A stretch of DNA of 37,099 bases. It comes from Sedimenticola selenatireducens (GTDB lineage: Bacteria; Pseudomonadota; Gammaproteobacteria; Chromatiales; Chromatiaceae). Both the position numbers and the translations under genes were made by a program. Positions within the stretch are counted from its first letter, which is position 1. Every line of letters begins with the position of its first letter. The notes under the pieces were generated by a model. The model worked only from the letters and a program-made list of their open reading frames with translations. It was not told where the DNA came from and did not search any database. Of the stretch, positions 1 to 37,099 are shown piece after piece. Location: NCBI RefSeq assembly GCF_007625115.1, contig NZ_VMNH01000020.1, forward strand, positions 1-37,099. Reading direction: 5' to 3'.

Positions 1-25
1 CAACAGAAAGATTGAACATTTTTGA

Positions 26-238
26 GAAGAACACACGAATAAGGAAAATAGAAACAACGGTGATACTTCTTCAAATATCATCAATAGGTCGCCCTATCCC
101 ATACTGCATTTGATATGGGAAGAGAGTTGTCGCCATGACCGTATTCCAGCGCGCAATATTGCGCTGCTGGAAAAAATCGGTCGGGATAAGATGCAGGCGT
201 TACTGCAGGCCTGTTTTGATGAGGGGATTCAATATTGA
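26..238 (+). other. Unassigned coding tail at left edge
   Basis: An open frame runs from 26 to a TGA at 236-238 with no ATG. Its last part, from about 90, reads like real protein (PYPILHLIWEES, then RIPARNIALLEKIGRDKM, ending ACFDEGIQY). I do not recognise the family. A second frame (3-112) is open up to a stop just before this part. The tail could therefore belong to a gene that enters from the left and is frameshifted, or to a decayed gene. A hairpin with 7-bp arms (97-103 and 114-120) lies within it. It is convergent with the next gene, with only 6 bases between the two stop codons. Confidence 0.25.
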
Positions 239-244
239 GTCGAC

Positions 245-976
245 TTACTCTTCCGATTCAATCTCAGCATCGTGATAGATGTTCTGAACATCATCCAGGT
301 CATTTAGCATATCGATAAACTTGTTGAACATTTCTATATCATCATCAGAGGTAATCGGCGTGCTGCCTTGTGGTAGGAACTGAATTTCATCCACATCAAA
401 ATCGATTTCACCAAAGGCATCAATCAAGGCCTGCTTGGCTTTAAAGTATTCAGTGTGGGGTGCGAAGAGGGTGATCTTTCCGCCGTCACTTTCAATGTCA
501 GTTACGTCGACATCGGCACCGAGCAGGGCTTCCAGAACGGCATCTTCATCATCATGCGCAAAGGCCAGAATCGCAGCGTGGTCAAACATGTGGCTGACGC
601 TGCCCTGGTTACCAATTTTGCACTTTGTCTTGGTAAAGCACTGGCGGACATCACCAAAGGTACGGTTGGGGTTATCGGTCAGGCAGTCAATCATCACCAT
701 ACAGCCGCCGGGCCCGAAGCCCTCATATCGAGCAGGTGAAAAGTCTTCACCGCCACTGCCTTTGGCCTTGTCGATGGCTTTTTCGATCACATGTGAAGGG
801 ACTTGGTCTTTCTTGGCGCGATCGATCAGCCCGCGGAGTGCAAGATTACCCGCTGGATCAAGACCACCGGTCTTTGCAGTGACATAAATCTCACGACCGT
901 ATTTACTGTAGACCTTCGCTTTGGCGTCAGCTGTCTTAGCCATGGACACTTTGCGATTCTGATAGGCTCTGCCCAT
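245..976 (-). CDS. YebC/PmpR-family regulator, YeeN-like
   Basis: This 243-residue protein belongs to the YebC/PmpR/TACO1 family, whose members act as DNA-binding regulators or help translation of difficult stretches such as polyproline. The N-terminus MGRAYQNRK, then [15 protein letters not shown], and the core [10 protein letters not shown] and NRTFGDVR are diagnostic. They resemble E. coli YeeN more than YebC, which begins MAGHSKW. Length is normal for the family. The C-terminus is acidic, as usual ([18 protein letters not shown]). The ATG at 974-976 is preceded by GGAG about 9 bases upstream. A second in-frame ATG (residue 12) is less likely because residues 1-11 are family-like. The gene is transcribed away from ybiT. 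The family is certain, the specific role is not. Confidence 0.9.
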
Positions 977-1370
977 TGTGCTGCTGCTCCGCAGAAAAAT
1001 TTAAAAGGGGAATTTTACAGGGATGTTTTTATTCAGGGAACCTTTTAGTCTTATTTGCCCGGAGTCCAACGTATTGGCGGAGTGACTTCCCGCATGCAGA
1101 AAACCAGTGTTAGGGAATAAAAGGGTATGTAGGGCGGATGTTATCCTGGCTGAGGACTCTCTTGCTTGATCAATGGGGTGCTTTTCTCTAACATACGCAC
1201 GATTTTGAATAGGCTGTAAATCTGCACGTCTGGACCCAGACGGCCTGTCTGTGGTCTTTAACCCGGATTATGTGTTGGTCGGATGCCCTTATACGGCGTC
1301 GACACTCTCTTTTTGTATTTCATTGAATGACTTGTGGGTTGTTCGATGGCCCTGCTGATCGGAATTTGAT
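977..1370. other. Divergent intergenic region, yebC-like / ybiT
   Basis: These 394 bases lie between two divergently read genes and must hold both promoters. On the minus strand TTCCCT-17-TAAAAT (with the -10 at 1012-1017) is a weak promoter candidate for the YebC-family gene. No convincing promoter was found for ybiT. A short inverted repeat at 1227-1242 (CGTCTGG/CCAGACG with a 2-base spacer) lies in what would be the ybiT leader, but no T-run follows it. No credible small gene was seen. Confidence 0.4.
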
Positions 1371-3002
1371 GTGATTATTACCGCAAATATCACCATGCAA
1401 TTTGGTGCCAAACCGTTGTTTGAGAATATCTCGGCCAAGTTTGGCAATGGCCACCGCTTTGGCCTTATCGGTGCCAACGGGTGTGGCAAGTCGACCCTGA
1501 TGAAGATTCTTGGGGGCGACCTGGAGCCGTCAGCCGGTCACGTGAAAGTAGATAGCAACGAGCGGGTGGGTAAACTGCGTCAGGATCAGTTTGCCTTCGA
1601 AACGTTTACCGTTATCGATACCGTCATCATGGGTTATGACCGACTCTGGGAGGTCAAGCGAGAGCGTGATCGTATCTACTCATTGCCGGATATGAGCGAA
1701 GATGACGGTATGAAGGTTGCTGAGCTAGAAGTGGAATTCGCCGAGCTGGATGGCTACAGTGCCGAGGCACGTGCAGGCGAGCTGCTGCTGGGGTTGGATA
1801 TTCCGGAATCCCAGCACTTTGGCTTGATGAGTGAAGTGGCGCCAGGCTGGAAGCTGCGGGTGTTGTTGGCGCAGGCCCTGTTTGCTAATCCCGATATTCT
1901 GCTACTGGATGAGCCAACCAACAACCTGGATATCAATACCATCCGCTGGTTGGAAGGGGTGTTGAATCAACGTTCCAGCACGATGATTATCATCTCGCAT
2001 GATCGCCATTTCCTGAACAGTGTCTGCACCCACATGGCGGATCTGGATTACGGTGAGTTGCGCATCTATCCCGGTAATTACGACGAGTACATGACTGCCG
2101 CAACACAGGCGCGTGAACGTCTCCTATCTGGCAATGCCAAGAAGAAGGCACAGATTGCCGAGCTTCAAACCTTCGTTAGTCGCTTCAGTGCCAATGCGTC
2201 CAAGGCCAAACAGGCCACCTCGCGTGCGCGTCAGATAGAGAAGATTCAACTGGATGAGGTGAAGGCGTCGAGCCGTGTCAGTCCCTTTATTCGTTTCAAC
2301 CAAACTAAAAAACTTTATCGTTTGGCGCTTGAGGTTGAAGGATTGACCAAGGGTTATGATGCGGAACCACTGTTTAAGAAACTCGATCTGCAAATTGAAG
2401 TGGGCGAACGGGTGGCGATTATTGGTGCGAATGGTATTGGTAAAACAACCTTGATGCGTACCCTGGTGGGCGATCTGGAAGCGGACAGCGGTGAAGTGAA
2501 GTGGTCAGGTAACTGCAATATTGGCTATTTTGCACAAGATCATGCCGCTGACTTTGAACTGGACCGGGATCTCTACTCCTGGATGGAGCAGTGGGGCCAG
2601 GAGAAAGATGATGAGCAGGTGATTCGTGGCACCCTGGGGCGTCTGCTGTTTTCACAAAATGACATCAACAAGTCTGTTAAGGTGATCTCCGGTGGAGAGC
2701 AGGGCCGTATGCTATTCGGTAAACTGATGCTTCAGCAACCCAATATCATGTTGATGGATGAGCCGACCAATCATCTGGATATGGAGTCGATTGAAGCGCT
2801 CAATCTGGCGCTGGAAAACTATCCCGGTACGCTGTTCTTTATCAGCCATGATCGGGAGTTTATCTCTTCACTGGCGACAAGAGTTCTGGAGATCAAGGCG
2901 GATCGTGTGATTGATTTCAAGGGCACCTATGACGAGTATCTGCGTAGTCAGGGGATTGAAGAGCTTAATCCACCTCGTCCAGATCGGGCCAGCAAAAGCT
3001 GA
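1371..3002 (+). CDS. ybiT: ABC-F family ATPase YbiT
   Basis: A 543-residue soluble protein with two ABC ATPase domains joined by the ABC-F linker, and no membrane segments. ABC-F proteins act on the ribosome rather than in transport. The first domain has Walker [10 protein letters not shown] (about residues 34-42), a degenerate signature ([16 protein letters not shown] instead of LSGG, typical of YbiT) and [11 protein letters not shown]. The linker carries [22 protein letters not shown]. The second domain has GANGIGKTT, signature SGGEQGR and MDEPTNHLD. The sequence is nearly collinear with E. coli YbiT, with a slightly longer C-terminus. The start is GTG, chosen because its N-terminus ([12 protein letters not shown]) aligns with that of E. 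coli. The next ATG is internal to the first strand. The gene is convergent with the chemoreceptor gene, 47 bases away. Confidence 0.95.
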
Positions 3003-3049
3003 AATGTTGATAAGTCAGCCAGGTCAATTAGGGTTTGGTTGTGAAAAAC

Positions 3050-5224
3050 TCAAGCAGATAGTCGCAGCGGTTCAGGTTCTTCATCCTGAATTTTATATTC
3101 AGTGGCCTGAGGTTCGTTGTGCAAACTGATGGTTTCACATGTCTCTCTGATATCCGTTTCAGTTGCCGGGGTAATCAGTGATTGCTGAGCGCCTTCCAGG
3201 TCTGTTTCTTGCAATTGGAATTTAAGGATCAGATTTTTCAGTTCGATTGAAAGATTTGAGAGACCTTCGCCCGCTTGCACAGCCTGCTCGGCCTGCTCAA
3301 AAGTCTGATCCGCAAAATCTGAAATATCCAGGGCATTGCTGTTGATATGTGTGGTGACGCTTTGCTGATGGGTAACGGCCTCAAGGATTTCACTGTTCAT
3401 GGTGGATAGCGTGGTAATACCCTTGGCAATACGCTTAAGAGAGGCTTCGGTGGCACCTGTCTGCTCAACGGTGGACTCCATGCAGTTGTGGCTGCGATCT
3501 ATTGAACCCACTACCGAAACGATACGGCTCTGTATCTTGTCTATGGTGGTTTGTACCTGAAATACGGAGTCGTGCGTGCGCTGTGAAAGCGTGCGTACCT
3601 CATCAGCGACCACGGCGAATCCACGACCGACTTCTCCCGCTCGGGCGGCCTCTATCGCGGCATTCAGGGCCAGAAGATTGGTCTGCTTGGCGATTTCCTG
3701 AATGACCTTGAGTATGTTTTCGATCTCAGCACTGTCTTGTGCCAATTTATCAACCTCATGGTGGGCATTCTGGAGTTCGCTGGATAATGCGCTGACGACC
3801 TGACGGGTCTCTTCTACTATGCGGACACTTTGCCTTGCTTCGTTATCGGCCTGGTCACTGATCGAGGCTGCCTGTTCGGCATTTTGAGCCACCTGATTAA
3901 TATTATTTTGCAAGTCGGAAAGTGCATTGGCAATGGATTTGGTCTTTTGCCGTTGCTCTCGCATCGTCGTGAGTGTTTTCTGGTTAGAGTCCAATGAATG
4001 AGAAACCTCGCTGACGAGGTGATCTATAAATTCATTGACCGAGGCAATCACCTGGTGCCAGGAAGTGAGCAGATTGTTAAAGGCCTGACCCGCGGAACCA
4101 ATGTCATCCTTGCTTTGAACTGATGCGCGTAGATAGAGGATGCCTGTTTCTTCTACCTTCATAATAGTCTCAGACAAATGGCGTATTGAGCCAAGTACAC
4201 TGCGCGTAACGGACATGCCGACAATCAGTGCTAGGAGCGCACCAATACCGAGCAAAATCCAGTTGGTGGTTATCATCTCTTGGCTGTTCTCCTTTATCCG
4301 GGTGGCGCCCAGTTGCTGAAGTCCTTCCTGTTTATTTGATAGCTCCAATAACAGTGATTCCAGCTTCTCTTGTGCTGGCAGCGCCTGATTGGCCAACCAG
4401 TCATTCGCCAGATTCCAGTCATCCTGCTGACGCAATTCGATAATCTCATCCGGTAGCTTCCGGAAGGCACGATGGGCCTTTACATAGGCCTTCCATTCAT
4501 CCAACTGCTCTGCATTGAACAGGGTGTCCGCCATACCCAACTCCTGGAAACGGGTATTGTTGCGCAGCCAGTACACGTCTACTTTGTTACTGAATTTCTG
4601 GTCGCCGGTTAGCAGAAAAGCGCGTATGTTTGCAATGGTCAATCCCAATGTGCCTTGGACTTCAGCCATATTGACCAGTACCTGCTTCCGCAGGTTGTCA
4701 GAAGGCTCATACTTTTCCAGGTCAATCAGTTTGGCGATTTTACTGGACATGATTTCAGCCAGTGGTTCAGCCTTATCGGTGAAGAGGCTTTGGGCTGGAA
4801 TATTATCAGGTGTGTGGCTGATATCCTCTATACGTTTAAGTATGCCCATCAGATTTTCAAGCTCCTGGCTAATGCCAAGCAGCAGTTCTGATGCTTCAGG
4901 GTCGGTCGCTGTTGAGAGTGCGTCCAACTGTGTGAGTGCGGGCATGATCTCCAATTCAATGATCTGTTTTCGTGTTTCACGAAACTTGGGATCATTGAGT
5001 ACCATCCACCCGCGCAGCGCTGCAAGTGATGCATCAATGCCGGATTTTAGTTTAAGGCTCTCCTGGACCAGAGGGGCTTGGGTGTCGACCATCTTGGTTG
5101 TTAACTCATTGTTCCGGTTGATCTGGATCAGATTGATCACCACTACAATGGCCATTAGGGCAACGATGGCCGTTAAGCCGGCGGTCAATCGGAAGCGCAA
5201 GGTCAGGTTGTTGAGTATATTCAT
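3050..5224 (-). CDS. Methyl-accepting chemotaxis protein
   Basis: A 724-residue transmembrane chemoreceptor. TM1 is at about residues 12-33 and TM2 at about 322-340. The large periplasmic region between them is helical, of the four-helix-bundle kind. A HAMP region follows, then the long cytoplasmic coiled coil. The hairpin tip that contacts CheA and CheW is at about residues 511-547 ([22 protein letters not shown], then [12 protein letters not shown]). There is no C-terminal CheR-binding pentapeptide; the protein ends EPEPLRLSA. The frame is open further upstream to 5338. The ATG at 5222-5224 is preferred because it puts TM1 at the N-terminus, and the extra 38 residues look non-coding. The ligand cannot be read from the sequence. 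Its upstream neighbour on the same strand is a cyclic-di-GMP gene, 129 bases away. Confidence 0.92.
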
Positions 5225-5289
5225 GTCAAATCCAAAAACATTGTTTAATAAAATTGAGTACAGCTTTAGCCTATTGTCATTACCTGTAG

Positions 5290-5310
5290 ATGACCCTTGG
5301 GTCATGTTTT
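5290..5310 (+). terminator. Hairpin plus T-run reading rightward
   Basis: The inverted repeat ATGACCC-TT-GGGTCAT (5290-5305) is perfect and is followed on the plus strand by GTTTTTCTT. It looks like a small intrinsic terminator for rightward transcription, yet both flanking genes read leftward. It could stop antisense transcription, or the dyad could be an operator for the chemoreceptor gene. Confidence 0.3.
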
Positions 5311-5353
5311 TCTTACAGGCACTGGTTTTCAATACCAATACAAGGGCCAGATG

Positions 5354-7147
5354 CTAGGCGACTGCTTCGTTTTTATCGAAGGATTTCAGGGGCACACGTC
5401 GACGCTCTACAAATAGACTATTGCCTGAAATACGCTTTGCCTCGTGCTTGGCGCCCGTGGCTAGTGCGGCGATATCATGATGGCTTTTGCAGCGATAGGG
5501 GTCTGGAATGGCGCAGCCTATAGAGAGTGTTAACAGGGGGAAGAAGCGGTATTTCCCCGCTCTATCTTGAGACCAGATGCCGCCCTGGTTGATATCTTCG
5601 CGAGTGTAGTAGCGGGCTACATTTTTTTTAAAATGAGCAAGAATGTTCTTGCAACGATCCCGCCAGTCTTCACTTAGTAAAATGAGAATAAAGTCATCGC
5701 CACCAATGTGGCCGACAAAATCATGTTCTTCAGGAACATTGGCTTTAAGGATTTCAGCCAGATCCTTAATGACTTGATCGCCTTTCTCGTAACCGTATTT
5801 GTCATTAAACGGCTTGAAGCTGTCCAGATCACAATAGCAGACAACAAACTCTTGCTTTTCTCTGAGCAGATAGTCTACTTCTTCGTATATTGGGACATTA
5901 CCGGGCAGCAAAGTTAGCGGGTTGGCATAACGGGCGCTGCGCACCTGCATTTCGGTAATGACAGTCAATAGATCAGTAGCTGATCCCATACCTTTATAGC
6001 ATCCGTTCTCTAAGATAATAAAATCAAGGGCCTTGTCCTGTTTCATCTGTTCACTGACACGTCTGCTTGCTTCTTCTATAGGGAGATTTGACTCAAGCAT
6101 GAGCGCTTCGTTTTCTATAAATCGGGAGATGGCTTTTTTTCCATGCAGTTCACGTCCAAAACGGGTTAATAGAAGGCTCGTCAGGGTGTTCTTTCTGGCC
6201 AGGCCTATCGGCATGTCACCGTCAACAATGGGTAGGCTGTCGAGTTGTGGGGCCATGTGAAATATCTGTGCGCACTCATCCACGGTGGTGCTGGAGGGGA
6301 TGCCAGGTGTTCTTTGTAGCAAGTCTGCAATGGTCTTGGAAAAGTAACTGCGACCAAACGGCTTTTTTTCATCAGGGGCCAGATAAGCAAAGCTGTTTTT
6401 TGGAATGCGTACTATCGGTATATTGGTTGGGCGCGCAAAATAGTAACCTTGAATATAGTCTATGCCCATTTTAGTGACGCAACGATATTCCTCGATTGTT
6501 TCAACCCCTTCGCCGATGACCCGACAATTGAGTCCGCGGGCAATATTTAAAATCGATCGGACAAACTCCTGTTTGACGTTATCCTCGTGAATGTCCTGCA
6601 TGAAATGGCGATCGATCTTGACATAATCGGGCCGCAGTTCCGACCACATTCTCAATCCGGCATAGCCGGCACCGAGATCATCAATAGCAATCTCAAATCC
6701 CATCTCCTTAAAGTGATTTTTGGCATCCCTTATGACATCATAATTTTGTGTCGGATACTGTTCGGTCAACTCGATCACGACACGTTCAGGTTTTAATCCA
6801 GCCTGTTCTGCAATATCCAGAGTACAACCGGTTGGATAACCGGGCTGTGCAAGACTTTCAGGACTGGTATTAAGAAACAGCTTTTCCGGCAGATTTAATC
6901 GCAGGAACTGCTTGATTGCGACTTCTCGGCAGAGCATCTCCAATTCGACCAGACGCCCACAACTTGCGGCTGTCTCGAACAGGGTCACCGGGGAGTGAAG
7001 GGGAGTGTTTGAAGGGCCTCTTATGAGCGCTTCATAGCCATATATAGCACGGAGTTTGTTACTGACTATCGGTTGAAACAGGACGGTAAGTGAACGTTCT
7101 TGAATAATCCTATTCAGAGAGTCTTCCAGTGAGAGAGGCATCTTCAT
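5354..7147 (-). CDS. EAL - CBS-like - GGDEF cyclic-di-GMP protein
   Basis: A 597-residue cytoplasmic protein with no membrane segments. The N-terminal EAL phosphodiesterase domain (about residues 20-250) keeps EAL (39-41), the NTSPES region, IELTE, AIDDLGAGYA, the KID lysine, GEGVE and QGYYFARP, so hydrolysis of cyclic-di-GMP is plausible. The middle (about 270-400) looks like a pair of CBS modules (SLPIVDGDMPIGLARK; LEGNGCYKGM-type strands), a likely nucleotide-sensing unit. The C-terminal GGDEF domain has CDLDSFKPFND but a GGDDF signature (482-486) and no clear RxxD inhibitory site, so cyclase activity is uncertain. The ATG at 7145-7147 has AAAGG about 10 bases upstream. An open extension to 7186 lacks such a signal. 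Confidence 0.9.
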   Translation of the reverse strand: MKMPLSLEDSLNRIIQERSLTVLFQPIVSNKLRAIYGYEALIRGPSNTPLHSPVTLFETAASCGRLVELEMLCREVAIKQFLRLNLPEKLFLNTSPESLAQPGYPTGCTLDIAEQAGLKPERVVIELTEQYPTQNYDVIRDAKNHFKEMGFEIAIDDLGAGYAGLRMWSELRPDYVKIDRHFMQDIHEDNVKQEFVRSILNIARGLNCRVIGEGVETIEEYRCVTKMGIDYIQGYYFARPTNIPIVRIPKNSFAYLAPDEKKPFGRSYFSKTIADLLQRTPGIPSSTTVDECAQIFHMAPQLDSLPIVDGDMPIGLARKNTLTSLLLTRFGRELHGKKAISRFIENEALMLESNLPIEEASRRVSEQMKQDKALDFIILENGCYKGMGSATDLLTVITEMQVRSARYANPLTLLPGNVPIYEEVDYLLREKQEFVVCYCDLDSFKPFNDKYGYEKGDQVIKDLAEILKANVPEEHDFVGHIGGDDFILILLSEDWRDRCKNILAHFKKNVARYYTREDINQGGIWSQDRAGKYRFFPLLTLSIGCAIPDPYRCKSHHDIAALATGAKHEAKRISGNSLFVERRRVPLKSFDKNEAVA

Positions 7148-7297
7148 GGCTGTAACCTTTGTGGTGCAAGTCGAGTGACCGCGCAAGATTAAGGCATGGG
7201 TATTACAAAAATGTGAAAAGTGTCAGTTCAAAGATCGATCGAGTAAGCGTGGGTGTTTTAAACGTAATAGACGATCAGCTTGATGCGTGTGGTTGTG

Positions 7298-7798
7298 TTA
7301 TTTATGAGCAAGCTGTTTCTTGCAATGGACACAAACATAACACTGGCCGTTTAGTGCGCGGTTATGTCGAATGCTACTTAACTGATGGGTTCGGCATTCA
7401 CAGTGATATGAAAAGCGTTTTAGTGTGCGTCGGGTTGATCGGCTTACATCATAGCTATGACAGCGCGAGGCCTCGGCGCCGAACAGTTGCATGACTTCTC
7501 GCCACTCCGCGCCATGAGGTTTTATACGCTTACCGAAAAAACCCCGTGCAATGATGTGGGCCACTTCATGCGGTACGGTGCGTTTAAGAAAATCTTCCTG
7601 GTTCTCTATCAGCAGTAAGGCATTAAGGCGAATAATAGGTTTGGCGCGGCGTGGAAAGAGCGCCATGCCAGCGGCTTTGCCGGTAAGATCAAATTTTAGT
7701 TCGACCTTACCGGGGTCTTTGCCATAGTGTTCGCCGGCGCTTTTGAGCAACTGAAGGGTGAGTTGTTCAACTTCTTTTTGTAACGCGGTTTCAAACAT
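7298..7798 (-). CDS. sprT: SprT-family zinc metalloprotease-like protein
   Basis: A 166-residue protein of the SprT/Spartan-like family. The zinc-binding helix HEVAHIIA (about residues 77-84), with a downstream histidine in KPHGAEWREVM, fits the SprT metallopeptidase site. The C-terminal half has a zinc-ribbon pattern (CEC, later CYVCVHCKK). Length matches E. coli SprT. The function is poorly known; Spartan relatives cleave DNA-protein crosslinks. It begins 20 bases after the lutC stop on the same strand and may be read through from that operon, although the functional link is not evident. The ribosome-binding site is weak. Confidence 0.88.
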   Translation of the reverse strand: MFETALQKEVEQLTLQLLKSAGEHYGKDPGKVELKFDLTGKAAGMALFPRRAKPIIRLNALLLIENQEDFLKRTVPHEVAHIIARGFFGKRIKPHGAEWREVMQLFGAEASRCHSYDVSRSTRRTLKRFSYHCECRTHQLSSIRHNRALNGQCYVCVHCKKQLAHK

Positions 7799-7818
7799 TC
7801 GAGGTCGTTGCGTCTCGC

Positions 7819-8475
7819 TTACTGGATCAACAATACAATCAATTCTACCGGTCCATGCACACCATAGGCCAGCGTCTGTTCAATATCGGCTGATTTAGAG
7901 GGACCAGAGATAAGTAGTGAATTGGTGGGCATCCCTTCATACCACTTCTCGTTGATGATAGCGTCAGAGAAGGTGTTGTGCAGTTTGTCGGCTTCAACAA
8001 CAGCGATGTGTACAGGTGGTACCAGCGAGAAGGTACGGGGTTCTTCAGGTGTTGGCCAGAGGATCATGGCACCCACTTCTGCAATGCCGCTACGGGTTGA
8101 GGTGATCGCGGCATCAATATCGAAGAACAGCTCCTCTTTCCATCCGTCCACATCGACTTCACGCGTCACTAACACAGGTAATTCAGAATCTTTTTTCCAG
8201 GCTGCTTCGATCTGCGTTGCCAAGGGTCCGGCGGGTGCATAGAGTAGATTCTTAAACGCTTTCGCTTTTGCCAGCTCAGCCAGTTTGTTCGCCCAATCCG
8301 TGGCGCTGACCAGGTGTACTTCAGTTTTCACGGAACGCATCGCTTTGCAAAAATGTTCGATGCGCTCTTCTTTGCTCCAGTCAGGGGATTCAAAGCCGCG
8401 ATCCAGGTCAACGGGTGTCTTCTCGGCCGTGCGGGCTCGCAGTCTGGCAAGAATGTTTGCGCGTGCATTACTCAT
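7819..8475 (-). CDS. lutC: Lactate utilisation protein LutC (LUD domain)
   Basis: A 218-residue LutC/YkgG protein, the third component of the LutABC (LldEFG) complex that oxidises L-lactate to pyruvate in Bacillus, Campylobacter and Shewanella. The LUD-domain features are the central DIDAAITSTRSGIAEVGAM stretch, a proline-rich PPVHIAVVEADK strand and the C-terminal SADIEQTLAYGVHGP. The N-terminus MSNARANILARLRAR is family-like. The ATG at 8473-8475 overlaps the lutB stop (8468-8470) by 8 bases, which suggests translational coupling. An upstream extension of the frame to 8544 lies inside lutB and is rejected. Confidence 0.93.
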   Translation of the reverse strand: MSNARANILARLRARTAEKTPVDLDRGFESPDWSKEERIEHFCKAMRSVKTEVHLVSATDWANKLAELAKAKAFKNLLYAPAGPLATQIEAAWKKDSELPVLVTREVDVDGWKEELFFDIDAAITSTRSGIAEVGAMILWPTPEEPRTFSLVPPVHIAVVEADKLHNTFSDAIINEKWYEGMPTNSLLISGPSKSADIEQTLAYGVHGPVELIVLLIQ

Positions 8476-9886
8476 TGTCAAAACCCTCTTCACGGGCGAG
8501 TTCATGTAACGATTTTGGTGCGATCTTGGGTGCGGTGCGCACACGTGTCCACGGGCCCATCTTGTTCGGCATTAATCCACGGAACAGCGCGGCCACTTTA
8601 GTGCCGGTACGGTAGACTGCGGGTCTGGCATGTGCCCAACTCCAGAGTTTCCAGATCATCGCCTCTTTTGCTGAGCGGCGGGAACCTTGTCCATTGGTAG
8701 CTCCGGTGTGGTCATTCCTGACTTGTTCGTAGCGCAATCGATGTAACAGTTTTGGTAAAGGTATCTTGACCGGACATACTTCGCCGCAGGCACCACAGAG
8801 TGTTGAGTTGGTTGGCAGAATGCCAAACTTATCCAGACCAAACTTCTGTGGCTCAATGACCGAGCCAATCGGGCCGGGGATCAGTGAGCCATAGGCGTGT
8901 CCACCAATCTTGGTGTAGACCGGGCAGTGGTTCATGCAGGCCCCGCAACGAATACAGCGCAAGCTGTCGAAAAGTTCTTCGTCCTCATAGATCTTGGAGC
9001 GTTGGTTATCCAGCAGCACCAGATGGACCTCTTTGGGACCATCTTTTTCACCGGGCTTGCGTGGCGAGGTGATCATGTTGAAGTAGGTAGAAATGTGCTG
9101 ACCACTGGCAGAGCGTGTAAGCAGTTTCAGCAGGGGAGGGACATCCTCAAGTTTTTCCAGAACCTTTTCGATGCCGGTCACGGCAATATGCACGGGTGGT
9201 GCCGTGGTACACATGCGGCCATTGCCTTCGTTTTCCACCAGGCAAATAGTGCCGGTTTCGGCCACGGCAAAGTTGACACCGGAAAGACCGATCTCGGCAT
9301 CATAAAATTTACTGCGCAAAATCTGCCGTGCGCTGCGGGTCATGGTCTCAATGTCTTCGCTATACGGAATGTCTGGATGTTTGGACTGAAACAGTTTAGC
9401 GATCTCTTGCTTACTTTTGTGGATGGCCGGCGCAATGATGTGAGAGGGCGTCTCATGGTCGAGCTGAATAATGTATTCACCCAAGTCAGATTCCACACAC
9501 TCTTTGCCATGTGCTTCCAGAAAATGGTTCAGTTCCATCTCTTCAGAGACCATGGATTTGCCTTTGATCATGCGCGTGGCATTGTGGCTGTCCATGATGC
9601 CGAGGACGATATGGTTGGCCTCTTCGATGGTTTCAGCCCAGTGGACCTTGATGCCATTGCGTGTGCAGTTTGCCTCAAGTTGTTCCAACAGATCGGCTTG
9701 CTTGACCAAGGCATTGGCGCGAAGCTTTGAGCCAGTGATTCGCAATTCCTCAAGAAATTGCTTGTCAGGGAAGGCGTTACTGCGCTTCTCCATCAGCCCA
9801 TCCATGGCGACACGGAAGTTGCTACGCAGTTGTGAATTATTCAGCGCATCCTTTACGCGTTTGTGAAACTCAGCTGTCTGATGCAT
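8468..9886 (-). CDS. lutB: Lactate utilisation iron-sulfur protein LutB
   Basis: A 472-residue LutB/YkgF (LldF) protein. The N-terminal LUD domain (about residues 60-290) includes GLSGVNFAVAETGTICLVENEG. A ferredoxin-like region follows with two 4Fe-4S motifs: CIRCGACMNHCPVY and CGACGEVCPVKIPLPKLLHR. The C-terminal tail is cluster-free. It should carry electrons from lactate oxidation towards the quinone pool. The ATG at 9884-9886 has GGGAG 8 bases upstream and gives the family's usual length. It overlaps the 3' end of lutA by 17 bases. Confidence 0.95.
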   Translation of the reverse strand: MHQTAEFHKRVKDALNNSQLRSNFRVAMDGLMEKRSNAFPDKQFLEELRITGSKLRANALVKQADLLEQLEANCTRNGIKVHWAETIEEANHIVLGIMDSHNATRMIKGKSMVSEEMELNHFLEAHGKECVESDLGEYIIQLDHETPSHIIAPAIHKSKQEIAKLFQSKHPDIPYSEDIETMTRSARQILRSKFYDAEIGLSGVNFAVAETGTICLVENEGNGRMCTTAPPVHIAVTGIEKVLEKLEDVPPLLKLLTRSASGQHISTYFNMITSPRKPGEKDGPKEVHLVLLDNQRSKIYEDEELFDSLRCIRCGACMNHCPVYTKIGGHAYGSLIPGPIGSVIEPQKFGLDKFGILPTNSTLCGACGEVCPVKIPLPKLLHRLRYEQVRNDHTGATNGQGSRRSAKEAMIWKLWSWAHARPAVYRTGTKVAALFRGLMPNKMGPWTRVRTAPKIAPKSLHELAREEGFDNE

Positions 9887-10637
9887 GGGTACGCTCCCAA
9901 AGGAAACTGGCAATGTGTTGACCTTTTGGGCCGATGCCTTTGTGTTCCATATGTCCGGTGATGTTCATCAGGCAGCCGCAATCGCCACTGACCAGTTGTT
10001 CGGCGCCGGTTTCGGTGATGGCTTGTGCCTTGTCGGCCACCATGGCAGCCGATATGTCAGGATGCTTGACTGCAAAGGTACCGCCAAATCCACAGCACTC
10101 GGCCTTACGTACCTGTTCAACGAGTTGCACATTGCCCAGCTGTCTGAGTAGTGATTCATGTTCGTCTGCAACGCCCATTTCGCGTCGCGCAGAACAAGAT
10201 GTGTGTAGAGCAACTTTGGTAGGGGCGCCGAGGTCCTTCAATTCGATCTTCAGTACATGCACTAGAAATTCGGTCAGTTCAAAAACTCGTTCAGAAAAAG
10301 CATTGACCAAGTCAGATTCAGGTTTGTCTTTAAACACTTCTGGATAGTGGTGGCGCATCATGCCGGCACAGGAGCCGGAGGGAACCACAATAGGATAGTC
10401 TTTGGGGAAACTGCGCACTTGGTTCATTACCACGGCGGGCGTTTCGTCACGATAGCCAGAGTTCCAGGCCGGTTGGCCACAGCAGGTCTGGTTTTGTGGA
10501 AAGATTACCTGGATGCCTTCGCGTTTCAGTAGTTGCATGCCGGCAAGACCTGCCTCGGGATAGAGCATATCGATCAGGCAGGTGCCAAAGAAATAAACCT
10601 TTTGCGGTTTATCCGGGTAGTGCTTTACCAGAGACAT
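9870..10637 (-). CDS. lutA: Lactate utilisation protein LutA (CCG-domain subunit)
   Basis: A 255-residue LutA/YkgE (LldE) protein made of two cysteine-rich CCG domains. These typically hold a non-cubane or 4Fe-4S cluster, as in heterodisulfide reductase and GlpC. The motifs are FFGTCLIDMLYPEAG and TCCGQPAWNSGY in the first half, and HTSCSARREMG and ECCGFGGTFAVK in the second. AGGAG lies about 8 bases before the ATG at 10635-10637. It is first in lutA-lutB-lutC, 34 bases downstream of the regulator gene on the same strand, so the four genes probably form one transcript. Confidence 0.95.
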   Translation of the reverse strand: MSLVKHYPDKPQKVYFFGTCLIDMLYPEAGLAGMQLLKREGIQVIFPQNQTCCGQPAWNSGYRDETPAVVMNQVRSFPKDYPIVVPSGSCAGMMRHHYPEVFKDKPESDLVNAFSERVFELTEFLVHVLKIELKDLGAPTKVALHTSCSARREMGVADEHESLLRQLGNVQLVEQVRKAECCGFGGTFAVKHPDISAAMVADKAQAITETGAEQLVSGDCGCLMNITGHMEHKGIGPKGQHIASFLWERTHASDS

Positions 10638-10671
10638 GGTGACTCCTGAAGTTAAGATTTTAAACAGTTAT

Positions 10672-11415
10672 TTAGGCGGTTAATCCGCGCAGTGCGCGTT
10701 GTTTGCGCACCTCTTCACGATCTATCTGTTGTAACGACTCTTCCACAAAAACCAAATGTTCTTGTGCGGCCTGCCTGGCTCGTTCCGCATCACCTTCTAT
10801 GGTGGCATTCATCAGCCGCTCATGCTGGTTGCTCAGCGGCTCAAATACCCGGGGTAGGGTATAGAGCTTGTCCAGGTTGTGCGAGATACTGCTTTGAAGC
10901 AAGGTAAACAATCCCCGCATGACATGCAGTAGCACCACATTGTGTGATGCTTCTACAATCGATAGATGGAATGCCGCATCGGCTCTGGCTTCATCCATCG
11001 GATCGGGGCTGCCGTGGTTATTAATCATCACCTCGAAACAGCGTTTTATCTTCTCTTTATCCTCACTTGTACTGCGCAAGGCCGCGTAATAAGCCGCCGT
11101 ACCTTCCAGTGCGTGTCGAATCTCTAAAACGTCATAGCGTGATTCCGGCATATCACTCAGTAGTGAGATCAATGGAGAGACGAATGAGGGCTCCAAGGAT
11201 TCTTCGCACACATAGGTGCCGCCGCCATGACGGGTGGTCAATAGACCTTTGCTGTTCATCTTCTGGATGGCCTCACGCAGTGACGGGCGTGATACCTCCA
11301 GTCGGTGGGCCAGTTCCCGTTCGGCTGGGAGTTTCTCCCCCGGCAAGAGGTTGCCATTGGCAATCATCGCCTCCAGTTTTTCTGCAATTTGGTCAGAAAG
11401 TCGTTGCTGCTTCAT
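10672..11415 (-). CDS. GntR/FadR-family regulator of lactate genes
   Basis: A 247-residue repressor-type regulator. The N-terminal winged helix (about residues 1-70) contains LPAERELAHRLEVSRPSLREAI and ends GLLTTRHGGGTYV. The C-terminal FCD ligand domain (about 90-230) has the usual histidine-containing FHLSIVEASHN. It resembles PdhR and LldR. In those families the effector is pyruvate or lactate and binding relieves repression. It heads lutABC and is divergent from the TRAP genes. Two operators of the PdhR/LldR type flank the divergent control region, so autoregulation and control of both arms are likely. Whether the ligand is lactate or pyruvate cannot be told. Confidence 0.9.
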   Translation of the reverse strand: MKQQRLSDQIAEKLEAMIANGNLLPGEKLPAERELAHRLEVSRPSLREAIQKMNSKGLLTTRHGGGTYVCEESLEPSFVSPLISLLSDMPESRYDVLEIRHALEGTAAYYAALRSTSEDKEKIKRCFEVMINNHGSPDPMDEARADAAFHLSIVEASHNVVLLHVMRGLFTLLQSSISHNLDKLYTLPRVFEPLSNQHERLMNATIEGDAERARQAAQEHLVFVEESLQQIDREEVRKQRALRGLTA

Positions 11416-11439
11416 CGTGTAGTCTCAAATACCCTCAAC

Positions 11440-11456
11440 AACTGGTAAGACCAATT
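11440..11456. promoter_or_regulatory. PdhR/LldR-type operator next to the regulator gene
   Basis: AACTGGTAAGACCAATT is two inverted half-sites (AAYTGGT and ACCAATT) with a 3-base spacer, which is the known layout for PdhR and LldR targets. It begins 25 bases upstream of the regulator's ATG, in the likely leader of the regulator-lutABC transcript, fitting autoregulation. Confidence 0.7.
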
Positions 11457-11591
11457 GTCTCCGAGTTTAGTTCGATTTGTGAAAAAAGAGAAGTCCTAGG
11501 CCCCTATTTTACCAAAATTCAACTGAAAAGAGCGCTATAGATGACCTATATATAGGGTGTAAAAGCGCTTATTTTCTGTAAATTTGAATGT

Positions 11592-11620
11592 TTGACATTA
11601 CAAATGACATGGGTTAAAAC
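11592..11620 (+). promoter_or_regulatory. Sigma-70-like promoter for dctPQM
   Basis: TTGACA (11592-11597, a perfect -35) is followed after 17 bases by TAAAAC (11615-11620, 4 of 6 matches to TATAAT). Transcription would begin near 11627, inside the downstream operator, leaving a leader of roughly 146 bases before dctP. Confidence 0.55.
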
Positions 11621-11622
11621 TA

Positions 11623-11639
11623 AATTGGCCTGACCAATT
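11623..11639. promoter_or_regulatory. PdhR/LldR-type operator over the dctP start
   Basis: AATTGGCCTGACCAATT matches the AATTGGT-N3-ACCAATT layout with a single change in the left arm. One base later comes another half-site, ACCAGTT (11641-11647 region), in the same orientation as the right arm. The site covers the predicted transcription start, a repressing position. Confidence 0.65.
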
Positions 11640-11772
11640 AACCAGTTGGCAGGTGCACAGGATGACCCAGTCAAACCGCCTCAGGATTTTTGATCTGAGT
11701 GAGGTAAAGCCAGAAAGAAGGTGGTTGATATGCGGGTTGTCACTCTGTTCCACCATTGGAGTGAAAAAAACG

Positions 11773-12858
11773 ATGAATCGAAAATTAACTGCTTTAGTTT
11801 CTGCTGTAGCACTGGCACTAACCGTATCCAGCGGTGCTGCACTCTCAGCAGAGAAGAAAACGCTTTTAAAAGTGCCTGTCTATTTTGGTACCCACCTGAC
11901 TGGTCTGGGTAGTACGCCTAAATGGTTGGCGGAGAATCTGAATGAAGCCAGTGGCGGTAGCGTTAAAATCAAGGTTTATGAGCCTGGTAAATTGATTCCA
12001 CCCAAAGAGATTCTTGAGTCCGTAGCCAGCGGTAAAGTCAATGCTGGCTATACCACTCCCGGCTACAACACCGGTGTATTGGGTAACAAGGCAGGTATCT
12101 TCTCGGCAGTGCCCTTCGGCCCCGATGCGCCTGAGTTTCTCGCCTGGATCTATTATGGTGAAGGACGCAAGTTGTGGCAGGAGATGTATGACAAGAAAGG
12201 GCTGAATGTACACGCCATTCCTTGTGGCATTATCGCCCCTGAAACCTCCGGCTGGTTCAGCAAGCCGATCGATAAGCCAGAGGATTTGCAAGGTGTGCGC
12301 ATGCGCTTCTTCGGTCTGGGCGCACTGGTCATGGAAAAGATGGGTGTCTCTACCAGTTTGCTGCCCTCTAGCGAAATCTTCCCAGCGCTGGAGAAGGGTG
12401 CCATCGATGCCACCGAATTTTCCATGCCTGCCATCGACAAGCTGCTCGGCTTCCACAAGATCCTGAAATTCAACTATTACCCCGGTTGGCACCAGCCGGC
12501 AACCCTGTTTGAGCTGATCGTTAACGGTGATACCTGGAAAGGCATGGCGAAGAGCCAGCAGAGCCTGGTTGAGATGAGCTGTCAGGCGGCCATGCTGGAC
12601 GGCCTGGCGCTGGGCGAAGCGATCCAGTTCCCACAGATGAAAGAGAATCTGGAAAAGAACGGTGTCGAGAACCGCTATTGGTCCGCAGAGATCCTGGATG
12701 CATTCCGGGGCAAGTGGTCTGAGGTGGTGGCTGAAGAGTCTGGTAAAGATCCAGAGTTTAAAGCGATCTGGGATAACCTGCAGCAGTTCCGTGATGGTTA
12801 TGCTGTCTGGAACAAGTGGGCATTCCTGCCACGTCCAGGAACGGTTCGCGAGAAGTAA
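11773..12858 (+). CDS. dctP: TRAP transporter solute-binding protein DctP
   Basis: A 361-residue periplasmic binding protein of the DctP family. A Sec signal peptide covers about residues 1-26 (MNRKLTALVSAVALALTVSSGAALSA). The ligand-binding region shows VRMRFFGLGALVMEKMG with the arginine that usually clamps a carboxylate. GAIDATEFSMPAIDKLLGF and YYPGWHQPATLFELIVN follow, a layout seen in the TakP/lactate-binding branch. A 2-hydroxy or 2-oxo monocarboxylate ligand is therefore likely, and lactate fits the neighbours. ATG 11773 is chosen because GGAG lies 11 bases upstream and it places the signal peptide at the terminus. GTG 11761 is a minor alternative. Confidence 0.92.
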   Translation: MNRKLTALVSAVALALTVSSGAALSAEKKTLLKVPVYFGTHLTGLGSTPKWLAENLNEASGGSVKIKVYEPGKLIPPKEILESVASGKVNAGYTTPGYNTGVLGNKAGIFSAVPFGPDAPEFLAWIYYGEGRKLWQEMYDKKGLNVHAIPCGIIAPETSGWFSKPIDKPEDLQGVRMRFFGLGALVMEKMGVSTSLLPSSEIFPALEKGAIDATEFSMPAIDKLLGFHKILKFNYYPGWHQPATLFELIVNGDTWKGMAKSQQSLVEMSCQAAMLDGLALGEAIQFPQMKENLEKNGVENRYWSAEILDAFRGKWSEVVAEESGKDPEFKAIWDNLQQFRDGYAVWNKWAFLPRPGTVREK

Positions 12859-12871
12859 ACAAGCGACTGGA

Positions 12872-12904
12872 GGAGGGGTCCCTGCGAGGGATCCCTCTTT
12901 TTTT
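12872..12904 (+). terminator. Intrinsic terminator between dctP and dctQ
   Basis: A G+C-rich stem (12873-12882 with 12888-12897, one G-T pair) and 5-base loop is followed by seven T. It lies 14 bases after the dctP stop. It probably cuts down transcription of the membrane genes, giving excess binding protein, a common arrangement in transporter operons. Confidence 0.8.
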
Positions 12905-12977
12905 GCACCTGCCTTTTGTCGTATAGCCCATTGATTGAGCTTTGGCAGGTTTATCTAACACAGTATCGAGGCGAGAG

Positions 12978-13616
12978 ATGAATCAACCCAACGATCTGGA
13001 ATACCGCATCCCTATCGTCGATGCTCTGAACGGATTCGTGCAACGTATCGGCCAGGTGATGGCATGGAGCAACGTGCTACTGATCGGCATTATCCTGGTG
13101 CAGGTCGTGCTGCGTTACGGCTTCAATAACGGACAGGTTTATCTTGAAGAACTGATCTGGCACATCTACGCCGTTGGTTTCATGTTTGGCCTCAGTTTCG
13201 CCATTACTAACGATTCCCACATTCGTGTGGATATCGTGCACATGAACCTCTCCCGTACCGCCCAGCATCGGTGGGAAATCTTCGGCCTGATGTTTCTACT
13301 GCTGCCATTCATCGTGGTTATCTTTCTGCACAGCGTGGAGTGGGTCTACTACTCCTACCAGATCGGAGAGAGTTCCCAAAACCCTACCGGGATGCCTTAC
13401 CGCTGGGTGGTCAAGTCGGTCATTCCGATCAGCTTTGCACTGCTGTTCATCGCCGCTATTGCGCGCCTGATCCGCGAGATTACGTTGTTGTTGCATCTGG
13501 CCCGTGAGCCGGAAGAGCCCTATCCGGGGCGCGTCTCCATGTTGCGTCACCTGTTTCGTGTCCAGGAACAGAGCGATGACGTAACCCGTACTACCGATAA
13601 ACATGGGGAGGGCTGA
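12978..13616 (+). CDS. dctQ: TRAP transporter small membrane subunit DctQ
   Basis: A 212-residue inner-membrane protein with four predicted membrane segments: about residues 25-47, 58-80, 96-118 and 136-160. This is the DctQ pattern. The conserved core includes NGQVYLEELIWHIYAVGF and the loop ITNDSHIRVDIVH. It forms the membrane part of the transporter with DctM. The start is the ATG after GAGGCGAG. A TTG at 12942 would add 12 unlikely residues. The stop is 3 bases before dctM. Confidence 0.92.
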   Translation: MNQPNDLEYRIPIVDALNGFVQRIGQVMAWSNVLLIGIILVQVVLRYGFNNGQVYLEELIWHIYAVGFMFGLSFAITNDSHIRVDIVHMNLSRTAQHRWEIFGLMFLLLPFIVVIFLHSVEWVYYSYQIGESSQNPTGMPYRWVVKSVIPISFALLFIAAIARLIREITLLLHLAREPEEPYPGRVSMLRHLFRVQEQSDDVTRTTDKHGEG

Positions 13617-13619
13617 ACC

Positions 13620-15008
13620 GTGGAGATGAATGAGATCCTTGTTATTGCGATGTTCGTCAGTTTCATCGCGCTGCTATTCACTGGGTTCCCCGTTGCCTGG
13701 GCCTTGGCCGGTGTGGGTGTGGCCTTTGCAGGTATCGGTTATCTGGCTGATGCCCATCTTGATACCATGACGGGGCTGGATTACTCCACCCTGGGACTCG
13801 CCGTGGGGCGAATATTCGGCATCATGGATAACTGGGTACTGGTTGCCTTGCCTATGTTTATCTTTATGGGTTTGATGTTGGATAAGTCGGGTGTTGCCGA
13901 ACGCATGATGCATGCCATGCAGGGCCTGTTTGGTCGGGTGCGCGGTGGTTTGGCCATCTCTGTTACGCTGATCGGTATTATCCTCGCCGCATCAACCGGC
14001 ATTATTGGTGCCTCAGTGGTTTTATTGGGTGTCATGTCACTGCCTGTGATGATGCGCCAGAAATACAGTAAAACCCTGGCATTGGGTACAGTAGCCGGTG
14101 CCGGTTGCCTGGGTATTCTGATTCCACCCAGTATTATGCTGGTGATCATGGGTGATCAGATGGGGCTCTCTGTGGGTGATCTGTTCATGGGTGCTGTCTT
14201 CCCCGGGATCATTCTGGGTGTCTTCTATATTCTCTATATTCTTGGCTTCTCTTTCTTTAAACCCGCATCGGCACCTCTTGCTGAGGATGTTCAACCAGTC
14301 AGCATGACTGTGGTCTGGGGGGTGTTTAAAACTATTCTGCCACCCGCTGCATTGATCCTGGCGGTACTCGGTTCCATCTTTGCCGGTATTGCAACTGTTA
14401 CAGAAGCGAGTGGTATTGGTGCCTTGGGGGCGATAGTCATGGCTGCCAGTTACCGTCAGTTGAACTGGGCGGTGATGAAGGAGGTGACGATCAATACCTT
14501 CAACACCTCAGCCTATATTTTCGCCATCTTTGTGGGCGCCACGGTGTTTGCTTTGGTGCTGCGTGAACTGGGTGGCGATGAGCTGATTGAGTCCACACTG
14601 ACTGGTCTGCCGTTCGGGCCTTATGGCATTATCGCTTTCATTTTGGTGGTCGTATTCCTGCTCGGTTTTTTCCTGGACTGGATCGAGATCAGCTTGATTA
14701 TCCTGCCGCTGTTAGCGCCGGTTATCAAAGGGCTTGGGCTGGATATTGATGGACACGGTGTTGTTGATAATCCTGAGCTGGTCTGGTTTGCACTGTTGGT
14801 TGCGGTGACTTTGCAAACATCCTTCTTGACCCCGCCTGTGGGATTTGCCCTGTTCTATCTGAAAGGCGTTTGTCCTCCGGGAATATCGCTCATGGATATC
14901 TATAAGGGTGTTATCCCTTTTATCATTCTGCAGTTGCTGGGTCTGCTGGTCGTAGCATTCTTCCCGGATGTTGTGACCTGGTTACCATCAGTGGCCTATG
15001 GCAAATAG
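13620..15008 (+). CDS. dctM: TRAP transporter large membrane subunit DctM
   Basis: A 462-residue hydrophobic protein with about 12 membrane segments, the sodium-coupled translocation subunit of the TRAP transporter. Family features are FTGFPVAWALAGVGVAF near the N-terminus, the central AGAGCLGILIPPSIMLVI and the C-terminal TSFLTPPVGFALFYLKG. The GTG at 13620 is well spaced from GGGGAGG. An ATG two codons on (13626) is equally possible and changes only two residues. It follows dctQ by 3 bases. Confidence 0.93.
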   Translation: MEMNEILVIAMFVSFIALLFTGFPVAWALAGVGVAFAGIGYLADAHLDTMTGLDYSTLGLAVGRIFGIMDNWVLVALPMFIFMGLMLDKSGVAERMMHAMQGLFGRVRGGLAISVTLIGIILAASTGIIGASVVLLGVMSLPVMMRQKYSKTLALGTVAGAGCLGILIPPSIMLVIMGDQMGLSVGDLFMGAVFPGIILGVFYILYILGFSFFKPASAPLAEDVQPVSMTVVWGVFKTILPPAALILAVLGSIFAGIATVTEASGIGALGAIVMAASYRQLNWAVMKEVTINTFNTSAYIFAIFVGATVFALVLRELGGDELIESTLTGLPFGPYGIIAFILVVVFLLGFFLDWIEISLIILPLLAPVIKGLGLDIDGHGVVDNPELVWFALLVAVTLQTSFLTPPVGFALFYLKGVCPPGISLMDIYKGVIPFIILQLLGLLVVAFFPDVVTWLPSVAYGK

Positions 15009-15022
15009 TGGCTGAGCTTGGA

Positions 15023-15094
15023 GTGCGGCGTACAGGATGTATGGATTGTTGGCCCGACAAAACGGTGCAAATAGTCTAACCCTGTACGCCTCAC
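15023..15094 (+). other. Long-range inverted repeat in dctM-dld spacer
   Basis: GGCGTACAGG (15027-15036) and CCTGTACGCC (15081-15090) are exact reverse complements. Beyond one mismatch, GTG and CAC extend each arm to 14 positions. The 44-base interval holds a second, shorter hairpin (15046-15060). A transcript would fold into a closed structured element. No T-run follows, so it is not a standard terminator. GCAAATAGT also occurs twice here (15001-15009 and 15067-15075). Confidence 0.5.
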
Positions 15095-15143
15095 AATCAG
15101 TTGCAAACATCTATTCATGATCTTAGTGAGGTGCAGGTAACCC

Positions 15144-17993
15144 ATGCCAGAGCGATATAGACAGTTAAAGCAGGATCTTCAGAAATACATTTCCTGCGAT
15201 CGATTGATTGATGATCCACTTAGGACTCTGGCGTATGGTACGGATGCTAGCTTTTACCGGCTGATTCCAAAACTGGTAGTGAAGGTCAACAATGAAGCAG
15301 AGATGATCGCGATCCTGTCTGCTTGCCATCGGCATCATACACCGGTCACCTTCAGGGCGGCTGGCACCAGTCTTTCAGGACAGGCGATCAGTGATTCGGT
15401 ACTGCTCGTGTTGTCGGGAGATTACTGGCGCAATCATCATATTAATGAAGATGCTTCAATTATTCTTTTACAGCCGGGCGTGGTTGGCGCTTGGGCTAAT
15501 GATTACCTGGCGCCTTATCAGCGGAAGATAGGCCCAGATCCTGCCTCTATCAATGCGGCAAAGATTGGGGGGATTGCCGCCAACAACGCCAGCGGTATGT
15601 GCTGTGGTACAGCTCAAAACAGCTATAACACGCTGGCCAGTATGCGGGTTGTGCTGGCGGATGGATCGGTGCTGGATACTTCTGATGAAGCCAGCATACA
15701 GGCCTTCAGAAAGAGTCACGTAAAACTCCTGGAAGGGCTGTTTGCGCTCGCAAAGGAGACACGAGAAGACAGTGTCTTGTCGGACCGTATCCGTCATAAA
15801 TATCGACTCAAAAATACAACAGGTTATAGCCTTAATGCCCTGATTGATTTTGAAGATCCGATTGATATTTTGCAGCATCTAATGATCGGGTCAGAAGGGA
15901 CGCTGGGTTTCATTTCTGAGATTGGTTACCGTACTGTGGCCGACCATCCTTGCAAGTCTACTGCGTTAATTCTGTTTCCTACAGTAGAGATCGCTTGCAA
16001 GGCCGTGGCCATTCTGAAGCAGACAGAGGTGACTGCGGTTGAGCTAATGGATCGCGCCGCGCTGCGGTCGGTACAGGATAAGCCGAATATGCCCGCTTAT
16101 CTGCATGATCTGGATGATGAAGTAGCGGCCCTGCTGGTGGATGTGCGTGCCGCTGATGAGGCTGCCCTACATCAATCGGTCGAATCTATTCAGGAGGTAC
16201 TGAAAGGAATTGATCTGGTTCGTGACGCTGAATTTACATTTGATAAAGCGGCTTATCAGGCATTGTGGAATATCCGCAAAGGGTTATTTCCTGCTGTCGG
16301 CGCGGTGCGTACGACAGGCACGACGGTCATTATTGAAGACATTGCTTTCCCCGTTCCGGAACTTGCAGCTGCCGTCAGGGGATTGCATCTGTTGTTTGAA
16401 AAATATCATTACCATGAGGCATTGATCTTCGGTCATGCATTGGAAGGTAATCTGCACTTCGTATTCACACAGGATTTTAGCACTGAGGCCGAGGTTATTC
16501 GCTATAAAGGGTTAATGGATGAGGTGTGTGACTTAGTCGTAGGTGAGTATGGTGGTTCACTGAAGGCCGAGCACGGCACAGGAAGAAACATGGCCCCCTT
16601 TGTTGAGATGGAGTGGGGAAGTGATGCTTATCAATTAATGTGGCGCTTGAAATGGTTGTTCGATCCCGAAGACCTGCTCAATCCGGGCGTTATTTTGAAT
16701 GAAGATGAAGAGATTCATCTGAAAAATCTCAAACCGCTACCACCGGCTGATGCATTGATTGATAAGTGTATCGAGTGTGGTTTTTGCGAACCTATCTGCC
16801 CTTCAAGAAATCTCACGCTGACTCCTCGACAGCGTATCGTTTCCTGGCGTGAGATCTCACAGCTTAAACAATCGGGTGCTGACCCAGAACGGTTGGCGCG
16901 GTTTGAAGAGGCCTTTGATTATCAAGGTCTGGAGACCTGTGCGGTTGATGGATTGTGTGCCATTGAATGTCCGGTGGGTATCGATACAGGGAAACTGACA
17001 AAGAAGATTCGCCACGTACGGAATGGAGCAGGTGCAGAGAAGATTGGCAATTGGGTTGATGGCAATTTTTCAAAGGTAACCTCAATGACCAGAGTGGGCT
17101 TGAAATTGGCAAGTTTGTCACAGAATTTGCTGGGAAATCGGGTGATGGAAAAGTCTTCGAATCTTCTGCGGCGTCTCTCGGGTGATCGTATCCCAAGTTG
17201 GAATTCTGCAATGCCAAAAGCGGCTAACAAGCTGAATATTGTTGCCTCTTCATTATCAAAACATAACGGTACAGTGGTCTATTTCCCAAGTTGCGTGAGT
17301 CGAACCATGGGGCCGGCCAAGGATGATCCTTACCAGGAAGATTTACACCAGGTGATGCTGTCGTTAATGCGCAAGGCCGGATTTGAGGTCATTATCCCAG
17401 AGCGTCTAGACTCACTTTGTTGTGGTATGGCGCTTGAAAGTAAAGGGTTGCCTGATCAGGCCAATAAAAGCCTTGAACGGCTTGAGCAATGCCTATGGGA
17501 GGCTAGTCAGCAGGGACGATATCCCGTGGTATGTGATACCAGCCCTTGTACATTCAGGATGATTGAACAGATCAGTAAGCCGATTGAGATCTGCGAGCCG
17601 GTAGGCTTCATCAATAAGTTCCTATTGCCTCACCTCGTCCCCGTGTCGCGAAAGAACACATTAGCCCTGCACATTACCTGTACCAGTCGCAAGATGGGAT
17701 TGGCAAATCAAATGTTAAATTTAGCAGAGCAGTGTGCAGAGCAAGTTATTTTATCTGAAGACAAAGGCTGCTGTGGTTTCGCTGGCGATAAGGGGTTTTC
17801 CAGGCCTGAGTTAAATGCATCAGCACTCAGTCGACTGAAAGAGTCTCTGCCAAGTGATTGTGAAATGGGCGTTTCTAACAGCAGAACCTGCGAGATAGGT
17901 TTGTCACTTCATTCCGGTATTTCGTACCAATCCATCGTCTATTTAGTGGATAGCTGTTTTGACTCAGTCAAGTCGGCAGAACAGTCAAACTAA
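15144..17993 (+). CDS. dld: FAD/Fe-S D-lactate dehydrogenase (Dld-II type)
   Basis: A 949-residue fusion of a GlcD-type flavoprotein with an iron-sulfur and CCG region. FAD_binding_4 lies at about residues 40-220 (FRAAGTSLSGQA; IGGIAANNASGM). The FAD-linked oxidase C-domain continues to about 525 (KAEHGTGRNMAPFVEMEWG). Two 4Fe-4S motifs start at C542 (CIECGFCEPICP) and C599. CCG motifs lie at about C759 and C876. This is the architecture of Shewanella Dld-II, which oxidises D-lactate next to lldEFG. YdiJ-like 2-hydroxyacid enzymes share it, so substrate assignment rests partly on context. There is no signal peptide; electrons probably go to the quinone pool. The start has AGG motifs upstream. 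It follows dctM by 135 bases. Confidence 0.88.
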   Translation: MPERYRQLKQDLQKYISCDRLIDDPLRTLAYGTDASFYRLIPKLVVKVNNEAEMIAILSACHRHHTPVTFRAAGTSLSGQAISDSVLLVLSGDYWRNHHINEDASIILLQPGVVGAWANDYLAPYQRKIGPDPASINAAKIGGIAANNASGMCCGTAQNSYNTLASMRVVLADGSVLDTSDEASIQAFRKSHVKLLEGLFALAKETREDSVLSDRIRHKYRLKNTTGYSLNALIDFEDPIDILQHLMIGSEGTLGFISEIGYRTVADHPCKSTALILFPTVEIACKAVAILKQTEVTAVELMDRAALRSVQDKPNMPAYLHDLDDEVAALLVDVRAADEAALHQSVESIQEVLKGIDLVRDAEFTFDKAAYQALWNIRKGLFPAVGAVRTTGTTVIIEDIAFPVPELAAAVRGLHLLFEKYHYHEALIFGHALEGNLHFVFTQDFSTEAEVIRYKGLMDEVCDLVVGEYGGSLKAEHGTGRNMAPFVEMEWGSDAYQLMWRLKWLFDPEDLLNPGVILNEDEEIHLKNLKPLPPADALIDKCIECGFCEPICPSRNLTLTPRQRIVSWREISQLKQSGADPERLARFEEAFDYQGLETCAVDGLCAIECPVGIDTGKLTKKIRHVRNGAGAEKIGNWVDGNFSKVTSMTRVGLKLASLSQNLLGNRVMEKSSNLLRRLSGDRIPSWNSAMPKAANKLNIVASSLSKHNGTVVYFPSCVSRTMGPAKDDPYQEDLHQVMLSLMRKAGFEVIIPERLDSLCCGMALESKGLPDQANKSLERLEQCLWEASQQGRYPVVCDTSPCTFRMIEQISKPIEICEPVGFINKFLLPHLVPVSRKNTLALHITCTSRKMGLANQMLNLAEQCAEQVILSEDKGCCGFAGDKGFSRPELNASALSRLKESLPSDCEMGVSNSRTCEIGLSLHSGISYQSIVYLVDSCFDSVKSAEQSN

Positions 17994-18075
17994 TGTCAGT
18001 GATCATAATCAAGAAGGAGCAGTCGCGTTATTAAAAAGCAGTTTATCAAAAACAATTACATAAGATGAGGATGCA

Positions 18076-19062
18076 ATGAAAATAATAGCAGCACTTATGC
18101 TGTCACTCTCTTTATTGATGCTTTCTAAACAGGCCTCTGCAACGGATATCCTGGTAGTGGAGAGCTATCATCAGGAGTATTCATGGGATGCCAGTTATAA
18201 GCGGGCGCTCATCGAAAGCCTGGGTGATCAATACAGCCTTGACTTCTTTCAGATGGATACTAAAAGGCTGCCCGCTTCGGTTCATCCAGCGCAGGCAGAA
18301 AAGGCGTGGCAGATCTATAAACAGAAACGTCCTCGGCTTGTCATACTGGGTGATGACAATGCCTTGAAGTATCTGGGACCAAAACTGGCCAAAGAGAATG
18401 TGCCGGTAGTTTACCTGGGTATTAACAACAACCCGCGTAGTTATTTTGAAACGGCGCCAATTAATTTTACCGGTGTGTTGGAGCGTCCCCTGTTTAAACG
18501 CTCGATTGCATCCCTCGCAAAAATACTTAAACCAAGACCCAAGAAAATACTTGTACTGTTTGATGGCGGAACAACCGCCAAAGCGGCCGTAACTGAGGCC
18601 TTTGATGGTGATATCGGGATCAATGTTTTTGGCGTGTCTGCCAAGCTTCGGCTGATCAAAAGTTGGGTTGAGTGGAAAGTACAGATTTCACGCGCACGTC
18701 AACACGGTTATGACGCCATAATAATGGGCTTGTATCACACCATTACGGATGTACATGGGAAGAACATCCCTGCAGATGAGGTGATGAGCTGGACGGTGGA
18801 AAATTCAAAGATACCCCTTTTCTCTTTTTGGGATTTCAGTGTTGGAAAGGGAAAGACAGCAGGTGGTCTCGTTTTGAGTGGTGAAGAGCAGGGGCGGTTA
18901 GCAGGCTCAATCGCCGGACAGATACTGACCGGTGCAGAACCCTCCAAAATCTATCCAAAGACGGCAGAACAGGGGCGCTATTTATTTAGTAAAAGTATGT
19001 TGAATCGCTATGGATTGGTCCTGCCTGATTCGATAAGCATGCTCAGTACCCTAACTGACTAA
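18076..19062 (+). CDS. Periplasmic substrate-binding protein of a sensory unit
   Basis: A 328-residue protein with a Sec signal peptide (about residues 1-22, cut after KQASA) and a periplasmic-binding fold resembling ABC_sub_bind proteins. ILVVESYHQEYSWDASYKRAL opens the mature part. RLVILGDDNALKYLGPKL, VPVVYLGINNNPR and FDGGTTAKAA follow at the expected positions. No ABC permease or ATPase is nearby. The next two genes encode a membrane sensor-like protein and a chemoreceptor, so it probably delivers a ligand signal rather than feeding transport. GAGG precedes the ATG. The ligand is unknown. Confidence 0.8.
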   Translation: MKIIAALMLSLSLLMLSKQASATDILVVESYHQEYSWDASYKRALIESLGDQYSLDFFQMDTKRLPASVHPAQAEKAWQIYKQKRPRLVILGDDNALKYLGPKLAKENVPVVYLGINNNPRSYFETAPINFTGVLERPLFKRSIASLAKILKPRPKKILVLFDGGTTAKAAVTEAFDGDIGINVFGVSAKLRLIKSWVEWKVQISRARQHGYDAIIMGLYHTITDVHGKNIPADEVMSWTVENSKIPLFSFWDFSVGKGKTAGGLVLSGEEQGRLAGSIAGQILTGAEPSKIYPKTAEQGRYLFSKSMLNRYGLVLPDSISMLSTLTD

Positions 19063-19089
19063 ACCTATAACACACTGAGGAATAATATT

Positions 19090-19785
19090 ATGAGTAAAGG
19101 CACTGTAAAGATGAGCATGCGCATGGTGTTGTCTGTTTCTTTAATCGTGTTTGGCGTTCTGGCTGGGTATCTGGCACTGCACTATGTTGACGCACGCGCT
19201 GAATTGATCAAAAGCTTGACAGGCGTCGCCGAGTCAACGGCAAGTCGTCTGTCAAAACAGATCGCGGCACCACTCTGGTCTATCAATGAGCAGCAGGTGA
19301 ATGCGACCATCAATTCTGAAATGTCACAGAGTGAACTATCGGCTATTGAAGTTATTGACCCAGTAGATAGCCGGGTGCTTTTCCAAAAAGTGAGAGAATC
19401 AGGTCGTTCCGGTTTTCTGTTGAGTGAGCGTGATGCCGTTGTGATGAGCAAAGAGGTCCTGACAGATGCTGGGGAGCATATTGGTACGGCGGTTGTTCAT
19501 ATCTCGCTTCCTTTCATGAAGGCTCGTTTAACGGATGAAATGAGTAAGCGTGCCATAGAGTTGGCAATACTCGGTATTATTTTAATATTCGCCTATCTGT
19601 TGATACTCCAGTTGTTCATGGTTATGCCTTTAAGGCATGCTGCACAGGCGGTTCGCTCTACATCAGTAAATGAGTTAAATGATCTGATCCAATCCAATCG
19701 TAATGGTGAACTGGGTGGTCTTCTTTATGCGCTGGATGATTTACAGAAAAGGCTGAGGATGGCCCACAACCAGAGCGGTCATTGA
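19090..19785 (+). CDS. Two-TM periplasmic sensor-like protein, no output domain
   Basis: A 231-residue membrane protein. TM1 is at about residues 10-29, followed by a periplasmic part of about 125 residues ([23 protein letters not shown], typical of sensor kinases and receptors). TM2 is at about 156-178 and a HAMP-like stretch of about 50 residues ends the protein. It stops where a kinase, cyclase or chemotaxis domain would begin. The natural stop is 1 base before the next gene, so this looks like a genuine short protein, not an obvious truncation. It may couple the binding protein to the chemoreceptor. GAGG lies 9 bases before the ATG. Confidence 0.75.
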
Positions 19786-19786
19786 T

Positions 19787-21673
19787 ATGCATAGCAGACT
19801 CACAATCAAACATAAACTTATACTGGTGATCGTTTTTACCTTGCTTGGTATTGCAATACAGGGTGTGGTGACCTTTGGTGTATTGGATGACATGAACAAG
19901 GCGTCTGATCGCCTGGCTTCATCACAACAGGCTGCACAAGTCATTGCCAGTATACAGGCAGAGGTGCTTACCCTGACTCTGCAAAAACAGGGTCTTAATA
20001 CGGGGAATGCAACGGATTATTTGAATAGTGTTAAGCAGCTTCAGAAAGAACAAAAACAGCAGATAGCGCTAATATCAAAATTGGTCAACTCTGCTGAACT
20101 GAGTGGAAAACTGGATGGAATGAAACAGCTTCTGGAGCGCTATCTGGATCAGCTTGTGCAATGGCATCAAATTCGAATGACGCTGGGATTGAATGATGCA
20201 TCCGGTTTGCTGGGTGTTGTGCGTGAAAAGGCCGCCGCTGCTGAATCACTGGTCAAAGGCTTTTCGGAAATGGAACGGACGCTGGCAAAAGTGATAGAGG
20301 TCGAGAAAGATAATCTTGGCAGCAGTCAACCTTCGGATGGGACGCTGTTTAACCAAGCCATGGATGAACTTAAAAATCTGATTGTCGAGTTAGAGTTTGA
20401 AGAGACCTTTATGCCAGGTATGGACGCTTATGCACTTGCTTATGGCCCGGCATTGGAAAGCTATACTGAACTAAAATCTATTGATCAATCCCTACTGGCA
20501 GCACTCCCTAAGATCGAAAGTGTTGTTATAGATGCCGCCGCATTTATTAATAAAGAGCTATTGGCGACTGCACGGAACAGTTCAGACAAGGTAAGCAGCG
20601 ATGCCCGTTATACGCTGGTGATAGCCGCAATCATCACCGCCGTACTGCTCGTAATGCTACTTTTTGCCATCGGTAGAATTATTACTAAAGGGCTTTCTGA
20701 AACAGTTGATCTCCTCACACGGATTGCTGAAGGCGACTTGACCGCCAGACTCTCTGGCTATGAAAAGAGCCGGGATGAATTCGGCCAGCTAGTACTCGCG
20801 GCCAATGGTATGGCAGCGCGTCTAGGCCAAGTAGTTCATCAAGCGGATGATGCCAGTATCGAGATGGCCGGGGTTTCACAAATACTGACCGATTCAACAG
20901 CACGGTTAGTCTCGGTTAATCAACAGATTGCTGATCAGACACAACAGGTCGCTGCAGCTTCTGAGGAGATGAGTGTTACCGCCAATGAAGTGGCAAGAAC
21001 AATCAATGATCTCAATCGATCAGCCAAGAAGACCTCTGATGCGGGCGTAGACAGTACCCGTTTGGTCGGGCGTACCGAAGAGGCTATTCAGGATATATCC
21101 CGGGTGGTCAATGGTGCTGCGGATATGGTCAATGCGCTAGGAGATCGCTCAAATCAGATTGGTATGGTCGTCGATGTTATCAATGAGATTGCAGAACAGA
21201 CCAATCTGCTTGCGCTTAATGCAGCGATAGAAGCTGCACGTGCTGGAGATGCGGGCCGCGGATTTGCTGTGGTCGCTGACGAGGTGCGCAATTTGGCCAC
21301 CAAGACAGTACAGGCGACTACGCAAATCACTACAGCTGTAGAAGAGATACAGCGTGGCAGTCGTGATGCGATGGAGGCCATGGATCATGGTCAACAGGCC
21401 GCTGCCCGAGGCGTCACTCTTGGCGAAGAGGCCAAGAGTTCTATGGAGGAGATCAGGATCCAAACGGCAAAGGCCTCAGAGCGCACAGAACAGATTGCCA
21501 CGGCCATAGAGCAGATGAGCGCGACCATTCGTGAGATCAGCAAAAGTATTGAACAGGTTGCGGCGGAAGTCGGTGACAGTCAGGGTGCTGCCAGTGATAT
21601 CGCCCAAACGACGCATGCTGTTGCAGAGAAGGCCGAGACGTTACGCGCGGTTACTGGCATGTTTAAGACCTGA
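19787..21673 (+). CDS. Methyl-accepting chemotaxis protein
   Basis: A 628-residue chemoreceptor. TM1 is at about residues 10-30. A helical periplasmic domain extends to about 275 ([22 protein letters not shown] resembles the helical sensory modules that bind small ligands or binding proteins). TM2 is at about 278-302, then HAMP. The signalling hairpin tip reads [38 protein letters not shown] in two runs near residue 465-500. It ends AVTGMFKT with no CheR pentapeptide. It is the third gene of an apparent operon, starting 1 base after the previous stop. Converging ureG is 26 bases away. Confidence 0.93.
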
Positions 21674-21678
21674 GCAAT

Positions 21679-21698
21679 GGTAGTTTTAAAAAGCTACC
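21679..21698. terminator. Possible shared terminator between chemoreceptor and ureG
   Basis: GGTAG and CTACC are separated by TTTTAAAAAG, which can add T-A pairs, in the 26-base gap between two convergent genes. The position suits a bidirectional terminator. The T-rich tail is very short on either strand, so the call is tentative. Confidence 0.35.
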
Positions 21699-21699
21699 T

Positions 21700-22341
21700 T
21701 CAAACGGCACAACACTCAGGTTTAGATTCTGTCAACATCCCACGATGCTCGATAAAGTCTATAATTTCCTGTACGCCTTGGCCTGTCTTCATATTTGAAA
21801 AGACAAACGGATTTGTCTTGCGCATGCGAAGTGTATCTTGCTCCATGACTTCCAACGATGCGCCGACATAGGGGGCCAGGTCGATTTTGTTGATGATCAA
21901 CAGATCAGAGCGGGTAATGCCAGGGCCTCCCTTGCGCGGCATTTTTTCTCCCTCGGCAACGTCCAATACATAAATAGTCAGATCTGCCAGTTCAGGACTG
22001 AAGGTGGCACTGAGGTTGTCGCCACCACTTTCAATGAAAACAATATCCAGATCGGGGAAACGTTCGCAGAGATCTTCAACGGCGGCCAGGTTCATTGAGG
22101 CATCTTCCCGGATGGCCGTATGGGGGCAGCCGCCTGTCTCTACACCAATGATGCGCGCTTCATCCAGTGCTTTATTATGCATGAGGAACTTGGCATCCTC
22201 CTGGGTGTAGATGTCATTGGTGACTACAGCAAGTTGATACTGATCACGCATCGCCTTACACAGGACCTCCAGCAGTGCGGTTTTACCAGAACCCACCGGG
22301 CCGCCGACGCCTATTCTCAAAGGTGTGTTTGTCGTTTTCAT
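21700..22341 (-). CDS. ureG: Urease accessory GTPase UreG
   Basis: A 213-residue SIMIBI-class GTPase that powers nickel delivery to urease. It has the P-loop [13 protein letters not shown] (about residues 13-25), [10 protein letters not shown], the nickel-binding CPHTAIRED at about 72-80 and the guanine-specificity NKIDLAPYV. The length is standard. AGAGAGG lies just before the ATG. It is the last gene of the urt-ure operon, 12 bases after ureF. The C-terminus ends with a pair of cysteines (PECCAV), an uncommon tail. Confidence 0.97.
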
Positions 22342-22353
22342 AGTGACCTCTCT

Positions 22354-23037
22354 TTAGGATCTGTAAATACGGGTGTATTGAGTTTCATGCAGGGTGCTGG
22401 CAATTGCCAATGCTGGACAAGCGTTACCGATGGAATCGTCTTCTATTTGTAGACCGGTCTTAACAATGTCTGGGATGTGGGTCGTCAATTGGGCAATGAT
22501 TTTCTGTCCCGCGGTCTGTCCCAGTGGCACGATCTTGACTCCGGCCAGGGTGATATTCTCAAGCCAGCCCCAAATAAAACCAGCTGCCGCCGCCGCAAGG
22601 GGGATGTTCCAAAAGTGCGCGGCCTGGGCGAATCCTGTTGATTGACACCCTTTGATCAGAGGCGCTATTTCTTTGGGAACTGCAATGCCCAGTTTTGGTA
22701 ACAGGCTTGCCAGTGCCCGGCCACGATTGCGTTCTTCCTCCCGCAGTTCCCGTGTCTCCCGGGATGCGATCAGATAGTGACTCCAATAGGTCAGCGCCTC
22801 GAACTCTTTTTCATCAATGGCCTTATAGAGACGGGCAAGAATGGGGATCTCCAAGTGCACCATATTGGTGGTCAATAGGTCGTCAAGCCATTCCATAAGT
22901 TGTGCTTCGTTTGTCACCCAGCCGCACTCAACAGCCCACTCCAAACCCTGTGAGTAGGTGAATCCACCAATGGGCAGTGATGGACTGACGAGATGCAGTA
23001 GCCGCAATTGCGCAAGCGTACAATCAGTGGTGACCAT
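22354..23037 (-). CDS. ureF: Urease accessory protein UreF
   Basis: A 227-residue UreF, which with UreD and UreG forms the complex that loads nickel and checks GTP-dependent activation. The N-terminal LHLVSPSLPIGGFTYSQGLE is diagnostic. SRETRELREEERNRGRALA and a helical C-terminus follow. ATG 23035-23037 (MVTTDCTLAQ) is chosen because AAGG lies about 10 bases upstream and the length is typical. The frame extends further, to 23097, inside ureE. It overlaps the ureE stop by 14 bases. Confidence 0.95.
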   Translation of the reverse strand: MVTTDCTLAQLRLLHLVSPSLPIGGFTYSQGLEWAVECGWVTNEAQLMEWLDDLLTTNMVHLEIPILARLYKAIDEKEFEALTYWSHYLIASRETRELREEERNRGRALASLLPKLGIAVPKEIAPLIKGCQSTGFAQAAHFWNIPLAAAAAGFIWGWLENITLAGVKIVPLGQTAGQKIIAQLTTHIPDIVKTGLQIEDDSIGNACPALAIASTLHETQYTRIYRS

Positions 23038-23488
23038 GGTGATGACCTTGATGTCCCTTTTCTGCACTGCCACCATAGGCACCCGGTTCAGGTTCAAAGG
23101 GTGCGGTAGAGACGGTTACTTCAAGCCCCAGTCCACGCAGCATTTCATCTAAAACATGGTCGTGCAGGTAGCTGATGCGCCCTGGTTCAATTTGTATTGA
23201 GACGTGACGATTACCCAGGTGATAACAGGCTCTCGATAGCAGATGTGCATCATCACTCATGATGGATGAGACAGGCTCTTCAGCCGCTTTGACTAGAATG
23301 ATCAGGCCATCTTCGGAACGTAACATTTCGCCATCTTTCAACGTTGTACCGCGCTGTAAAAAAAGCCCGGCGTCCTGCCCGTTATCCAGAGTCACCCGCA
23401 ATCGGCTTTTGATGCGATGCTGCAGGGGGAGAGTGAGCGTGGCATCGAATTGGTCGCTGCTGATGGTTTTTTCAGTGAGCTTAATCAT
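23024..23488 (-). CDS. ureE: Urease nickel chaperone UreE
   Basis: A 154-residue nickel metallochaperone. The N-terminal peptide-binding-like domain has LTLPLQHRIKSRLRVTLDNG and LFLQRGTTLKDGE. The C-terminal metal domain has ACYHLGNRHVSIQI with the conserved surface histidine, and LHDHVLDEMLRGLGL. It ends with the histidine-rich tail GHQGHHHGHH, which in other UreE proteins stores extra nickel. It lies 65 bases after ureC. Confidence 0.95.
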   Translation of the reverse strand: MIKLTEKTISSDQFDATLTLPLQHRIKSRLRVTLDNGQDAGLFLQRGTTLKDGEMLRSEDGLIILVKAAEEPVSSIMSDDAHLLSRACYHLGNRHVSIQIEPGRISYLHDHVLDEMLRGLGLEVTVSTAPFEPEPGAYGGSAEKGHQGHHHGHH

Positions 23489-23553
23489 AATAAATCTCTA
23501 CTCAATGTGTTGATCTGGAATTGTGCAACCTAACTGTCGATTTACCTGTCGGG

Positions 23554-25257
23554 CTAAAATAAAAAGTAGCGCTGCGCCATAGGTAAGCGTTCTGCCGGTT
23601 CACAGGTGAGTAATTGCCCATCTGCCCTTACCTGATAGGTTTGTGGATCCACTTCAATTTCAGGTTGATAACTGTTCAGCCGCATATCGCTTTTTGTGAC
23701 TGTCCGACAATTATTCACCACACCAATCAGTGACCTGAGCCCGAGTTGTTCCGAAATACCGGCTGTATATCCCGCCTGTGAGAGAAACGTCATGCGCGTG
23801 GAGAGACGGGCCGTTCCCAATGCCCCAAACATGGGTCGATAGTGCACCGGTTGTGGTGTGGGAATGGAGGCGTTGGGATCACCCATGGGTGCGGCGGAAA
23901 TCATGCCGCCTTTTATGATCAGGCTCGGTTTGGTACCAAACATAGCTGGCTTCCAAAGTACCAGGTCGGCCAGCTTGCCTACTTCTACTGACCCAACTTC
24001 ATGTGAAATGCCATGGGTAATCGCCGGGTTGATGGTGTATTTGGCAATATAACGTTTGGCCCGAAGGTTATCATTTCTGGCGCTGTCACCCGCCAGGCTC
24101 CCGCGTTGTTCTTTCATCTTGTGCGCTGTCTGCCAGGTACGGGTAATCACCTCACCCACACGTCCCATCGCCTGGGAGTCAGAAGCGATCATGGAAAATG
24201 CCCCGAGGTCATGCAGGATATCTTCAGCCGCAATGGTTTCACGACGGATGCGTGATTCTGCAAAGGCCACATCTTCTGCTATGTTCGGATCAAGGTGATG
24301 ACAGACCATCAGCATATCGAGATGTTCATCAATGGTGTTGATCGTATAAGGGCGTGTTGGATTGGTGGAGGAGGGTAATACATTCGATTGACCGCATGCC
24401 TTGATGATGTCAGGTGCATGCCCGCCACCTGCGCCTTCGGTGTGATAGGTGTGAATGGTACGGCCCTTCATTGCCGCCAGCGTGTGCTCAACAAAGCCAG
24501 ATTCATTCAGTGTGTCCGTGTGAATGGCAACCTGTACGTCGAATTGATCAGCCACCGTCAAGCAGTTATCAATGGTGGCCGGTGTAGTGCCCCAGTCTTC
24601 ATGCAGCTTAAGACCAATAGCTCCGGCCACTACCTGTTCTTCCAGGGGGAGGGGCAGGCTGGCATTGCCCTTTCCAAGAAAACCGATATTCATGGGCAAG
24701 GCTTCTGCTGACTCCAGCATGCGATGGATATGCCAGGGGCCGGGTGTACAGGTGGTGGCGTTGGTACCCGTGGCCGGACCGGTGCCACCCCCGAGCATGG
24801 TAGTGACGCCTGACATCAGTGCATCGTCCACCTGTTGTGGACAGATGAAGTGGATATGGGAATCGATACCCCCTGCCGTAAGGATGTTGCCTTCTCCGGC
24901 TATCGCTTCGGTACCGGCGCCAATGATGATATTCACACCCGGTTGGATATCTGGATTACCGGCCTTGCCAATGGCACAGATGCGACCGTTTTTGATACCT
25001 ACATCGGCTTTGACAATGCCCCAGTGATCAAGGATCAGCGCATTGGTGATGACGGTATCCACCACCTCATCTGCGGGGCGCTGGCCCTGGCCCATGCCAT
25101 CGCGGATCACTTTTCCTCCGCCAAATTTTACTTCGTCGCCATAGCGGGTATGGTCATGTTCCACTTCGATCAGCAGTGCTGTGTCTCCGAGCCGTACGCG
25201 ATCGCCGGTGGTAGGACCGTACATCTCGGCATAGGCTTGATTACTGATGATTGCCAT
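23554..25257 (-). CDS. ureC: Urease catalytic alpha subunit UreC
   Basis: A 567-residue urease catalytic subunit that hydrolyses urea to ammonia and carbamate in the cytoplasm. Numbering matches Klebsiella urease exactly. The nickel ligands are H134 and H136 (SHIHF), carbamylated K217 (GLKLHEDWG), H246, H272 and D360 (ASDSQAMGR). The mobile flap has C319 and H320 (MVCHHLDP). All active-site residues are present, so the enzyme should be functional. It starts 3 bases after the fused ureAB gene. Confidence 0.98.
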
Positions 25258-25260
25258 TGA

Positions 25261-25899
25261 TTAATCCTCCAGGTTGCCCATCACGGCACCGTTAAAACCG
25301 TAGACCTTGCGGTCGCCTGCATAAGCTACCAGGGTCACTTGACGGGTTTGGCCAGGCTCAAACCGAACGGCCGTACCGGCGGCAATGTCCAGTCGAAATC
25401 CCCAGGCCATGCCGCGGTCAAATGTCAGTGCCGGGTTGGTTTCGGCAAAGTGGTAGTGGGAACCCACCTGGATTGGGCGGTCGCCCGTATTGGCCACTGA
25501 AAGCGACACTGTCTCTCTACCACTATTAAGTTCTCGATTGCCGGGTTCAGCGATGATCTCTCCTGGAATGATGGCGTCTGTCTGAATATCCTTTGTTGGC
25601 AGGATCGGGTCGTGTACGGTGACCAGCTTGGTGCCATCGGGAAAAGTGGCTTCCACCTGTACGTCATGGATCATGCTGGCGACACCTTCCATGACATCCT
25701 CGGTAGTGAGTAGCGTGCGGCCGTAATCCATCAACTCGGCAACAGTCCTGCCATCCCGTGCACCTTCCATGATCGCTGCACTGATATAGGCAACCGCCTC
25801 GGGGTGATTCAGTTTCACACCTCTTGCCTTGCGGCGTTCTGCCAGCAGAGCGGCGGTAAAAAGTAACAGTTTGTCTTTTTCTCTTGGTGTGAGATCCAT
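25261..25899 (-). CDS. ureAB: Fused urease gamma-beta subunit (UreA-UreB)
   Basis: A single 212-residue frame joins both small urease subunits. Residues 1-100 correspond to UreA/gamma ([54 protein letters not shown]). A linker of about 10 residues follows ([10 protein letters not shown]). Residues from about 111 correspond to UreB/beta ([44 protein letters not shown]). No stop, frameshift or internal start with a good ribosome site was seen at the join. Most bacteria encode these separately; Helicobacter has a comparable fusion. AGGAG precedes the ATG. It follows ureD by 16 bases. Confidence 0.95.
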
Positions 25900-25915
25900 G
25901 CAAGACTCCTCGGTG

Positions 25916-26764
25916 TTATGTATGCCAGATACGTGGGGTGCAGGGTGGGCGCTTGACCACGGCCGGTCTTAATGCTTTCCATAGATCGCAAAAAAGTGTG
26001 CGGGCTGATTCCGTTGAATCGCCCAGGTAGCGTGCAATCAATAGACCGTCTATCAGGGTAATAGCCAACTCATGTTTATGGTGTTCTGGAACCAGGCTGC
26101 GAATTGACTCTACAAGGCCGGTTTCCTGAGTTGTGGCATAGAGCGTTCCGAACACTGGCTGGCCCCTCAGTTTGGCGCATGAGAAGAGATCCTTCTGGTC
26201 TTTTATCACCAGCCGTTCATGCAGTAACGGCAAGCCATCACGAAATAGGCTGAAGCGGAAGCGTGCTTCGCCATGATCGAAGGACTCTTGCACGCTGGGT
26301 CGTCCAAGACAGTTGATCTCCCAGCCGATGAAGGTCGCATCGCCTTTGAGATGAACGGTAGTATGTAATTCTGATTTTGCCCCCGGGAAAAAAATATTCT
26401 CCTGCGGCAGCCACTCCAGACAGCCATCAGATACCGTGAGCGTTTGATGTTGTGATGACCAGGCTTCACTGGTTCTGTAGAACTTGGTTGCGCCAGGTGT
26501 AGTAATCAGGGCGGCGGACTTTTTACGGACATCAATGTTGATGTGTAACTGATCGCCACCGGCAACGCCGCCGGGTGGATGCAGCAGGTAAACATGACAC
26601 AGATCTTGTTCGGGATAGAGTGCCCGTTGAACAGTCAGGGGTCCTTTGCGATGACGCTCTACGAGGTGTGTCTTTCCTGCGATCTTGCTGAATCCAAGGT
26701 GCAACTGGGCCAGCCAGTCACTGCTTTTTATAGCGTTGGCGGGGATTGAGGAGTGCGCGACCAT
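25916..26764 (-). CDS. ureD: Urease accessory protein UreD
   Basis: A 282-residue UreD (UreH) scaffold that docks on urease and receives nickel from UreF-UreG. Family motifs are [40 protein letters not shown] and [19 protein letters not shown]. The start codon shares one base with the urtE stop (TGATG at 26762-26766), so translation is probably coupled. Its place directly after the urea importer shows that uptake and urease genes form one operon. Confidence 0.95.
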
Positions 26765-27459
26765 CAGACCGTCAGATACTGTTTAATTAAATCATCACCG
26801 AGGTCACCCATTGCGCCGGCAGACACATTGCGACCACGATCAAGAATGCAAAAGTGATCGGCAACTTTACGTGCAAACGGAAGTTTTTGTTCCACCAGCA
26901 AAACAGTTAGGCCAATGTCACGATTGAGTCGAAGAATAATGTCGCCGATCTCTTGGACGATATTGGGTTGAATCCCTTCTGTCGGTTCATCAAGGATCAA
27001 TAGTTTTGGATCGATAACCAAGGCACGCCCAATGGCCAGTTGTTGCTGTTGACCACCGGAAAGATCACCGCCGCGACGTCCAAGCATCTCTTTTAATACC
27101 GGGAAAAGTTCAAAAATGAATTCGGGAATCTGCTGGCTCTTTTCCCTTCGTGCTGGCAGGCCAATGCGCAGGTTTTCTTCTACTGTCAACGTCGGGAAGA
27201 TTTGCCGGCCTTGTGGCACATAACCGATACCCAGAGGGGCTCTGCGTTCAGCAATCTGTCGGTTGAGTGATTGACCCTCGAACAGGATCTCGCCGGATCG
27301 GATGGGCAACAAACCCATGACACACTGGAGTAGAGTGGTTTTACCCACACCATTACGGCCCATCAGGCAGGTGCATTTACCCTCGACTACCTGCAGGTCA
27401 AGATCCCATAGCGTATGTGATTCGCCGTAGAATTGATTGATTTGTTCAATATTGAGCAT
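26764..27459 (-). CDS. urtE: Urea ABC transporter ATPase UrtE
   Basis: A 231-residue LivF-type ATPase, the second ATPase of the urea importer. It has Walker A GRNGVGKTT (about residues 34-42), signature LSGGQQQQLAIGRAL, Walker B LLILDEPTEGIQPNIV and a switch-region VLLVEQKLPFARKVADH. The phrase EPTEGIQPNIVQEIG is characteristic of UrtE. It is 14 bases after urtD and overlaps ureD by one base. Confidence 0.95.
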   Translation of the reverse strand: MLNIEQINQFYGESHTLWDLDLQVVEGKCTCLMGRNGVGKTTLLQCVMGLLPIRSGEILFEGQSLNRQIAERRAPLGIGYVPQGRQIFPTLTVEENLRIGLPARREKSQQIPEFIFELFPVLKEMLGRRGGDLSGGQQQQLAIGRALVIDPKLLILDEPTEGIQPNIVQEIGDIILRLNRDIGLTVLLVEQKLPFARKVADHFCILDRGRNVSAGAMGDLGDDLIKQYLTV

Positions 27460-27473
27460 GTTTCCCGGCCTCG

Positions 27474-28304
27474 CTATTCGCCCAAGTAGACTTCGATAAC
27501 ACGTGGATCAGCCTGAACTTCATCCATACTGCCCTCGGCCAGTACACTGCCCTGATGCAACACGGTGACTTTACGGGCAATGGAGCGAACAAAATCCATA
27601 TCATGTTCTACGACGACGACAGTGTGGGTTCCCGCAAGTGAAGTCAGCAGTTCAGCGGTACGATCCATCTCTTGATGTGTCATACCGGCAACCGGCTCGT
27701 CCACTAACAGCAGTTTTGGGCTTTGCATCAGTAACATGCCAATCTCAAGCCACTGTTTCTGGCCATGGGAGAGGGCGCCGGCATAGAGATTGCGCTGTTC
27801 CTGCAGTGCGATGATCTCTAAAACTTCGTCGATTTTATCCCGCTGTATACCGTTAAGTTGTGCCGTTAGGGTAGGCCAGATACGTTTATCACCGGCCATG
27901 GAGAGTTCAAGATTTTCAAACACTGTGTGGGATTCAAATACAGTGGGTTTCTGGAACTTTCTACCGATACCGGCCTGGGCGATCTCGGGTTCACTCAACT
28001 GCATCAGATTAATATTTTGTCCGAAGAAGGCGCTGCCTTTGTCCGGCCGGGTCTTACCGGTGATGATGTCCATCATGGTGGTTTTGCCCGCACCATTGGG
28101 ACCAATAATGCAACGCAGCTCACCGGCATCAATATAGAGATTCAGATCGTTAATAGCCTTGAAACCATCAAAGCTGACCGAGATATCCTCAAGGTAGAGA
28201 ATGGTGCCATGGCTCAGGTCTACTTCAAGACCCGTGGTCTGCAACATAAAGTCAAACACTCGATCCCGTCGCATCACTTCACGAAGATTATCCAATGAGT
28301 TCAT
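27474..28304 (-). CDS. urtD: Urea ABC transporter ATPase UrtD
   Basis: A 276-residue LivG-type ATPase. An N-terminal segment of about 35 residues precedes the ATPase fold, as is usual in UrtD. It has Walker A GPNGAGKTTMMD at about residues 68-79, signature LSHGQKQWLEIGMLL, Walker B LLLVDEPVAGM and VVEHDMDFVRSIA. GRKFQKPTVFESHTVFENL is typical of urea importers. Its ATG overlaps the urtC stop by 4 bases (ATGA). Confidence 0.95.
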   Translation of the reverse strand: MNSLDNLREVMRRDRVFDFMLQTTGLEVDLSHGTILYLEDISVSFDGFKAINDLNLYIDAGELRCIIGPNGAGKTTMMDIITGKTRPDKGSAFFGQNINLMQLSEPEIAQAGIGRKFQKPTVFESHTVFENLELSMAGDKRIWPTLTAQLNGIQRDKIDEVLEIIALQEQRNLYAGALSHGQKQWLEIGMLLMQSPKLLLVDEPVAGMTHQEMDRTAELLTSLAGTHTVVVVEHDMDFVRSIARKVTVLHQGSVLAEGSMDEVQADPRVIEVYLGE

Positions 28305-29389
28305 GATTGCGCCTCTTTTCGTTTCATCAGACCAATCACACCTTTCGGCAGGAGAATGGTGACCAGTACAAAGAGTGCGCCCAATGCAAACAGCCAGACC
28401 TCCGGTAGTGCGCCAGTCAGATAGGTTTTTCCATAGTTCACCATGAGTGCCCCGACAGCGGCTCCATAGAGCGTGCCCCGACCACCAACGGCTACCCAGA
28501 TAACCATCTCAATAGAGTTGAGTGGGGAAAACTCTCCGGGATTGATAATGCCCACTTGAGGGACATAGAGCGCTCCCGCGATACCGGCCAGTACAGCGGA
28601 AAAAGTAAAGATGGCCAGCTTTACATGTTCGACCCGGTAACCGATAAAGCGCGTACGGTCCTCGGCATCACGTACGGCCACGGCAACCCGTCCTAATCGT
28701 GAAGTAACAATAGCGCGGCAAATGATATAGCCAAGGGCAAGCATCAGTGCTGTGACGATAAACAGACCAATACGCGTGCTGTCGGCCTGCAGATTAAAAC
28801 CAAGCAGCTCTTTAAAGTCGGTCAATCCATTGTTACCACCAAAGCCCATCTCGTTGCGGAAGAAGGCGAGCATTAAGGCATAGGTTAATGCTTGGGTCAT
28901 GATAGAGAGATAGACGCCGGTGACGCGTGAGCGAAAAGCCAGCCAGCCAAAAACAAAAGCCAGCAACCCAGGTGCTACCATTACCATCAGTATGGCGAAC
29001 CAGAACATGTCAAAGCCGTACCAAAACCAGGGGAGGGCGTCCCAGTTCAGAAAGACCATAAAGTCAGGTAGCAGGGGATCACCATAGACGCCACGGTCGC
29101 CAATTTGGCGCATCAGGTACATACCCATGGCATAGCCGCCGAGCGCAAAAAAAGCGCCGTGGCCAAGACTAAGGATGCCCAGATAACCCCAGGCCAGATC
29201 CACGGCAATTGCCAGCAGTGCGAAGGCGAGGTACTTACCCAGCAGTGTGACCGTGTAAGTCGATATGTGCAGTGGATGCCCCTCAGGCAACAGTAGATTC
29301 AGCAAAGGAATCAGTACGGTTGCCAGAGCCAGCACGGAAAGAAACAGCTGGCCACCACGATCGTGTTTTATGAGGTTGATAATACGCAT
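28301..29389 (-). CDS. urtC: Urea ABC transporter permease UrtC
   Basis: A 362-residue LivM-type inner-membrane permease with about 9-10 hydrophobic segments. The typical LivM core LGYLGILSLGHGAFFALGGYA is represented by WGYLGILSLGHGAFFALGGY, and the coupling helix by SRLGRVAVAVRDAEDRTRFIGY. FGGNNGLTDFKELLGF is a UrtC hallmark. It follows urtB by 3 bases with GAGGG before the ATG. Confidence 0.95.
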   Translation of the reverse strand: MRIINLIKHDRGGQLFLSVLALATVLIPLLNLLLPEGHPLHISTYTVTLLGKYLAFALLAIAVDLAWGYLGILSLGHGAFFALGGYAMGMYLMRQIGDRGVYGDPLLPDFMVFLNWDALPWFWYGFDMFWFAILMVMVAPGLLAFVFGWLAFRSRVTGVYLSIMTQALTYALMLAFFRNEMGFGGNNGLTDFKELLGFNLQADSTRIGLFIVTALMLALGYIICRAIVTSRLGRVAVAVRDAEDRTRFIGYRVEHVKLAIFTFSAVLAGIAGALYVPQVGIINPGEFSPLNSIEMVIWVAVGGRGTLYGAAVGALMVNYGKTYLTGALPEVWLFALGALFVLVTILLPKGVIGLMKRKEAQS

Positions 29390-29392
29390 GCT

Positions 29393-31000
29393 TCAACCCT
29401 CGGCCGCCCGGCCTTTTTGCGGGAACAGTCCCCTGGGCCGTTTCTGAATAAAGAGAATAATGAACACCAGTACCAGGATCTTGGCCAATACCGCACCCGA
29501 CCAGGGTTCAAGAAACTTGTTGGCAATGCCCAGTCCCATACCACTGACCAGTGTCCCCCATAGATTGCCCACACCACCAAATACGACCACCATAAAGCTG
29601 TCGATAATGTAGGCCTGCCCGAGATTGGGTCCTACATTGGTCAGCTGACTTAAAGCAACACCTGCTATGCCTGCAATACCTGAGCCCAGGCCAAAGGTCA
29701 TGGCATCAACCCATTCGGAACGGACACCCATGGCACGGGCCATGGCGCGGTTCTGCGAGACTGCTCGCACTTGAAGTCCCAGCACACTTTTTTTCAATAC
29801 CAGATATAAAACACCGAATACCAACAAGCAGAATGCAATGATGTAAAGTCGGTTTAGCGTAAGTGATAACGCACTGTTGATCTCCCAGCTACCGCTCATC
29901 CATGTTGGCGTTTCGACAGAACGATTAAGTGGTGAGAAAATGGTACGCACGGTTTGCTGTAGAATGAGGCTGATACCAAAAGTGGCCAGCAATGTCTCAA
30001 GTGAACGTCCATAAAGAAAACGGATCACGCCACGCTCGATCGCAATGCCAACCAATCCAGAGATGACAAATGCGGCGGGTATGGAGAGCAATAAAGAGAG
30101 GCCAATGTCATTGGGTAACAGCAGTTGCATGACATAGGTGGTGTAGGCGCCAATCATGATCAATTCCCCATGGGCCATATTGATGACGCCCATAACACCA
30201 AAGGTAATCGCGAGGCCAATGGCTGCCAATACCAGAACCGATCCGAGGCTGAGTCCAAAAAATATATTTTCTACCAGACTATATAGCTGCAACTTGGCTT
30301 GGATGTTATCAAGCACTTGTTTAATATCGGCAGCAAAGGCCTTGTCAGTCGTCTGCTGTTGCAGCTTCCTCAGGCCATTACGGACAGCGGGATGTATGTT
30401 TCCATCAAGGACTGCTACTGCGGTGAGGCGTTCATTCTTGTCTCCCGAGGTAAGTTTTCCCAGGGCGATGACAATTTCCATCGCCTCACGAATTTCAGGA
30501 ACTTGTTCATCAATGAGTAGGGTCTGTATCAGTGTCGCACTTTCCGCTGAGGGGTTATCCAGCATTTGATTGACTGCGGCTAAACGCTTATCGGCAAGGG
30601 GATTACGCAGATCCATCATGGCCAATACATTGCGGATTTGACTGCGCATTCTGTTATTCAGTGAGATTTTCTTGGCAGCGCTTTTTTTGATTGGTCCGAT
30701 GTCTTCATGGGTAAGTGCATTGGTTGCAGTAAGAGGCTCTGCATCTGGTGCAAGTATGATGAGTTTTTTGTCTCGCTTAAGATAGTAAAGGCGGCTTTCC
30801 TGCAGGGCGATCAGTATCTTTTCGGCCTGTTCGCTTCCCTCCGCTTCAAGTAATTCAATTGCTCGGTACTTATCCGTAAACTTTTTAGATTTAAGTAACT
30901 CTGCCGCATCTGCTATGGGATGGCCACTTGCGTAGGTTGGATTAAGCGATACCACAGTGATACCTATAATAAGCAGTATCCACGTTATTAGCTTCGCCAT
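29393..31000 (-). CDS. urtB: Urea ABC transporter permease UrtB with periplasmic domain
   Basis: A 535-residue LivH-type permease. A signal-like hydrophobic segment (about residues 1-24) leads into an exported domain of about 215 residues made of helical, HEAT-like repeats (ADKRLAAVNQMLDNPSAESA; NERLTAVAVLDGNIHPAVR). The permease proper begins near residue 240 (NIFFGLSLGSVLVLAAIGLA) and includes NMAHGELIMIGAYTTYV and AVSQNRAMARAMGV. Such N-terminal extensions are usual in proteobacterial UrtB and absent from amino-acid LivH. It is separated from urtA by 131 bases with a hairpin. Confidence 0.94.
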   Translation of the reverse strand: MAKLITWILLIIGITVVSLNPTYASGHPIADAAELLKSKKFTDKYRAIELLEAEGSEQAEKILIALQESRLYYLKRDKKLIILAPDAEPLTATNALTHEDIGPIKKSAAKKISLNNRMRSQIRNVLAMMDLRNPLADKRLAAVNQMLDNPSAESATLIQTLLIDEQVPEIREAMEIVIALGKLTSGDKNERLTAVAVLDGNIHPAVRNGLRKLQQQTTDKAFAADIKQVLDNIQAKLQLYSLVENIFFGLSLGSVLVLAAIGLAITFGVMGVINMAHGELIMIGAYTTYVMQLLLPNDIGLSLLLSIPAAFVISGLVGIAIERGVIRFLYGRSLETLLATFGISLILQQTVRTIFSPLNRSVETPTWMSGSWEINSALSLTLNRLYIIAFCLLVFGVLYLVLKKSVLGLQVRAVSQNRAMARAMGVRSEWVDAMTFGLGSGIAGIAGVALSQLTNVGPNLGQAYIIDSFMVVVFGGVGNLWGTLVSGMGLGIANKFLEPWSGAVLAKILVLVFIILFIQKRPRGLFPQKGRAAEG

Positions 31001-31080
31001 AGGTTTACTCGTTAAGTCTGTGTCACTGAATCTCAGAAGTAAAACTCAGCGTTTTAGTACTGTGTTCGTGGGTGGTTTGA

Positions 31081-31108
31081 GCAAGCCGGCCATGCCAGAC
31101 CGGCTTGC
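31081..31108 (-). other. Hairpin in urtA-urtB spacer
   Basis: GCAAGCCGG (31081-31089) and CCGGCTTGC (31100-31108) form a perfect 9-bp stem with a 10-base loop, 23 bases after the urtA stop. No T-run follows on the minus strand. It therefore probably stabilises the urtA message or weakly attenuates transcription, giving more binding protein than permease. Confidence 0.55.
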
Positions 31109-31131
31109 ATAACAAACGCTGGTAGTGAAAG

Positions 31132-32421
31132 TTATTCGTAATTCTGGCCTGAACATTTGGCCGTTTTTACGTTGTAGTTGCCGCACGATAGTGGCGCTCT
31201 CCAGTCGGAGATGATGTCCTTCGATCCTGGGAGGTAGTCTGACCAAGCATCACCTGCAACCAATCCTGACGTCTGCCATACCACCTCAAACTGACCGTTA
31301 CCCTGAATCTCACCGATCAGCACGGGCTTGGTCACATGGTGGTTAGGCAGCATGGATGAGTAGCCTCCGGTCAGATTGGGAACAGAGACGCCGATAATGG
31401 CTTCCTGAACAGCATCTGAATTCGTCGTGCCAGCTTTCTCAACGGCCTTAACCCACATATTGAAGCCGATATAGTGTGCCTCCATTGGATCGTTGGTTAC
31501 ACGTTTATCGTTTTTGATGAAGGCTTTCCACTCGCTGATGAAATTGCTGTTGGCCTCGTCATCCACGCTCATGAAATAGTTCCAGGCGGCGAGATGTCCA
31601 ACCAGTGGTTTTGTATCGATGCCGGAAAGCTCTTCTTCTCCCACTGAGAAGGCAACCACAGGGATATCCTCGGCAGAGAGGCCTTGGTTACCCAGCTCTT
31701 TATAGAAAGGGACGTTAGCGTCACCGTTGATGGTGGAGACAACAGCGGTCTTCACACCCGTGGAGCCGAACTTCTTAATATCGGAAACGATGGATTGCCA
31801 ATCTGAATGACCGAATGGGGTGTAGTTGATCATGATATCTTTATCCGCCACGCCTTTTGCTTTCAGATAGGCTTCGAGGATTTTGTTGGTGGTACGGGGA
31901 TAGACATAGTCTGTACCCGCCAGCACCCAACGTTTTACACCAATATCATTCATAAGGTAGTCAACGGCAGGAATGGCCTGCTGATTGGGGGCCGCTCCGG
32001 TGTAGAAGACATTTTTGGAGGACTCTTCACCTTCGTACTGAACTGGATAAAACAGTAACCCATTCAGTTCTTCAACAACCGGCAGTACCGATTTTCTTGA
32101 AACCGATGTCCAGTTACCAAATATGGCGGCGACTTTATGCTGGCTGAGTAGTTCACGACCTTTTTCTGCAAACAGAGGCCAGTTGGATGCAGGGTCAACC
32201 ACTACAGGTTCCAGTTGTTTGCCGAGCAGCCCGCCTTTTTTGTTTTGCTCTTCGATCAGCATCAACATCGTGTCTTTTAGTGTGGTTTCACTGATCGCCA
32301 TGGTGCCGGACAGGGAGTGCAGGATTCCCACTTTGATGGTCTCAGCAGCCTGCGCATTACTGATGCCCGCTAGGGCGATAGCCATCGAAATCAGGCTGCT
32401 TTTCAGATAACTTTTTTTCAT
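31132..32421 (-). CDS. urtA: Urea-binding protein UrtA
   Basis: A 429-residue periplasmic urea-binding protein of the branched-chain amino-acid type. A Sec signal peptide covers about residues 1-25 (ending GISNAQA). The family signature runs ETIKVGILHSLSGTMAISE, NWTSVSRKSVLPVVEE, LFYPVQYEGEESSKNV and AGTDYVYPRTTNKILEAYL. The C-terminus retains HHVTKPVLIGEIQGNGQF. The ATG at 32419-32421 has GGAGAG about 8 bases upstream and puts the signal peptide at the terminus. The longer open frame to 32484 is rejected. First gene of the urea operon. Confidence 0.96.
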   Translation of the reverse strand: MKKSYLKSSLISMAIALAGISNAQAAETIKVGILHSLSGTMAISETTLKDTMLMLIEEQNKKGGLLGKQLEPVVVDPASNWPLFAEKGRELLSQHKVAAIFGNWTSVSRKSVLPVVEELNGLLFYPVQYEGEESSKNVFYTGAAPNQQAIPAVDYLMNDIGVKRWVLAGTDYVYPRTTNKILEAYLKAKGVADKDIMINYTPFGHSDWQSIVSDIKKFGSTGVKTAVVSTINGDANVPFYKELGNQGLSAEDIPVVAFSVGEEELSGIDTKPLVGHLAAWNYFMSVDDEANSNFISEWKAFIKNDKRVTNDPMEAHYIGFNMWVKAVEKAGTTNSDAVQEAIIGVSVPNLTGGYSSMLPNHHVTKPVLIGEIQGNGQFEVVWQTSGLVAGDAWSDYLPGSKDIISDWRAPLSCGNYNVKTAKCSGQNYE

Positions 32422-32465
32422 CTCGTACTCTCCACAATCTTTAGAAGTGATGTGTTGCATGAATT

Positions 32466-32481
32466 TGGCACTGGAATTGCT
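32466..32481 (+). promoter_or_regulatory. Sigma-54 (-24/-12) promoter toward the permease-kinase gene
   Basis: TGGCACTGGAATTGCT matches the consensus TGGCAC-N5-TTGCW with GG and GC correctly 10 bases apart. It points rightward, so transcription would start near 32492 and leave a leader of about 150 bases before the permease-kinase gene. No comparable element was found on the minus strand for urtA. Confidence 0.65.
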
Positions 32482-32568
32482 CACTCCGGGTATACCGGGC
32501 GCCAGCTTTTTGCAGGTCTAGTCTCTACCGAGGGAACTGGAACCACCATTCGGCGTTAAGCCCAGCGG

Positions 32569-32588
32569 CATACGTCAAATGACGTATG
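32569..32588. promoter_or_regulatory. 20-bp palindrome, candidate response-regulator operator
   Basis: CATACGTCAAATGACGTATG consists of two exact 9-base inverted arms with a 2-base spacer. It lies 148 bases upstream of the urtA ATG in the spacer between urtA and the two-component genes. The size and symmetry suit a dimer of a LuxR/FixJ-type regulator such as the one encoded at 36030-36935. This is inference only. Confidence 0.5.
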
Positions 32589-32620
32589 GTCACCCCATCA
32601 GCGGGAATTTAGTGTAGTGC

Positions 32621-32637
32621 TGCCCCAAAAAGGTGCA
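32621..32637. promoter_or_regulatory. NtrC-like binding site
   Basis: TGCCCCAAAAAGGTGCA differs at two positions from the classic NtrC site TGCACCAAAATGGTGCA. It lies just before the permease-kinase ATG and about 200 bases upstream of urtA. NtrC sites can act at a distance and from either side, so it could serve the sigma-54 promoter in the same spacer. Confidence 0.5.
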
Positions 32638-32644
32638 TTGCAAA

Positions 32645-35600
32645 ATGAAAAGCGACGAGATGAAGCACAAGATGGCTACCCACCCAGTGATCAATCCAAC
32701 AAAGCGCCGCTACAATCAATGGGTAGCCAATGAAACGTTGGAAGATTTTGCGCTGCGTTATACCGCAACTCGTGCACGAAAATGGTCAGATGCACGCGTG
32801 GCTAATACCGCTTTGGGTATTGTCTCCTTTCTTGCTTTAGAGGCGATCGGCGGTGCGATCACGCTGCAGTATGGATTTACCAATTCCGTGTGGGCCATTG
32901 CTGTGGTCTGCGCCCTCATTTTCCTGTTTGGGCTACCCATTTGTTACCATGCCGCCCGATCAGGATTGGATATTGATCTGCTCACCCGTGGCGCTGGTTT
33001 TGGCTATATCGGATCAACGATTTCATCGCTGATCTATGCCTCTTTCACCTTTATCTTCTTTGCACTGGAAGCCGCCATAATGTCCATGGCCCTGCAACTG
33101 CTGCTGGGCATTCCCTTGGCATGGGGCTATGTCATCAGTGCTTTGATCGTCATTCCACTGGCCACCCATGGCATTACCCGGATCAGTCGTTTTCAGTTGT
33201 GGACACAACCTTTATGGTTATTGCTGCAGCTCGCGCCCTTGCTGTTCATTCTTTATCACCATGGTGAGGCCGTTAGGGACTGGACTGAATTTACCGGTCT
33301 TGACCAGGCAGGTGAAGGCGGCTTCAACCTGCTGTTGTTTGGTGCAGCGGCCGCGGTCATTTTTCCGTTGATTGCCCAGAATGGTGAACAGGTGGATTTT
33401 CTGCGCTTTTTACCGAAGGAGCAGGAGGGTTCGGGTAAATGGTGGTTGGCACTTACCCTTGCAGGGCCGGGATGGACGCTGTTCGGCGTGATCAAGTTAC
33501 TGGCAGGTTCGTTTCTCGCGGTGCTGGCGATCCAGCAAGGGGTTGCTGCTGAACTTGCCGATGATCCCTCGCATATGTATCGGGTTGCCTTCAGCTATAT
33601 AACCGTTCATCCAGAGGTGGCGCTGGTTTTGACGGCTACCTTCGTTATCATTTCCCAGCTCAAAATCAATGTGACCAATGCGTACGCAGGATCACTCGCC
33701 TGGTCCAACTTTTTTTCGCGTATTACCCATCACCACCCAGGTCGAATAGTCTGGCTCTTCTTCAATGTCGCCATTGCGCTTCTGTTGATGGAGTTGGGGT
33801 TGTATCAGGCCTTTGAAAATATCCTGATTACCTATTCTACGTTGGTACTGGCCTGGATGGGATCACTCGTGGCCGACTTGGTGGTCAATCGCCCATTGGG
33901 TTTGCGGCCCAGACACATGGAATTTAAACGCGGCCGCTTGTACGACATCAATCCGGTAGGGGTGGGTTCCATGGCGATTGCCTCTTTAGTCGGCATCATT
34001 GGCCAGCTTGGCATGCTTGGCCCTACCGTGAAGGCGCTTTCTCCCTTCATCTCTCTTTTTATCCCCTTTATTACCGCACCGCTTATCGCCTTTTTTACCG
34101 GTGGGCGCTACTACCTTGTGAGGGATCATAACCACACAGACACGCATCACGCGGAGCACTGTGCAATCTGTGCGAATAGTTTTGAAGGCCCGGATATGAT
34201 CGATTGCCCGGTTTATGGGGGCGATATCTGCTCGCTCTGTTGTGCCCTTGACGCCAGTTGCCGTGACCGTTGCAGGCCAAAAGCCCATCTGCAGGCACAA
34301 TTGGTCCAACTCATTACCCGGCTTTTTCCCCGTGTGCGCCGGTTACCGTTTAATCCAACGGTGGTTCATTTCCTTGTGATCCTGGTGATGACCAGCTTAC
34401 TCATTGCCGGACTGTTCTACATTGTCTATCGCTCCGGTGATTATGCTTCAGTTCAACAAGCGGCGATTGCAGGGGCTGCATTGAAAAAGACATTTTTGTT
34501 GCTGTTTATTGTTAATGGCGTGCTGGTATGGCTCTACGTATTGGCACAGGATAGTAAACGAAAGGCGCTGGATGATTCACTCCATCGCGCAGATCAGCTG
34601 CACCAAGAGGTCGCCGCACATAAAAAGACAACCAGGCAACTACAGGATGCCAAAGAGGTGGCCGTGACCGCCAATCAGGCAAAGAGCCGGTACTTGTCGG
34701 GCGTCAGTCATGAGTTGCGAACACCGCTTAACACGGTGCTGGGCTATGCACAGTTATTGAAAGCCGATGTGCAATTAGCGGCACGGAATCGTAAGGCGGC
34801 CGAGGTGATCCATCGCAATGGTGAACACCTTTCTGATGTTATTGAGGGATTACTGGAGATTTCAAAAATTGAGGCCAGGCGTATCGACATACTGCGTGAT
34901 GAAGTGAATCTGCGCATGTTAGTTGATCAGTTGGCTGAGACCTTCACCGTGCAGGCTCAGTCAAAGAATTTACAGTTTGATTATCAGTGTGATGCTGATC
35001 TCCCCAACTGTGTACTGACTGATGAAAAGCGTCTTCGACAGATTCTTATGAATATGCTTTCCAATGCTGTCAAGTATACCCAGACTGGTAAGGTGCAATT
35101 TCACATCAGCTATCGAAACGAGGTAGCGAAATTCTTTGTTAATGATACGGGTATTGGTATTAAAGAGGTGGACAGGGAACGCATCTACGCCCCATTCGAG
35201 CGTATCCAGAATGAAGAGACGCGCTTTGTAACGGGTACCGGTTTGGGACTAACCATCTCACGACTGCTTTGCACCTTAATGGGTGGCGACCTCTCCCTTA
35301 AAAGCGAGTTCGGTCAAGGCAGTGCCTTTACGTTTGCCGTCATGTTGCCCTTTGTCTATAAACCTACCCGTCCGGTTGTTTCTAAACAACGCATACTTGG
35401 CTATACCGGAGAACGAAAAAGACTCCTGGTGGTGGATGATGAGCCTTGGCATCGTGCGCTAATATGTGATTTCCTGACCCCGCTAGGATTTACCCTGCTT
35501 GATGCGGAGAGTGCGCAACAAGGATTGCAGCTTGCTGAAGAGAACGTTATCGATCTGTTCCTGCTGGATGTGCGTATGCCATTAATGGATGGTTGGGAGC

Positions 35601-36040
35601 TTGCGCAGAGGCTGCGCAGCCGCAGTGTAGATGCACCGATATTTATGCTCTCGGGTAATGCAATAGAAACTCAACGTGAAGAATTCACCAGCCGACTGCA
35701 TAATGAGTATCTGATTAAGCCGATTAATTTGGAGAGCCTGCTAGAAAAGATTGGTGCGGCCTTGAATCTGCAGTGGGTTTTTGATCTGGACGCTGTGGAC
35801 GCATCACAGAAAATACTGGCTATTTCGGAAGCAGAGGAGAGTGCACCTCAACGAGCCGATCTGGATGAATTGATATCCATGGCGAAAATTGGCTACCTCA
35901 ATGGGGTACTGGAAAAATTGGATGAGCTGGAAATGAGATACAGCAATTCTACTCATCTGCGCTATCTCAAATCTCGCGCCGAGGCCTGTGACTTGGAAGG
36001 ACTGATCCGTACTATCAGAGCGTTCAATTATGCCACTTGA
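32645..36040 (+). CDS. Permease-histidine kinase-receiver fusion (NCS1-like sensor)
   Basis: A 1131-residue hybrid protein. Residues about 30-490 form a multi-spanning permease (about 12 segments) resembling NCS1 nucleobase/allantoin transporters (FLALEAIGGAITLQYGF; LLTRGAGFGYIGSTISSLIYA; KINVTNAYAGSLAWSNF). Residues 506-543 are cysteine-rich (CAIC, CPVYGGDICSLCC, CRDRC) and probably bind metal. Two further membrane segments, a coiled coil and a full kinase follow: H-box SHELRTP with H689, N-box NMLSNAVKYT, VNDTGIGI, GTGLGLTIS. The receiver has D975 (LLDVRMP) and the lysine in LIKPIN; a helical tail of about 100 residues ends the protein. ATG 32645 has AAGG 11 bases upstream; GTG 32633 and ATG 32672 are alternatives. 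It is divergent from urtA and overlaps the next gene by 11 bases. Confidence 0.88.
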   Translation: MKSDEMKHKMATHPVINPTKRRYNQWVANETLEDFALRYTATRARKWSDARVANTALGIVSFLALEAIGGAITLQYGFTNSVWAIAVVCALIFLFGLPICYHAARSGLDIDLLTRGAGFGYIGSTISSLIYASFTFIFFALEAAIMSMALQLLLGIPLAWGYVISALIVIPLATHGITRISRFQLWTQPLWLLLQLAPLLFILYHHGEAVRDWTEFTGLDQAGEGGFNLLLFGAAAAVIFPLIAQNGEQVDFLRFLPKEQEGSGKWWLALTLAGPGWTLFGVIKLLAGSFLAVLAIQQGVAAELADDPSHMYRVAFSYITVHPEVALVLTATFVIISQLKINVTNAYAGSLAWSNFFSRITHHHPGRIVWLFFNVAIALLLMELGLYQAFENILITYSTLVLAWMGSLVADLVVNRPLGLRPRHMEFKRGRLYDINPVGVGSMAIASLVGIIGQLGMLGPTVKALSPFISLFIPFITAPLIAFFTGGRYYLVRDHNHTDTHHAEHCAICANSFEGPDMIDCPVYGGDICSLCCALDASCRDRCRPKAHLQAQLVQLITRLFPRVRRLPFNPTVVHFLVILVMTSLLIAGLFYIVYRSGDYASVQQAAIAGAALKKTFLLLFIVNGVLVWLYVLAQDSKRKALDDSLHRADQLHQEVAAHKKTTRQLQDAKEVAVTANQAKSRYLSGVSHELRTPLNTVLGYAQLLKADVQLAARNRKAAEVIHRNGEHLSDVIEGLLEISKIEARRIDILRDEVNLRMLVDQLAETFTVQAQSKNLQFDYQCDADLPNCVLTDEKRLRQILMNMLSNAVKYTQTGKVQFHISYRNEVAKFFVNDTGIGIKEVDRERIYAPFERIQNEETRFVTGTGLGLTISRLLCTLMGGDLSLKSEFGQGSAFTFAVMLPFVYKPTRPVVSKQRILGYTGERKRLLVVDDEPWHRALICDFLTPLGFTLLDAESAQQGLQLAEENVIDLFLLDVRMPLMDGWELAQRLRSRSVDAPIFMLSGNAIETQREEFTSRLHNEYLIKPINLESLLEKIGAALNLQWVFDLDAVDASQKILAISEAEESAPQRADLDELISMAKIGYLNGVLEKLDELEMRYSNSTHLRYLKSRAEACDLEGLIRTIRAFNYAT

Positions 36041-36935
36041 TCGAAGTAATCCCATTGTATTGGTAGTCGATGACTCGCCCGATTCTCTGGGCATGATTCA
36101 TACGGCATTGCAGACTGGAGGGTACACTGTTCTTGTAGCACTTAATGGAAAGCAGGCGCTGGACATTGTCGAAAGAATACAGCCAGATGTGGTGTTGATG
36201 GATGCAGTGATGCCGGTGATGGATGGTTTCGAAAGCTGCCGGCAGATGCGTAATCTGCTTCCTTTAACACCTATCTTGTTTATGACGGGTTTAACCGATC
36301 CTGAGCATATCGTAAAAGCATTTGATCATGGTGGGACTGATTACATCACCAAACCGCTTAATCCCGATGAATTACTTGCACGCATCACGGCTCACGTGCG
36401 CAGTGCACATCTGATTGGTGATGCGCGCGCGGCCTTGGACTCTGCACGACAACATGTGATCTCAGTGAATGGGAGAGGAGAGGTGTTGTGGACAACTCCG
36501 GAAGCGCGGGAGCTGCTGGCGGGTAATGGCATTGAGGTAGCTGTGGGTGAGTTTCGTTTTAGCAGTGATATTATGGCTTGGTTAGGCAGCCAGGGTCAGA
36601 TGCAGGATCTGATTATTCATACCCCACAGCACCCGCTGATTATCCGCTACTTCAAAGCAGTACACGCTGATGAACACCTGCTGCGTATTGTGGATCAACA
36701 TCAGTTGCTTGATGCATCAGTGCTCGAGGCTGCGCTGCCTGTGACGAAGCGTGAAGCCGAGGTGTTGCTCTGGGTTGCACAAGGTAAGACCAATCGTGAG
36801 ATCGGTGAGATACTGACGCTGAGTCCACGCACGGTCAATAAACACTTGGAACAGATCTACAGTAAGATCCAGGTAGATAATCGCGCGGCCGCCACTTCGA
36901 TTGCCATTCAATCCCTGTTAGGTATGTCGGTATAA
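36030..36935 (+). CDS. LuxR-type response regulator
   Basis: A 301-residue transcription factor. The N-terminal receiver (about residues 8-122) has the acidic pair VVDDS, phospho-acceptor D58 (VLMDAVMP), the T in LFMTGL and the lysine in ITKPLNP. A middle section of about 100 residues (ISVNGRGEVLWTTPEARELL) resembles a degenerate PAS fold. The C-terminal LuxR helix-turn-helix is KREAEVLLWVAQGKTNREIG, then LSPRTVNKHLEQIYSKI. Its start lies 11 bases inside the preceding kinase gene, so the two are translationally coupled and are a cognate pair. Targets are probably the urt-ure operon and its own operon. Confidence 0.92.
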   Translation: MPLDRSNPIVLVVDDSPDSLGMIHTALQTGGYTVLVALNGKQALDIVERIQPDVVLMDAVMPVMDGFESCRQMRNLLPLTPILFMTGLTDPEHIVKAFDHGGTDYITKPLNPDELLARITAHVRSAHLIGDARAALDSARQHVISVNGRGEVLWTTPEARELLAGNGIEVAVGEFRFSSDIMAWLGSQGQMQDLIIHTPQHPLIIRYFKAVHADEHLLRIVDQHQLLDASVLEAALPVTKREAEVLLWVAQGKTNREIGEILTLSPRTVNKHLEQIYSKIQVDNRAAATSIAIQSLLGMSV

Positions 36936-37004
36936 GATAAAAAAGAACGCTGGGCCGAATGGCACTTACTTAAGCTCAACTGTAGTAGTTCAGACTTGAT
37001 CTGA

Positions 37005-37083
37005 CACTTCGCTTGAAAAAGAGAGGGTTACCAGTTTTGATGGAAGTGCGAACTTTCAATCGAAACACAAAGAGGTAACCCTC
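37005..37083 (+). repeat. Inverted repeats in leader of edge transposase-like gene
   Basis: GAGGGTTACC (37023-37032) and GGTAACCCTC (37074-37083) are perfect reverse complements. CACTTC (37005-37010) and GAAGTG (37043-37048) form a second, interleaved pair. The right arm of the first pair overlaps the ribosome-binding site of the frame that begins at 37084. Confidence 0.5.
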
Positions 37084-37099
37084 ATGATCAATAGTAACG
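37084..37099 (+). CDS. Start of a gene cut by the window edge (possible transposase)
   Basis: ATG at 37084 follows AGAGG at good spacing and encodes MINSN before the sequence ends. The 149-base leader, with its nested inverted repeats and no link to the preceding response-regulator gene, resembles the left end of an insertion sequence. Five residues are too few to name a family. Confidence 0.3.

Follow-up and report, generated by a model that had tools for sequence, protein, structure and literature searches.

A membrane sensor based on an old importer fold for nutrients adjoins urea- and amide-uptake genes in many bacteria. Acting with a partner regulator and a conserved site in the DNA, it most likely switches them on in response to urea or small amides. 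The sensor is encoded in a 37,099-nucleotide stretch of Sedimenticola selenatireducens (contig NZ_VMNH01000020.1; hereafter, the window), and its sequence makes it probable that it serves as a receptor kinase in the membrane whose ligand is urea or, in sister lineages, a short-chain amide (for example, formamide or acetamide), switching urt-ure, fmd or ami genes. The genes and protein domains concerned, with kinase residues counted from the GTG at 32633, are:

21700-26764, minus strand: ureD, fused ureAB, ureC, ureE, ureF and ureG
26764-31000, minus strand: urtBCDE
31132-32421, minus strand: urtA, urea ABC substrate-binding protein, probable start 32421
32633-36040, plus strand: hybrid sensor kinase (NCS1-like permease, eight-cysteine cassette, two more helices, HisKA, HATPase, REC)
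32702-34117, plus strand: NCS1-like permease domain, residues 24-495, twelve transmembrane (TM) helices by homology
34160-34273, plus strand: eight-cysteine cassette C510-C547, C-x2-C-x11-C-x7-C-x2-CC-x5-C-x3-C
34355-34567, plus strand: two further predicted helices, residues 575-601 and 607-645
34679-35341, plus strand: HisKA (H693) and HATPase_c
35426-35752, plus strand: receiver domain (D979)
36030-36935, plus strand: REC-LuxR response regulator, recognition-helix residue N270, overlapping the kinase gene by 11 bases

The kinase gene is an open frame of 1135 codons with a GTG start and alternative ATG starts at 32645, 32660 and 32672; cysteines C506-C543 of the earlier note, which counted from 32645, are our C510-C547. 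Pfam placed HisKA at residues 683-748, HATPase_c at 796-903 and Response_reg at 932-1040, and the protein has the phospho-accepting H693, the HATPase and the receiver aspartate D979 of a hybrid histidine kinase. We read the two predicted helices as further TM segments running into the kinase. Pfam, profile and fold comparisons thus upheld the earlier view that permease, cysteine cassette, two helices, kinase and receiver form one chain, an architecture conserved in five other full-length orthologues (L002-L006), four from the same genus (99, 83, 83 and 69% identity) and one from another family (56%). The overlapping gene, previously called LuxR-type, does encode REC and GerE (LuxR) domains and hence a LuxR/NarL response regulator.

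The permease half had no useful Pfam match, with two DUF matches far under the cut-off in a search up to E 10, and a PDB sequence search with the permease alone returned nothing useful. Pfam matched the window protein neither to the SSF (SLC5) permease domain nor, at E up to 10, to PF02133; a distant member, L157, matched PF02133 with 31.8 bits against a gathering score of 23.5. NCBIfam gave a weak match to cytosine permease (E 3e-9), and profile-profile comparison with NCS1 (hhalign) gave 99.0% and E 3e-18 over 395 columns. With the AlphaFold model (pLDDT 84.9, pTM 0.87), Foldseek ranked CodB or Mhp1 first to fifth in the PDB and placed SLC5 structures below NCS1. Because profile-profile comparison and fold agree, the permease domain is an NCS1 homologue; the earlier note was right to set it apart from the SSS/SLC5 class.

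Residue conservation was counted over 107 family sequences, excluding L122, L142 and L159, which lack the N-terminus. Invariant permease residues are E146, Q249, E252, Q253, D255, R258, K344 and N349. In an alignment to Mhp1 of 17% identity, gap-free at this point, K344 occupies the position of T313 in 107/107 sequences. We take Mhp1 S312 and T313 to be the TM8 sodium-site Ser/Thr, and a lysine at the aligned sodium-ligand position would imply a sodium-independent receptor or permease. Mhp1 W117 and W220 are presumably the aromatic pair that grips the ring. In the same 17%-identity alignment, which has a gap nearby, F142 is retained in 103/107 sequences and the TM6 position aligned with W220 is non-aromatic in 106/107. 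By alignment, one of the two aromatic stackers of NCS1 transporters seems to be missing from the pocket and the invariant Glu146 replaces the substrate Gln/Asn, and for these reasons the pocket should suit a small non-aromatic amide. The NCS1 fold would also accommodate a nucleobase, hydantoin or allantoin, as in characterised NCS1 transporters; these compounds contain an N-CO-N group and their breakdown gives urea, and the earlier note had listed a nucleobase or allantoin product among possible signals. However, the position aligned with W220 is almost always non-aromatic, formamidase/amidase contexts predominate, and no purine or allantoin genes were recognised among 40 recurrent neighbour clusters, a weak screen made by eye on the first 70 residues. 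We therefore regard such a ligand as very improbable.

The cassette, cytoplasmic by inference, has all eight cysteines in 106/107 family sequences, the exception being L157. It occupies the stretch where CbrA has STAC, as had been proposed; STAC gave no match at E up to 10 (residues 1-566) or 0.001 (whole protein), which is informative only if the Pfam copy includes the STAC model. Pfam offered no confident match to the cassette (best E 0.039), its weak matches being Prok-RING_1 in 3/18 members and zf-HIT in 1/18, and PDB matches were mostly C2H2 zinc fingers covering only the CxxC part. No cassette was found outside this family: 274 genomes of the class gave 19 matches, spread over 16 genomes, and every one lay within a permease-profile locus. 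The cassette probably binds structural zinc. Sensing of nickel or another metal, which would tune urease to metal supply and had been put forward earlier, could draw on the eight near-invariant cysteines and on one stand-alone member that adjoins NicO inside a urease cluster. That member, L157, is nevertheless the one with a degenerate cassette, the weak profile matches are zinc fingers, and the inferred location is cytoplasmic. Nickel sensing is unlikely because the cassette is equally invariant at amide-type loci, 61 of 62 named ones having no urease gene in the locus DNA, and we give metal sensing as a whole very little credence.

We confirmed, by identifying the Urt and Ure proteins, that the kinase-regulator pair is divergent from urtABCDE-ureD(AB)CEFG. 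Among 80 named loci, 70 have a UrtA/FmdD-type binding protein, divergent in 69 of the 70, and a further 4 lie beside urease, giving 74 with urea/amide genes; four of the remaining six loci are incomplete. Urea/amide genes also lie beside 19 of 27 order/class loci. The family was present in 52 of 398 genomes drawn evenly across the phylum, with 59 matches. Urea or short-chain-amide genes were near 54 of the 56 loci examined from this draw, including L300 (a 29% relative with weak neighbour matches), the other two being cut contigs; the remaining three matches (two in G470, one in G316) sit by fmdA/amiE and ure. Loci L242-L244 (genomes G575 and G576) were picked on purpose and are outside the 56. 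Homologues are thus not mostly found beside unrelated pathways. A scan of viral contigs revealed no relative.

The commonest locus type is amide (fmdA, amiE). The earlier suggestion of urea sensing therefore stands in its genuine link to urea genes but was too narrow for the family, most members of which adjoin formamidase/amidase operons. The window falls in a supported urea clade of the tree, from which L136 was left out as a near-copy; A4 took 75 of 78 relatives, leaving out three near-identical Bradyrhizobium rows. Within the genus, UrtA exceeded the cut-off in 5/5 kinase-bearing and 0/4 kinase-less genomes, while 78 of 87 UrtA-bearing genomes of the order have no kinase, so the kinase is not needed for urt. 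Loci L114, L132, L143, L148, L149, L150 and L153 have flanks yet no adjoining urea/amide genes. UrtA is encoded elsewhere in the genomes of L143, L148 and L153; at E 1e-60, none was found in G346 (loci L149 and L150) or in G448, whose locus L154 has 1.6 kb upstream.

Stand-alone family permeases are rare and sit beside formamidase, urease or amidase genes: in front of fmdA-fmdB-amiE in G470, within stretches holding fmdA and amiE in G575 and G576, between ureG and NicO in G486 and, for another copy in G575, ahead of a PF01425 amidase gene. Their position beside hydrolases suggests transport competence, although they could be degenerate sensors. If the permease were a true transporter, the kinase could still control urea/amide genes by reading nitrogen status or transport flux in the cytoplasm, with the permease merely modulating it, as proposed for CbrA; passages of PMC7096432 report that CbrA transports histidine and still signals after deletion of its SLC5 domain. 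Yet Pfam found no PAS or other cytoplasmic sensor in the window kinase, and in five sequences identity to the window is higher over the sensor part (approximately residues 1-620; 64-87%) than over the entire chain (56-83%). We hold this arrangement to be possible but doubtful, and favour a receptor for urea or amides. More broadly, we lean towards a whole branch of the NCS1 superfamily that recognises urea and short-chain amides. Most of its members would be dedicated receptor kinases equipped with an eight-cysteine coupling module and an operator of their own, and a few would be stand-alone permeases that replace an ABC importer. If true, external urea and formamide would have a widespread class of dedicated sensors, in which different outputs (kinase, GGDEF-EAL) are swapped behind a single ligand head.

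Three sites lie upstream of the kinase:

32466-32481, plus strand: sigma-54-type -24/-12 match TGGCACTGGAATTGCT, facing the kinase and identical in four other aligned loci of the genus
32569-32588, no strand: palindrome CATACGTCA-AA-TGACGTATG with its core TACGTCAAATGACGTA at 32571-32586; we predict it to be the regulator's operator
32621-32637, no strand: NtrC-like site with one mismatch, within chance

The window has four sigma-54 matches with at most one mismatch, one of them exact, against 2.0 expected. For NtrC, allowing up to two mismatches, three sites were counted in the window and 2.4 were expected; as this count is near chance, we rejected them as a regulatory signal and give them no weight. 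The palindrome is absent from the earlier note.

The 16-bp palindrome, situated between kinase and urtA, is the strongest regulatory evidence. Exact copies occurred in 7 of 210 order genomes, one copy each and always in the kinase-urtA gap, that is, in 7/11 kinase-positive versus 0/199 kinase-negative genomes. At least 13 of the 16 bases were matched in 55/83 intergenics versus 2/804 control stretches; no such site was present in 28/83 intergenics, or in 19/41 of those from the phylum draw. With up to two mismatches, the palindrome was not enriched genome-wide relative to the reversed pattern (24 versus 31 matches in 18 genomes). Presence of the site follows residue 270 of the regulator's recognition helix: it accompanies Asn270 in 46/51 cases and Asp/Glu270 in 0/17, with 15 of the 83 intergenics excluded because the regulator HTH was not mapped there. 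As the Asp270 group is one clade, this co-variation represents few events. The urease-only clade has no canonical palindrome. An N270D substitution should shift preference toward TACGCAAGATCGCGTA.

Genome G405 has kinase, urt and ure on three separate contigs. Its urt operon is preceded by an exact palindrome and a ureDABC-like run by a copy with one mismatch; the kinase contig has no palindrome with up to two mismatches. This last result would fit a site that belongs to another regulator, with the kinase pair acting elsewhere, a reading that we nonetheless find scarcely likely given the confinement of the exact site to kinase-bearing genomes of the order and its co-variation with the recognition helix. 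Under the preferred assignment to the partner regulator, the NCS1-fold domain would bind the ligand, and a conformational change could pass through the cytoplasmic cassette and a long helix to H693, by analogy with CbrA. Phosphate would then reach the LuxR-type regulator, directly or via the fused receiver, and the regulator, bound to TACGTCAAATGACGTA between the transcription units, would switch urtABCDE-ure or, elsewhere, fmd/ami operons.

Among organic sources of nitrogen, urea and short amides are major ones, and we know of no dedicated bacterial receptor for external urea. If our reading is right, approximately 1 in 8 sampled genomes of the phylum would encode a urea receptor whose ligand pocket can be tested and which comes with its cognate regulator and a 16-bp operator. 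A ligand head that has alternative outputs could also serve as a urea/amide biosensor. In the portions of the open-licence PMC literature searched, neither a kinase fused to an NCS1 domain nor a TACGTCAAATGACGTA operator was described, although such absence is not proof.

Among known systems, the SLC5-STAC histidine kinases CbrA and CrbS similarly fuse a large LeuT-fold permease domain to a (hybrid) kinase. In the relevant passages, the LuxR-type partner of CrbS, CrbR, requires an inverted repeat (PMC5715377), and CbrA is sodium-independent with a lysine in its Na2 site (PMC13022988). The window kinase differs in that its permease is NCS1-like rather than SLC5, its lysine aligns with the TM8 sodium ligand of Mhp1, the eight-cysteine cassette and two extra helices occupy the position that STAC has there, and the likely targets are urea/amide genes. 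It shares fold and remote sequence homology with the NCS1 transporters Mhp1 and CodB but carries a kinase, lacks a PF02133 match, has K344 aligned with the sodium ligand and seems to have lost the TM6 aromatic. Methylophilus fmdCABDEF and urtABCDE are of the same operon types as those adjoining the kinase family; there, the regulator is a putative one inside the cluster, and the word 'sensor' does not occur in the main text of the paper. In Ectopseudomonas guguanensis G3, a second urtABCDE (urt operon III) lies by hybrid kinase and LuxR-type regulator genes (PMC13296017); this kinase is probably a family member, and the passages on it describe no domain analysis, ligand or operator. Ks-Amt5 is likewise a kinase-fused transporter fold turned receptor for a nitrogen nutrient, with transport lost according to passages of PMC5764959, but its fold is that of Amt, its ligand is ammonium, its kinase part is short (269 residues) and it has neither STAC nor a comparable linker. 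The window kinase would thus be a further variety of transporter-fused kinase, alongside CbrA and Ks-Amt5. Because the fused-kinase transceptors thereby gain another transporter fold and another kind of coupling domain, transporter-to-kinase coupling becomes comparable across independent inventions.

The kinase frame and its regulator proved to be as the earlier note had described them. The features of the pair, with residues counted from the GTG at 32633, are as follows.

32569-32588, between urtA and the kinase: palindrome CATACGTCA-AA-TGACGTATG, the predicted operator
32633-36040, + strand: hybrid kinase frame
Kinase residues about 24-495: permease domain
Kinase C510-C547: cysteine cassette
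Kinase residues 575-601 and 607-645: two more helices, read as TM segments
Kinase residues 683-748: HisKA
Kinase residues 796-903: HATPase
Kinase residues 932-1040: receiver
36030-36935, + strand: regulator

Diverging from the pair, in a source assembly of 4.03 Mb and 41 contigs, is an operon of urtABCDE, ureD, a fused ureAB, ureC, ureE, ureF and ureG. The urease gamma and beta subunits form a single frame (25261-25899), an arrangement familiar otherwise from Helicobacter. Adjoining the urease genes is a run encoding an ABC_sub_bind protein, a protein of 231 residues that matches no Pfam family and an MCP-domain protein (18076-21673), possibly a chemoreceptor operon. An exact sigma-54-type -24/-12 match faces the kinase (32466-32481), with the same sequence in four other aligned loci of the genus, which suggests that the sensor is itself under nitrogen control; a one-mismatch NtrC-like site (32621-32637) is no more than chance would give.

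The family was found in 11 of the 210 order genomes (one of them, G198, with a short fragment containing a stop), 18 of 369 of the class and 52 of 398 drawn from the phylum Pseudomonadota. A scan of named genomes matched at least 596 stretches, at least 575 of them encoding a relative, and members among the matches listed come from Gamma-, Beta- and Alphaproteobacteria and two cyanobacteria. Among the best 80 of the at least 575 relatives, a set biased to close ones, 70 have an UrtA/FmdD-type binding protein (divergent in 69), 4 adjoin urease only and 6 have none of these genes (four cut contigs, and L114 and L132 with full flanks). The 27 order and class loci comprise 14 with a divergent binding protein, 4 with urease, 1 with fmdA/amiE and 8 with none; among these eight, the upstream sequence in L142, L145 and L154 extends for 22 to 1592 bases. 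In the phylum draw, where loci were picked regardless of neighbourhood, 41 of the 56 fetched have a divergent binding protein, 13 others have urea or amide genes and 2 are cut contigs. The neighbourhood survey that the earlier note had called for thus places 54 of 56 loci near such genes, including L300, a distant relative with weak matches; by arithmetic, with genomes of 4 Mb carrying one or two such operons each, about 1% of 20-kb stretches would contain one by chance.

The FmdA and AmiE examples are equivalog matches well above cut-off. The amide-type binding protein beside a formamidase in L102 (8564-9823) scores 536 bits with the UrtA model TIGR03407, above the cut-off of 492.75; the model therefore fails to distinguish urea importers from those for amides, and the protein may carry urea too. 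Within the genus, UrtA is over cut-off in all five kinase genomes and in none of the four without the kinase, two of which are only 65% and 78% complete. Across the order it is found in 9 of 11 kinase genomes against 78 of 199 others, so most urt-bearing genomes manage without the kinase. In some order genomes (for example, G116:C1:1439348-1440400), UrtA-like binding-protein domains belong to open frames about 1100-1300 residues long, which may encode another kind of urea/amide sensor with signalling domains attached.

In a tree of 106 permease halves, the window falls in a 16-row clade (SH-aLRT 98; 12 rows urt-associated, 4 without urt in the stretches examined) nested among mostly amide-associated rows. 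Two further urt rows, L110 and L128, are placed elsewhere, and a separate 5-row clade (support 100) adjoins urease without urt. Given this scatter, the sensor has apparently switched among ligands of similar chemistry on more than one occasion.

At least 13 of the 16 core bases of the palindrome are present in 55 of 83 family intergenics against 2 of 804 random stretches from the same loci, and in 22 of 41 phylum-draw intergenics, a count without a control. Seven of the 210 order genomes have one exact copy of the core each; all seven are kinase-positive, and the copy always lies between the kinase and binding-protein genes. It is absent from the 199 genomes that lack the kinase. Allowing two mismatches, the pattern was no commoner than its backward reading (24 versus 31 matches in 18 genomes), so only exact, one-mismatch or correctly placed sites are informative. 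Where kinase, urt and ure lie on three contigs (G405), an exact palindrome precedes the urt operon and a one-mismatch copy stands directly before a run ending in ureC, with the preceding ureDAB identified by eye. A third copy in this genome, with one mismatch (L190, 5805-5820), adjoins no recognisable urea or amide gene. G405 also has, between the operator and urtA, a frame of 396 residues that looks secreted and may encode a porin (L189, 7530-8717); a similar-looking frame in L137 belongs to a six-locus cluster.

Residue 270, in the recognition helix of the regulator, was mapped as Asn in 51 loci, and 46 of these have a site of at least 13 matches; none of the 17 loci with Asp (16) or Glu (1) has one. 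For 11 of the 16 Asp loci, the closest match is TACGCAAGAT(C/T)GCGTA, a variant counted without controls; L120, L129 and L147, from the urease-only clade, carry Lys at this residue and lack a canonical site in the 500 upstream bases. Because the Asp loci all fall within one clade, this co-variation amounts to few events, yet it points to the regulator as the palindrome's binder.

Stand-alone permeases are rare, with 57 of 59 phylum-draw matches lying within frames of at least 894 residues. Three genomes (G470, G575 and G576) have a kinase-less copy facing the kinase. In G470 this copy leads into fmdA-fmdB-amiE, with a two-mismatch palindrome between it and the kinase; the G575 and G576 stretches also contain fmdA and amiE, and a second copy in G575 lies upstream of a PF01425 amidase. 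At the end of a urease cluster in G486, a stand-alone permease whose cassette is degenerate (L157, 8083-11457) has ureG on one side and a NicO nickel transporter on the other. These copies suggest a role for the permease fold itself in handling urea or amides. The NCS1-Cys head is also fused to PAS-GGDEF-EAL (L150, 6852-10520) and to PAS-PAS-kinase-receiver (L149, 9023-12838). Adjoining fmdA in L271 (3156-9347) is a gene for an NCS1-Cys kinase without a receiver; a REC-kinase gene comes next, and an OmpR-type regulator is encoded divergently.

No Pfam family exceeded its cut-off on the permease half; NCBIfam gave cytosine permease (E 3e-9). A profile of 76 family sequences aligned with eight PF02133 proteins over 395 columns (probability 99.0, E 3e-18), CodB and Mhp1 supply the five best PDB matches to the fold predicted by AlphaFold (pLDDT 84.9, pTM 0.87), and the distant L157 permease is above the PF02133 cut-off. 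On these grounds the permease is an NCS1 homologue, though no canonical NCS1 transporter. In a 17%-identity alignment to Mhp1, T313 maps to K344, Q121 to E146, W117 to F142, W220 to I247 (with a gap nearby) and N318 to N349; a shift of one residue would place K344 on S312. We take T313 and S312 to be sodium ligands and Q121 a substrate residue. K344, E146, Q249, E252, Q253, D255, R258 and N349 are each present in 107 of 107 family sequences, and the W220-equivalent position is non-aromatic in 106, an apparent loss of one aromatic stacker that would suit a small non-aromatic ligand. In L168 (206-3867), a canonical NCS1 permease is flanked by aliphatic amidase and formamidase genes, so short amides may be among the substrates of ordinary NCS1 proteins too.

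The cassette pattern C-x2-C-x11-C-x7-C-x2-CC-x5-C-x3-C is intact in 106 of 107 sequences and degenerate in L157 alone. Searched alone in 274 class genomes, the cassette gave 19 matches in 16 genomes and, since every one lies within a family locus, it is a dedicated module. NCS1 topology would place it after the twelfth helix, hence probably in the cytoplasm; most simply, it would be a two-zinc structural coupler.

Architecture, conservation, genomic association and palindrome are read here from sequence, and the fold from prediction. In the mechanism that we propose, the permease domain would recognize urea or an amide independently of sodium, and the signal would pass through the cassette and last helix. 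Phosphotransfer from kinase to regulator would follow, and the regulator would bind the palindrome and activate urt/ure. Our search of open-licence PMC papers found no description of an NCS1-Cys-kinase class; one genome paper lists such a neighbourhood, unanalysed in the available excerpt (PMC13296017). Compared with CbrA, the cassette occupies the position of STAC, and K344, by alignment at the sodium site, resembles the lysine reported to fill the CbrA Na2 site (PMC13022988).
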